From NCBI GenBank assembly GCA_033977485.1, contig CM066983.1, positions 104,593,080 to 104,657,079 on the forward strand: a stretch of DNA of 64,000 nt. The letters are read 5' to 3'. Under the pieces are notes generated by a model. The model saw only the letters and a program-made list of their open reading frames with translations, was not told the origin of the DNA and searched no databases. The stretch is from Hydrangea macrophylla (taxonomy: Eukaryota > Streptophyta > Magnoliopsida > Cornales > Hydrangeaceae). Both the position numbers and the translations under genes were made by a program. Positions 1 through 64,000 of this stretch are shown here, piece after piece. Within the stretch, counting starts at the first letter, position 1; the number at the start of each line of letters is the position of its first letter.

Positions 1-30
1 GTGGCCTCAACATATTTTTTAGAGTAGTGC

Positions 31-180
31 TACATACACACACTTTTTGACACACTTTTTGACACACAGCTTTAAATGCATGTACTTTGTGCTGTGTAAG
101 TGGTGCACAGAAAAGTGTGAAAAATTCAAACAGCACAAAGTACAAGTGTTTAAAGTATAATGTGTCAAAAAGTGTGTGTA
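31..180. repeat. MITE-like foldback element, CA-rich family
   Basis: The left end (TACACACACTTTTTGACAC type) and the right end (GTGTCAAAAAGTGTGTGTA type) are inverted copies. Internal arms around ACTTTGTGCTGT and ACAGCACAAAGT also pair. The element has no coding capacity. Two relatives with the same TTTAAATGCATGTAC/TTTGTGCTGT core occur at 27982-28140 and 28278-28446, so this is a dispersed family. The superfamily is not clear because no convincing TSD is visible. Confidence 0.6.
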
Positions 181-554
181 CCAAACATTTCCCTATTTTT
201 TTAACTAGTACTAATGTTAAGGGTTTGTTTGCCCGTCTGTGAATTTGAATGATATCATCTACAATTTATAAGGCATTTCAATATATAAATCAATCATCTT
301 GAATTATGTCATTTGGTATAATCGTAGTTATGCTAGAAACAAAAATGCATAAAACACGACAATGATATTATCTTAAGTGTTCGATTTCTACCTAGAGGAA
401 ACCGAACTGACCAATAAATGGTCAGTTCCTTTTTCTTTTCTTTTCTTTTTTTGTTGAAAACTATAAATAACACTTGAGGGTATAACTGTCCGTTTGTCAT
501 TTCCGTTCTCTTTGTTAGTTAACCAGGTCCCTGTGAAAGATGAAGGGGATTAGA

Positions 555-985
555 AGTACAGGGGGTCAATTCAAATCTGAGCTGAAGTTTAGGGGGTGAA
601 AATGTAATTTACCCTATTTCTTCTTCTTTTAAACAAAAAAAACAAACAAAATAAAACAAAACTAACCGCTGTATACACCAAACCCACCAAAACACCGAAA
701 TTTTGGTCAGTTCAGTCATTGTTAGTGTTTAACCGGGGGGGGGGGGGGGGGGGGGGGGGAATATAATTAATAAAAAAAACATTGGAAACACTTGATAGTT
801 TTGATGTTTATGCAAAACAAAGTACAGGGGTCAGTTCAAATCTGACCTGATGTTTAGTGGGTGAAAATATAATTTATCCTCTTTTGTTTTTTCTTTTAAA
901 GCCAAAACTAGTGACCGGTGTATACACAAAACTGACCAACATACCAAGAAATTTGATAGGTTCGGTCTTTGTTAGTGTCTAACCC
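555..985. repeat. Diverged direct duplication, two units of about 170 bp
   Basis: The segment 555-735 (from GTACAGGGGGTCAATTCAAA to GTTAGTGTTTAACC) recurs at about 822-985 with substitutions. Each copy ends in a homopolymer run: poly-G in the first, poly-A in the second. No coding signal is seen. Confidence 0.65.
735..759 (+). repeat. Poly-G tract, 25 bases
   Basis: Twenty-five consecutive G residues close the first unit of the direct duplication at 555-985. At the equivalent place the second unit has a poly-A run. Confidence 0.9.
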
Positions 986-1511
986 AAAAAAAAAAAAAAA
1001 AACCAGTCTTTTGTAGGGTCGGTCCTGAGTATTTACAGGTTTGGGGCGAACTATTAAAAGATAGGCTCCTATACATTTACATAGAATTTTTTTTAAACAA
1101 AAGATCATTTTTGATAACTGTTTAAGATAAAATTAGATTTTATTTTACAAATAAGTGTTGCATCCAGATAACTTTAGGATTACCTATATACCAAGGAGGG
1201 GGCGATACATGACCCCAAGGATCAAGCACAATGTAGTTCTCCTAAACTATCCACCCAATCAAAGGCCTACAAATCATATCCGAACACTCCCCTTCCCAAA
1301 AAAGGCCAATGAACAAAAAAAATATAAAAATCACATTAGAATAGAAAAAAATTAGGACATCTATATAATTGAATTGATCAAAAGTTATACCTTAACATAT
1401 GTTCTAAGGGCACATATTAATAAAATCCTACATAAAAATATGCTAGAGACTTGGGAGTTTGGAGATACTATTGTATCAAATACAATCTTTATTCTTTATA
1501 CTATTATAATA

Positions 1512-1775
1512 TGGGTGATGCTATTGCCACTCTATTATTGAACTAAGGCACTCCATGGTACCACTCTTAGAGCATGTAGTACCATGTATGCAATATTGCA
1601 TACATGGTACCAATGCACTCTATTATTGAACCAAGGCACTCCATGGTACCACTCCATGAATTTTTGCATACATGGTACCACATGCTCTAAGAGTGGTACA
1701 GGTACCATGTATGCAAAAATTCATGGAGTGGTACCATAGAGTGCCTTGGTTCAATGATGGAGGAAATAACAATTC
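1512..1775. repeat. Nested foldback MITE
   Basis: The ends (GATGCTATTGCCACTCTATT and a diverged complement near AATGATGGAGGAAATAAC) flank two internal inverted repeats built from GCATACATGGTACC, CCATGGTACCACTC and the complement of ATGGAGTGGTACC. The outer arms pair over roughly 50 bp on each side, with a second hairpin nested inside. A weaker relative with the same start (GGGTGATGTTATTGGCA) lies at 30600-30765. Noncoding. Confidence 0.65.
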
Positions 1776-1777
1776 CC

Positions 1778-1809
<32 letters not shown>

Positions 1810-1815
1810 CGAAAA

Positions 1816-1950
1816 TTCTTCAGAGAGGGCGCCATCTCTTTAGTATAGAGAGGACATCTGTTTTGATCGTTGGATCCTATTTAAAAACTGGATCTGACGG
1901 TCAAAATAGAAATCCTCTCTTTAATAAAGGGAGAGAGCCTTCTTTAGAAC
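1816..1950. repeat. MITE, GAGAGGGCGCCATCTCTTT family
   Basis: Inverted ends: AGAGAGGGCGCCATCTCTTTA on the left, and TCTTTAATAAAGGGAGAGAG with AGCCTTCTTTAG on the right. The centre (GATCGTTGGATC...GGATCTGACGGTCAAAA) is also self-complementary. A second copy with the same ends and centre lies at 31722-31880. Confidence 0.6.
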
Positions 1951-2130
1951 TTGACTGTATATATATATATATATATATATTATATACCTTGATTAGTAGT
2001 CAGTATTTGATCTGCTGTCTACGTTGCCACGTGAGAGCCAAGAAAGAGACGAAGAACATGAGCATTAGCCACATGAGGGCCCTTCAGCTCCAATGGTCAA
2101 ATTCTCAAAGCTTTACTTTATTTATATTAT

Positions 2131-2304
2131 GGGTAATACTTGGGACACAACCTTCATACAACTTTCATACAACCTCCCCAAAAGATGTGTCTATCTCTTT
2201 CTTGTGTCACTGTGGGGTCCAGTGACATCACAGGAGAGAGATAGACACATCTTTTGGGGAGGTTGTATGAAAGTTGTATGAAGGTTGTGTCCCAAATATT
2301 ACTC
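2131..2304. repeat. MITE with about 70-bp terminal inverted repeats
   Basis: Almost the whole element is one inverted repeat: GGGTAATACTTGGGACACAA with CCTTCATACAACTTTC on the left is mirrored by GAAAGTTGTATGAAGG and TTGTGTCCCAAATATTACTC on the right, around a short CTGTGGGGTCCAGTGACATC loop. Related elements with a TTGGGnCACAA end and an AGAGAGATAGACACAT core are at 3764-3930, 34359-34510 and 54884-55041. Confidence 0.8.
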
Positions 2305-2325
2305 TTATATTATTATATTATCAAC

Positions 2326-2431
2326 AATGTTACACCAACTCTTTCAACCGCACCCTAAATCATATTCTTGTTTTAAATTTAAACAAGAATGTAATTTAGA
2401 GTGTGGTTGAAAGAGTATGTGTAACATTATT
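2326..2431. repeat. Short foldback MITE
   Basis: About 50 bp (AATGTTACACCAACTCTTTC, then AACCGCACCCTAAAT) pairs with its complement on the right (ATTTAGAGTGTGGTT, then GAAAGAGTATGTGTAACATT) around an AT-rich centre. It lies directly beside the preceding MITE. Confidence 0.75.
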
Positions 2432-2684
2432 CTTATATTATATATATATATATATATATACTATGTGGCTGATTGTTGACACTTGACAGTTTGGAAGTTT
2501 ATGTAAAAAGATGATTGTTCGTTATCTATTGACTATTGGGTAACAGTTAGCACAGTGATCACCGCTAATTGTGTGTATGAGTCACAATGTTGGTTTTTTT
2601 TTTTTTTTAATCCCCTCCAAATTCAGGGTTTAAGAATCTAAATAGTTGGGATTTAGAGATTTTGGCATGATCCATGCGGTTATA

Positions 2685-2969
2685 TTTTTTATTTTATTTT
2701 ATTTTATTTTTTTAACATTTATTTAGATTCGGACTGGATATCCAATCCCAGCGTACATACACACACACACACACTCAACCCAATCCAACCCTAAGCCCCT
2801 TAATGACCCCACAATAAAGCCCAACAAGGCCACACATTTCGACTTAAGCACACAACGGGGGGGGGGGGGGGGGGTGGGGGGGAAGTAAATAAATTCCTAA
2901 TAAGATTCGAACCCTCCGCTTTCCCCTTTGAGGAAGAGGGATTGATGCCACTAGACCACAAGGGTCTTG
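2685..2969 (-). mobile_element. tRNA-derived SINE with 9-bp target-site duplication
   Basis: Read on the minus strand the element starts CCAAGACCCTTG and has a Pol III A box (TGGTCTAGTGGC, 2947-2958). A B box (GGTTCGAATC, 2904-2913) follows about 35 bp later. The body ends in an A-rich tail, seen on the plus strand as ATTTTTTATTTTATTTTATT. The direct repeat GCGGTTATA flanks both ends (2676-2684 and 2970-2978). A G/C homopolymer run and a CA microsatellite have grown inside the body. It is noncoding and depends on a LINE partner. Box spacing, tail and TSD together make a SINE the best call. Confidence 0.8.
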
Positions 2970-3763
2970 GCGGTTATAGATCTTTTCATTGCTCAACAAG
3001 AAGAGTAATGCAATAATTTCCGAATTTTGTATCCCACATGCTCCTAAATACATGTGGCAGTGGGATCTCCATCAATAGTGAGAAGCATAGCATTACTCCA
3101 ACAGAAAAACTAGTTTTTTTTTTTCTAAACTACCATGAAACATTGCAACTTGAACTTTTTAAAGGGAATTTTTTTTTTTTTGATCTAACCATAAAAACCA
3201 GTGTACAGAATTTTGAGGGTGTTTGATAATAACTTTTGGATTTCATAAGTTATTATGGAACTTCAAAAACTAAACCGATATTATTTGGTAAATCAAGTTT
3301 TACGATTCAATTGCTAAAAGCAGAGAGCAAAAGCTACTTTGTCCAGCTATGGTGAAAAACTAATATTTATTTATTTATTTATTATTATTATATATTTTTT
3401 GGACGATTGAATTGCACAAATAAAAGACGTACCAAACAAGCCCGTAAAAACAAGGAATGAATTGACAACGTTCATGGCTGTGACTTTGGAACTTTCCTCA
3501 ATATTACTACTGGGAGTCTGGGATTGCACTGGACCTTAAGAAGAAATAGATATGTTTAGACAGCCATGTGACCATGTCTATCACTGAACTCTATAGGCTG
3601 AGCCGCATTGGGCCTTCAGAAGTCCATTAAAAGGAAGGGAGTACATACGATAAATTTTTGGATACCTTGGGCCTTGGGGGTAAAAACGTAATATCCTCAG
3701 AGTACCACTACGATTTGAGTATTTTATATACGGGTTCTATATGATTCTTATAATAATGAAAGA

Positions 3764-3930
3764 GTATTTTTTGGGACACAACTTTCACATAACTTTCACA
3801 CAATTTTCTTAAAAGATGTATCTATCTCTCTTTTGTGATCCCACTAGATCACAAAAGAGAGATAGACACATCTTTTAATAAAGCTGTGTAAAAGTTATAT
3901 AAAAGTTATCCAAAAAATTACCCATAATAT
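3764..3930. repeat. MITE, relative of the one at 2131-2304
   Basis: The left arm TTGGGACACAACTTTCACAT with CTCTCTTTTGTGATC mirrors the right arm GATCACAAAAGAGAGATAGA and AAAGTTATCCAAAAAATTAC. The arms are more diverged than in the 2131 copy. Confidence 0.7.
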
Positions 3931-4362
3931 AAAAATCACAGTTGCCGTCACATGAAATAATTTCTCTATTTTTTCTAACCGCTTAATTTGGAAATTCACA
4001 CACCCCTACATTCAGTTAAATAAATAGTCTTCCCTTTTCTCTAACTCTTAGGCTAGTCCGAGTTACAGAGTACAGTTATGTTTTGGGATCTAGCACACAA
4101 ATGAGTAATGACATAATATCAAACTGTATCATTAATATGCATTTCTAAAAAAATTATTATAAAAAGAGGGAGGGCACAATATAAGAATTTTGTGTAAATA
4201 CTGTGCAAATTGTGAGAGGCACAGTTTACACATCATATTTCTAACAGCACTGAAGACTTCTCCATGTGCCCACTATTACATGTGTTTAAAACTAAACTAA
4301 GGAATCATAATATTATTTGATCGGAAGAGAACAAATCCTAATTATACGCCTTAATTCACATT

Positions 4363-5651
4363 TGTTAACTGTTTTTATCCTGTTTTCGTGTAGTTTTACT
4401 TTATTTTTCATTTTCTGTCAGGTTTTAGAAGAAAACAAGGAGACCTGATTAAATAAGGTGAAAAAGCAGGAAGAAAGAAGCAAGGAAAATCACATCGCGC
4501 GCGTGACCCGCTCGCGCGAAAACCAAGAAATTGCGCGAGCGACCTGCCCAATTACGCACTCGCGTGGCCCGCTCGCGCGATCCGTACAAAAATCAAAGTT
4601 GCGTAATCTGCTGTACTGAAGAATCCTGTGCAAACGAAACTGCTTAATAACGTCCGGATTGGAAATAACAGCTGTTTTAGCAAGTTTCGGGATAGGAAAG
4701 CTTCCAAAAACCCTTGTAAACTCTTTATATATTGAGTTATTATAAGTTTTTAGTTTTTACACATCCTTTCATAAAGAGCTTGGGAAGGCAAGAGAGAGTA
4801 GAAGAGCAAGTTTGAAGGTCTCTAATGGCTTCTATCAAATCAATCTTCATGCTTTCATCCATCATGTGCAACTAAACTTCTAATCTAGGCTTTCAATGAA
4901 ACCCTAGCAATGTAAATGGGGATTCTATGCTTTTCTATTTTATGGTTTATGTATTGGATAGTGATTGTATGTTGGTGGATTATTTATAATCAGTTTTTAA
5001 TGTTAATAATCAATAGTATTTTGGATCTATTCTTGTCTTAGATTTTTCCTTATGCTTATTGAACTCAATAGTCCGTGATTTCTGTGATTGATAGGAGTAT
5101 TTACGTACAATGGTGCTTATACGATTGTGATGTTTACATCTTTTATAATTCATGCTTAGGAAAGATGAGTTATGCTACACCCTAGTTATAGGTAGATAAT
5201 TCATGTGAACCATAGATGGATTATGCTTAGATTGAACTAACAATATCTTCTTGACGATACTATTGGGTTTGTAGCTACGATAGATCATAACTATCCAAGC
5301 ATAGAACTTAGAATAGGAAGTATAGACCCCCGATGCATAGTTAGTGGTGAATTTGTAATCCTAGATCTCATCTATTCATATTTAAATCAATTTTCAATTT
5401 AGCATATAAGTTTACTTAGATTTAATTCTAGATTTTACTTTCATAATTCCATAGTTTAATTCATAGTTTAAATTAGTAGTAACAAGCAAATTCTAAACCA
5501 ATCAAACTTCCGATATTCTTATAATTAAATAGATTAGATTTTAGTAATTAAAGGATAAAAATTCATCAATCTCTGTGAGTTCGACCTTTTACTTTCCCTA
5601 CTGCAAATCTTTAGAAAAGTAAAGTACACTTTTCATATCTTGATTTTGACA
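4363..5651 (+). mobile_element. Probable solo or partial LTR, Tat/Athila-like
   Basis: The stretch has the feel of a long gypsy LTR. It has a CG-rich tract (4492-4600), a TATA-like CTTTATATATTG near 4722, a leader, the phrase GAAACCCTAGCAATG common in Tat/Athila LTRs, and a CTGTGAGTTCGACC segment near the end. It opens TGTTAACTG and closes near TTTTGACA. The 5-bp flanks do not match, so the ends are uncertain and no internal coding region is present. Confidence 0.45.
4492..4600. repeat. CG-palindrome tract
   Basis: A dense run of CGCGCG, GCTCGCGCGA and GCGCGAGCG words stands in otherwise AT-rich DNA. It is related to the tracts in LTR C (37398-37545), LTR B1 (44642-44905) and LTR B2 (56808-57053). 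The shared word is CCGCTCGCGCGA. Confidence 0.75.
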
Positions 5652-5705
5652 AGATCATTATTCATGATTTATTATCTTTCATCTCCCACTTCCAATAATA
5701 GAAGT

Positions 5706-6458
5706 TGTTAACGCTAAAGCTAGACATACTATTTGTCAACGCTCAGTCAAACTCTCCAACTCTAAGCGCAAGTGATAGTAAAATATTTTGATTGTTATGT
5801 AGTCCAGAATAGAAATATAAATCTGAATTTGAATAAATGAACAAGTCAGAAATTAATTCACTTACAGTATTTCGAAGAAACAAAATTTCAATCTCGGAAT
5901 CGGTTGGATCAAGTCTAGTGTTTGACACTATTTCTTTAAGACAGATTCGTCCCCGTACAGGTGCTCACGGTTACAACGGACGTCTATCTCCCAGGATAAA
6001 GTGATCGCGTAGACACAGAGACAACACTATCAATCTGTGAATCTGGCAAACCAAACAATGCTTAACAACACTCTCTATGACTGTATGATATGTATGTATA
6101 TGCAGCAAAGTACAAGAAGGAATTTATTCTTCTTAATGCATGAGGGACTCACAGATTTATATAGCCAAAATGGTGGTTGTACATGGACAACCATGTACAT
6201 TTGGACAAAGTGACTATTTGGAAGTCATGTATGAACAAACATGAAGAAACATAAGAGGTGTAATGTTTGGAATGAATAGGTACAAATTGTACATATTGGT
6301 CCGCTTGTAAAAGACATATTGGTCTGACTAAGGCTGCGTTTAGCAGCGCACTAATTAGTTCAAATTTACACCAATCTTATACCCTTCAACCAATATTCAA
6401 GTGGGCACTCTAAAGGACAATTTCTCATTCATTTGAAAAAAATTATTCTTTTCTAACA
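5706..6458 (-). mobile_element. 3' LTR of a Ty1/copia element (copia-1)
   Basis: On the minus strand the polypurine tract CATGTGGGGGAT is followed directly by TGTTAGAAAAG, the start of an LTR. The far end on the plus strand reads TGTTAACG, giving TGTTA...TAACA termini and about 753 bp. The coding remains of the same element follow at 7049-8416 in the same orientation. The 5' LTR is not found, because the element is truncated beyond 21.8 kb. The inner end is secure; the outer end is inferred from the terminal inverted bases. Confidence 0.7.
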
Positions 6459-7048
6459 ATCCCCCACATGAATGAAATTGGCTGGATAAACAATGCAAGT
6501 GAAAATGCAGACACCAGATAGAGTAATTAATGGAGAGTTACCGCATCAGGATAGGTAGCTTTTGGCCTTGAAACTTCCCTAGTGAAAATCTATTGGATTT
6601 ACTCGGCTAAACAGTGAACTTGATGTCTTGAACTGTTCAGGCTTTTATGTAAACCTAGACAATAGAAGTCACACAGTTTCCCTCCAGACACCGTTGGTTC
6701 TTATTATTGTGTTCATTTTGGCCTTGAATAATTCCTGGTATTCGTGAGTGCTGTTAGAGAATTTAAGCCTGGTCAATTCTTACAGAAGCGGCCCCTTTTC
6801 ACTCATATAGGTGATTTCCTATTAAGAGTATCCTGCTATACTCCACTTGGATTTCCAAGGTATAGGAATCATTAAAAACAAAGCTTATCCTAAAACTTTC
6901 TTTAGGCATCACTATCGTTTGATCATAGGAGTGGGTAGAGAAATATTTCTCCAGTGATACGGTTAAGTCACGCACAATTCGGTTGTCCCATTGAACCTAG
7001 ATCTTGGGATCTCCAATCAACTAGGTTGGGTTGCCATTATGGTGACTT

Positions 7049-8416
7049 TTAAGATATAGGCTTTAATCCCATTTCCCTCGATGAACAGTTTACTTGATCT
7101 CTCGTTAAACCTTTTGTTAATGGATCCGCTATATTATTTTTTGACTTTATATAGTCAATGGAAATAATTCTGTTAGAGATCAACTGCTTTACGGTATTAT
7201 GTCTTCGACGTATATGTCGAGATTTACCGTTATAAATACTACTCTGTGCCCTGTATATTGCTGATTGACTATCACAATGTATGCATATAGCTGGCACATG
7301 CTTTGGCCATATCAGAATGTCCTCTAAAAAAGACGAAGCCATTCTGCTTCCTCTCCAGCCTTATCTACGACAATAAACTCATATTCCATTGTGGATCGAG
7401 CAATACATGTTTGTTTGGAGGATTTCCAAGATACATCAGCACCTCCGAGTGTGAAGACATATCCACTTGTGGATTTTGAATCGTTCGAATTAGATATCCA
7501 ATTTGCATCAGTATACCCCTCAAGTACTGCAGGATATCTAGTGTAGTGCAATCCAAAGTTCTGGGTGTATCTCAGATATTTGAGAACCCTTATTATTGCT
7601 TTCCAATGATCTTCACCCGGATTACTCGTATATCTACTCAGTTTGCTAACTGAGTATGCTATGTCTGGTCTAGTTCATTTCATAACATACATTAGACTGC
7701 CTATGATACGCGAGTATTCTAATTGTGATATACCTTGACTAGTGTTTTTAGTAAGATGAAGGATTACGTCTACAGGTGCTCTTGCCAGATTATCGTTATC
7801 TTTGTCAAATTTCTCGAGTATTTTGCCAATGTAATGAGATTGAGACAATATAAGTCCATCAGATGTCTTAGTACTCTTGATTCCTAAAATGACATCTACA
7901 ATACCTAAATCTTTTATGTCGAACTTACTAGTCAACATTCTCTTTGTAGCCTTAATAACTTCATTATTGCTACCTATGATAAGCATATCATCCATGTAAA
8001 GGCAAACAATGACATATTCGATAGGAGTGCTTTTAACATAGACACACTTGTCACACTCGTTAATTTTAAACCCATTTGACACCATAGCACTGTCAAATTT
8101 CTCATGCCATTGCTTCGATGCTTGCTTTAATCCATAAAGGGATTTGACAAGTTTACACACTTTCCTCTCTTGTCCTTGAACAATAAACCCCTTAGGCTGC
8201 TCCATATATATTTCCTCATTCAAATCACCATTTAAGAATGCTGTCTTGACATCCATTTGATGTATCTCAAGATTGTGTAATGCTGCAATTGCAATCAACA
8301 TTATAATGGATGTTATTCTTGTAACTGGTGAGTAGGTGTCGAAATAGTCCACTCCTTCCATTTGCTTGTACCCTTTGGCGACAAGCCTAGCTTTATACTT
8401 GTCAATTGATCCATCA
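7049..8416 (-). pseudogene. Ty1/copia pol remnant: reverse transcriptase and RNase H
   Basis: The minus strand encodes the copia reverse transcriptase from YKARLVAKGYKQ through the FDTYSPVTR region, DVKTAFLNGDL, YGLKQA and an intact YMDD catalytic box. RNase H follows (GYTDANW, STSGYVF, HCDSQSAI) with the terminal DPLTKGL. The frame is broken by a TGA at 7675-7677, where the family normally has a Cys codon, and by a frameshift near 7330-7340 before SFLEDI. At the high-coordinate end the coding sequence stops within the codons for SDG, where LTR A was inserted. The N-terminal part of the same domain resumes at 21580. The element is inactive. Confidence 0.9.
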
Positions 8417-8999
8417 TGTAACACCCTGTAATTTTTATTTTCATTAATAAATAAATATTTCTTTTTAATTCTATTTATAAATTTTTGTTTGGGGGTCAAA
8501 CCGTAATTTTTATAAATATAGAAAATACTTTCTATGATTTTGAAACAATATCTATATTTTTGTATAAACCGGAATTTATTTTCTACGTTAATATGGTTTT
8601 CTGTATTTTTATTTCAACCATAAAATACCAGTTTTTGTTTTAATCTGCGTCTATACCGCGACTTGGGTGTGGGAGCACATGAGCTCAACCACACTGTGCG
8701 ATTCCCGTAGCTTTCTTGGAGCCCAAAATTTCCCAGTGTATATATATATATATATATGTATCTCTCAATCTCACAGTCTCTCATCTCTCAACCCTCTGTA
8801 ACTCTCAATCCCTCTCAACTTTCTCTCCCTCCCTCAAGAACAACACACACACACACACACATATTCAGATTATATATATAGATACACATACAAATACACA
8901 CATATATATATATATATAATTCAAGAACGGAGGAGAATTCGAACAACGGAATCGACAGTGGAATTTATCGGTCTCAAATTTTCAGTCTAATCACCCTCT

Positions 9000-9018
9000 G
9001 TGAGTATTATAAACTCAC
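9000..9018 (+). promoter_or_regulatory. Splice-donor-like hairpin in LTR A
   Basis: GTGAGT (9000-9005) pairs perfectly with ACTCAC (9013-9018) around a 7-nt AT loop. The same device is at 11100-11115, 19496-19511, 44195-44213 and, reversed, 57504-57522. GTGAGT is the plant 5' splice-site consensus; a role in splicing is inferred. Confidence 0.65.
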
Positions 9019-9418
9019 TCTCAAAGTTTATATATGTATATTTCAGTGTATATAGATGTGTATATACATATATATGAATAATCACCATTGAAATTTGAAA
9101 ATTGGAGTATTACAAAAGTTAACCAAAATCAATTCCGTGAATTGGGAATGAAAGATCTTAGTCCCAATAAGGTGCGGTTCGAATACTATGGCTTAATTCA
9201 TCCGTATCGCGACGTATCGTTGATTTAAAGTTTTGTCACCTCTCGGTTTTACGTGAAATCCGAGAGCTACGATTGAAATTAGTTTAAACCGATCACGTAT
9301 TCATAATCCTTGCGAAAAAACGAAGAAATTCATATATTATATGTCTTGGTTGAAGCAGAATTAAGAAATGGGTCAAAAACAGGTTTCAAACTCGTAACAG
9401 GGGAGAAACTGCTGATGC

Positions 9419-9492
9419 CAATCGATTGGTATGATTACCAATCGATTGGCACTTTTACCAATCGATTGGCACTTTTACCAATCGATTGGCAT
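9419..9492. repeat. Four CCAATCGATTGG palindromes in LTR A
   Basis: Four perfect 12-bp palindromes, CCAATCGATTGG, are spaced by about 8-10 bp of T-rich sequence. The 10-bp core CAATCGATTG is the motif that fills both chromovirus LTRs. Confidence 0.9.
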
Positions 9493-9948
9493 TTTTCAGC
9501 ACTGACGACTTTTACTAAAACGGTCATAACTTTCTCTAGAAAACTCGAAAACGCGCATCGTTCGAAGCGTTGGAAACTAGACTCAAAGACCTTTCATTTG
9601 ATATGTAATTCATCCATAAAAATTATAACTCATTTTTAAGGGCATTGTTTCAAAGTGAACCTGCTTGTGTACTAGTAGCTGTAAAAGCGTATTAATGTAG
9701 TTTTTGATGAATTTACTTCTTGTTTCATATATGACTTGATAGTTTAGATCGTGAGTGCTAACTCAATGATTCTAAGTACATTGTACCTTGTTAATAAAGA
9801 AGGATAAAAAAGACTTGATTTCTCGTACGTTTGTTTTGGTGTTACAATTTCATGAACATTGACATGCATGATAGGGTCGAGGTGGAGTCGACATGCATGG
9901 TGTGTGAGAAAGCGTGGAAAAAGAGTAGAGAGTGGCGGTCTGGTGGTC

Positions 9949-10318
9949 GACCTCAATATCGAGCGGATATTATTCCTGGTATTGGAGGCGGTAGTGTGGT
10001 GTACGACTTAGATATCGATCAGATATTATTCCTGGTATCTAAGGCGCGTGTTTTTGGATATTGAGCGGATATTATTCCTGATATCCGAAGCGATGGTATG
10101 TGTGTGATCGACCCAGATATCGAGCGGATCTTATTCCTGTTATCTGAGGCGATAGCGTATTGTGTGACCCCAATATTGAGCGGATATTATTCCTGGTATT
10201 GGAGGCGATGGTGTAGTGTGTGACTTGAATATCGAGCGGATATTCTTCCTAGTATTCAAGGCAACGATGTGTTGTGCGACCTAGGTACTAAGCGGATATT
10301 ATTCCTGGTATCTAAGGT
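9949..10318 (+). repeat. Seven-unit covarying hairpin array in LTR A
   Basis: Seven units of about 40 bp, one every 42-57 bp, share the central sequence GAGCGGATATTATTCCTG. The flanking arms differ between units but stay complementary. Examples are TTAGATA/TATCTAA at 10004-10044, GGATAT/ATATCC at 10053-10091, CAGATA/TATCTG at 10109-10150, CCAATA/TATTGG at 10166-10207 and TTGAATA/TATTCAA at 10221-10263. Units one and seven pair with a bulge. Spacers contain GTGTGTGAC-like words. No ORF accounts for the pattern. Confidence 0.85.
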
Positions 10319-10512
10319 AATGGTTTTGGTGGAGTCGGGTTGTTGAGAGAAAAGAGTCAGAAAGATGAGATGTTACATTGTTCATACACGGTCGCATATT
10401 TATTGCTCATTATTATCCCCCGTGTAATACCCTGTATTTTGGTATTTTAATAAGACCTGGTATTTCATTTCTATACTCGTATAAACTTTCCCTTCTTTTT
10501 GGTGAAATTTTG

Positions 10513-10755
10513 ATACCAATCGATTGACATATTCCCAATCGATTGACACTTTTCTGATACCAATCGATTGATAAGTATCCCAATCGATTTACATTCAACC
10601 GACTAAAAGTGATGACGTGTCATTATCCCAATCGATTGCCATTTTATTCCAATCGATTGCCATTCATCTCAATCGATTGACATTGTTTCCAATCGATTGA
10701 CTACAAATATCTGTTACCAATCGATTGACTGGTGTCTCAATCGATTGACATAACC
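10513..10755. repeat. CAATCGATTG palindrome cluster 1 (5' LTR)
   Basis: Nine perfect copies and one degenerate copy of the 10-bp palindrome lie upstream of the TATA box, mostly as YCAATCGATTGACAT or YCAATCGATTGCCAT at 15-30 bp spacing. The 3' LTR equivalent (18890-19150) has one extra 21-bp unit. Some copies carry a C-to-T-type decay (CAATCGATTT). Confidence 0.9.
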
Positions 10756-10809
10756 TGAGAAATGTTTTCTTCTTTCCTTCAGCTTTAAACGCGTGGCACT
10801 CCCTTATGC

Positions 10810-10820
10810 CTATATATATG
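10810..10820 (+). promoter_or_regulatory. TATA box of the 5' LTR promoter
   Basis: CTATATATATG lies between the palindrome cluster and a GA/CA-rich leader, where a U3 promoter is expected. The identical site in the 3' LTR is at 19206-19216. The transcription start is predicted about 30 bp downstream but cannot be seen. Confidence 0.6.
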
Positions 10821-11099
10821 TTCCATATTTATGGCCTTGGTTCATTTTTGCAGCTTGAGAGAGAGAGATATATACCTCTTGTGAGATATATACATATACA
10901 CATATATATATCTCTATATCTACATATATATACACACCCTCACACACACTCACTGCCGTGGCAGCTGGGAGGAACGAGAAGAAGCAGAAAGAAGAAGAAA
11001 GAAGAAGGAGGAGACAGAGAGAGGGCTGGACAGAGAAGAGGAGAAAGAGAGAGAGAGTTTGAAGGTTTCAAGCTTTAAACACACCCAAACGCACCCTAG

Positions 11100-11115
11100 G
11101 TGAGTTCTAACTCAC
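11100..11115 (+). promoter_or_regulatory. Splice-donor-like hairpin GTGAGT-TCTA-ACTCAC
   Basis: AG|GTGAGT is a perfect donor consensus and pairs fully with ACTCAC after a 4-nt loop. The 3' LTR copy is at 19496-19511. The same hairpin occurs in LTRs A and B. Acceptor-like sites downstream (TTTACTTCAG near 12204 and CCTTTGCAG just before the ATG at 12852) would allow a spliced leader; this is inferred. Confidence 0.65.
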
Positions 11116-11224
11116 TTGGTCTCTTTATGTGATGTTTATGCAAGTTATTACGATGTTTAGATGAGTTAAATGCATGTAGTGCACGTTTATATATGCTGTT
11201 TTTACAAACTGCTGGAGAAGACGT

Positions 11225-11395
11225 AGTTCTAATCGATTGACATGATCTCAATCGATTGACATCAGTTGCATCCCAATCGATTGAATAGGATTTCAATCGA
11301 TTGACATTATTCCAATCGATTGACATATTTCTCAATCGATTGACATAACTTTTGTTCCAATCGATTGAACTTTTGTTCCAATCGCTTGACATGAT
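11225..11395. repeat. CAATCGATTG palindrome cluster 2 (5' LTR)
   Basis: Six perfect and two single-base-variant copies lie downstream of the splice-donor hairpin. In the 3' LTR (19622-19790) all eight are perfect, so the two variants arose after insertion in the 5' LTR or were repaired in the 3' LTR. Confidence 0.9.
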
Positions 11396-11697
11396 CAGTA
11401 CATGGTTTTCTTTGCCTGTTTATTATATAAGAGGTTTAGTTGTTCGATTTCTGATTCGGCAATTCCATTATGCGATTATGGGGTAGACAGGAGAAATGTG
11501 ACACCAAAGATTTATGGATAATGAATAAAAAGTAATATGAAGACGTGGGTTGACGTGTTGATTTTGATATGAGTTTGATATCCGTTTCTTTTAATCCGAG
11601 TAGTCAGGCCACATTGGGAGTTTGTCATGTGTCGATGTAGAATGGAACGTAAGTAGGTTTGGTAAGTTTTGGGAATGGTTCGTGGATGGACGTTCGG

Positions 11698-12022
11698 TCA
11701 TGATATGCTCTTAAAAGCGGTGAGCTGTGCATATGCTCTTAAAAGCGGTGAGCTGGACCAAGAAGTCTTAAGATAGACTGGATGATCTATGATATGCTCT
11801 TAAAAGCGGTGAACAGGACCATTGTTCTTAAAAGCGGTGAGCTGGGATCACTAGTAGATGACGTTGAGTCGTGGCAATAAGATTGATATGCCTTGTTCGA
11901 AACGTTATATCCCTGAAATGCGGTGAACAGGACCATTGTTCTTAAAAGCTGGGGACAGACTGACGTGGAGTCCATGACATGCGGTGAGCTGTTCATATGC
12001 TCTTAAAAGCGATGGACAGAAT
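11698..12022 (+). repeat. Hairpin array in the chromovirus 5' LTR
   Basis: A repeated linker TCTTAAAAGCGGTGA separates short hairpins. GAGC/GCTC stems occur at 11722-11738 and 11986-12002, and GAACA/TGTTC stems at 11811-11827 and 11925-11941. The last unit also forms CTGTTCAT/ATGGACAG with one wobble pair. Stem bases differ between the two classes while pairing is kept. The identical array is in the 3' LTR at about 20096-20418. Confidence 0.65.
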
Positions 12023-12235
12023 AAGGGTGTATCCCTAGAGTTAAACGATTGAGTCTGTTCATGACATCTGAATACGTTGAGTTCGGTATTTGAGTAACAA
12101 GACGATAAGGGTCGGTTCATAAGGATGAATAGAAGAACAAGATAATGTTATTTTATAATAAGATGTTAACTCGTGTTTTTTTTATAAACTTGTGTTTACT
12201 TCAGATAACTGGTACCTCGTTAGTTTATGCTCACT

Positions 12236-12286
12236 CAGCTCTCAGTAAGCTGACGGCCTTTTATTGCCTGGACATTCCCCGTCCAG
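12236..12286 (+). promoter_or_regulatory. Paired terminal hairpins of the LTR (chromovirus)
   Basis: CAGCT-CTCAGTA-AGCTG (12236-12252) is followed by CTGGAC-ATTCCCC-GTCCAG (12268-12286). Counterparts are in LTR A (21190-21238), LTR B1 (45834-45884) and LTR B2 (55841-55897). Sequences differ but both stems are kept, which suggests an RNA structure in the R/U5 part of the transcript. Confidence 0.7.
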
Positions 12287-12690
12287 AATATCCTGCCCCT
12301 TGTTTTACAGGTGATGACCAGTACAATGATGAGTGTTATCCAGAGGAAGGCCCCACCGATGATGGTTACGCCAGGAAGGATTATCCTTATGCCAGTTGAA
12401 AACTGAAGACGTTATAGTTAGATTTAATTTCAGTTGTTCTGTTAAACTTTTGTTAACGGGTACTTGGACATTTGTTGTCTTCAGACCTGTTGTGATCCTG
12501 TGGACCATACTCTGATAGTTTGTAATAGTTAGCACTTTGTGCTATTTTCAGTTGATTACTGTTGCTTTTCTTTTGGACTAGTACTGCGTGGTGTGGATTA
12601 TTAGTGACTTTCACCTGTCATTCCTTATGGACCCATAAAGGAAATTTATTTTTCTCTATTTATGCTGCTCCGGGGCGTGACAGGGTTTTT

Positions 12691-12702
12691 TGGTATCAGA
12701 GC
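12691..12702 (+). promoter_or_regulatory. Primer binding site, initiator Met tRNA
   Basis: TGGTATCAGAGC, the usual plant sequence complementary to the 3' end of initiator methionine tRNA, begins 8 bp after the 5' LTR ends. It primes minus-strand DNA synthesis. Confidence 0.9.
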
Positions 12703-12851
12703 CTGAGTTTGGTACTCTAGGGGAGTGATACTGTCGTTCACCGATCATTCCACACCATCTGGTCCTAGTGTGTTAAGATTCTTTGAGATGAGATATGAGT
12801 ATAAGATAAGTTCGTCTTCCTGACGATAGATAGTTTCCTTTGCAGGATAGC

Positions 12852-13865
12852 ATGGATCCGGAGTTTCACCTGTTTGTTACCGATGCTTATGGAGGACATA
12901 TTATCCATGGAGATACCGTGGAGCCAGCTGGCCCAGATTTTTATCATGAGCGTGTGTGCCAGATAGCTAGTCGACATTTAGAGGAGGACATGTGGAGAGC
13001 ACTTTATGTGACCAGGAGTACTCACCCGACCCAGATGCGCATGGATGCCTACCACTTAGCGAGAGTTGGCAGAGACATTTGCCAGGAGATGTTGCGACTA
13101 GTTTTGAGTAAGCCAGAGATTGATGAGATTGAGTTGAGAGCCATTGTAGCCGGTCCACCAGAGCCTGTAGTTGCACCAGCACCAGCTCCAGCAGCCCCAC
13201 CATCACCAGTGCCCGACGTACCCGTCCCAGAGCCAGAGCATGAGCCGATTGAGGATGAGGAGGATGTAGAGCCTCAGGATGAGCATCCCGATGAGGACAT
13301 GGGTGGAGATGGAGAGGAGGAGCCGATAGATGATGAGGACCCAGTAGAGGATGAGCATGCAGACGATGCAGATGATGATGAAGCTGAGGATGACCCCGAG
13401 GAGCCAGAGTTTGAGCCAGAGGATCCAGTACCAGACCCAGAGGCTATTGAGGCAGACGTAGTAGTAGATGAGGAGGATGACCCCGAGGAGATAGTTGTGC
13501 CAGAGGTACCAGTTGTGCTTCAGATACCAGCCGGACCGATTATGCATATGGCAGCCATGGCCGATATGACAGTAGGATGGATAGCTCAGATGATAGCACA
13601 GCCAGCAGATTTTGTTATGGGAGAGGTGGCTATAGCAGGAGCTCTAGACATAGCTGACGGTTTTGCTGCAGTAGCTGTTGATGTCGCTAACCAAGCGATA
13701 GTAGACGTGATGGAGGACGATGATGCAGAGATGATAGAGGATTGGGATATAGGGGTAGTAGTTGGAGATCTTGTCGCACCAGTTGAGGATGATCCACTCG
13801 AGGAGATGGATATAGACCCAGAGGACGAGGCACCACCAGCAGGATCAGATGCTGACGACTTTTGA
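12852..13865 (+). CDS. Extra acidic ORF upstream of gag (unknown function)
   Basis: This 337-residue protein is encoded between the PBS and gag. The first ATG (12852) follows a CCTTTGCAG acceptor-like site. Residues about 1-100 look like a small folded, partly helical domain (MDPEFHLFVTD at the start, LEEDMWRAL later). Residues about 105-125 are Pro/Ala-rich. Residues 125-220 are extremely acidic, with runs of Glu and Asp, and a second acidic patch closes the protein. The segment at about 225-280 is Ala/Val/Ile-rich and may be helical. I recognise no gag, envelope, protease or host family. About 360 bp of noncoding DNA with a TATATATATAC stretch separates it from gag. The long open frame in a young element suggests it is maintained, but expression is unproven. 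Confidence 0.7.
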   Translation: MDPEFHLFVTDAYGGHIIHGDTVEPAGPDFYHERVCQIASRHLEEDMWRALYVTRSTHPTQMRMDAYHLARVGRDICQEMLRLVLSKPEIDEIELRAIVAGPPEPVVAPAPAPAAPPSPVPDVPVPEPEHEPIEDEEDVEPQDEHPDEDMGGDGEEEPIDDEDPVEDEHADDADDDEAEDDPEEPEFEPEDPVPDPEAIEADVVVDEEDDPEEIVVPEVPVVLQIPAGPIMHMAAMADMTVGWIAQMIAQPADFVMGEVAIAGALDIADGFAAVAVDVANQAIVDVMEDDDAEMIEDWDIGVVVGDLVAPVEDDPLEEMDIDPEDEAPPAGSDADDF

Positions 13866-14223
13866 GTCAGGATCGGCAGGGTGTAGATTTTGTTAGTTTA
13901 TATTAGGACATATTGTCCACTAGATTTTTGGGAGCTTGAGAGATAGCTATTTGACCATAGCTTTGTATAGTATTAGCTGACTTTAGTTGTTGTAACTCTT
14001 GTCCCATATGGTACACAGTTTGATTAGTGTGTACTATGCGGTACATCTTTTGATATATATATATACGAGCAGTACTTTTGTTATATTTTTGGTTGTTGCA
14101 TTTGTGATGTGTTGTTTAGTAGAATTGTTAGTCTAGCTGTTTCTTATTCTATCTTGAGTTCGTTTCTACGAGAAGACTTTCAGCTGATCAATATGTCGTT
14201 TGTAGGCGATACTCGTTATCATC

Positions 14224-14973
14224 ATGGTAGGACCTTTGAGAAATCACCAAGCACGTAATGGAGCACCTATACCGGAAGGGATGGATCCAACGGGAATTTT
14301 TGAAGCATTTATGCAGAGGATGGAACATGTGGGGGATACATATAATCACTCCACCCACCAGAGACCTTTTGCACCCCCGCCACCAAGACAGACTGGAGAT
14401 AAGTTATTAGCAAATTTTCGTGGGTTACGTCCCGAAAAGTTTGATGGACTAACAGAACCATGGAAAGCAGAGCAATGGATAAGAGAGATGGAGTTAATAT
14501 TTGGAGCATTGGAATGCAATGAACAAGAGAAACGTCGCCTTGCTACGTTTCAGCTCACTTATGCCGCCGCAGATTGGTGGGAAGCTGAGCAGGCCACTAT
14601 TGGGATCGATGCCGCTAGAGCTATGTCATGGGAGACATTCAAAGGCAGATTTTTGGAGAAGTATTTTCCAGAAGATGAGAGAGATCAACAGGAAAGGAAC
14701 TTTCTCAATTTAATCCAAGGAGGATGGAATGTACGGGAATACACAACACAGTTCGAGCGTTTATCCAGATTTGCTCAGCATATGATAGACACGCCGCAGA
14801 AGAAGGTTAAGAGATTTCACCAAGGACTGAACCCCCACCTTAGACATATGATGGTTGGTCATCTGAACCAGTCGTATGAGGAAATTGTTAGATTTGCTAC
14901 AGGATTAGAAAAGGATGCTAATCCAGTACAGCAATCACAGACAAATCGACCTCAGTTGTCACGAGGGTTTTAA
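14224..14973 (+). CDS. gag: Gag, capsid part, ending at an in-frame TAA
   Basis: The first 249 codons of the gag-pol frame encode the capsid-like retrotransposon gag domain: FRGLRPEKFDG near residue 60, then EQWIREME, TYAAADWWEAE and FLEKYFPEDERDQ. The protein packages element RNA in the cytoplasm. Translation stops at TAA 14971-14973. The same frame then continues without another stop for 1256 codons, starting with CAG AGA. Family members normally have one continuous gag here, and CAA-to-TAA is a single C-to-T change, so a recent nonsense mutation is the simplest explanation. Readthrough is possible but the position, before the zinc knuckles, is unusual for programmed recoding. Confidence 0.85.
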   Translation: MVGPLRNHQARNGAPIPEGMDPTGIFEAFMQRMEHVGDTYNHSTHQRPFAPPPPRQTGDKLLANFRGLRPEKFDGLTEPWKAEQWIREMELIFGALECNEQEKRRLATFQLTYAAADWWEAEQATIGIDAARAMSWETFKGRFLEKYFPEDERDQQERNFLNLIQGGWNVREYTTQFERLSRFAQHMIDTPQKKVKRFHQGLNPHLRHMMVGHLNQSYEEIVRFATGLEKDANPVQQSQTNRPQLSRGF

Positions 14974-17900
14974 CAGAGAAATTTTCCTAATCGACCACCA
15001 AGAAATACCCAAGGATGGAGACCTCAGGAAAATTTTCAAGGAAACAAGAGAATCTGGGAAGGAACCAGGAAACCACAGCAGAGTTATAATCGACCTCAAC
15101 AATATCGCCAGCAGGGGTCACAGCCACAGGCATTACTAACAGCCCCACCCAGCAATAGTGGAGGATGTTTTAACTGTGGAAAGCCAGGACATATTGCAAG
15201 GAACTGCACAGCCCATAGATCTAATCGCAGGCCAGATATCGTCTGTCGCAACTGCAACAAACCAGGGCACGTGAGCAAGGATTGTCGTGCGCCACGAGGA
15301 GGATACTACGGGGCACCAGTGCAAGGAATTCAAGGACCTCCTGATCAGACGAGGATGAATGCTATTATCCCAGAAGAAGCAGGCTTTAATGCTGATGAGC
15401 AGCAACATTTGGAAGGTACACTTGTACTCTTTCATAGTCCAGTTAAAGCTTTATTTGATACTGGAGCCGCACGTTCTTTTATTGCTGTTAAGATTGTGCG
15501 TCAATTGGGTTTAGAACCCCAGACACTTGAGTCAACACTGAATGCTGTGTCACCATTAGGAGTGACAGTTAAGTTGAGTAAAGTGTGTAGAGATTGCCCT
15601 TTGACTTTGGGAGATAGGAATCTGCCAGCAGACTTAGTCGTTCTGTCGATGTCAGAATTTGATGTTATCCTAGGGATGGATTGGTTAACTAAGTACAGTG
15701 CCAATTTGGATTGCCCTACTAGGACGATTGTATTTCCAATACAAGGAAAGCCGACGATCAGATTTCAGTGTCAACCGACAAGCGACATGTTTCTTACGAG
15801 TAGTTTGGCTACGATCATTAGTACGAGTACGGAGCTTAAGATGGATCAAATTCCTATTGCACGAGACTTTCAGGATGTATTTCAGGATATTAAAGGACTT
15901 CCACCGAAAAGAGAAATAGACTTCTGTATGGAATTAGTACCTGGTACATTGCCTATTTCTAAGACTCCATATAGGATGGCACCAACCGAGATGTTGGAAT
16001 TGAAGAAGCAAGTTCAAGAACTCGAGGATCTAGGATTTGTTCGACCGAGTACGTCGCCTTGGGGAGCACCAGTTCTGTTTGTAAAGAAGAAGGACGGAAC
16101 ACTTCGACTCTGTATAGACTACAGGGAGTTGAACAAGGTTACGATTAAGAATAGATATCCGTTACCTCGGATAGATGATCTATTCGACCAGTTACAAGGA
16201 TCTAGGATCTTTTCCAAGATCGATTTGCGTTCAGGATACCACCAATTGTTAGTTCGACCAGAGGATGTATCGAAGACTGCATTCAGGACAAGATACGGGC
16301 ATTACGAGTTTCTAGTTATGCCTTTTGGATTGACGAATGCGCCAGCAGTATTTATGGACTTGATGAATAGAGTATTCAGACTATATCTGGATAAGTTCAT
16401 TATTGTGTTCATTGATGATATACTGATCTACTCAAAGACAGAAGAGGATCACAAGGAGCATTTACAAGTTGCCTTGCAAACACTTCGAGATAGTAAGTTG
16501 TATGCAAAGTTCAGCAAGTGTGAGTTTTGGCTACAGGAAGTCAAATTCTTGGGACACGTTATATCTCAGGAAGGTATTTCGGTAGACTCATCTAAGATTG
16601 ATGCAGTCTTAAGCTGGAACAGACCGACAAATGCGACCGAAGTCAGAAGTTTTCTGGGTTTAGCAGGATATTACAGAAGATTCGTAGAAGGGTTCTCTAA
16701 GTTAGCAGGGCCATTGACGAATTTAACAAGGAATGAGACGAAGTATGAATGGACAGACAAGCATGAGGGTGCATTTCAGGAGTTAAAAGAAAGATTGACT
16801 TCTGCACCAGTACTCGCATTACCTAAGAGTGGAGAAAAGTACGTGATCTACAGTGATGCATCGTACCAAGGACTTGGATGTGTGCTTATGCAAGATGGGA
16901 ATGTTATCGCATATGGATCAAGACAATTGAAGGTACATGAGAAAAATTATCCCACGCATGATCTGGAATTAGCAGCAATAGTGTTTGCATTGAAAATTTG
17001 GAGACACTATCTCTATGGAGAAAAGTTTGACTTATTTTCCGATCATAAGAGTCTGAAGTATTTGTTCTCTCAAAAGGAGTTGAATATGCGACAGCGGAGA
17101 TGGATGGAGTTACTCAAGGACTATGACTTTTCTTTGCAATACCATCCCGGCAAAGCAAACGTAGTAGCAGATGCTTTGAGCCGTAAACCTCGATTAGTGA
17201 TCGCTGCATTACTAATTAGAGAATGGAGAACATTGGAAGAAATTGCTGAATTTGATCTTCAGCCAGTGGAGCCAATGAAAGGACAACATTTTGGATGTCT
17301 GATGGTACAACCGACTTTAATCAGTCGTATCATAGAGGCTCAACAGACAACAGAAGATTTGAAGTTATGGTTTGCCAAGATGTCAGCCAAGGAACCAGAA
17401 GTCTGGAGTATAAGTACAGACGGAGCCTTACGATGTAAAGGTAGACTCTGTGTACCTGACGAAGGAAGTCTTCGAAAAGACATATTGGATGAAGCTCATA
17501 AGTCACGGATGACTATTCATCCTGGAGGTACAAAGATGTACAAGGATCTGAAGAGAAATTTTTGGTGGGAAGGAATGAAGAGAGATGTGGCAGCGTATGT
17601 TTCTCAGTGTCTTACTTGTAAACAAGTAAAGGCAGAACATCAGAAACCACCTGGATTGTTACAGCCGTTACCTATTCCTCAATGGAAATGGGAACACATA
17701 ACCATGGATTTCGTGGTAGGATTGCCGAAGTCACAGCAGAATCACGATGCTATATGGGTAATCGTGGATCGACTTACTAAGACGACACATTTTATTGCCT
17801 ATAGCATGACATACTCAGTAGAACGTTTGAGCCGAATGTATCTACAACACGTTGTACGATTACATGGAGTGCCTGTATCTATTGTGTCAGACAGAGATTC

Positions 17901-18744
17901 GCGCTTTACTGCAGAATTTTGGAAGAGTCTCCAGACAGCGATGGGAACGACATTGAACTTGAGTTCAGCTTTTCATCCTCAGACAGATGGACAGACGGAA
18001 CGAGTTAATCAAGTGATGGAAGATATGTTACGAGCTTGTGTCATTGATTTTGAGAGTTCTTGGGAGATACACTTACCTCTGATTGAGTTTGCCTATAATA
18101 ATAGTTATCATTCGAGCATAGATATGGCACCATTCGAAGCTTTGTACGGGAGACCTTGCCGATCGCCGCTATGTTGGACCGAAGTCGGAGATAGTCAACT
18201 TCTTGGGCCAGAGATGGTACGAGAAACCAGTGAGAAGATTCAAGTTGTACGTGAGAAGATGAAGACAGCCCAGACCAGATACAAGAGTTATGCTGACAAG
18301 CGACGCAAAGACTTGGAGTTTGCCATTGGAGATCACGTATTACTCAAGGTTTCACCTGTTCGAGGAATCGTCAGATTTGGTCAGAAAAGGGGCAAATTAT
18401 CGCCACGTTTCATCGGACCATTCGAGATTCTGGAGCGTGTTGGAAAAGTTGCTTATCGCCTTGCGTTGCCACCAAAGATGTCAGGAGTGCACAACGTTTT
18501 TCACATCAGTATGTTGAGGAAGTGTGTTCACAACCCAGCGCACGAGATCAACTTTGAGGATATCGAAGTCAACAGCGACGTTACGTTCAATGAAGGACCT
18601 GTTCATATTCTAGATCGAGGAATCAAGAAACTCAGGAACAAGGAGATCCCGTTAGTCAAGATTCAGTGGAAGCATCATGATGAAGGAGAAGCTTCGTGGG
18701 AACTAGAGTCAGAGATGCGCGAGAAGTTTTCGTTTTTATTTTAA
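14974..18744 (+). CDS. pol: Gag nucleocapsid plus Pol polyprotein with chromodomain
   Basis: This open continuation of the gag frame encodes, in order, two CCHC zinc knuckles ([14 protein letters not shown] at 15166 and [14 protein letters not shown] at 15244), an aspartic protease with a DTGA active site (about 15457), and reverse transcriptase from about 15960 with FIDD as catalytic box (Asp codons at 16414-16419). RNase H (YSDAS) and integrase with an HHCC finger and DDE residues ([16 protein letters not shown]) follow. A C-terminal chromodomain-like segment ([11 protein letters not shown]...SWELESEM) ends the protein. Reading from the gag ATG, the catalytic RT aspartates would be residues 731-732 of about 1506. 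All catalytic residues look intact. Chromodomains direct insertion to heterochromatin marks. Only the upstream TAA compromises expression. Confidence 0.95.
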
Positions 18745-18783
18745 ACCTTGTTGCTTTTGGATTTCGAGGACGAAATCTTTTGT

Positions 18784-18797
18784 TGAGTGGTGGATGA
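18784..18797 (+). promoter_or_regulatory. Purine-rich tract before the 3' LTR
   Basis: TGAGTGGTGGATGA lies immediately upstream of the 3' LTR and would serve as the plus-strand primer. It is short and interrupted by T compared with the AGGGGGAGAA tracts of related elements. The preceding GAGGACGAAATC is typical of chromovirus ends. Confidence 0.5.
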
Positions 18798-21077
18798 TGT
18801 AATACCCTGTATTTTGGTATTTTAATAAGACCTGGTATTTCATTTCTATACTCGCATAAACTTTCCCTTCTTTTTGGTGAAATTTTGATACCAATCGATT
18901 GACATATTCCCAATCGATTGACACTTTTCTGATACCAATCGATTGATAAGTATCCCAATCGATTTACATTCAACCGACTAAAAGTGATGACGTGTCATTA
19001 TCCCAATCGATTGCCATTTTATTCCAATCGATTGCCATTTTATTCCAATCGATTGCCATTCATCTCAATCGATTGACATTGTTTCCAATCGATTGACTAC
19101 AAATATCTGTTACCAATCGATTGACTGGTGTCTCAATCGATTGACATAACCTGAGAAATGTTTTCTTCTTTCCTTCAGCTTTAAACGCGTGGCACTCCCT
19201 TATGCCTATATATATGTTCCATATTTATGGCCTTGGTTCATTTTTGCAGCTTGAGAGAGAGAGATATATACCTCTTGTGAGATATATACATATACACATA
19301 TATATATCTCTATATCTACATATATATACACACCCTCACACACACTCACTGCCGTGGCAGCTGGGAGGAACGAGAAGAAGCAGAAAGAAGAAGAAAGAAG
19401 AAGGAGGAGACAGAGAGAGGGCTGGACAGAGAAGAGGAGAAAGAGAGAGAGAGTTTGAAGGTTTCAAGCTTTAAACACACCCAAACGCACCCTAGGTGAG
19501 TTCTAACTCACTTGGTCTCTTTATGTGATGTTTATGCAAGTTATTACGATGTTTAGATGAGTTAAATGCATGTAGTGCACGTTTATATATGCTGTTTTTA
19601 CAAACTGCTGGAGAAGACGTAGTTCCAATCGATTGACATGATCTCAATCGATTGACATCAGTTGCATCCCAATCGATTGAATAGGATTTCAATCGATTGA
19701 CATTATTCCAATCGATTGACATATTTCTCAATCGATTGACATAACTTTTGTTCCAATCGATTGAACTTTTGTTCCAATCGATTGACATGATCAGTACATG
19801 GTTTCCTTTGCCTGTTTATTATATAAGAGGTTTAGTTGTTCGATTTCTGATTCGGCAATTCCATTATGCGATTATGGGGTAGACAGGAGAAATGTGACAC
19901 CAAAGATTTATGGATAATGAATAAAAAGTAATATGAAGACGTGGGTTGACGTGTTGATTTTGATATGAGTTTGATATCCGTTTCTTTTAATCCGAGTAGT
20001 CAGGCCACATTGGGAGTTTGTCATGTGTCGATGTAGAATGGAACGTAAGTAGGTTTGGTAAGTTCTGGGAATGGTACGTGGATGGACGTTCGGTCATGAT
20101 ATGCTCTTAAAAGCGGTGAGCTGTGCATATGCTCTTAAAAGCGGTGAGCTGGACCAAGAAGTCTTAAGATAGACTGGATGATCTATGATATGCTCTTAAA
20201 AGCGGTGAACAGGACCATTGTTCTTAAAAGCGGTGAGCTGGGATCACTAGTAGATGACGTTGAGTCGTGGCAATAAGATTGATATGCCTTGTTCGAAACG
20301 TTATATCCCTGAAATGCGGTGAACAGGACCATTGTTCTTAAAAGCTGGGGACAGACTGACGTGGAGTCCATGACATGCGGTGAGCTGTTCATATGCTCTT
20401 AAAAGCGATGGACAGAATAAGGGTGTATCCCTAGAGTTAAACGATTGAGTCTGTTCATGACATCTGAATACGTTGAGTTCGGTATTTGAGTAACAAGACG
20501 ATAAGGGTCGGTTCATAAGGATGAATAGAAGAACAAGATAATGTTATTTTATAATAAGATGTTAACTCGTGTTTTTTTATAAACTTGTGTTTACTTCAGA
20601 TAACTGGTACCTCGTTAGTTTATGCTCACTCAGCTCTCAGTAAGCTGACGGACTTTTATTGCCTGGACATTCCCCGTCCAGAATATCCTGCCCCTTGTTT
20701 TACAGGTGATGACCAGTACAATGATGAGTGTTATCCAGAGGAAGGCCCCACCGATGATGGTTACGCCAGGAAGGATTATCCTTATGCCAGTTGAAGACTG
20801 AAGACGTTATAGTTAGATTTAATTTCAGTTGTTCTGTTAAACTTTTGTTAACGGGTACTTGGACATTTGTTGTCTTCAGACCTGTTGTGATCCTGTGGAC
20901 CATACTCTGATAGTTTGTAATAGTTAGCACTTTGTGCTATTTTCAGTTGATTACGGTTGCTTTTCTTTTGGACTAGTACTGCGTGGTGTGGATTATTAGT
21001 GACTTTCACCTGTCATTCCTTATGGACCCATAAAGGAAATTTATTTTTCTCTATTTATGCTGCTCCGGGGCGTGACA
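18798..21077 (+). repeat. 3' LTR of the chromovirus
   Basis: This 2280-bp copy is nearly identical to 10423-12682. The main length change is a third copy of a 21-bp unit ending CCAATCGATTGCCATTTT near 19020-19045. The TATA box is at 19206-19216, the donor hairpin at 19496-19511, the hairpin array at about 20096-20418 and the terminal hairpins at about 20632-20682. Confidence 0.95.
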
Positions 21078-21189
21078 CCCCGTGACTTTTGTCGAAGTTG
21101 GAACCTTGAAAATATTGCTTTTAAAGTTGTATTGCACTGTTGTTCATACGCTTATATATACATTGCGAGTATATGTTTATTTTGCTCAC

Positions 21190-21238
21190 CAGCTTGCATA
21201 AGCTGACGGCGTTGATGCGTCCTGGACTCTATGTCTAG
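21190..21238 (+). promoter_or_regulatory. Paired terminal hairpins of LTR A
   Basis: CAGCTT-GCAT-AAGCTG (21190-21205) and a second stem built on CCTGGACTCTATGTCTAG are separated by GACGGCGTTGATGCGT, which is nearly identical in LTR B. The second stem uses a G-U pair where LTR B has another combination. Confidence 0.65.
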
Positions 21239-21579
21239 ATTTCAGGTCAGGAGCAGCCAGAGTATTTTGACTATACTACTTAGAGTCAGGAGACTTTCCA
21301 GGAGGCTGCTTTATATTTCCTATGTCTTTTTAATTTCGGGTTGTAATAAACTAGTTTTAGACATTTGAATAAGGGCGTTTTGTGCCTAAAACCTGGACTT
21401 ATGTAATAGTTTTAGTAAGTTTTAATTTTGGAGCTTATGTTTTATTAGTAACGTTTCTTTAGAAATGATGTTTAAGTTATTTGTTGCAGGGATAATTAGT
21501 CATACTCACTTGTCACGACCTACGAGTCCATAAAGGAAATTAAATGCTTTCCTGTATTATGCTACGTCGGGGCGTGACA

Positions 21580-21835
21580 CATCAGACTTCATCTTCCTCT
21601 TGAAGATCCATTTAAATCCCAATGGTTTACTACCCGAGGGTAGATCTACCAACTCCCAAGTATGGTTTTGCATGATGGAGTCAATCTCACTATTCACTGC
21701 CTCTTTTCCAGAATGGCGCTTCTGGAGAAATGCTTCCTTGAAGCTTTGAGGTTCATGACTCATAAAAAAAAAAGCTAACTTGGCAATACAAATGGGTGTC
21801 CAAGGATTCTCAGCAGCCAATACGAGCAGCACTCA
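21580..21835 (-). pseudogene. Copia-1 pol remnant, upstream part
   Basis: The minus strand encodes EPQSFKEA, then WELVDLPSGSKPLG and FKWIFKRKMKSD, the N-terminal lead-in of the copia reverse transcriptase. The coding sequence continues across the LTR A insertion into 8416. Homology stops at about 21770. Integrase, gag and the 5' LTR are missing, so the element lost its 5' half by deletion. The last stretch, to 21835, has no recognisable copia content. Confidence 0.85.
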
Positions 21836-22001
21836 TGTGAAATTTGTAGGACTATTACAAATAATTTATTTATTTATTTTTTTTATTTTAAAAGTGTGAT
21901 CATACAAATGTCACGTGAATGCTGCTTACAATGATTGAGTGGCCCCAAAGGAGAGCCGAGGATCCGTGTTCCAAATGGGTTCGTATCAGCACCACAAATG
22001 C

Positions 22002-22045
<44 letters not shown>
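22002..22045. repeat. (TTA)n microsatellite followed by poly-T
   Basis: About 14 TTA units run into a poly-T stretch. Confidence 0.95.
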
Positions 22046-22621
22046 TTTTTTTTTTTTTGCTATTTGTAAAAAAATAAATAATAAAAAAGTTGAAAAAAGG
22101 TGTATTGTCAAACATCAATGGCGAATTTGGGCATTCGAATGAGGTTAAAACCCACTAACAAAACCGGGGCTTTTGTATGGTCTGGGTCTAAATCACGAAA
22201 CTATCACTGTCGCCGGAACACACACCTTCTCTCTTCTTCATGTAACGCACTTCTCTAGAAAATTCGAAAGTGCGAAACTCAATAAGATGCCAAAAGCCCC
22301 CAAATTAACGCCAACTTTTAAATTTTGCAAATTTAAGGCCCACTTTTGTGGAATTTAATGGAGAGCAATTTTCACACTAATTTTTGATGTATCATTACTC
22401 ACTCAGGTTTTACTAGGTGACACGTGTCTTATTTAATTTCTATTTTGTCATTGTACTATCAACATAATTACTGAAATGAGACACAACATATCCAATAAAT
22501 ACATGTGTGAGCCAAAAATGGGTGAATTAAACTCCTCTCAATTTAATGACCCTTGGAAAGCCCTAATCTTCTCAACTAAACCATAATTTCCCTTTCAATC
22601 GAAAGGCATTACGGAATTGCC

Positions 22622-22663
<42 letters not shown>

Positions 22664-23287
22664 CTCTGTCTCTCTACGAACAAGCTGAGGACGTTTGTTC
22701 TTGTTCAATCATAGTGGACCGGCACATTCTAGCACTATTTAATTTTGGTAAATGTAATGTATGTTTCTTCAATTTTCCTCCCATACTCTTGCCTATACAT
22801 AATTATGTACGTATTTCAATACATGAACATAATGTATATCCGGTGTCCTAGTTGATTTGGTTGCATTAACTGATCTACTTTGATTTTTTTAATTTTATTT
22901 TTATGGAAGTTCCATTGGATTCTTCTCTGCACGTTTCCATTTGATGCTCTTTGAATTTGAATTACAGTAAAATACTTTCAACACCTTATAAGCAGGCATG
23001 CTATTTTAGTTTTTGTGGTTGCATATATAGTTATATTTAGGATCAAAATTGAAGCTTTTCTTCGGATTGGATAACTTTCAAGTTGTAAGAACAGAAGATA
23101 CATCATGAGGAGTGTTAACTCGATACTTAAATTATACCGGAGATAGTTTGATGTACCAAATTAATAAACAAAAGGATGAACCTGGAGAGCCCAACTCCTT
23201 TGAATCCACGGTGCAAAATAATACATAGGAAACTATGAATTTCTCTAAGGATCGATTATTATTATTTTTTAATTATTACTACGTATT
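22046..23287. other. Gene-free stretch with (CT)n at 22625-22660
   Basis: No coding region is recognisable. A pyrimidine-rich segment with AAAGCCCTAATC and a 35-bp CT microsatellite resembles a plant 5' leader, but no following coding sequence is seen. Confidence 0.6.
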
Positions 23288-24035
23288 TTTCTTTTTTTTG
23301 GGTCAAAGACATACATCAGCAGTGTTAGTGGTTAGTATGCTAAGGATAAGGGGGTGGGGTCCGGGAGTGAACCCGTGAGTAGGGATGGTAATGGGGTGGG
23401 TTTTTCGGGTTTTTCGCCCCTAATAGGTAGGGTATGGGGGAAGGCTTAATAGGGTTAGGGGCGGGTATGGAGGAGGTTTTCAAAACCCGAGTCGGGTTCG
23501 GGGTAGGGTCAAAAAATCCGAACCCACCCTGAATATACTTGTATTTACATTTTTACCCCTCAATAGTTATGTGTATTACCATTTAAAAAAAAAACTGCAC
23601 TATTGGGGAACTAATTGGGTAAGTTAAAAAAAAAAACTGCACTATTGGAAAAAAAAATGCATTAAAAAAACTGCTTTTTCAATTTGTGTACCAAAAAAAA
23701 AAAAATCATAATCGAGGCGGGGCGGGGCGGGGCGGGGCAGGGTCGGGGACCCCGAGTACGGGGCGGGGGCGGAGTCGGGGTCGGGAAGAGACACTATGCG
23801 GAGCGGGACGGGAGCGGGGGGAGGGTTTAATGAAGTGGGGCGGGCGCGGGGGCGGGGGCGGGGGCGGAGTATGGAGGCTCCGTCCAATACCCGCTCTGTT
23901 ATCATCCCTACCCGTGAGTCCCCTGGCCTGCTGCCCTTATCACTTGGGCAGGATCACATCTTGTCTCCAACGAGGCTTGAACCAAGACCTCTCCAAAAGC
24001 GAGAGGGAGGGCACACCACTCGCCCACTAGATATT
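23288..24035 (-). mobile_element. tRNA-derived SINE split by a hAT-like element
   Basis: On the minus strand, the right-hand part has an A-box-like GTGGGCGAGTGG (24016-24027) and a B box GGTTCAAGCCTC (23972-23983) about 33 bp apart. The far end on the plus strand is a T-run (about 23287-23300), the reverse complement of a poly-A tail. Removing the insertion at 23380-23918 rejoins the body at CCCGTGAG. The ends and TSD are uncertain. Confidence 0.6.
23380..23910. mobile_element. Non-autonomous hAT-like element, GC-rich
   Basis: A perfect 8-bp TSD CCCGTGAG (23372-23379 and 23911-23918) flanks ends TAGGGATGGTAAT and GTTATCATCCCTA, which are imperfect inverted repeats. An 8-bp TSD with a TAGGGATG terminus is the hAT signature. 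The 531-bp body is full of GGGGCGGG words, including a CGGGG tandem near 23715-23740, and encodes nothing credible. Relatives lie at 31912-32036 and 48488-48708. Confidence 0.8.
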
Positions 24036-24258
24036 CATTTGTTCTCCACTTTATAGTCCCTGACTCCCTATCAAGTTCAAAATATAACTAATAAACTTGT
24101 AAAATAATTCTGACCTATATTGCGACTTTAGTACCTGAATTCTATAATTGAAAGCCTAGAGTATTAAAAATATAGTCCTACAAACCTAGAAAACCAAAAT
24201 CCTATACTAAAAAAATTATGCCAACATATTCAATTGGGAACAACTATTTTTTTTTTTG

Positions 24259-25218
24259 GGGTAAATTACATATACCTCTCTTGAACTTTGCCTTAATTAC
24301 ACGGACCTCCCCTGAGGTTTTAAAAATTGCATAGACCTCTCTCGAGGTTTATAATTAGGTAACAAAATGCCCCCTCTCCCAATGGTCGGTTAGTTTTTTT
24401 TACATTAGCTTCCCCTAAAAATTACAATTAGCCCCCCTAATATTATAAAATTGTCATACAATATTTTTGGGTTAATTTTTTTAGCATTAATTTATATCTA
24501 TACAAAATACATATAAATAGGTCTAAAAAAAAATTTTCCCCGAACAAACCTTTGTCAAGCCCCCCCCCCCGGTATTAATTTTCTAGATCCGCCCCTGCCC
24601 CTATACTTCAAAAGTGGACACTTAACTCCATGTGATTGTGGACTAAAATGGAACTGTTATGATTTCACTTAAAACTGATGAAAATTCTAAAATTGGTTAA
24701 AAATATAAACACTTAACCCCTTTTGTGATGTTAATTTTGGGGTTAACGCTCTTTGAGTGAAATCATAACAGTTCCATTTTAGTCCACAAACACAAGGGGT
24801 TAAGTGTCCACTTTTGAAGCATAGGGGCAGAGGCATATATAGAAAATTAATACAAGGGGGGCTTGACAGAGGTTTGTTTGGGAAAAAATTTTTTTGGACC
24901 TATTTATATGTATTTTGTGTAGATGATAAAAATTAATGCTAAAAATATTAACCCAAAAACATAGGAGGGAGGAGGGATTTTATAATTAGCACAAAAATAT
25001 AAGAGAAATAGGGCTTAGTATGACAATTTTATAATATTAGGGGGGCTAATTGTATTTTTCAAGGGAGGCTAATGTAAAAAAAAACTAACAGACCGTTAGG
25101 GCAGGGGCGTTTTGTTACCTAATTACAAACTTCGAGGGAGGTCCGTGTAATTTTCAAAATCTCAGGGGAGGTCCGTGTAATTAAGGCAAACCTCAGGGGA
25201 GGTTTGTGTAATTCACCC
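24259..25218. mobile_element. Long-terminal-inverted-repeat element, possibly Mutator-like
   Basis: Arms of more than 400 bp are inverted copies: GGGTAAATTACATATACCTC to GGAACTGTTATGATTTCAC on the left, and the complement from 24757 to TTTGTGTAATTCACCC. The centre of about 80 bp is AT-rich. Flanking T-runs are compatible with a 9-bp TSD (8 of 9 matching), as in Mutator elements, but being homopolymeric they prove little. One arm is present alone at 54397-54773. No transposase. Confidence 0.7.
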
Positions 25219-25592
25219 TTTTTTTTTATTTATTTTTATGAGTCATGAGTTTATGGCCTGTAGATTGACTTCAACACCATTTTACAATCAACAAAGCTCA
25301 ATATGCAGTAGAGAAAGCATAGTTGTTCTTGAATACATGGAAATTAAAACTAAGAGTACAAATGGTTACAAACATAAACTCCAAATCTCTGACCATAGAT
25401 AATGTTTACCTTCTGAATAGAACCATTAATAAGTAGTACGATATTACATTTTAACTTTCTATTTGTTAAACACTTAACAACTGCTGACTCTTAAAGTCGA
25501 CGCTCTAAGAGAGCAGTGTAACTTATTTATTATTCCCAAAACACCAAAGGATGTCCAGATTGGACGAGTTTTAAGCTTCCATTCGTAAACAA
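25219..25592. other. Gene-free stretch downstream of the P450
   Basis: AT-rich sequence containing the presumed 3' UTR and polyadenylation region of the minus-strand P450. No specific signal is identified with confidence. Confidence 0.5.
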
Positions 25593-27462
25593 TCATTTCA
25601 TCGATCCCTTGAGGATTCGCCTTTTGGGTATTGCTACAATGGGCACTTTCTTTCGCAAAGTTAATCCCAGCCTCTCCTGCATGTCCATAGTCTCTGGAGT
25701 GACACTGCGAAGCTCCCAATCAAAAGTCTGGACCAGGGTGGCCAGAGCAAGGTGAACCACTCGGTGAGCCAAGGGAAAGCCTACGCATATACGTCTCCCA
25801 GATCCAAATGGGATCAACTCAAAATGCTGCCCCTTGTACTCGATGCTCGAGCCTAGAAACCTCTCTGGGTTGAAACTTAATGGGTCAACCCAAGCCTCGG
25901 GGTCTCTTCCAATCGCCCAAGCATTCACAAGCACTTGTGTGCCTTTGGGGATGTGATACCCCATATACTCGGTGTCCTCCATTGTGTTTCTTGGAAGGAG
26001 AAGAGGGAGTGCAGGGTGTAATCGGAGTGATTCCTTCACCACGGCTTGCAAATAGGGCAGGTTTTCCATGTCGCTCTCTTCAACCTTCCTGTTTTTCCCA
26101 ACCACTTTATCGATCTCTTCTCTAAGTCTTCTCAACTTTTCTGGGTGGCGTAGTAGCTCTGCGAATCCCCATTCGATGCTTATGCTTGTAGTTTCGGATC
26201 CAGCGAAAAACATTTCCTGCACCATCATTGCATTTTGTTAGAGAACCCGATTCAAAGAAAAAATTTCACGGTTTTTCCAAAAATTGAATCCACTTTAAAG
26301 CTAAAAAAAAAGAAGAAGTTAAATTAGAAGCAGCAATTTGGTTCTTTTTCGAAACTCTATTAAATAGCAACACTAACCGGGTTCCTAATCCGAAACATGC
26401 AAAATTTGCAACCAATAAAGACACACACTCCAAGTAGTTGTGACAAGACTTAGGTAAGTAGTGTATATGCTATATACGGACAGATATCCATCCACATGGG
26501 AAGAAAAAATAGTTGTAAAGATGTCGAATTACCATTATGACAATGTTGACATTCTTCTCAGTGATTCTATCAGGTCCATCTTTTCCATCACCTTCATACT
26601 CCAACAACACATCCAGGAAGTCTTTCTTGGTCCTCTCTTTACCCGCCTTCCTATCCTGAAGCCTCTCGTTCACAAAAGCCGATGCAATTCTCATGGTTTT
26701 GGTCATGTCCCGTACCATAGTCCTCTTGATCCCCAACGGGTCCATCCATTTCAAGAACGGCAAAAAGTCTGCCACATTAGGGGTCCCCGCCAGCTCCAAA
26801 ATCTTGTTCATCGACTCGAAGAATTCACCCCCATCTGCTGACTTGGCATCTAATAGATCTCTCGAAAGCATTAAGTTTCCAACAAGATTAAAAGCCATGA
26901 GGAAGAGGAATCGGCTGAGCTGTACCTCCCCTGTTCCCCCCTTTGCCAGCGAGGCAACCGACTCCTCCTCCATCCAAGTCACTGTGTTATCTAAACACTT
27001 CCTTCGAACATCATAAGTCTCGTTCATTCTTTTATTGACCAAAAATTCCATTGAGCAGAGCCGCCTCAGGACACGCCAGGTCGATCCATAGGAGTTCATT
27101 CCCAAAGAGCCCTGATTGAAGTTGAAGGCCGTTAGTACATCGGGGACTTTTCGGTCACAGAAAGCAGTGTCATGCTTCTTGAAAAGCTCAGCAGCAACAA
27201 CGGGCGACTGCACAACCATGGTGTTCACCGCACCAAGCTGCAACCACACGAGTGGACCGTACTTGGCTCGGTACTTGTACAAGGTCTGATGTGGCAGGTC
27301 TCCGAGGTCGAACATGTTTCCAACTAGTGGCCATCCTGGTGGACCTGGTGGCCGTTTTGTAGCAGAGCCGTTCTTCGACTTCTGTAGAATGAAGAGAAGA
27401 AGAAAAGCTCCTAGTACAGAAACAATTGACCAGGTAACTGAACTACTCAAAGCCAACTCCAT
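25593..27462 (-). CDS. Cytochrome P450, CYP76 family (CYP76A-like), complete
   Basis: There are two exons: exon 1 27462-26533 (310 codons, phase 0) and exon 2 26216-25593. They flank a 316-bp intron with GT donor (ATG|GTAATT) and AG acceptor (GTGCAG|GAAATG). The 517-residue product has an N-terminal membrane anchor (about 8-27), the proline hinge PPGPPGWPLVGN, I-helix AGSETT (315-320), the ExxR motif KESLR (E372, R375), FNPERF (425-430) and the heme loop FGSGRRICVG with Cys454 as iron ligand. All key residues are present, so it is probably functional. CYP76 enzymes are ER-bound monooxygenases that oxidise monoterpenoids and other specialised metabolites. The substrate cannot be read from sequence. 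It belongs to a same-strand cluster with the pseudogene at 59.4-62.2 kb and the gene at 63.2 kb. Confidence 0.93.
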
Positions 27463-27522
27463 TTATGTGGTTTTGAGCTCACTTCTTTAGTTCACTCTAT
27501 CCTAACACACACATCACTAACT

Positions 27523-27532
27523 CTATATATAG
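27523..27532 (-). promoter_or_regulatory. TATA box of the CYP76 gene
   Basis: CTATATATAG lies about 60 bp upstream of the ATG, leaving a leader of roughly 30 bp. No other TATA match sits at a suitable distance. Confidence 0.55.
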
Positions 27533-27981
27533 TTGTATATATGCTTGCATTACCTTCAATCATATGACATGACATGGACTAAAAAAATTATGGAAACAGA
27601 GATATTAATATATTATAATATCTATTCATAGAATATGTTATCAATTTCATTATTGGCTTAACCCATGTCAGCCATAACAGTCTGCTCTACTCTACCTCTA
27701 AGGCCCTAAGTCTTGGCAAATTTTAAATTTGATAAACACTGTGGCTTGTACATCCACCACCAGTTTTAATTTATGATTTCTTGTTCATATGCGATAGTTT
27801 TAATTCTAATGGTTACTATATATTATAAGATTTGTCTTGGATCACCTAACCGGAATATTTTTATTGTGCTCACGTATCGCATGCTCAAATTGTATTAAAA
27901 CCAAGAGACATTAATAGTCATACACTGTTCCCTCTGTATATATGCTTATGTTGTTGCCATAATGGTTGTGCATAGAGAAAT

Positions 27982-28446
27982 GTTACAGACGCAATACATC
28001 GCATAATACAAAGCATAACAGGGCCTTAAATGCTTTGTATTTTGTACTGTTTGAATTTTTTATATCTTTTTATACACTATTTATACAATACAGAGTACAA
28101 GCATTTAAAATTCTGTTGTGCTTTGTGTTGTGTCTGTAGCATTACTCATTGCGCATATGTACAGTTGAATATAGGAATGATTGGTGGAGAATGGCCATTG
28201 GCCTCTCTTGCTATGTACATATACATGTTTGTTTTTTCTAGTAATATCTTTTTCCTAAAGAGTACGAAAGAGTAATGTTAGGCAAATTTTGAAATTCACA
28301 CTGAATTTAATATCTTATGCTTTAAATACATGTACCTTGTACTGTGTGAATTTTTTTACACTTTTCTGTGCACCACTTCCACAACACATGGTTTATGCAT
28401 TTAAAGTTGGGTGTCAAATTCAGTGTGGATTTCAAAGTGTGCCTAG
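27982..28446. repeat. Two CA-family MITEs (27982-28140 and 28278-28446)
   Basis: Each is an imperfect inverted repeat. In the first, GTTACAGACGCAA is mirrored by TTGTGTCTGTAGC. In the second, TAGGCAAATTTTGAAATTCA is mirrored by TGGATTTCAAAGTGTGCCTA. Both share the TTAAATGC...TTTGTACTGT core with the element at 31-180. Confidence 0.6.
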
Positions 28447-29048
28447 TATTACTCGAGTAGGAAAACATTTTTTTGGGGAGTCATTCGGTGTGTACCCTGT
28501 CTTATTGACTAAATTGGGACTCATGACAGTTTTTAAAAAATAATTTTAAAATTTTGAATCGCACTTTTGTGAGAGAGAACAACACAAACATGATTTAAAG
28601 CAAAGCACTGATGTGCTTTCCTTAGTTATTTACTTTGTGCACAAAAAATGATGAAGAAAATGTTGGGTATGGTGTACAATACTACATTCTACACTAGAAC
28701 AATTATGCCTTCTTTTCCTTGTGTGGTTGGAATTTTTGATGATGCAATGAAAAGGACAGACGTTTAGTGATTCACTGATTGTGTGTGTATGTGTGTATAT
28801 ATGTGTTTACTTGGTGTAAGCATATTATAATTTATAGTTTCATGGTTATCATATTCAAAGCTTAGTGCTTTTTGGTGTATTTTTTGGAATAAGAATGCCA
28901 TTGTTTTCAAATTTGGGATAATTCAAATGATATCAGAGTGGTGCCACATGCTCTGGCAGTGGTTATGGTATCGTTACACTACTGCATGTGATACTATTCT
29001 CATAACATTTGGGATATCCCAATACCAAGAATCATAGCATAATTAGCA
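28447..29048. other. Gene-free AT-rich stretch
   Basis: No coding potential. A TG/TA-rich run sits around 28780-28810. Nothing else is recognised. Confidence 0.5.
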
Positions 29049-29051
29049 TTA

Positions 29052-29632
29052 GACCATCTCCAACCCTGAGGCAACTATTGCAGCAAAAGCAAAGTTGCTG
29101 CAAAATGTGAAAAAACCTTGCTCCAACAGGCACAGCAACTGTTGCAGCAAAGTTGCTGGATTGTCCAAATGGCAGCAAAGTTGCTGTGATAAACCCATGC
29201 CATCAAATCTTATTTTGTAATATTTTAATGAAAGATAGCACAATTCTTGAATACTTTATATTTGAATTTAAGCGAAAGTAAATTTTAAAATTCCTTTGTA
29301 GGGGGGAAATTTAAGTTTGAAATTTATTGGAAAAGCTAAAATTGTAAAAAAATTCAAAATAATATTTTAAATTGTAAAATATTTTAAATAATATTATAGT
29401 TTTTTAATTAGAAAATATCATATATTGCCAATAAACAATACTATAAAATCACAAAGTACAATAATATGGATAGAATACAAATAATAGATAAAAAAATAAA
29501 AATATATTAAAATAACAAAAGTTTGATGTAAGGGTTGGAGTGACTCATCAAAACCAACACAACAACTTTACCTAAGACCCATCAAAGTACCAATTTGCCT
29601 TATCAATTGATGATTTGCCTTTGGAGATGGTC
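29052..29632. mobile_element. PIF/Harbinger-type (Tourist-like) MITE
   Basis: TIRs GACCATCTCCAA and TTGGAGATGGTC are perfect, and TTA is duplicated on both sides (29049-29051 and 29633-29635). Internal repeats of GCAGCAAAGTTGCTG occur near the left end. The element is 581 bp, AT-rich and noncoding. TSD and TIR fit the PIF/Harbinger superfamily. Confidence 0.8.
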
Positions 29633-30276
29633 TTACTCTTCTCGGAACTTTTTCGAAAGGTCTTCTTGGAATTTGCAGTCAGTTTTCTGCCATTTACTGG
29701 TAGTCACATAAGGTAGCTGCTAAGTCAGTTGCCTGAAGTTTGTTCTAAAAATGTCACACTGCACCGAAATTTGTCTTTGAAGCGGTTGAAATATTTATAT
29801 AGGTGCAAATATAAACTGAAATTCCTAGCAAAAATATATATATATATATATATATAAACTGAAATATTTGAAGTCCAGTTATGCCCTTGTGTACATTTTC
29901 CAGTGATTATGCCATAGTAACAATTCCATTATTCTAGTTTGATAAATATCTCATTTCAATGTTCAAGAGATTTCACAGTTATTCATGAAGTTTGCAATCT
30001 GCCTATGTTGGTGTAGCGTAATTGGTACTCTGTATGTCTGTCACTCTGTGATAAAAAAATCAAATAAAAACGACGCCAAGTTTACAAATTTTTTTTTTTT
30101 TCCATCCATTGTATAAGTATTATGAGTTTGGTCTTTCCTATAAAATTTTGGATATTTTCGATTCAAAAGTGACGAGAATTGTACAATTCATCCATCATAT
30201 TCCGTTCCTTTTTAACAGTTTAGAGGTCATGTTAGCGCTTTAAATTATGCTACAACGAGTCTAGCATTTAGTCTTA

Positions 30277-30560
30277 GGCTTAGTTTGGCTCTCATTTTGG
30301 TGCTTCTTCTTTTTTAAAGTACAATTTTATGTTAATTCATTTGTTAACTAGTTTATGAGTTTTGAAAAATCGAACTTAAGGTTTTTTTAGGAGGAACTTT
30401 TAAAAGTTCTAGAATAAAGTTTTTAAAAGCTCAAGGTTGCTTTTTGGTTTCATGACGTCTTTTTGAAGAGGAGTGTGTCACTTGTATAAAATTTTCAAAC
30501 AACTTAGTAACAAATTTCATAAACTCGTTTTAAAAAACCAAGTGGGGGCCAAACTAAGCC
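30277..30560. mobile_element. MITE with TTA TSD, GGCTTAGTTTGG termini
   Basis: GGCTTAGTTTGGC at the left and GGCCAAACTAAGCC at the right are inverted, with TTA duplicated outside (30274-30276 and 30561-30563). It is 284 bp, noncoding and Tourist-like. Confidence 0.8.
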
Positions 30561-30599
30561 TTAGAGACATATAGTTAAAGTTATCGATTGGGCATAAAA

Positions 30600-30765
30600 G
30601 ATGGGTGATGTTATTGGCATTTCTTCATTGAACAAAGATATTTTATGATACCACTCTTAAAAAAAATATGTGATATCATATATGTCATACATTACATTTA
30701 CATACATATAAATAGAATGCTTTGATTTAATAATAGAGTAACATAACCAATTCCCTAAAAGAATA
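30600..30765. repeat. Diverged MITE, relative of 1512-1775
   Basis: It begins GGGTGATGTTATTGGCA and ends AACATAACCAATTCCC, with GATACCACTC and ATGTGATATCAT inside, matching the layout of the 1512 element at lower identity. Confidence 0.5.
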
Positions 30766-31721
30766 ATCACTCATTACATTTTTCAACCTTGCGCACCACG
30801 AGGTCTGACGTTTGTTTTTCTTTATTTATTTGCTATCGGAAGGTATTGGACCAATTATTCTGATTTGATTGGTAGGAAAATATTGAGTCACGTCTAAATA
30901 ATTTGCTTAAAGTAAATCAGTGTTGGTTAATGCATAACCAAACATTCTTCCACTTAGGACAATCATCTGTTCCGTTTATTGGCTGTCAACTTGTGGTGGT
31001 GAGAAATTTATGGGTATCCATTGAACTCTTTTGTTTTTGTTTTTTATTTTTATTTATTATTATATATATATATATATATATATAGTAAATTACAGTGTTA
31101 CCTCTACACTTTGGTCAAAAATTCATGTCAATCCCTGCATTTATTTTTGTGTTGTGTTTCAATGTAAGCCACCAAAGAGAGTTTAATTTTCGGGAAATTG
31201 TCATCTATATCAACAAGGATGAAGAATAATTTCAATCCATTTCCTGGAAATAAAATCCTGCAAAAGAGATTACTTTATTTTTCTGATATATCTGAAATGA
31301 AGTAATATTCACTTAAAGGTGAGATTTGTGTTCCCGAGAAAAGAAAAAGAAGGAAAAAAAACTAATATAGGCGTAATTGGAAAACATGGAAAATCTCAAA
31401 AGATAGTTGCCACTTTTTCTTTCTTTCTTTCTATTTTTTTTTTATTAATTATTATTATTTAAAAAAAAAAAAAAGCCACTGCCATATCCACCAACGGAGC
31501 TAGGTACTAGTTTGAACTTTGAGCAAAGATTAACAATTTGTACAATCAAATAGGCCCTAATTGTATACAGTGTTAATGCAAATTATTGAGCTTTTCTCTA
31601 AATTGAATCCACTAGAATAACAATAAGATCGAGTTGGTGTCAGTTACATACACCAAAACTAGTAACAAATTAGTATACACCAAAACTATAACATATTAGT
31701 ATGTAAAAGTAAAAAGATTCT

Positions 31722-31880
31722 CTAAAGAGGGTGCCATCTCTTTATTAAAGAGAGGGTCTCTGTTTTGGTCGTCGGATCGTGTTTAAAAACGGTGAAATGA
31801 CAAAACCGTCCTTAATGAAAACACAATCCAACGGCCAAAACAGAGGCCATCTCTTTAAGAAAGAGAGGGCGCAAGCCTAA
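31722..31880. repeat. MITE, GAGGGTGCCATCTCTTTA family
   Basis: Ends CTCTAAAGAGGGTGCCATCT and ATCTCTTTAAGAAAGAGAGG are inverted. The centre GTTTTGGTCGTCGGATCGTG pairs with CACAATCCAACGGCCAAAAC. Second family member after 1816-1950. Confidence 0.7.
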
Positions 31881-31911
31881 TTGTATAAAAGCATATTTAG
31901 ATATGGTGATT

Positions 31912-32036
31912 AGGGATGGCAATGGGGTGAGTATGGGACGGGGCCCCCCTGCCCCGCCCCCGCCCCTGCCCCGGTTAACTTGATTGTCTCCCCGACCCCG
32001 CCCCGCCCCGCCCCGCCCCGCCCCGCCCCGATACAA
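31912..32036. repeat. Truncated GC-rich hAT-like element
   Basis: It begins TTAGGGATGGCAATGGGG, like the element at 23380, and continues into GC-rich DNA with a six-copy CCCCG tandem (about 31995-32030). No right terminus is found. Confidence 0.55.
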
Positions 32037-32189
32037 TCCAAATTACCAATCCAGACCCAATCCAATCCACATAAATACACAATCCAATCCTATCCAATTC
32101 AATACAATGCAATCCAAATTAAACTCAACGAAAAACTCTGATGTAAAAAAAAAAAAAAAAGATTTGATATTCGGCTTTGCAAAGTTGTG

Positions 32190-32358
32190 ATGTAGATCTA
32201 TGTATATACACACACGCAGATATATATATATACACACACAAACGTAGATCTATATATATATATATATACACACACATCCAGATCTATATATATATACACA
32301 CGCATATCTATATCTATATATATACACACACATATCTATATATCTATATCTATAATAT
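32190..32358. repeat. Compound TA/CA/GATC microsatellite
   Basis: Interleaved (TA)n, (CA)n and AGATCTATATATA blocks, highly expandable. ORFs across it are artefacts. Confidence 0.9.
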
Positions 32359-32365
32359 ATATAAG

Positions 32366-33295
32366 TGCACCGATGGTCTTAAGTGTTTTGAACTTTTATC
32401 AATCGGTGCACTTTTGCTTAAGTGATTTTTTTTTAGAGTTTTATTAAGTTTAGTATACCATTTTTTTTGTCCGCCATAAGAGTCCTACAATAGTACAATT
32501 TAATAACAACATTAGGAATGACCCCATTGTCACATCATTTAAGAATCACTTTTAGGATAGAATTTGAGAAGCATAGTACTACTCTTTTAGGATTGACTCA
32601 TATTGGTTTTGTTTTTATATTAATAGATATAAATATATATACATATACGAACACTACATTAATCACCAAATTTAATACAACGTCATATTTACCTTTTATG
32701 TGTGTGTATATATATATATATGACTTATGCGCACAGTTTAGCACACTTGTAAAGAAAAAAAAAACTACCACTTATATAACATAAGCTTAATTACAGTGAA
32801 GAAAAGAAACAAAAAAGAAAGAAGATATATAGAGCAATGCCATGCTTATCAAATTTTGTATTCCAAATGGTTCATAAACTCATGTGGTAGCAGGACTACT
32901 TTTAATAATGGTGGGATCACTTCAAAATCCTTCACTTAAAATCAAGTGAATTTCACTGCCACACGTGTTTTTGAAAAATTTGGATTACAAAATTTAGGAA
33001 GCATAGCATTATTCAAGAAAATAAGATGAAATAGTAAAATGGTTAGGAATAGTATTTACTACCTGGGGAACTACATATATATTTCCTGTGAAATAATGGT
33101 ATGGATCTCAAATTTATATCTCAAAATTTGGTTCAGCATCGATCCCCTTAAGTGTTTCGAGCTTTTTCAATCGGTGTAGTACTTTTGCTCAAGTGATTTT
33201 TTGATAAAGTTTTAATAAATTTGGTATGCCATTTTTTTTTTCTGGTCCGTCTATAAATCAAAAGTCCTACAATAGTACAATTTAATAAAAACATG
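32366..33295. repeat. Pair of about 150-bp direct repeats, 780 bp apart
   Basis: The segment 32366-32515 (CTTAAGTGTTTTGAAC...TCCTACAATAGTACAATTTAATAA) recurs at 33143-33295 with substitutions. Between them lie a MITE (32835-33015) and AT-rich DNA. Short LTRs of a TRIM-like element or a simple duplication are both possible; no TG...CA ends or PBS are clear. Confidence 0.55.
32835..33015. repeat. Foldback MITE (AATGCTATGC ends)
   Basis: GCAATGCCATGCTTATCAAATT is mirrored by AATTTAGGAAGCATAGCATT. The centre CTTAAAATCAAG is also paired. A fragment with the same core (CACATGTGGCAGTGGGATC type) lies at 3008-3098. Confidence 0.65.
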
Positions 33296-33823
33296 AAAGT
33301 GTTATAAAAAAAGTACTAAAAAAATAACAATATTAAAGTATTTTTTTTCTTCACAATTACTATATGGTCAGTGGCCTCAAAAGAAGAAAAATTGACTCAC
33401 GTTGGACTTAAAATTAATTTTTTCCTCCTTTTTTAGTACACTTCTATGATTAGGAATTGACATCCATTAATCTAACATTCATCTTGATTTTGGTTTGGGA
33501 TTTTTAGTTTAGTAGACTTCTATGATTAGGAATTGACATCATAATCACCAAAGTTTGTTTTAAATTTTTTTTTTATGTTTTTTGTTCCAATTGTTGCTTC
33601 ATAGCTTTGCGCACTGACTTGAGCTAAACTTGTAGGTATGTATTTATATATATTTACTTTGTTTTAGAGATTAGTAATTTGAATCTTTTTCTTTCTTTTT
33701 CGCTAGAATAGTAAATTGGATTTATTTACTAACTTGCAGTGCAATTAAGAATTTAGCTTTTGTTCATTATTCTGTTTTCTTCCCTCCAAACTAAACTCTT
33801 GTCTTTCCTTTCTTTTATGGGTT

Positions 33824-33993
33824 TTGCTAACATGTGTGCTAAGGGCATATGTTAAAATTCTGAAAGTGGAAATAAATAAGGGGTACATTGTGGGCTTCAG
33901 TGTTCGGTGTGTGGTTCAGTGTTTGTCTCCCTTATTTTTCCACTTTTGAAATCTTAACATACACCCTAAAAAACACACATGTTAACAAAACCC
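33824..33993. repeat. MITE, TTTGCTAACATGTGTG ends
   Basis: GTTTTGCTAACATGTGTGCT is mirrored by ACACACATGTTAACAAAACC. The arms ATGTTAAAATTCTGAAAGTG and CACTTTTGAAATCTTAACAT also pair. Confidence 0.75.
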
Positions 33994-34107
33994 TTCTTTT
34001 ATTTATCTTTTTTATTTGCATGGAAAGAAATCAATCTTAATACGTGAATGGCTATTGGATTGCGTTAGGCTAACCTAATTTTTTGTTAGGATAATGACAA
34101 TGAGAGT

Positions 34108-34358
34108 AAAGGTCTGTTTGATAAAACTGAAAATTAAGTACTAAATTTTAAGTACTGTAAATTTTAAATGATTGAAATTGCAATAATGAAAACAGTGTTT
34201 CAAGTATTGAAATAGAATTCATTCAGTGATTATTTTCGGTAAAAAAATTTCACTATCTTCTCATTTAAGTGGTACATTATCAAACGCACTGAAAAAGAAT
34301 AAGTGCTATAACTTTTCATTTTCAGCACTTAATTGGGTTATCAAATACACCCTCAGTC
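34108..34358. repeat. MITE-like element, GGTCTGTTTGATAAAACTGA ends
   Basis: The left end resembles the complement of the right end (GGGTTATCAAATACACCC), and both carry an AAGTACT/AGCACTT arm. The ends are diverged. Confidence 0.5.
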
Positions 34359-34510
34359 TTTGGGCACAAACACGGTCCACAAACACTACAATGTATCTAG
34401 CCCTCTCCTCTGTGGACCCCATAGTGTCAATGGACCCACCAGGGGAGAGAGAGACACATTGTGGTATTTGTAGATTGTGTTTGTGAGATTTGTTTGTGCC
34501 CAAAGACTTA
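34359..34510. repeat. MITE, CAGTCTTTGGGCACAAACAC ends
   Basis: The left arm AGTCTTTGGGCACAAACAC mirrors the right arm GTTTGTGCCCAAAGACT, with a GTGGACCCCATAG centre. It belongs to the TTGGGnCACAA group. Confidence 0.75.
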
Positions 34511-35069
34511 TTCAATGACAATTGTGAATTTCAAAGTAAAAGCTTCTCTAGAACATATTATTTTTTTTACTTAGCTGATACTCAACCATTCCAGTGGATA
34601 TCTATATATATATATATGGAGAGAAATGCTAAACCCACTACATTCTACAGCATATCTAAAAGAAGCACATTTTTTTGACAAAAAATTTTATTTGTTACTC
34701 AAATATATTAGATGGTGGTCCATGAAATTCATACTAATTAGATTAAAACTATAAAAACTTTTGTTTATTGGAGACGAAGAGTTGTTAGTATGGCCCCTAA
34801 GAAGAAGAATTTGGATTTTTTTTTGGTACTCATTCTTCCACCAAGTTGGAAATTAAACTTTTGTGTAAGTTGTAAACTACTAAAAAAATTATTAATTGAC
34901 TTTTTGAAATATAAGAACCCAACTGATACTCAGCTACTAGATTACACGATTTCATTTTTATTCCTTTTCCTACCATCTTTTGATTCCTATTTTTTTTTTC
35001 CAATGTTGGCCCATCCCACCTAATAATTATACGTTTATTATATTTTTTTCTCACATATCTATAACTATA

Positions 35070-35131
35070 ATCTATCTATGTATATCAGAAATTTGTAATC
35101 ATCTATCTATGTATATCAGAAATTTGTAATC
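35070..35131. repeat. Two-copy tandem repeat, about 31 bp
   Basis: ATCTATCTATGTATATCAGA with AATTTGTA is repeated directly. Confidence 0.85.
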
Positions 35132-36743
35132 TAAGTATACCAGCCCCTTAAATGTTTTACAATTTTTTATTTTTATTTTTATTTTTTTTCCAGTCTGTTA
35201 ATTCTAATGAGCCCTAATAAACCATAAGGCATATTGTTTTGTTCTTCGATTGTTTTTTTTTTTTTTGCCCAACTACTTCTAATGAGTGAGTACTAATAAA
35301 ACATTAGTCCTACTTCTTTCTTCTATTTTTTTTTCCCTTAATGGACTCTATTTTCCTCCTTTGTCTGAAGTTCCTAATATTTGCTTTCTTATTACTCCAT
35401 TTGTAATGCCCCGCCCCGCCCCGACCCAACACGGGTCCCGCAAGCGAAGGGGGTGCTAATGTAAAAATAAAATAAAATAATTAACATATAACCAAGAGCG
35501 GAAGGACCGAACATACTTGTAATACTTCGAGTCCTAGGCCCGAAGCTTATCTGAAAAACTTTCTCTTTAGAAAAACAAACGTTTAAACTTTAAAATCATT
35601 TAAAGTCCAAAGCTCTGAAACATTTAAACTTTGAAACCTCAAAACTTTGATACCAGTTTACAACGCCTCGAGTCCTAGACTCTGAGAGTTACTGCGGAAG
35701 CATAGAATAGCCTTTCAAATCTTTGATGGGAAAACAAAAGACTCACAGATCTGAGTAAAACTATAGCGGAAGCATTCAACTAGTCTTTTGAAAAGTTTTG
35801 CTTGTCAATTCAAAAGAAACAGAAAATCTTTATCGGTTCATTAAATGAACAACAGTGCAGCGGAAAACATACAGATCTGGTAAACAATTATCAATCTCCT
35901 TCTCAAACTTTAGAATACAATCTTTAAATAGCAACTCAAACTTGGTTTCACATTTCGAAAAGTAATTCAATGATCTGCTTTCTTTTTCTCAAACGTTAGA
36001 AACTCTTATAATAACAACTCAAGGTTTTTAAGAATACAAAGTATCACGATCTCACAATTTCTTCCCTAAACATGATCTTCACGAGTAAACTCTACTCCTG
36101 GCTTAAAAATTATATCCATCATTTGGAAAACAATAATAACACAGAAATCGGATTTTCATTTGAAAACTATCATTTCTTGAAACAAATCATTTTCAAGATA
36201 AGCAACGAAAAATCAGAGTTAAGCTATCTCTTTATTTAAAAGCGGGTGAACTAACATTTGTCCAATTAAATCATAACATGCTCTTCGAACCACCATTTAA
36301 ATTAAAATCCCATAAACTCGACCTTCAAACAAAGCGGAAGTTCATCAAATCTCGGGGGCCTTACCCTTATTTATATCACTTGAAAAGGAAATGTTTGATA
36401 GTCCATAAGCCAAAAAGGCTCGTATAGTCATATAACCACACAATAACATCTGTTATATAACATGCGTGAGTGCAATGAATGCCAATGTCATGTATGAAAA
36501 TCACTTTTCATGCATTTTCAAACACTCACCCTCAATCGTCAATATCATTACCCGGACCATGGGCTTCCCGTCCACGTAGGCCTAGCCTCAAACGTGCGGG
36601 ACTTTGGGCCTTACGAATTACACGGAGGCCTAGCCTTTACCGTTACGGGGGTTTCTTGCAGCACATCCCGCAATTCGAGTTCCTAGTGGTACCCATCTCA
36701 CACACCTACCCACAAATCCGGGATTTCTAACTTTTCAAAACAA

Positions 36744-36871
36744 AATCCCTCCTAGAGGGTTTTATGCACGGAAGCCTCTAAGGTCTTCCCTTTTCAAAAC
36801 CTGGAAGTCTCTGAGACCTTCCTTTTTTCTTTTTTTTTTTTTTTAAATCGAAAGCCTTTAAGGTCTTTCAT
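36744..36871 (-). repeat. Covarying hairpin array in LTR C
   Basis: The units pair as CCCTC-CTA-GAGGG, GGAAG-CCT-CTA-AGG-T-CTTCC, GGAAG-TCT-CTG-AGA-C-CTTCC and GAAAG-CCT-TTA-AGG-T-CTTTC. Between units both the outer stem (GGAAG/CTTCC against GAAAG/CTTTC) and the inner stem (CCT/AGG against TCT/AGA) change on both sides together. The linker CTTTTCAAAAC is repeated. AAATC-CGG-GATTT precedes the array. Confidence 0.8.
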
Positions 36872-37397
36872 CCTAAAATCATTTTCGTGATTTTCGTGAT
36901 CATGCATGCTTATGAAATGTTATGACATATGCGAGCTCTAAGCATCCAGACATATTCAATATTTCATAAGGCAGATTATCAATCCATGCTTTTAATTTAA
37001 AGCAACACAATAGACATGCTGAAATCACTCAGGTAAACACATAGCAACTCAAGTAACCACTTAAGGCATAGCAGCTCAAGTAAACACTTAAAGCATCACA
37101 GATCAAGTAAACATGTAAGTACACTATTAAACATGTTATCAACTTTATTGAGGGTTATATGGAACTACCGTTCACCAAGGATAGCCTGAATAATTAATCA
37201 GAATAGAAACCAAAACTACTCAATCTGTTACAAATCTCGATATACAATAATGCACGTATATCAGTGAGGTACAACACCTCTAAGCACAAGTACAACTACT
37301 ATTACAGTAAAGTACAACTCTTAAAGCATAGGGTACAAGCCCCTTAGCTCATAACAGACTCAAGTACAACAAAACAGGAGATTTTACCAAACTGCCT

Positions 37398-37545
37398 GAG
37401 GTCGCACGCGCGGGCCGCTCGCGCGAGGCCTCACTCGCGCGGTTCGCTTGCGCGGAATGCGTTCAGAAAGGCCACGTGGTTATTAAAAAAAACAATTTTC
37501 AAAAACAGCTTGGTCGCGCGCGCGGGCCGCTCGCGCGACCCCTCG
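37398..37545. repeat. CG-palindrome tract in LTR C
   Basis: Contains CACGCGCGGGCCGCTCGCGCGA and CGCGCGGGCCGCTCGCGCGA-type words, nearly identical to those of LTR B2. It is strongly self-complementary and CpG-dense. Confidence 0.85.
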
Positions 37546-38067
37546 CTCACACAGTGTCGTCTTCTTCTTCTTTCTTCCCCTGTTTTGAAATTAAAGGCTA
37601 AATTTTATCCAGTTTGAAAACTTAACCAAAACATGACTTTCCAATATATAGAATTCTTCCTTTTTCCGCGTAGATTTCAAATATGAAATCAGATTTTATT
37701 GAAATCAAACGCAGCTCTTGATTTTATCGAAAAACCGAATAGCGACAAAACTTTAATTCGACCGTTCGTCGCAACCGCTATGAATTAGCTTCTAAAATTT
37801 GAAACACAGCCTCGTGGGATCGAGACCTTTCATTTGATATAAAGAAATCAAGTTTTGATCATAGTTTTTCTGTTCGCTATTTTCAAACCCTTAACGGTAT
37901 ATATATAATCCATATATATATATATATATATAACAGCTCTACAATTAAACTGAATTCAAATATGAAGTTGATGTAGGAATCTTACCCCAAATTGAATTTA
38001 AAGAGGTACACAATGAATCCCAATTCTAATTGATGATCCAAGCTTTGATTCCTTGAATGTATATATA

Positions 38068-40726
38068 CTAGCATATTGCCCGTGCCTAAAGGCACTAACA
38101 AATATGTGCCTTGAGTCAACAGTTAACTCCACGTATCTTCAACACTTTACTTAAAATACCAACACACGTGCATTCAGTTACTAACTTCATATGCCTTCTA
38201 CACTTTAGCTCACGCCTTGAACCCACCCCACCCCACCCCCACCCCTTTTAATAGACTAACCACATACTAATATATGTGACCCAAAAAAAAAAAAAACACT
38301 CCATCGAATAAAACTTAAATAGAAAAAATAAAGAGGTGACATGACTACACTTTGAAATTTTCTAAAATAAGAATATTTTTCTCACCCAAATTTTGTTCAT
38401 CCAAGCACCCATTGAGTGAGCACGAATTCTCACTCATAAAATACACATACAGGAATAGCAACTTCATCCTCTCAAGTTTCAACTAAGGATTACATATCCT
38501 ACTTTCAACTAAGTACTTGAATGTTTAGCCCAAAAAAAAAAAAAAACTAAGTACTTAAGTGTAGCCAAAAAAACCAAGTACTTAATATTACTCCTATATT
38601 TAAATTTACAACTTGAGAACCTGCTGAACACAGTTACATCCTCTCTCAAAATGAAGTCAAGATGAAAATGAATGAGAGGGGATCTTAAAAAGCTTCAAAG
38701 ATGCATCACCTGAAAATTAAAAAACTTTCATTTGCTACAGATAACAAACAGTGGGAGGAATTAAAATCACTTGAGTAAACTAATAAGATAATGAATAAAC
38801 AGGTTGTCTTCCTGAGAGCATTGAACAAAAAGAAACATAAGCTTTTTCCTTCATTCACAGCTGAAAAAAGGAGGAACTGAGTTGATCCAAGAAAAAGGAA
38901 AGGAAAAAAAATTGATTTAAGGAAATACAAAGCATAAGAATTACCCAAAATAGTTTTCTCTTAATTATCTTCAGAGCCAAGAGAATTCCCATATATGATT
39001 ACATCTCACTTGGATTTCTCCAAGTGGTTTCTTTAATAGGCTCTTATATGCTTCCCCTCCTGACATCCTCTTTCTTAGTTTATTTTTGAACAAAATACAA
39101 CGTATTGTTGTGTCCAATTGTCCATTAGATGAATCTCAATTAATCATAAAGAAAATAAGCCATTATGACAGTTACATAGCCGATCGTGAGCATTATCATA
39201 TAGAGATAGTACTTTCTTCAGTTGTAGAATAAGTTCAAATAGCAAAAACCGAATTTAGGCCTTCCTAAAATCGAAATTCTGAACTCATCATATAGAACTA
39301 TTGATTAGGCCAAACGTAAAACAATATACAACAAATTTCCAGGTGGTATCTTAAAATTTTACCACCAGTTATTTTCCTTCTTTCCTTTTGAAATAAATAC
39401 ATAAAATTAACCATGGAGAAAATGCTTATCCAGAAAATAGGAAAGTAATAACCAAAAAAATTTAAACCAAAGATCCTAAGGGGAAGTGACTATAAATGTT
39501 CAGTTTTTTTTTCTTCTTATAACATACATAACCTTTCTAAAAGTGAAGCAATTAATACCTACGAATTTGGGAAATTAATGTCTCACTGTCCATTGAGAAT
39601 TTCCATTCTCAGATTTGACATTGGAATGTTCACAACTCACTGAGAAAATTCTAACTCTCTATTTCTTTCTCTCTTAGCAAAATATGGGAGCTGGTCAAAA
39701 TTAAAAAGTTTTCAAACAAAAACTCAAACCATCCACTCAAGTTACCAAAATCTAGAGGGCCAAAAACTCTGATAGGATAAGGCTTCGAAAGTTACATAAG
39801 ATTTGAAAGTTACAAAGGGAAAGAGAATCATGACAAAAAATAGAGATCCAACAGTTCTTAAAATTAAAAATGCTTACTTTCTTTGGCCAAGGAAAGTCAT
39901 GAACCTTAAACATAGAACATTGTAAACAGGAGTCAACCAAATATATTTATTCTTATTAATATGAATTATAGAAAATGTCATTTAAGGAATTGCTATTCTT
40001 TCCAAAATGTTTAAAGGCATATAATAGGAACCAACTAAATTAAGAAAGAATTGACTGGATAGAATAAACCATTATGGAATATGTCATTTAAGGAATTGAT
40101 TGCTAAATAGAGTAAAATAAAAATACTTTTATAAGCAAATGAAAGATATGAGAAAATCAACTAAATAGGAGAGATCTAAAATCAATTCATAAGTTATATG
40201 ATTAATGCTTTTTAAAAATTCTATTTAATTAATGCTATGATACCCAAATTAAAGAACAATGTCCATTGACTAAATTAAAGAACTTGAATGATTAGCACAA
40301 ATGATGCATTTAGCTTAAATGATGAATGGACACCCCTTAATTACACAAATTAAACACCATTTGTGGCAATCTAAAATGATGCATGGACAATGCCACATTC
40401 ATACTACATACCACACACACGCACACATTCATACCACACTTGTGATAAACAAAAAGAAGACACTGAAATTCTAACAAACTCATAACCATGTTGGTCTACA
40501 CACTGAAATTCCAAAAGATCATGTCGGCCAATCGGGCGTAGAGATGAGAACCTCAATAGTGTATAGAGTCTAAACAAAGGCAAATCGAGAGAGAATTTTG
40601 TTTTTTTACAAACCCAATTAATTATGCAATAATCTGGTTGAATAAAAAATAAAGTTGCAAAGATAAAAAGATCAAAGAAAAAGCACATACAACACACATT
40701 ACACTCCATCCTTCTGTGTATGTGTG

Positions 40727-40788
<62 letters not shown>

Positions 40789-41243
40789 GATCCAAAAACT
40801 CCTAATAAAAAAAATAAATAAATAAAACAAAATCATCCACCACAAAAAATTCAAAAATTTCGAACCTGATCCCCTAGGCAGAAAATCACGCCAAACCATG
40901 CTCTCACCGAAGGCTTGCCAGAAATCTACGAAGAAAACAGAGATTGTAAATCAAACTTTAAGAAGATGAATGAAATTGTACATACACTTACTCATAACCG
41001 TACCTTCTAGAACCTTCAAAAGCTTGAATCTTTCTTTGACAAATTTTCCTCAATAACTGTTTGTAGCTATGGGATTGGGAGATCCAGATCTGATTTGTAG
41101 TTGTTGGCATTTTCAGGGAGGGGGTTCAATGGGTTTTGGGGTAAAGTGGCATCAGTTTTTGACCGCGTTGGAGAGAAGCAGCGGCGGCGGTGGAGGCGTT
41201 GGAGAGAACAGAGAGGGGATAGAGAGAGAGAGGGGATAGAGAG

Positions 41244-41288
<45 letters not shown>

Positions 41289-41565
41289 AGGGGTGGAGGA
41301 GGGTGGATGAGGAAGGGCAAGGAAAAGAGGAGAGGGGGTAGCGACTGCTCTCTCGGAGGGTGAGAATAGAGAGAGAAGACTAAGAATAGAGAGGGTAAAA
41401 GAAGAGAGGGATTAGTATCTTTTTTTTCTCTCTCTGTTTGGGTCCACATAAAGAATGAGTCAGCAAATATCAGCCAATCAAAGCAAATCACACAATCCTA
41501 GTCATAAAACTCTTTGTCCTAGTCATAAACCTTTAGTGACAATATGAGCTCTAATATTATATAGA
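38068..41565 (-). mobile_element. Non-autonomous Helitron, 3.5 kb
   Basis: The minus-strand 5' end is TCTATATAATATTAGAG (41565), preceded by A. The 3' end has a GTGCC-TTTA-GGCAC hairpin (38082-38095) and then GGGCAATATGCTAG ending at 38068, followed by T. A|TC...CTAG|T is the Helitron insertion pattern. No Rep/helicase is encoded. The body holds AT-rich DNA, a GA microsatellite (40730-40784) and a GT microsatellite (41249-41284). A stretch at 40860-41100 with splice-like sites could be captured gene DNA, but no protein is recognised. Confidence 0.75.
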
Positions 41566-41960
41566 TATACTATCTATATATATTCTGCACATATATGTAT
41601 ATACATATGAGCAGAGAGAGAGAGAGGGAATAGAGAGGCAGTGAGTTTGAGAGATTGAGAGTTGGTGATAGTTGGGGGTGATGTGTGTATTTATAAAGTT
41701 GGTTTGCTTGGCCTCCAAGAGGCTTGTAGTACACACACACACAACACACTCCTACACACACTGCACAACAAAACACACGCACACACTGTGTACTTAAAAT
41801 TTGTTTGGTCACCAAGTTTCTCATGAGATATTCTAGTGTGTGTTGAGCTCACAAGCTTAACCATACACACAGATAAAAATTATACTGCTAAAATTTAAAA
41901 AACTGGTATTTTTCTTTGACGAAAATAAAATAATATGTTTTAAATTTTCGGGTCACTACA

Positions 41961-42060
41961 CCATTTGTCCCAAAATAAGTGTGGACGTTTTCTTTTTTGG
42001 ATGTCCTAAAATAAGTGTCTATTTTTAAAAATCAATTACAAAGTTTAATGAATTTCCTAT
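41961..42060. repeat. Stowaway-like MITE remnant
   Basis: CCATTTGTCCCAAAATAAGT continues the motif broken by LTR C (left piece TACTCCATT at 35393-35401). Copies of AAAATAAGTGTC follow. No right terminus is found. Confidence 0.55.
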
Positions 42061-42357
42061 AATAACCTTACAATAAAGTCAAAGAATCATTTGAGTAAAT
42101 TGAAAATACAAACTATGAAATTTTACGAGTCTAAATAGCAACCCAAAACTACCCGTGTGATTAAAAATCTAATCGAAACACCTGTGTTTTGAACACAAAC
42201 TGAGTAACACTTGTCACAACTCTAATCGACTAAAATTGACCTTAGTTAAATAACCTAACCTTGGATAGCAAAATATCTAATTATATGTAGTATATTATAT
42301 CACAAACAATTGTTTATTAATGATCATGTTCTATTACCGAATTATAACACCCTATTT

Positions 42358-42424
42358 TAAGTTAAGGGTATATTTGATTTATAGATTTAGTAAGTTAAGG
42401 GTATATTTGATTTATCGATTTAGT
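42358..42424. repeat. Tandem repeat, two 33-bp units
   Basis: AAGTTAAGGGTATATTTGAT with TTATAGATTTAGT is repeated directly with one change. Confidence 0.9.
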
Positions 42425-44194
42425 GAGAAGGGAAAAAAACTGAAGAAACTGCTTAAAGAAAATATTGAGGAGAAGGAAAATTTCTTTACTAACATTCAAT
42501 ATGTCAATACAAGACCAAACGTGATAGTACATCTACGGCTAGGCAAAGGTACCTATTTTCCTTTCTGTACCTATTTTCTTTTCTTTTATCACTCAAATTT
42601 GTTTACTTTTTAATTGCTATTTGAGTCTTCTATTGTTTTAACTGTAATACGTTATTTATACGAACCATTTTATAAAGTTAATAATTTAAAGCGCCAATAT
42701 GGTATGTTAAAAATTGAAATAGCGTGGCAGCCAATTTGAGTCTTCATTGGAATTCATCTTGTATAGAGTTTATAATTTAGAGCAACCAGTATATTATGTT
42801 GGAATTCAATTAGCATGACATTTTCAATTGATACCTTTTTTCTTTTATTTTATCACTCAAATTTGTATAGGTTTTAGCTGCTATTTGAGTCTTCTATTGT
42901 TTAATTGTAATACGTTGGAAATTTAAATAGTGTGACATTTTCACCTAGGCTCGCCTTCATCGAATTCATCTAGGGCTCATATTTTTGGCCAATTTTAGAT
43001 TTTTCATTACCTTTGAGGTAAATTTTAGCAGTTTCACTTTAGTCCAAAAATGTACCTTTTTCTTTTCTTTCATCACTCAAACTTGTATAGGTTTTAATTG
43101 CTATTTGAGTCTTCTATTGTTTGTTATACAGACCATTTTATAAAGTTAATAATTTAGAGCAGTCAATATGTTATGTTAAAAATTCGAATAGCGTAGTCTT
43201 CTATTGTTTAACTGTAATAAGTTGGAAACTTAAATAGCTAGCATGACATTTTCACCTAGGCTCGCCTTCATTGAATTCATCTGTAATAACCTGCATTTCC
43301 ATTTAATTTAAAATTCATGTCCATATTTAATTTATGTGTATTTGCATTGGCATATTTAAATTCAATTAGCATGGTCTGCTTTTACTTTAATTCCAGTCAC
43401 TTGTTTGGAATATTAATTTCTTATCTAATTCACATTTAAAGTTTATTGGGGGCCAAACTGCAATTTTACAAAAGTTAGTGATACCAGTATGGATTTCAAA
43501 ATCTGTATTTCAAAATGGTGAAAATAACTTCTATTGACTCAATCAGTATTTTTATGAAACCAGAAAATCAATTCTTACGTTAAAATGAATTTCCTGTATT
43601 TTTGTGGTGACCACCGCGCCCCGAAAATACCAGTTTATGTCCAAAACTGTCTGCGCTGTACTAAACTTCCCCAGATTTTGGAAGTGACGTAAAGTTGGAC
43701 ATGACATATGCTTTATTTCCATTAATGGCAAGTGATCATTGGCTTGTGCTTTGTTTGGATCTACCTATCTTATGTGTGTTATTGTTGTATCCATAAGCTA
43801 ATTTCCCAAACACATCTACATTGCCCCCTAGGAGTCTACTCTTAACTCTTGGTTAATCTGGAGAGTTATATCAGTGTATATACGTATCTCATATCTGCTG
43901 AGTATTCATGTATATTAGGATTTAGCATTTTAATCCAACTCATTTGTTGAGTAAACAACAAAGATCTTGGCCCCCAACTTTGTGTCCTCTATATAGGCAT
44001 ATACATTTCACTCCTTCTCCTTACACACACACCTTCTCCTTCTGCACAATACAATCACAGAGAGAAAAGAGTGAGTTTGAGAGTTAATTTCAGAAATTAT
44101 TTAGAGAGGGAAAGCTTAAACTCCATAGCCAAAGCTTGGAGTTGGGTCCTTAATTGCTTAGTCTTTCTCAACAACTATTAATCTTCTTATCACA

Positions 44195-44213
44195 GTGAGT
44201 ATTACTAACTCAC
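44195..44213 (+). promoter_or_regulatory. Splice-donor-like hairpin in LTR B1
   Basis: GTGAGT-ATTACTA-ACTCAC. It lies about 200 bp downstream of the TATA box, as in the chromovirus and LTR A. The mirror copy in B2 is 57504-57522. Confidence 0.65.
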
Positions 44214-44641
44214 TAAGAATGTAATTACATGTCTATTTACTGTGTGTTTGTTTAATTTTGTAAGACACCATGGTTGATCTCACGTATGAACTCCATGGCT
44301 TGAAAATCAAGATTTCTCAATCTTAACTAAAATCTGTTTTTAGAGATGATTATGAATGATTATACACCACAAATGCTATGTTTGAAGTTTTAGAGCTTAA
44401 TTTATTCATATGGCAAAGTATATTGAAAATGAAGTTTTGACATGTTTTAGTTTTTCCTAAAATTAGAGAGCTATGGATCAAATGGTGTTAAATTAATCAT
44501 AGATTCTTAATCCTTGTTTAAAAACAAAGAGATCCATATATAACATGATAAACATACTTACAGATTTGAAATGGGTCAATTTTAGACCCTGTTTTCTGAA
44601 ACAGAACAGTTCCTGCGGAGAAGGTGAAGCCTCAACTTCAT

Positions 44642-44905
44642 CTCGCGCCACGATCGCGCGCGCGAGGAATCGCGCGAGCGGCCCGCGCGCGCGAGGTAGG
44701 CGTCTCCAGGCAGACGTAAGAGTTTATATATATAAATGAAAAATTGGCTGGTCGCGCGAGCGAGGGTCGCGCGAGAACCCCTTCGCGCGAGCGATCCGCG
44801 CGCGCGACCTTGGCTTTCTCAGGCAGACAGAAAAGTTATAATATAAAAAGGAAAATGGGCATATCGCGCGAGCGACACTTCGCGCGAGCGGCCCGCGCGC
44901 GCGAG
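44642..44905. repeat. CG-palindrome tract in LTR B1
   Basis: Three blocks of TCGCGCGAGCG and GGCCCGCGCGCGCGAG words are separated by about 60-70 bp of AT-rich DNA that is itself repeated (GGCAGACRKAARAGTTATA type). Confidence 0.9.
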
Positions 44906-45316
44906 TTCTGACAGTTTCTGTTTTTGTCTGTTTTGTGTTTAAGGTCTGTTTGGTTCAACTTTTTAGTACTGTTAAGGCTCTGTTTGGGAATTTAGTTGAT
45001 CAGAACTCTATTTGGTTATGTTTGAATGATTAAAACATTGTAGTATGACTCATTAATCCCCGTACGCGTGTTGTTCCTTTAATTCAGCATTTTTTGTTTT
45101 CGTTTAAGTGCATACCATTCATGTGGGTCAGTGGTACATGCATAGGGGTGTCAGTCTGTGTGGAAAAGAGTAATGGTAGTGTGGAAAGAGTATGAGTTTG
45201 TGTTTGTGGTCGTGGTTGTGGTTGAGTATGAGTTTGTGGTTGTGGTCGTGGTTGTGGTTGTGGTTGTGGTTGAGAATGTGGAGAGGGTATCTTTGAAATG
45301 CGACGGTGGCAAATAT

Positions 45317-45574
45317 GGACACTCCCTGACGCCCATGGAAGCGTTAAAGTGTGTGAAGCCGAACTCGGACATTCCCTGGCACCCATGGTAGTGCTAAAGT
45401 GTGGCCTACGGACACTCCCTGATAACTCGAGTCTGGATACTGTGTGAGGGGTTGCCCCGGTATTTGCATGGCGGTTAGGGTATTCAAAGTGTGAGGCATT
45501 GGACACTCCCTGGTACCCCGGACCAAAGTGTGAGGCAAGCTGGACACTCCCTGGCGCCCCGTTGCTAAAGTGTG
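45317..45574 (+). repeat. Covarying hairpin array in LTR B1
   Basis: Five units share the frame GGACACTCCCTG...AAAGTGTG. Bases just inside the frame pair but vary: GACGC/GCGTT (45317-45353), GGCAC/GTGCT (45367-45403), TGATA/TATTCA in a long variant (45410-45492), TGGT/ACCA (45501-45532) and GCG/TGC with wobble (45542-45574). ACACT and AGTGT also pair as the outer stem. Confidence 0.8.
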
Positions 45575-45833
45575 GCTATCTGAGTGTTTCAAAGATACCA
45601 GGAGTAGGATAGTGGGTTGTTGTGGCTGTCGAGAGAAAAGAGTCGGCAAGATGAGTGTGGTGCATTGTTCTCATACACGGTCCCATCTGCGTAAATTTAC
45701 CCTCTTTAATAATGTTGTGGTTGTTTTCTAAACGAGCTCTTTATTCATAATTATAAACTTGTGGGTTTAATTTGGAATTGGAAAAAGGTAATTGGGTATG
45801 TTTTATATTCAAAGTCATGTTTTTAATACTCAC

Positions 45834-45884
45834 CAGCTTCTTGAAGCTGACGACGTTGATGCGTCCTGGACATTCGTGTTCAGG
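45834..45884 (+). promoter_or_regulatory. Paired terminal hairpins of LTR B1 with a UUCG loop
   Basis: CAGCTT-CTTG-AAGCTG (45834-45849) is followed by CCTGGACA-TTCG-TGTTCAGG (45865-45884), an 8-bp stem with one wobble pair capped by a UUCG tetraloop in RNA. GACG/CGTC in the spacer can form a third stem. Confidence 0.75.
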
Positions 45885-46800
45885 CTTTTCAGGTTATAAT
45901 CAGGAGGAATCATACGATTATGCTAATTGAGAATGGCTGCTTCTGGAATGAAGAAACTGTTTATTATATGCTTTAAGTTTATCTGTTTGAGTTTTAAACT
46001 GTTTTGTTTTAAGGATGACTGTAACAGACACTAAGTTATTATTTTATTTTCAAGGCGGTCTGTGCCTTAGTTGACCCCGGTTCATAATATGTAATAAGTT
46101 AGAAAATTTTTGTAAGCCTTGATTGCTTTACTCTGATTATTATGTTTTGTTGTTCGACGTTTGGGACGGAATCGATCCTTCAAACTGTCGCGACCTACGG
46201 GTCCATAAAGGAAATTAAACGCTTTCCTTATTTATGCTACGTCGGGGCATGACATCATCTAAGGTTAATATTTTTGGCCAATTTCAGATTTTTCATCATT
46301 TTTGAGGTAAATCTTAGCAGTTTCACTTTAGTCCAAAAATGTACCTTTTTTTTCTTTTATTTTTATCACTAAAACATGTATAGGTTTTAATTGCTATTTG
46401 AATCTTCTATTGTTTGAACTGTAATACGTTATTTATGCGGACCATTTTATAAAGTTAATAATTTAAAATAGCCAGTATGTTATGTTGGAAATTCAACTAA
46501 CGTGACTTTTTCACCTAGGCTCGTCTTCATTGGAATTCATCTTTTATATAGTTAAATAATTTAGAGCATCCAGTATATTATGTTGGAATTCAAATAGTAT
46601 GACATTTTTACCTAGGCTCGCCTTTATTGAATTAATCTAGGGCTAAATATTTTTGACCAATTTTAGCTTTTTTTTATCAATTTTGAGGTAATTGCTATTG
46701 GAGTCTTATAATATTGTTTTAAGTTTAATATGTAGAATTCATCCAGGACTAATATTTTTGGCAAATTTTAGATTTTTCATTAGTTTTGAGGGAAATCTTA

Positions 46801-48017
46801 ACAGTTTCACTTCATCCAAAACCACAAGGGTTAAATATCCACTTTTGAAGCACAGGGAGGGAAAAGTGAAATTAGGCCTAACCATGGGGGGTAAAATGTA
46901 GTTAACCCTTTTATCAATCCAAAGAAAGTATTTATTTATTTAAGATCTTCACATTAGTCATCAAGTGCTATAACATTTAGAGTAATTGAACACCACATTT
47001 AAGAATCATAACATTATCCAATGAAGTGTGAATGTTTAAACTTGGACAACAAACAGCGTAGGAGTGTCCTTTTCTATACCTAGGATCACATGGTAACTCA
47101 TGCAATAATCTCTAACAATCTTATAAGATTTGCTTTTACAAATCCAAAACATCAAGAAGATCAATATAGGGCCTGATGGTTAGTTACATCAAACAAAAGT
47201 GATTTTAATTGTCCAAAAGACAATTATGCTATTGTGTTGTATAGCCTTTTTTTTTCCCTCTCTATTAATACATATTTTTAATTGTATAAAAAAATGAATT
47301 AGTTCATTAAAAAATCAAGTATTGAATAAGTAGTATTTATATATGGTGATTGAAAATTTACTTCAAATTACCGACAAATGGCAAAGATTTCACACCAAAT
47401 AAACGAATCATTGTTCAATCACTTGAACGGGTGGAAGACTTGGGACCTATTGTTATTGAAGACAATAAAAACATCCAAAGTTACAAGAAAAGGAAACAAA
47501 GATCAGAGAAAGGTGATAGAAAAGAAGAAACGCGCCGTGAAGAATAAAATCAAAATTGAAAAGGAATAAATTTTGAATATATATATATAAATATTTTGCT
47601 ATAGTTTTTAGAGTTTCTTTACTAGAGGATATTTCCAAATTTATGCTATAATAAACAAGTATTTTATATTGCTTTCTTCTGTGAGAATAACATATTTTTT
47701 CCTTCTTGCTTACACTCAATTATTCATCAATCACATATACATAATTATGAGTGACAAATAAAATTTTAAATTTGGCTCATTGTGATGATCTTATTACAAA
47801 TCATATTCATGGTTCTGTACTTTTATTAATTGTACTTTTTATTTCTCCTTCTTAGTATTCCAATTGCCTTAATTTTTAGTCCATAGCACTATTTCAATCA
47901 ACTTACTTTTGAGTTATGACTAAACTTTTATTTTTACTTATTTTTACTCATAGTAGTTGCAATTCCAAAAAGGAAACTTTATCTTTAATAACTATTTTAA
48001 CAATATGAGCACCAACT
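46801..48017. other. Gene-free AT-rich stretch
   Basis: No recognised gene. A basic ORF at 47350-47547 lacks any family resemblance and lies in low-complexity A-rich DNA. Confidence 0.5.
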
Positions 48018-48045
48018 ACGTGCAACGCACGTATTGTATTACTAG
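48018..48045 (+). mobile_element. Helitron 3' terminus
   Basis: A perfect hairpin ACGTGC-AAC-GCACGT, then ATTGTATTA and CTAG (48042-48045) followed by T. The element extends to lower coordinates; its 5' end was not found. Confidence 0.65.
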
Positions 48046-48487
48046 TACATATAAATACACATATAAGAAGATGTAAATGTATATATACAAACTCATCAGA
48101 TCTTCAAATTGAAAGTTAGCACTTACCTAGCATAGAAATTGAGTGATGTAAGTGTTGACAATCATCATCACTTAGGATTTAAGTCATGAAACCAACAGTA
48201 ACAATCATCATCTTCGAAGCATCATCTCTTTCCAGTGGCATGGTTGAACGAATTGATGCAAAGAACTTCAAAGTTTACATATGTGAAATTGTGTTGTGAG
48301 ATAATCATATACGCCTTAGATATTCAAGGAGGGATCCTGATGTTCTGTCTTGAGACTGGAGAGAAAGAAAGGCAGCGGTGGCTTTGTTCAATTGTTCAAA
48401 CAATAAAACCCTAGACTACATATATATATATATGTATATAGTGTAAGTATTATAGCAATTAATACAAAATGTAAGGGTAAATTTGAC

Positions 48488-48708
48488 TATAATTGGGGCG
48501 GGTTCGGGTTTTTTGACCCTACACCCGAACCTGACCCTAACCCGGCCCGGGTTACAATATTCCCCCCCATACCCGCCCCTACCCCGATTAAGTCGCCCCC
48601 ATACCCTACCTATTAGGGGAGGGGAGGGGAGGGGAGGGGAGGGGAGGGGAGGGGAGGGGAGGGGCGGGGCGGGGAACTCGAAAAACCCGCCCCATTGCCA
48701 TACCTAAT
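48488..48708. mobile_element. GC-rich hAT-like element with GGGGA array
   Basis: The right end GGGGCGGGTTTTTCGAGTT / CCATTGCCATACCTA is the complement of a TAGGTATGGCAATGG terminus, related to 23380 and 31912. A GGGGA tandem (48615-48674) passes into GGGGC. It is a potential G-quadruplex former. The left end is degenerate. Confidence 0.6.
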
Positions 48709-48878
48709 GGTGATAAGTTATCGAATGACCACCCACCAAAAATATATTCTGGCAACATCATTGTTAATATCATTTTAAACTCGTTTGGACAATTTTAGCA
48801 TTGTTTTGTGTGTGTTAATTTCAATGTCTAGAAGAAGGATAGTGCTTTCAAATTTTACATACTCTATGAGGCTATTTA

Positions 48879-49273
48879 GAGCAACTCTAATGGGGGATGC
48901 AAATGAGTATTTAAATCCAAAAGATGTTAAAATGGATCCCTTCATCCCAAAAAATGCACTCTAATGGGGGATCTAAAAGGGGATCCATTATGCAAACTCA
49001 TGGTTTGGGTCTCCAAACTTATAGTCTTTGGAGAGAGAAAGTGAGGGGATGCATATTTGGTAGGATGATCATAGCCATTGGTTTGTGAATAAAATAATAT
49101 TTTTAGTGTATCTATTGTTGAGATACATCAAAATATATTAAACAATAAAATGGCTACTAGTTTTGGTTACTATGATTGGAGTGCATGAGGCTTATTTGGT
49201 ATGTAAAACACTATTCAAGTAACCAAATAGCATTTTAGATACCCAAATTTGCTAACTACTCTTGGAGTTGCTC
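48879..49273. mobile_element. PIF/Harbinger-type (Tourist-like) MITE
   Basis: Inverted ends GAGCAACTC and GAGTTGCTC with TTA on both sides (48876-48878 and 49274-49276). An internal CTCTAATGGGGGATCTAAA motif is repeated. 395 bp, noncoding. Confidence 0.8.
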
Positions 49274-49741
49274 TTAGAAAGGCGAATGATTGATTTTCTG
49301 ATTCACGATAATGTATGGTAAATGCTCATATCTTGAATTGGAGTCCAGTTCAATATGTTAATATCCTTCTTAACATGGCAATACTTCATTGATATTTTTG
49401 ATTTACTTTTGGTCATGTTCAAAGATATTACTAGTTCACCTGCGTACTACCTAGACATATTATTATACATGTGGCACTTTAGAACACTGAGAAAAATATC
49501 AAAGAAAAAGTGATTTGTTCTAAAATATTAGAATAATGTTAGAGGTACAACTCATTCTTAAACTTATTTACTATAACAAATATTGTGGTCGGGCCATACG
49601 GGCACCCACATTATATTGGACTGGGTTCAAAGAGGCTTGGCTTGGACACCAAGTAACGGACTTTGGAGTCCTAAGCCTTATAGGTTTTATGTGCCTATAT
49701 ATATGCATATATATCACATGGAAAGACCTAATGAGACAGAC

Positions 49742-49831
49742 TTTCAGCAACCGTTCTTGTACCCCATCAGAAGTCAAGCCTTCTCTCGTGCAATTTAGAT
49801 GTTCAAAAATGTCTTCAAGGGGTGCATTCTC
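49742..49831 (-). pseudogene. Plasma-membrane H+-ATPase exon fragment
   Basis: After an acceptor-like CTTCTTGCAG, the minus strand encodes ENAPLEDIFEHLNC and TREGLTSDGVQERL. This matches the N-terminal cytosolic segment of plant P-type H+-ATPases, where ...P[LI]E[ED][VI]FE.L.C[ST]REGLT... is conserved. The next expected residues (KLFGYNKLEEKK) are replaced by unrelated codons, and no other ATPase exon is seen nearby. It is a captured or relic fragment. The identification is from memory of the family pattern. Confidence 0.6.
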
Positions 49832-50553
49832 CTGCAAGAAGCAAACTGAAGATTGAGCAAAGAGGCATGTTACAATATATTTTACCCTTGTTTCTTCCTG
49901 TGTTTCATTATTTTTTCCCCTTGAAATCAATTTAACAAGAAGTTTAAGTATGATTTATTTTTTATTTTTATATACACAAAAGAATCATATAACATCAATA
50001 AGACTGCTTGGATGCAAATGCGTATACACAATCAGCTGTAAATGGGAATGTGAAGCCTCTAACTACAGGCCACTGAGTTAATCTTATGTAAGAACCCTAC
50101 TGTAATAATTGAGGTTTTGTTTTTTAAAAACCCATCAGTCAGCCACAAATTGACCTCAACAATAGAAAAGGAACATAAAGAAGCGGTAAATACAAGGACA
50201 TGCAAGCTAGAGCTCCAGCTGAAATAAGGGAAAACAATTTAATGTATACAACAAGGTTTATTAGAGGAGAATATACCAGAGTATTAGCAATTCTACTCAT
50301 TGTAATTGAATGTGGGAAGAGTCCAAACTCTCAAAGTGCAGGTTGGTTACAATTAAAGAGGAACAAATTATAGGATGTTGGGAAGGCCAATTCTGTTTGG
50401 AATTGAAGAAAAAAACAAGCTCATAAGCAAATTTGAGCTCTAAATCATATATGGGGGTGTTTGTGTAGATTATACTTGCACCAACGCTGAGTTGAATACT
50501 AATGTAATTAGAGAAGTTAGGTTTAGCATCTGAATGTCTTTGGAATCCTATTT

Positions 50554-50608
50554 GTTAAAAGTTAAGTGGCTAGATTACAAGTTGAAATCTAGCCACTTAA
50601 CTTTTAAC
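50554..50608. repeat. Perfect 23-bp inverted repeat
   Basis: GTTAAAAGTTAAGTGGCTAG followed by ATT is exactly complementary to the segment after a 9-nt spacer (AATCTAGCCACTTAACTTTT, then AAC). Confidence 0.9.
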
Positions 50609-51141
50609 AACAGAATTATATGGAGAAAAAGCGGTACCTTTTCGATACTGGACGTCGAAAGCAGACGGCACACCAGAGAAGTAGAGAAGAAGAATTGAAA
50701 GAAAGAAGAAGTAAACAAATAAAGTGGGAGGGGAAAAACGAAGCATTTGTCATCTCTTCTCCCACCTCCACCTGCTGGTTCAATCAGCACTTTCAAGAAG
50801 AATAGCAGACGACAAAGCACCTCGAGGCCGTAATTTTGAAGCGGTGCAGGAAACCCCCAGTTGAAGGCCGCATTATTTGAAGCAGAGCAGACCCAGTTGA
50901 ACGACAAGAAGCACGCGCGCAGAGAAGCCAAGCAATACGTGGAGGAGTAAAAGGCTATGTAGTGTCCGTTTGATAGCTGAAATGTAAATGACTAAAGAAC
51001 CTGTTCACTTATCTGGTTATGTAGACAGTAAGGGTTTGGCGGCTGAGTAATTTTTCAGGCAAATAAGGGCAGAATAGGAAGTTCATATTATTTGACGTGC
51101 TTGTTTATACGTTCTTATAGTATAGTAGATATTTCTATAAT

Positions 51142-51144
<3 letters not shown>
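50609..51144. other. Gene-free stretch, purine-rich leader-like
   Basis: Contains GAAGAAAGAAGAAG-type sequence and two long opposing ORFs (near 50575-50931) with no recognised family. Nothing can be supported as a gene. Confidence 0.45.

Positions 51145-51173
<29 letters not shown>
51145..51173 (+). repeat. Poly-G tract, 29 bases
   Basis: Twenty-nine consecutive G residues in AT-rich DNA, the longest of four G or C homopolymers in the window. Confidence 0.95.
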
Positions 51174-51286
51174 TAATTAGGTCCTAAAAATGAGTGAGGG
51201 ACTACTTCTTAAGTTGTTTTATACTAGGGACTAATTTCTAAAAAGGGTGACTATAATGGACTATGTATTAAGTATACCTATATTTA

Positions 51287-53393
51287 TCTATACGTTAAAG
51301 AAAAGAACCTAAAACCTTAAAGTGTGTACAAATATAAATTGAATAACAAAATTACCCTTATACTTTTTACAAATTACCGTTTTTTTAAGTTGAATTTCCA
51401 AATAACTCTTTTCCATTTTGTAAATTATCTTTTTTGTATATATGTTTATATATATATATACACACTAGCATTGGCCCGTGCTATGCACATGTATCATTGA
51501 ATTTGTTTTTGAAAATATATATATATACACATATATATCTATATCTATATATATATCTACCCATTAAGTCTGCAAAAAAAAAAAAAAAAAGAACTGCTAT
51601 TCGCTATCCATGGATTACTAAATGCTTTCCATGGAGTGCATGATACAGTTAATACCACATGCTTTAAAAGTGGTACTATGCAATATATTTAGTAATTTTC
51701 TGAGTGCGAATAACATTTTTTCAAAAAAAAATTAAATAAATAAAAATTAAGAAATGTGAAAAAATAGGATATATAGTAAGACAGAGGCAGTTACAGTGGT
51801 GTGAGGGAAGTTACTGTAAAAATGTAGGAGCGTAGGAAGCGTATTTTTTTTTTGAATATTATTTTATTCCAAATCTATATATACAATTGTATATCTATAC
51901 TATAGTATTGTGTAACAATGTCATGTGGCGTCCCAATTACATGGAGAGTGCCACATCACACCTACATTGCTATATATATATATATATATATTATCTATTC
52001 ATTAAAAAAATAGTCTTAAGTTGTAGGTTGAACGTCAATTTATATAGTTGTTTAAGCACATTTTTTTTTCTAACACCATCTTAATAATTGATATAACATA
52101 TTTCTCGTTCTTGTACATATCTATATATAAATTGAACATATATACATATTATTTTTATTATATCTATATAAATTGAATATGTTATTAAAAAAAAAAAGAG
52201 CAATAAAGTTTAAAGTGTGCACAATTATAAATTTTCTTTCATTGATTGGAATTACTAGGAATTCTTTTGCCTTTTATAAATTACCATTGTGTGTGTATAC
52301 TTGTATATTATTTTATTCTATTATGATATATATATATACTCAAATACTCAATAATCAAATTGCCGTTATGCCTTTTGCAAATTATCCTTTTGTTACCAAA
52401 TTACCCAATTGCCTATCATAATTAATCACCCTTTTAAATGTATGTGTGTGTATATATATATGTATATATTATCTATACGTTAAAGAAAATAGCCTAAAAG
52501 TTTAAAGTGTGTACAATTATAAATTGAATAACCAAATTACCCTTATGCCTTTTGCAAAATTTTCTTTTGTTAAATTGAATTATCAAATTACCATTTTATC
52601 TTTTATAAACTATCCTTTAATTTTGCATATACTAGAGCAGCGCCACGCACTATGTGAGTGCGAAAGAAAAAAAGTGTGGGTAGTTGAGAGAAGCTATTTT
52701 TTTAAAAAATTAAAATTTGATATGATATTTTAATACTTTGTGAAATTATTTTCATTAAGAAATTGTGTATGTTTTATTTTAATTATTGGTGTGAGAAAAA
52801 CTTTTTGGTACCCCTTCCTTTCTCTTTCTGTATTAGTATTGATATTTGTGTGTGTGTATATATATATTGTCTATGTGTTATGTTATGTGTTAAAGAAAAG
52901 AGCCTTAAAATTTAAAGTGTGCACACTTATATATTAATTACCCTTTTATCTTATGTATAGTACCCTTCTGTAAAAGTTTAAAGTGTACACAATTATTGAA
53001 TATGAACATTACCCAAATAACTCATTTCTATTATCGGCAGTGCATGTTCAATTCATTTAGGGTTTAATATTTGATTTACTTTGTTTTTCAAATCATTAAT
53101 CTATGACATGTATCCACAATTAACGCAGCTAAATTTTATTTCTCTATTTCAACTCAAGATTATTTTCCAATGAATTCCAAACACAATTTCTAACTGGTCA
53201 AAGAAATAGCAAGTAAATGCCAGTCTATAAAATTCTTAACTTTAGATGTTGTTCAAGCATATTGTTTCTAACACCATCTTAAGAATTATTAGAACTTTTT
53301 TTTCTCTTTCATGTACACATTAAAAAAAAATACATTACATTTTTTTTTTATATCAAATCCAACGCCCGTGTCTCACACAGGTCGTTTTCCTAG
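51287..53393. mobile_element. Cluster of nested or degenerate Helitrons
   Basis: Plus-strand 5' starts after A: TCTATACGTTAAAGAAAAGA (51287), TCTATACTATAGTATTG (51894) and TCTATACGTTAAAGAAAATA (52472). Degenerate starts lie near 52160 and 52869, most followed by AGTTTAAAGTGTGYACA. The 3' ends with hairpin and CTAG are at 51465 (minus; GTGC/GCAC), 52632 (minus; GCACT/AGTGC) and 53390-53393 (plus; GTGTCTCACAC). Pairing of starts and ends is unresolved. No Rep/helicase coding. Confidence 0.65.
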
Positions 53394-53509
53394 TTATAAA
53401 AAAGAGACTTAGAGTGATTTCCAATTTCAATTATACTTATTTGGAATTCTTTCAATTGTTTGCTTCTTATATGTAATTTTGCCTTTACTAATACATTGAG
53501 ATGCTATGC

Positions 53510-53856
53510 CTTGTTTGGCAAACCGAATTTTGCCTTTATTTTTGTTTGTGCTTTTTTTAAAACCCAAATAAGGCACTAAAAAATAATAGGGTTTGTTTGG
53601 CAAACCAGTAGGGGCCTTTGTTTGTCTTGTTTGTTCCCACTTTTTCCAAACAAGGCACTAAACTCATGGATCAAAAGTCAACAGTTTCGACTACCTTGTT
53701 TGGAAAACGATTTTTTTTTTTTCATTTTTCCCAAACAAGGTTTTGCACACATATATTAGATCAAAAGTCAACAATTTCGGTGCCTTGTTTGGCAAATCTA
53801 TTTTGTGCTTTGGTTTTTGTTGTTTTGTTTTGGTTTTTCCCAAACTAGGCTTTACA
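53510..53856. repeat. Tandem units bounded by CCTTGTTTGG and CCAAACAAGG
   Basis: Three or four units of about 110 bp begin CCTTGTTTGGCAAA and end TTTCCCAAACAAGG or CCAAACAAGGCACTAAA. The phrase GATCAAAAGTCAACAATTTCG is repeated between them. Confidence 0.75.
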
Positions 53857-53938
53857 CTCAAATAATTTACACTTAATAAATTTAATTCATTTGTTTTATA
53901 AATTTATAATTTCATACAATTTCATATCATTTCATACT

Positions 53939-53939
53939 C

Positions 53940-54021
<82 letters not shown>

Positions 54022-54335
54022 ATATATTAGAAATACTTTGCAAAGTTAAAAGATAAATTGTAATTTATAATTACTAATACATCTAAAATCATATTTTATC
54101 ACACATACATACCTATAAATTTAATTCACACACATACATTTGTTTGTAAATTTAATTTAATTTCATATCATTTCATACTCATCATAAATATGTAATAATA
54201 ATAGATTTAATTAATTTAATTCTTCATCATCATCATCATAATAATAGTAGTAGTAGTAGTAGTAGTAATAAAAATAATAATAACAATAATAATAATAATA
54301 AATACTTTGTAATAATTTCATATCATTTCATACTC

Positions 54336-54396
<61 letters not shown>
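53939..54396. repeat. AAT/AGT microsatellites in a repeated context
   Basis: (AAT)n at 53939-54020 and 54338-54396, with (AGT)n at 54245-54266. Each AAT array, and a third site at 54163, is preceded by TTTCATATCATTTCATACTCAT, so the flank and microsatellite were duplicated together. Confidence 0.9.
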
Positions 54397-54773
54397 GGGT
54401 AAATTACACAAACCTCCCCTGAGGTTTGCCTTAATTACACGGACCTCCCCTCTTGTTTCAAAAATTACACAGACCTCCCTCGAGGTTTGAATTAGGTAAC
54501 AAAACGTCCCCTCCCCTAATGGTCCGTTAGTTTTTTTACATTAGTCTCCCCTGAAAATTACAATTAGCCCCCCTAATATTATAAAATTGTCATACTAAAG
54601 CCCCCTTTCTCTTATATTTTTGTGCTAATTATAAAATCCCTCCTCCCTTCTATGTTTTTGGGTTAATTTTTTTAACATTAATTTTCTAGATCCGCCCCTG
54701 TCCCTATGCTTCAAAAGTGGACACTTAACCCCCTGTGATTGTGGACTAAAATAGAACTGTTATGATTTCACGA
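54397..54773. repeat. Single arm of the long-TIR element
   Basis: GGGTAAATTACACAAACCTC to GAACTGTTATGATTTCAC matches one arm of 24259-25218. The second arm is absent. Confidence 0.8.
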
Positions 54774-54883
54774 GGAAAGACTTGAAGAAGAAGGGTAGAC
54801 ATTCAAAATTTTGATTTGTCTTGTTTAGTAGTCTCTCTCAATGTTGGGATTATGTTATATTTTGGCTTGCAATTATATGGCAT

Positions 54884-55041
54884 GAGTAATATTTGGGTGA
54901 TAAACACTTACAAACGCACTCTATCTCTCTCCTAGGTGGCATTGTGAGGTCCGGATAATTTTAATGGACCCCACAATGCCACCCAGGAGAGAGATATATA
55001 GAGTGTATTTATAAAAAATGTTTGTCACCCTAACATTATTC
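54884..55041. repeat. MITE, GAGTAATATTTGGGTGA ends
   Basis: GAGTAATATTTGGGTGATAA is mirrored by TTTGTCACCCTAACATTATTC. The arms CTCTCTCCTAGGTGGCATTG and CAATGCCACCCAGGAGAGAG pair. It belongs to the TTGGG group. Confidence 0.8.
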
Positions 55042-55044
55042 ATA

Positions 55045-55294
55045 CTCCCTCCGTCCCTTTTTTTGAGTCCATCTTTGGGAACTCAACTTATTAAAGGGAC
55101 AAAAAGAATCTCACCTACTTTCCACAATTGCCCCTAATCATTACAATAACTTTTTTAGTTTTGTCTTGGTGTAGATTTCAAGAAGGGTAGTTTTGGAAAG
55201 TAAGTAAAAATTGTATGCCAATTTAGGAAAGTGGACACTAATTTTGGGACATCCCAAAATGGAATATAGGACTCAAAAAAAGGGACGGAGGGAG
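55045..55294. mobile_element. Stowaway MITE
   Basis: TIRs CTCCCTCCGTCCC and GGGACGGAGGGAG with TA on both sides (55043-55044 and 55295-55296). 250 bp. Tc1/mariner-derived. Confidence 0.95.
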
Positions 55295-55376
55295 TACTAG
55301 TTAAATTTTTTTTTTAATAGCAAATTTTATAAAAGAACCTCAAAGGCCAAGGAAGAAACAACACCCAAAAAAGACA

Positions 55377-55410
55377 CCCCCCCCCCCCCCCCTCTCTCTC
55401 TCTCTCTCTC
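55377..55410. repeat. Poly-C (16) followed by (CT)n
   Basis: A C homopolymer at 55377-55392 runs directly into a CT microsatellite. Confidence 0.95.
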
Positions 55411-56151
55411 ACTCAAAAAGGCAAAAACCAGCCCCAAAGTTTAAAGTTTTATTTATGTAGTTAAATTTGAAGCCATGTCCCATGTGGTGTGTCACGCCCC
55501 GACGTAGCATAAATATGGAAAGCGTTTAATTTTCTTTATGGACCCGTAGGTCGCGACAGTTTGAAGGATCGATTCCGTCCCAAACGTCGAACAACAACAA
55601 TATAATAATCAGAGTAGAGCAATCAAAGCTTACGAATATTTTTCTAACTTATTACATAATACAGCACGGGGTCTCTAAAGGCACAAACTGCCATGAAACA
55701 AAATAATAACTTAGTGTCTATTACAGTTATCCTTATTACAAAATCAGTTTAACTTAAAACATATGAAAGCAAATTCTGTTTCCAGCAGTTGTTCTCAATT
55801 CGCATAGTCATAAGATTCCTCCTGGTTATAACCTGAAAAGCCTGAACACGAATGTCCAGGACGCATCAACGTCTTCAGCTTCAAGAAGCTGATGAGTATT
55901 AAAAACATAACTTTGAATGTAAAACATACCCCTTTACAAATTTTCTCTTTTTAAGTTTGTAAATTCAATGGTTTAATCATGGAAAGAATTCAATTATAAA
56001 ATAACAGAGAATACATTTAAAAGTCGTTCATTCATTAAAACATATGACCATGTATGAGACGATGCACCACACTCATCTTACCGACTCTTTTCTCTCGACA
56101 AACACAACAACCCACTATCTCACACCAGTATCTTTGAAATACTCCGATAAC

Positions 56152-56490
56152 CACACTTTAGCACAGGGGCCAGGGAATGTCCAGTTTGCCTCACACTTTG
56201 GTCCGGGGTACCAGGGAGTGTCCAGTGCCTCACACTTTGAATACCTAAACCTCCATGCAAATACCGGAGGAACCCTCACGCAGTATCCAGACTCGGGTAT
56301 CAGGGAGTGTCCGTAGGCCACACTTTAGCACTTCCATGGATGCCAGGGAATGTCCAAGTTCGGCGTCACACACTTTGACGCTACCATGGTCGTCAGGGAG
56401 TGTCCAGTTTTTCCACCGTCGTATTTCAAAGACACTCTCACCCCAATCTCAACACGTCACACTTTGGTACACAACAACCAGGGAGTGTCC
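56152..56490 (-). repeat. Covarying hairpin array in LTR B2
   Basis: Read on the minus strand, units share GGACAYTCCCTG...AAAGTGTG and pair internally as TGGT/ACCA (two units, different loops), TGACG/CGTCA, GGCAT/GTGCT, GGC/GCT and TGATACC/GGTATTCA (long variant). Where B1 has GGCAC/GTGCT, B2 has GGCAT/GTGCT, a C-G to T-G change that keeps pairing. Confidence 0.8.
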
Positions 56491-56807
56491 ACAACACAAT
56501 CTCAATCTCAATCTCATACTCTTTTCCACACTGACCCTTACTCTTTTTCACACTGACTAACACCCACATGCATGTATAACTGACTCCGCATGTATGTCAT
56601 GAACCTTAAACATAAGGGAATTTAATGAATTAAAGAAACACGTACGTACGGGGATTGATAGGTCACAATTCATTATTTTAATCATCTACACATAATCAAA
56701 TAGGATTCTGCTTTAATAAATTTCCCAAACCGAGCTTTAACAGTTCATAAAATACCACCCAAACAGTTCCTTAACACAAAATAAGCAAGAACTCGAAATT
56801 GCCAGAA

Positions 56808-57053
56808 GTCGCGCGCGCGGGCCGCTCGCGCGAAAGGTCGCTCGCACGGGCCGCTCGCGCAATGTGCCCAATTTTCGTTTTATTATAAAATCATTTCTTT
56901 CTGCCTGAAATCAGCCACCTCGTGCGCGCGGGCCGCTCGCGCGACCTGCCTATTTTTAATTTTCTTTATAAACTTTTCTGTCTGCCTGGGAACGCAAACC
57001 TCGCGCGCGCGAGGGGTCGCTCGCGAGGGCCGCTCGCGCGATCACGCGCGCGA
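56808..57053. repeat. CG-palindrome tract in LTR B2
   Basis: Blocks of GTCGCGCGCGCGGGCCGCTC and CTCGCGCGATC type, as in B1 and LTR C, with a few CG-to-CA decays. Confidence 0.85.
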
Positions 57054-58713
57054 GATGATGCAGAGGCTTCGTCTTCCTCGTCAGAACTGCTTTGTTTTCA
57101 GTTTAAGGGTCCAAATTGACCCATTTTCGAAAACTAAAGTATATATATCATATTACCTATGTATCTCTTTATTTTTCAACAAGGATTAAGAATCCATTAT
57201 CAATTTAACATGATTCCAACTATAACTCTTAAATTTTATGAAACTATAACTCTTAAATTTTATCAAAGATTAAAAGTTATCAAAACTTAATTTCTTATAT
57301 ACTTTCTTATATGAATGACTTAGACTTCAAAACTTTAACAGCAGTTTCTAGGGACTATAATCTTCCTAATTCATCTCTAAAAACTCATTTAGATTGAGTT
57401 TGAAAATCCCATGTTCTTGAGCTTCAAGCTTACATATGAAATCAACAATGGTGGATTATAATTTCTAGCATATAAGCAACAATAGAAATATGAAATACAT
57501 TGAGTGAGTTGTTAATACTCACTGAGATAGAAGATGAAGTATGTGTTAAGAAAGAAATAGAAATACAAGAATCCAATCCCCAAGCTTAGCTAAGAAATTG
57601 AGAAGCTTTCTCTCTCTCTGAAATTTCAGTAGGATGAACTCTCAATTCTCTCTAAAACTCTCTGAATTTTAGTGCAGAAGTGTGTGTAATGGAGAGAGGT
57701 GTGAGTTAAATAGGAAAACAAAATGGGGAACTTGGAGCCCAAGAACCACCTCCCTCACTCAACAAATTGATTTTAGTTTCTCAATTAACTAAATCCAATA
57801 CATATACACAGATATACACCCACGTATATACAATCTCTACAGATTGTGAAGAGGCAACTTAGAGTAGTAGGGGTCAAGGGGTGTTTGGAATTTGGCTTTT
57901 GGCACAAAAATAACATACATATAGATTAGTTTGACAAACAAGGCCTTATCCAATGATTGGTTTCCATAAATGAAAATAAAGCACAAGTCTAATCAAACTT
58001 TACATCACTTCCAAAATCTGTGGAAGTTTAGCACAGCACGGACAGTTTTGGAAGTAAACTGGTATTTTCGTGACACGGTGTTCATCACGAAAATACAGAA
58101 AATTCATTTTAAAGTAGGGATTGATTTTCTGATTTTACAAAAATACTAATTGAGTCAAAAGCAAACATCTCCACCGTTTTGAAATACAGCTTTGAAATCC
58201 CACACAGGTATTGCTAAATTTACAGGAATTGCAGTTTTGGCCCCAATAAAATTTTAATAAAAATTAAAACAAGGATTAAGGTTTAACACATGGGAATTGA
58301 AATTAAAATAAAAGCACACAATGTACATTAAATATGACAATGCAAAAATACAGATTAATTATAGAAATGTCAGATTAAAATTAAATGCAAATGCAGGTTG
58401 TTACATGGAGTCACTGTCATACTACATCTGGGACCGTTATAGTCCTTAAAGAAATGATTTTTTATTTATTTATAAATAAGTAGGGAATTCAGAGAATCAA
58501 TTCTATAAATTTGAATTTTTGGTTAAAAATAAGAAAAGAAAAATCGTGCACAATAGTCGTTGACCAATCCGAAAATACTCTTAAAAATAATTCTTTTTCA
58601 AACCAAATGTGGCCCTAGTGATAAAAATAAGATATTAGAATAAGATTGACAATGAATCCAAACCTCTATCTATTATTAAAATGGCACTAAAAGTATATGA
58701 AGATTATGTAATA

Positions 58714-59005
58714 TTCCGTCCGTTCCATAATAAATGTTCACTTCCTTTTTGCACAATGTTTAAGAAAGTTGTATTATATTAATTTATTTGGTTAATTAAA
58801 GAGTCTCTTTCCAATTTTACCCTTAGATGTGATGGGTGTTTGACTTTTTACTTTATTTGGGACCACAAACAAATGTTTTTTTGTCTTTATTGTAAGGGTA
58901 GTTTTGAAAAGTAAATAAAAGATATATGCCAATTTAGGAAAGTGGACACTTATTGTGGGACATCCAAAAAAGGAAATGTGGACACTTATTATGAGACGGA
59001 GGGAG
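58714..59005. mobile_element. Stowaway MITE, diverged
   Basis: The right end AGACGGAGGGAG is followed by TA. The left end TTCCGTCCGTTCC is preceded by TA. Internal ATAATAAATGTTCAC and GTGGACACTTATTATG pair. Confidence 0.75.
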
Positions 59006-59243
59006 TATAATATAGTGGGAGCTTATATACAAACCCACACACATATGCATACTAGCCAGAAAATTTTAGGAACCACAGAGAAGTCGTTATATTTGGACTT
59101 TACATCGGAAGAGAATAATCCAATAATCCAGAATATCTTTTCCAATTTTGCCAATTGTTATCTTCTGGAAGTACATTCATACTCTATACTAACCATGTTT
59201 ACACATACACACACACACACATACATATATATATATACATATA

Positions 59244-59279
59244 CTAGTTAGATTGCACGTCCGTTATACATGGACGTGC
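59244..59279 (-). mobile_element. Helitron 3' terminus
   Basis: On the minus strand, hairpin GCACGTCC/GGACGTGC (59255-59279), then AATCTAA and CTAG ending at 59244, followed by T. The element extends to higher coordinates, towards the P450 fragment. The 5' end was not found. Confidence 0.65.
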
Positions 59280-59379
59280 CCTTTTAATTTATATCATAAT
59301 TTAAATTAAATAAATTATTAAACCTTATGCACGAAAGTATTAAACAAAATGAGTTGCGTAACCTTACCGTATGGTAAGT

Positions 59380-59816
59380 AAATCTCGCCCCTCTCTTTGA
59401 TTTCGGATCCAAAATATTTTTAGAAAACATGAGATTACCAATTAAATTAAAATCCATTAAGAAAATGAACCTTCCAATATCAATTGAAGCGGTTTAGGAC
59501 CTTCTAGAATCTTCTATGAACCTAACCATATTAGAAATGCACTTAGCCCGAGCAGTTTTAGTGGCTTCAAGTCGGCTCATGATGAAGAACTCAGTGTTGT
59601 AGAGCCGCCTCAACATGTGCCAATGTGGATCGTACCGAGCTGCTACGAGCGAGCCCTCGTTCTCATTATCACCCTTCATGGCCTCGTGTATTTTCCTCCT
59701 GCCTAAAACGACATCGTGGTTCTTGAACATGTCATGGGCCACTTCACTTGATGATATGACTATTGTGTTCATTGAGCCCAACCAGAGTGTCATGATGGGC
59801 CCGAGTTTACGGCCAG
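59380..59816 (-). pseudogene. CYP76-like P450 pseudogene, exon 1 middle part
   Basis: The minus strand from 59816 encodes RKLGPIMTLWLGSMNTIV, then EVAHDMFKNHD, HWHMLRRLYNTEFF and MVRFIEDSRRS. A TAA (59494-59496) follows, and the same frame continues with SIDIGRFIFLMDFNLIGNLM and FSKNILDPKSKRGARF. This matches CYP76 exon 1 residues of about 70-215. Homology ends near 59380, so the rest of exon 1 and all of exon 2 are gone. The N-terminus lies on the other side of a copia fragment at 62022-62164. A stop, a deletion and an insertion make it dead. Confidence 0.88.
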
Positions 59817-60252
59817 TTCGGCAAATGAACCTAGTTGGTATGTTGCATCTTCTTCCTCCAACCCTGTCATTCCCCTATCTGCCTCTCCATCTTCTACTGA
59901 TGATTCTTCTTGTTATACAACTAAGTCTAACATTCTTCCTCCCTTACTACCTCTTCCTATCTTGTCCAATCCTCTATCTTCCAATATTCCTTCAGCTCCA
60001 ATCCACCATTCTTCCAATCCTTCATTTCCTCCCGCTTCCAACACCTCAACATCTTTGTCTCAACATCTTTCAACTGTTTTACCCAATTCTCTAGGCACTG
60101 ATACTCTTCCTACAGAGCCACCTTCATCTGCTCCCATTTCTCATTCACATCCTATGCAAACCAGAGCCAAATCTGGTATTACCAAAAAGAAAGCTTTCCT
60201 TACCACCATTCCTTCTTCAGAACCTACTTGTTATAGCACAGCTTCTCCTTAG

Positions 60253-61839
60253 TGGAGAGCAGCAATGTCTGAAGAATTCTCTTATCTTCATCATCAAGGG
60301 ACATGGTCTCTTGTCCCATTACCACCCAAGAAAAATCTCGTTGGCTGTAAATGGGTATATAAAATTAAGCATAATGCGGATGGATCTATTTCAAGGTATA
60401 AAGCTCGCTTAGTGGCTAAAGGATTTCATCAAGAGGCTGGAATTGATTACTCAGAAACCTTTAGTCATGTGGTAAAATATACCATTGTCAGGCTAGTTCT
60501 TAAATTAGCAGCTCATTTTGAATGGTCCTTAAGGCAGCTAGATGTCAAGAATGCATTTTTGCATGGAGTTCTTCATGAAGAAGTCTATATGGCCCAACCC
60601 CCAGGCTTTATTGATCAGCTTTATCCTACTCATGTGTGTAAACTACATAAAGCTAGCTATGGCTTAAAACAAGCACCTAGAGCCTGGTTTGAAACTTTTA
60701 CAAGTCAACTTCTTCAATTACAGTTTACTCAATCCCAAGCTGACTCATCTCTATTCATACGGCACATTGGGTCCTCTACTACCATATTACTCCTTTATGT
60801 TGACAATATAGTCCTTACAGGCAATGACCCAACATTTGTTCAAACTCTAATTACCAATCTCAGTAGTACCTTTGATATGAAGGATCTTGGACCTCTTCAT
60901 TATTTTTTGGGTCTTGAAATTACTCAATCCTCTTCTAGTATTCACATTAGTCAGACCAAGTATCTTCATGACTTGTTGGTTAAATCTCATATGCATGCCA
61001 GTAAGCCTTGCAAAACCCCCTGTACCACCAATACCAGATTGAGTAAAACTGATGGAACTCTTCTTCCTGACCCAACTAAGTATCGCAACATTGTTGGGAG
61101 TCTCCAATATTTGACCTTCACTCGGCCATATTTAGCTTTTGCTGTTAACAATGTCTGTCAATACATGCATTCTCCTATAGACATTCATTTTGCTACTGTT
61201 AAAAGGATCTTACGCTATCTTAATGGCACTCTATCTCTTGGTCTTCATTTTTCAAAACATTCTCTTCAATTGAGTGCTTTTACTAATGCAGATTGGGCTA
61301 GGGACCCCAATGATAGAAGGTCCACCACAGGATTTCTCATTCTCTTAGGGCAAGACCCTATTAGCTGGGGAGCCAAGAAACAAAGCATAGTGGCCAGATC
61401 CTCCACTGAAGTTGAATACAGGGCTCTTGCCATCACTGCTGCTGAACTTTGTTGGATTCGTATGTTACTTTGTGATCTCAGAGTTTCTCTGTTTCAAACT
61501 CCTACTATTTTCTGTGATAATGTCTCTGCTCTTTCTCTTGCCTCTAATCCTGTTTTTCACTCTCGGACAAAGCATATTGAGATTGACTTTCATTTCATAC
61601 AAGAAAGGGTTGTCAAAAAGGATCTTTCTATTCAATTTGTATCTTCCCAAGGCCAATTGGCAGATATGTTTACTAAAGGCCTCACATCCAGCAGATTTCT
61701 TCTATTTTGTGACAAACTGCTGATACTCAGTTTCAAGGGGAGTATTAGCGATCCTATCAATATACCAGCAAAAGTCACTCATAGCAAAGAATCAATGTCC
61801 TTGTCTCACACCATAGATGAATCCATTTCTGTTAAATAG
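60253..61839 (+). pseudogene. Copia-2 reverse transcriptase and RNase H, catalytic Asp lost
   Basis: The open frame encodes WRAAMSEEFSYL, NLVGCKWVYKIK, YKARLVAKGFHQ, QLDVKNAFLHGVL, YGLKQAPRAWF and YVDNIVLTG. RNase H follows (FTNADWA, STTGFLILLG, FCDNVSALSLA, KHIEIDFHFI) and ends in DMFTKGLTS. The YVDD box is YVDN (60796-60807): the second catalytic Asp codon GAC/GAT is AAT, which should abolish polymerisation. A TAG at 60250-60252 interrupts the same frame just upstream, where the family has a Lys or similar codon before WRAAM. Confidence 0.92.
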
Positions 61840-61975
61840 TTGGAGTTGATTATGTTATGTTCATTCTATTATAACAGAATCTGTTTTGTGATTACATTGC
61901 CTTTGTAAGTCTATAAATATATTACAGAGATGTAAATGAGAGATTAGAATAATGGAATCAATTAAGAAATAGTAA

Positions 61976-62011
<36 letters not shown>

Positions 62012-62021
62012 TAGATTTTCA
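61742..62021 (+). repeat. 3' LTR of copia-2
   Basis: It follows the purine tract TTTCAAGGGGAG and starts TATTAGCG (family TGTTAG). It contains CTATAAATATATT (61911-61923), a TATA box, and ends in a (TC)n run and ATTTTCA. The exact outer end is inferred from resumption of P450 coding. Confidence 0.55.
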
Positions 62022-62164
62022 CTGCCAACTACTGGCCACCATGGCCCCAGCAGCAACCGCCCTAGCTCCTCCACGCGATGGTGGCGGTTGCACTGTTCTG
62101 TCAGCATATCCCATGCAACTCTAAGTAATAGAGCTAGAACCAAGCCCACTAGCTCACTGCCCAT
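62022..62164 (-). pseudogene. CYP76-like P450 pseudogene, N-terminal part of exon 1
   Basis: An ATG at 62164 opens MGSELVGLVLALLLRVAWDM and continues to RLLLGPWWPVVGS, a membrane anchor followed by the proline-rich hinge in the PPGP..WP..GN position. Coding then runs into the copia-2 LTR. With 59380-59816 it forms one exon 1, lacking only about 20 codons at the junction. It starts about 1.0 kb downstream of the next P450's stop codon. Confidence 0.8.
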
Positions 62165-63183
62165 TTTTTGTATCACTTGTGGTTTTAAGTGTAATGTACT
62201 TTCATGAAAGATATATACATTTCTTAAAGGATGTGTATTTTCATGAAAATATATCTTTTGTGAAGAGTTGTCCTTTTCTAAAGGGTTGTATCTTTTCATT
62301 AGAAACTGTTGATTATCTATGCATAGGTAGGTTCCTCTTCAATTCATTTATTCATTCTCTTCCATAATTTTTCTTTCCTAAAAGTTAAACACACAATTTT
62401 GTAGAGAAGTTTTGAAGAAATTCTTCATAATTGATGTTTGCAGAACTTAGTGTCTTTGTGGTATCCTGGAGGTAGATTGTTTGAAACTTATGAGCAAACT
62501 CTTTGAGTGGGGGCAATTAATACCTTTAAGAAATTGTTCTGTACGCGCTTCAAAGTCACATGTATTCAGATTTTCACTGTATTGCTATAACTATCATCAT
62601 GGCGACAACACTTGAAAAAGAAGCCTAGACATTCAAAATTTTCATTTTCATTTCCACTTGAATGTTGGGTTATGTTGTATTTTGGGCTAGCGATTACATG
62701 TTTTATCTGCATAATTAAATTTGAAGTCGTGTCTCATATTGACATCTTGGACCAATATATCTAGTCTATAAATAACATACATATATATATATATATATAT
62801 ATTTTTTTTACATCACAAATAATTTGGGACGGGAAAAGACCAATTCTATAAATTGAAATATTTGGTTGGAAAAAAAACACATTTCAGTGCTAAATAGTCC
62901 TTGCCCTATCTGAAAATGCTCTTAAAAAATGTTCTTTCTTGAACCAATATCACGTTAATTGGCAATTAAAACCAGATATAAAATGACACTGGAACTGAAT
63001 CGAATCCTATTTTTTGCATTATCACAAAAGCAAGAGTACATGAACATTATTTAATACAATATAGTGGAAGTATATATACATAAAGACACACCTATGCAAA
63101 CTAAAGTTCTACTTAGCCAGTATGCCATCTAAACAAAAGATTTAGTTCAACATTGCACATACCTACTAAGAGACATGAGTTTG
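62165..63183. other. Intergenic spacer between P450 copies
   Basis: AT-rich, with repeated AAATATATCTTTTCATGAAA-like words near 62195-62300 and a (TA)n run near 62780. It shares short segments (GAAGCCTAGACATTCAAAAT) with 54785-54850. No gene. Confidence 0.5.
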
Positions 63184-63798
63184 TCACCCTTTATATGGTA
63201 TTGGTATGACCTTCAATGGAACAGCTTTCCTCAGAGTTATTCCTATCCTCTCACTCATATCTATATCCTCGGGCTTTAGCCCATCAGCCAAAACCCAATT
63301 AAACGAGTGTAATAGTGACCCTAGTGCCAATGGTAGAACCCGAGAAGCAAGCGGGATAGCCGGGCACATTCGACGGCCCGATCCAAATGGTATGAACTCA
63401 AAATGATGTCCCTTAAAATCCACCATGTTTGGCTCCAAGAACCTCTCAGGCTTGAACTCTAATGGGTAGACCCACGTCTTTGGGTCACGCCCAATTGCCC
63501 ACACATTTACTAGGATTTGGGTGTCTTTAGGGATGTGATAGCCCAACATGTTGCACGAGTCCATGGCCATGTGTGGGACCAAGAAAGGGAGAGGTGGGTG
63601 AAGCCTAAGAGTCTCCTTGATTACTGCTTTTAGGTATGGAAGGCCTTCCATGTCTTTCTCTTCAAACTTCTTATTAGGACCCACTACACTCCTGAGCTCT
63701 GTTTGGACCTTTTTCAGTGTATTTGGGTTGTGAAGGAGCTCAGCCATTGCCCACTCTAATGTGCTTGTTGTGGTGTCTGTCCCTGCAGTGAACATTTC
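63184..63798 (-). CDS. Cytochrome P450, CYP76 family, exon 2 (partial gene)
   Basis: An acceptor (GTTTATCAG|GAAATG) opens a 204-codon exon ending at 63184. It carries I-helix AGTDTTT, ExxR (KETLRLHP), FKPERF and the heme loop FGSGRRMCPA with the Cys ligand. The intron begins at 63799 and exon 1 lies beyond the window end. The exon is intact with no stop, so the gene is probably functional. CYP76 enzymes are ER monooxygenases of terpenoid or other specialised metabolism. The protein differs clearly from the 25.6-kb gene (AGTDTTT against AGSETTS), so they are separate family members. Confidence 0.9.
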   Translation of the reverse strand, partial: EMFTAGTDTTTSTLEWAMAELLHNPNTLKKVQTELRSVVGPNKKFEEKDMEGLPYLKAVIKETLRLHPPLPFLVPHMAMDSCNMLGYHIPKDTQILVNVWAIGRDPKTWVYPLEFKPERFLEPNMVDFKGHHFEFIPFGSGRRMCPAIPLASRVLPLALGSLLHSFNWVLADGLKPEDIDMSERIGITLRKAVPLKVIPIPYKG

Positions 63799-64000
63799 CT
63801 GATAAACCATAATACTCAATGGCAGTTAGGCTTGTTTATTGCTTTATCATGAAGAAATAACCTCTTACTTTGCAAAAGTAAAACAGATAAGAAAAGTAGC
63901 TATCAATTTCATTAAAAGATGGCATTAGTTTTACAAATGACATAAAGTTAAATTACTTTAGAGCACAAATAGTGAGGTAATAAAGACCATATTTGTCAAT
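63799..64000 (-). other. Intron of the partial P450
   Basis: AT-rich sequence upstream of the exon 2 acceptor with no P450 coding homology. It continues past the window edge. Confidence 0.75.

Follow-up and report, generated by a model that had tools for sequence, protein, structure and literature searches.

Tandem covarying hairpins, probably a structured sense-strand RNA domain, in LTRs related to Ty3/gypsy elements of Hydrangea macrophylla

Here we describe array A, a row of seven tandem hairpins in a solo LTR (LTR A) of Hydrangea macrophylla, in which compensatory changes between the arms exceed shuffled and slid controls; a paired array at the matching place in a second LTR family, B, gives a weaker result in the same direction. 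Conserved sense-strand RNA structure in A and B is well supported. We favor, with some reserve, the reading that array A is a structured sense-strand RNA domain of a Ty3/gypsy retrotransposon, a hairpin row with a putative cis docking role on the full-length RNA. Selection for structure, which the earlier note on this DNA had proposed, is backed by the covariation between units, the tolerance of G-U pairs on the sense strand, and the family B array. Positions (Table 1) are those of the window, that is, the whole 64-kb stretch of DNA that was analysed; loci outside it carry handles beginning with L.

Table 1. Positions of the arrays, their units and the surrounding elements in the window
Feature	Position	Strand	Remarks
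Solo LTR A, left part	8417..10422	+	TG start TGTAACACCC at 8417; TSD CATCA 8412-8416 / 21580-21584
Solo LTR A, right part	21083..21579	+	End GGGGCGTGACA (21567-21579); TSD CATCA
Younger Ty3 element nested in LTR A	10423..21077	+	LTRs 10423-12682 and 18798-21077; TSD CCCCG 10418-10422 / 21078-21082
Array A, seven tandem hairpins	9947..10323	+	Ungapped unit alignment, consensus fold, covariation test
Array A, unit 1 (U1)	9947..9994	+	
Array A, unit 2	10003..10050	+	
Array A, unit 3 (U3)	10049..10096	+	
Array A, unit 4	10108..10155	+	
Array A, unit 5 (U5)	10164..10211	+	
Array A, unit 6	10220..10267	+	
Array A, unit 7	10276..10323	+	
Conserved flank directly after array A	10338..10401	+	Common to LTRs B1 and B2; identity 82.5% and 79.7%
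Array C, in the inner element's LTR (weaker)	11703..12030	+	Conserved CTTAAAAGCGGTG with varying arms; repeat 11703-11844, rest by eye
Distant LTR-like sequence D, array	36573..36869	-	Five hairpins of two kinds
Related solo LTR B1	43282..46254	+	TSD TCATC
Array of LTR B1	45286..45599	+	16-bp closing stem and five hairpins ACACT-CCC-TGxxxx...xxxxA-A-AGTGT
Related solo LTR B2	55490..58405	-	TSD imperfect, CTCCA/CACCA
Array of LTR B2	56127..56436	-	Homologous to the B1 array
GTGAGT...ACTCAC site, LTR A	9000-9018		
GTGAGT...ACTCAC site, LTR C	11100-11115		
GTGAGT...ACTCAC site, LTR B1	44195-44213		
GTGAGT...ACTCAC site, LTR B2	57504-57522	-	

The seven tandem hairpin units counted in the earlier note were recovered as an alignment without gaps over 48 bases, each unit having a conserved core between its 5' and 3' arms, at spacings of 56, 46, 59, 56, 56 and 56; all the covarying stems that had been named are present in these units. 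The 20-base core was matched seven times at up to three mismatches and never in 100 shuffles. What had been called a conserved loop is indeed kept in all units as a core, its 18 bases being exact in three of the seven (U1, U3 and U5) and differing by one or two bases in the others, but part of it is stem. The RNAalifold consensus contains 14 pairs, with an 11-bp outer stem whose 3' arm bulges out an invariant A and, inside, an asymmetric AGC internal loop followed by an inner GGA/UCC stem closed by UAUUAU. When the window was searched with a covariance model of array A, the hits were units of that array only (six of the seven). No exact complementary 8-mer that could form a closing stem was detected between 9700-9950 and the sequence 3' of the array. 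A coding repeat was ruled out, as the unit spacing is no steady multiple of three. The stems of microRNA precursors are longer than the approximately 11 bp seen here, and the seven microRNA-family matches obtained with Rfam across 8400-12700 (E up to 1) all scored below the gathering score, none of them over the array, so that a microRNA precursor was rejected as well.

In the simple nine-pair stem, 58 of 63 cells are paired, and among the 5040 possible assignments of 3' to 5' arms, only four, the observed one included, pair as well as observed. The full 14-pair fold pairs 95 of 98 cells (96.9%), against 37-56% for slid partners. Ten cells of this fold carry two-sided changes, a number reached by none of 500 letter shuffles; the covariation score of this fold likewise exceeds all 500. 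The count of pairs with a two-sided change was reached by 110 of 500 shuffles for the full fold (four pairs) and by 8 of 500 for the nine-pair stem; letter shuffles ignore relatedness, and array A comprises seven units only. The most informative column pairs, 8-38 and 9-37, show three pair types (A-U, C-G and G-C) and two (G-C and A-U), respectively, which by our count takes no fewer than three two-sided events. Taken singly, the units fold better than shuffles (z from -1.6 to -3.2); the whole array of 394 nt does not (z -0.38).

The earlier note placed the array in "LTR A", which holds for the outer solo LTR but not for the LTR of the inner element, which begins 99 bp past the array; membership of the array in that inner LTR was rejected. 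Array A lies about 600 nt before the 3' end of the solo LTR, which has TGTAACACCC...GGGGCGTGACA ends (TG...CA) and the 5-bp TSD CATCA on both sides, and which is itself embedded in a minus-strand copia pol (RVT_2 in 7678-8403; right side by eye). The younger element has LTRs that are 98.6% alike and a PBS-like sequence at 12691; its domains include gag, RT and integrase zinc-binding, with a strong SH3_Tf2-1 match and a Chromo match of 15.9 bits, below the cut-off of 25.1. The chromovirus clade Tekay is a candidate name for this inner element; LTR A itself has no pol. Between the PBS and gag of the inner element, a 341-codon open frame (12840-13865) encodes an acidic and proline-rich product with no Pfam match.

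LTR A is related in sequence to LTRs that flank a Ty3-type gag-pol. It shares four short colinear blocks with each of LTRs B1 and B2, in the same order in all three, and one of these blocks directly follows array A. A B-type element in L022-L023 has two LTRs, the TSD TTATG, the PBS-like TATCAGAGC, and RVT_1 and Integrase_H2C2 domains, with rve below the cut-off. No further copy of array A was found in 25 10-kb stretches of this genome, where BLAST with LTR A returned short shared blocks only, none over the array.

The family B units are unlike those of array A: ACACU/AGUGU is constant and the inner stems vary. Seven rows were aligned, namely B1, B2 and five from the 200 kb adjoining the window (L018, the two LTRs of one L023 element, L035 and L036). 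By position, L035 and L036 are probably the two LTRs of one element, so that the seven rows amount to about five insertions. Pairing is retained in 479 of 488 cells (98.2%) versus 31-51% in slid versions, a control that is flattered because the structure was written from these very sequences. Three pairs show two-sided changes (the outermost closing pair, G-C to A-U, and two inner-stem pairs); 2 of 500 shuffles reached the covariation score and 31 of 500 matched the number of two-sided pairs, and 51 of the 70 pairs are invariant and hence uninformative. The whole B1 and B2 arrays fold no better than shuffles (z -0.76 and -0.71, respectively).

Identity to B1 is higher across the array and its 3' flank (45284-45690) than in the rest of the LTR for B2 (0.884 vs 0.695), L023 (0.948 vs 0.761) and L035 (0.990 vs 0.853); L018 scores 0.82 in this region, and its value of 0.376 for the rest means little, as this copy is partial. 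In B2 and L023, four 100-base blocks from 45282 (0.88-0.98) form the longest run of high identity, with poor blocks (0.47-0.62) on both sides. In L035, high identity extends through the entire 3' half of the LTR (0.88-1.00), so that the array is not distinct from its surroundings.

Each LTR contains several TATA-like matches, those that we chose lying approximately 320-710 nt from the LTR start. Upstream of the array, a splice-donor-like GTGAGT occurs in a small inverted repeat (GTGAGT...ACTCAC) in LTRs A, B1, B2 and C and in the L023 copy. No AATAAA was found in LTR B1 or the L023 copy. Downstream of the arrays, a second conserved block was observed (about 21190-21240, 45834-45885, 12236-12290 and, on the minus strand, 55830-55895), whose hairpins, CAGCTT...AAGCTG and CCTGGAC...GTCCAGG-like, vary from family to family; when the block was folded singly, both hairpins formed in A, B1 and C, and the second alone in B2.

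More distant arrays were also found. Sequence D, on the minus strand, has its 3' end at 35402; its 5' end was not found, and it has one block in common with LTR A. Its hairpins include GAAAG/CTTTC and GGAAG/CTTCC around a shared core. A two-row fold of D and its L022 copy, fitted to these rows, keeps 103 of 103 pairs with five one-sided and no two-sided changes; in one of the five hairpins (36643-36622), a pair is lost in the L022 copy. The array is 0.93-0.99 identical to that copy (0.78 in the block from 36900), like the upstream neighborhood, 37400-36400 being conserved as a whole. The whole array D folds somewhat better than shuffles (z -2.14), and array C folds no better than shuffles (z -0.22). 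L006, a contig filed under a bacterium, encodes a Ty3 RT and has a PBS-like sequence at 1235; it contains the hairpins GGAGTC/GACTCC and GAAGTC/GACTTC, which lie 30 bases from each other and have a nearly identical core. D and L006 show the hairpin style more weakly than A and B. GC-rich CGCGCGAGCGGCCCGCGCGCGCGA repeats were noticed in B and D.

A scan blind to the finding, which sought exact 5-bp stems with similar loops and a compensated difference within 250 nt, gave 30 hits, which fall at four places of the 64-kb window. Array A accounts for 21 of the hits, several being the same pair read in shifted registers; two AT-rich repeats contribute 7 and 1, and array D contributes 1. In each of five shuffled windows, the scan found zero or one place. 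A stricter scan of 264 kb of this genome yielded 10 places, whereas six shuffled sets gave 0, 1, 1, 0, 1 and 3. Of the 10 places, three (A, D and the copy of D) are in LTRs or LTR-like sequence, three (two in L021 and one in L022) are in stretches with no LTR assignment, and four are single pairs. The stretch that contains the L021 hairpins, a candidate LTR, has GGGTCGTGACA on its minus strand; these hairpins are repeated in L041, on another chromosome. A looser scan of 50 kb from another chromosome found 7 places in three of five stretches.

Further repeats of this general kind were seen by the way. In L038 (7583-8071), within those 50 kb, tandem palindromes around TGTGAAATTTCACATAA have compensated differences without a tie to an LTR, which indicates that such arrays may not be exclusive to LTRs. 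Upstream of a D-type LTR, L022 (2566-3030) contains about six hairpins with a shared GGAATCTC-like core and the stems GGTTG/CAACC, AGATG/CATCT and GGTTA/TAACC. Both arrays, having no LTR assignment, were left out of the support. Short perfect or near palindromes (CCAATCGATTGG, CCAGTCGACTGG) recur in LTRs or LTR-like stretches with a period near 20 bases, at 9418-9496, about 10511-10750, 11226-11392, the matching parts of the right LTR, and about 720-1016 of L021. Inverted repeats resembling MITE or hairpin-type elements are located at 24259-25226 and 54389-54771, 2128-2307, and 3780-3907.

Viral contigs gave one exact 20-mer match (L001), in a contig without an array, which is taken as chance, and no match to the B-flank pattern or to the RT piece. 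Ty3 RT was detected at 14 loci in contigs filed under prokaryotes, which we read as probable eukaryote contamination; L002-L006 and L011, filed under bacterial genomes, encode a Ty3 RT 61-72% identical to that of the inner element and look like plant contamination of bacterial assemblies. A compensated hairpin pair was found in one (L006) of the 13 such contigs scanned (L015 was left out), and none of the prokaryote-filed contigs with Ty3 RT matched the LTRs of the window in BLAST. L003 contains a 63-bp repeat and L007 an LTR-like stretch.

From its position between a TATA-like sequence and the LTR end, the array would be transcribed. With a transcription start near the TATA, it would lie in the 5' leader, 3' of the splice donor, and spliced RNA would lose it. 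A leader position 3' of the splice donor is the layout of the retroviral packaging signal. The array may work in cis, offering a protein a series of docking sites along the full-length RNA. Because of this resemblance in layout, packaging or dimerisation is ranked first: Gag, acting in genomic RNA packaging or dimerisation, is our tentative choice of partner by this analogy. Nuclear export or stability factors as the partner are a less likely prospect, and the same applies to a role in the control of translation or 3'-end formation.

A fold maintained in sense RNA tolerates G-U, whose other-strand counterpart is an A-C mismatch, whereas the two are expected to be equally common in a DNA dyad or cruciform. 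Cells of array A include 19 G-U or U-G versus 2 A-C or C-A, plus one U-U, and those of family B include 67 G-U versus 2 A-C, plus 7 A-G and 2 with a gap; these cells are not independent events, and the direction is the same in both families. G-U occurs in 14 of the 21 varying pairs of family B, and A-C too in 2 of those 14. As G-U cells far outnumber A-C, sense-strand RNA is favored over cruciform DNA, the other alternative in the earlier note. Outside the array, LTR B has nearly equal numbers of C/T and A/G columns (87 vs 72 in four copies), and mutation bias therefore does not account for the G-U excess. Units serving as sites for a dimeric protein, or as cruciform-forming DNA whose symmetry is kept for that purpose, would have symmetric arms that fit DNA equally well, and the short CCAATCGATTGG palindromes at 9418-9496 in LTR A may be of this dyad kind. 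Such dyads predict equal numbers of the two mismatch types, however, and the strand-specific counts, the near-even substitutions outside the array, and the variation of stem letters while pairing persists all make this explanation very unlikely.

The arrays might alternatively have arisen by mutation without selection, through copying of one arm onto the other, either by template switching or by conversion acting on the inverted arms, after which tandem duplication and conversion would have multiplied the units. Arm copying is known to produce compensatory changes in hairpins, the turnover of tandem arrays is rapid, and compensated palindromes occur in L038 without an LTR tie. Nevertheless, arm copying yields perfect complements rather than a steady G-U excess and an invariant bulged A, separate family B insertions keep their pairing via one-sided G-U steps, and identity in family B is higher over the array block than across the remainder of the LTR, all of which leave this origin improbable. 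Chance, or an artefact of reading tandem repeats, agrees with a whole-array MFE equal to that of shuffles, but is hardly credible given the core count and the arm-assignment, covariation and blind-scan controls. The array could also be an element for nuclear export, stability or translation that binds host proteins, rather than a packaging signal. The excerpted text of PMC12786077 describes RTE and MTE, structured export elements of mammalian LTR elements, and since the GTGAGT of A, B1, B2, C and the L023 copy precedes the array, the array could mark unspliced RNA; the lack of any Rfam match over array A speaks against such an element, which we consider unlikely. The reading that we prefer remains the structured sense-strand domain, putatively docking a protein in cis.

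It is plausible, but short of probable, that this is a general RNA domain of plant Ty3 LTRs, that is, a tandem row of covarying hairpins at a constant position, approximately 600-850 nt from the LTR end, with the plan kept and the unit sequence replaced in each family. Wholesale replacement of units between families would be expected if each array co-evolves with its own Gag or host factors.

The retroviral R region contains structured hairpins such as TAR and the poly(A) hairpin. The arrays resemble retroviral R-region hairpins as presented in the excerpted part of PMC3601003, where conserved stem-loops inside the LTR are attributed to RNA function, but differ in forming rows of five to seven hairpins built on a repeated core and in belonging to plant Ty3 LTRs, where families A and B have different unit sequences; the placement of the arrays in R is putative. 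Tandem arrays of plant Gypsy elements (the Retand POL-3'LTR region; TAT elements, Zea) are likewise family-specific and non-coding, according to the portion of PMC11963269 consulted; there, they are in the internal region, whereas the arrays described here are in the LTR and have covarying stems, and the terms hairpin, stem-loop and secondary structure have zero occurrences in that text. RTE and MTE, as described in the excerpt of PMC12786077, are also cis-acting folded RNA on full-length transcripts, but belong to another host and element and are likened here by description alone. Viral multi-hairpin packaging signals, too, comprise several short degenerate signals in one RNA (PMC6475782, in part); for the arrays, Gag binding is putative.

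Searches of open-licence literature, covering titles and the starts of abstracts, found no description of covarying tandem hairpins in plant LTRs, which agrees, as weak evidence, with the statement in the earlier note that none was known. Structured cis-elements in LTRs are already known, and it is the tandem, family-replaced form in plant Ty3 LTRs that appears to be undescribed.

LTR retrotransposons make up much of many plant genomes. To our knowledge, little is understood of how they pick out their own RNA for packaging, export or translation. A hairpin core that is repeated, compensated and fixed in its position within the LTR provides a precise cis-element for functional work. Family B shows that the phenomenon is broader than one array, and the turnover of arrays between families opens the question of what drives the change.
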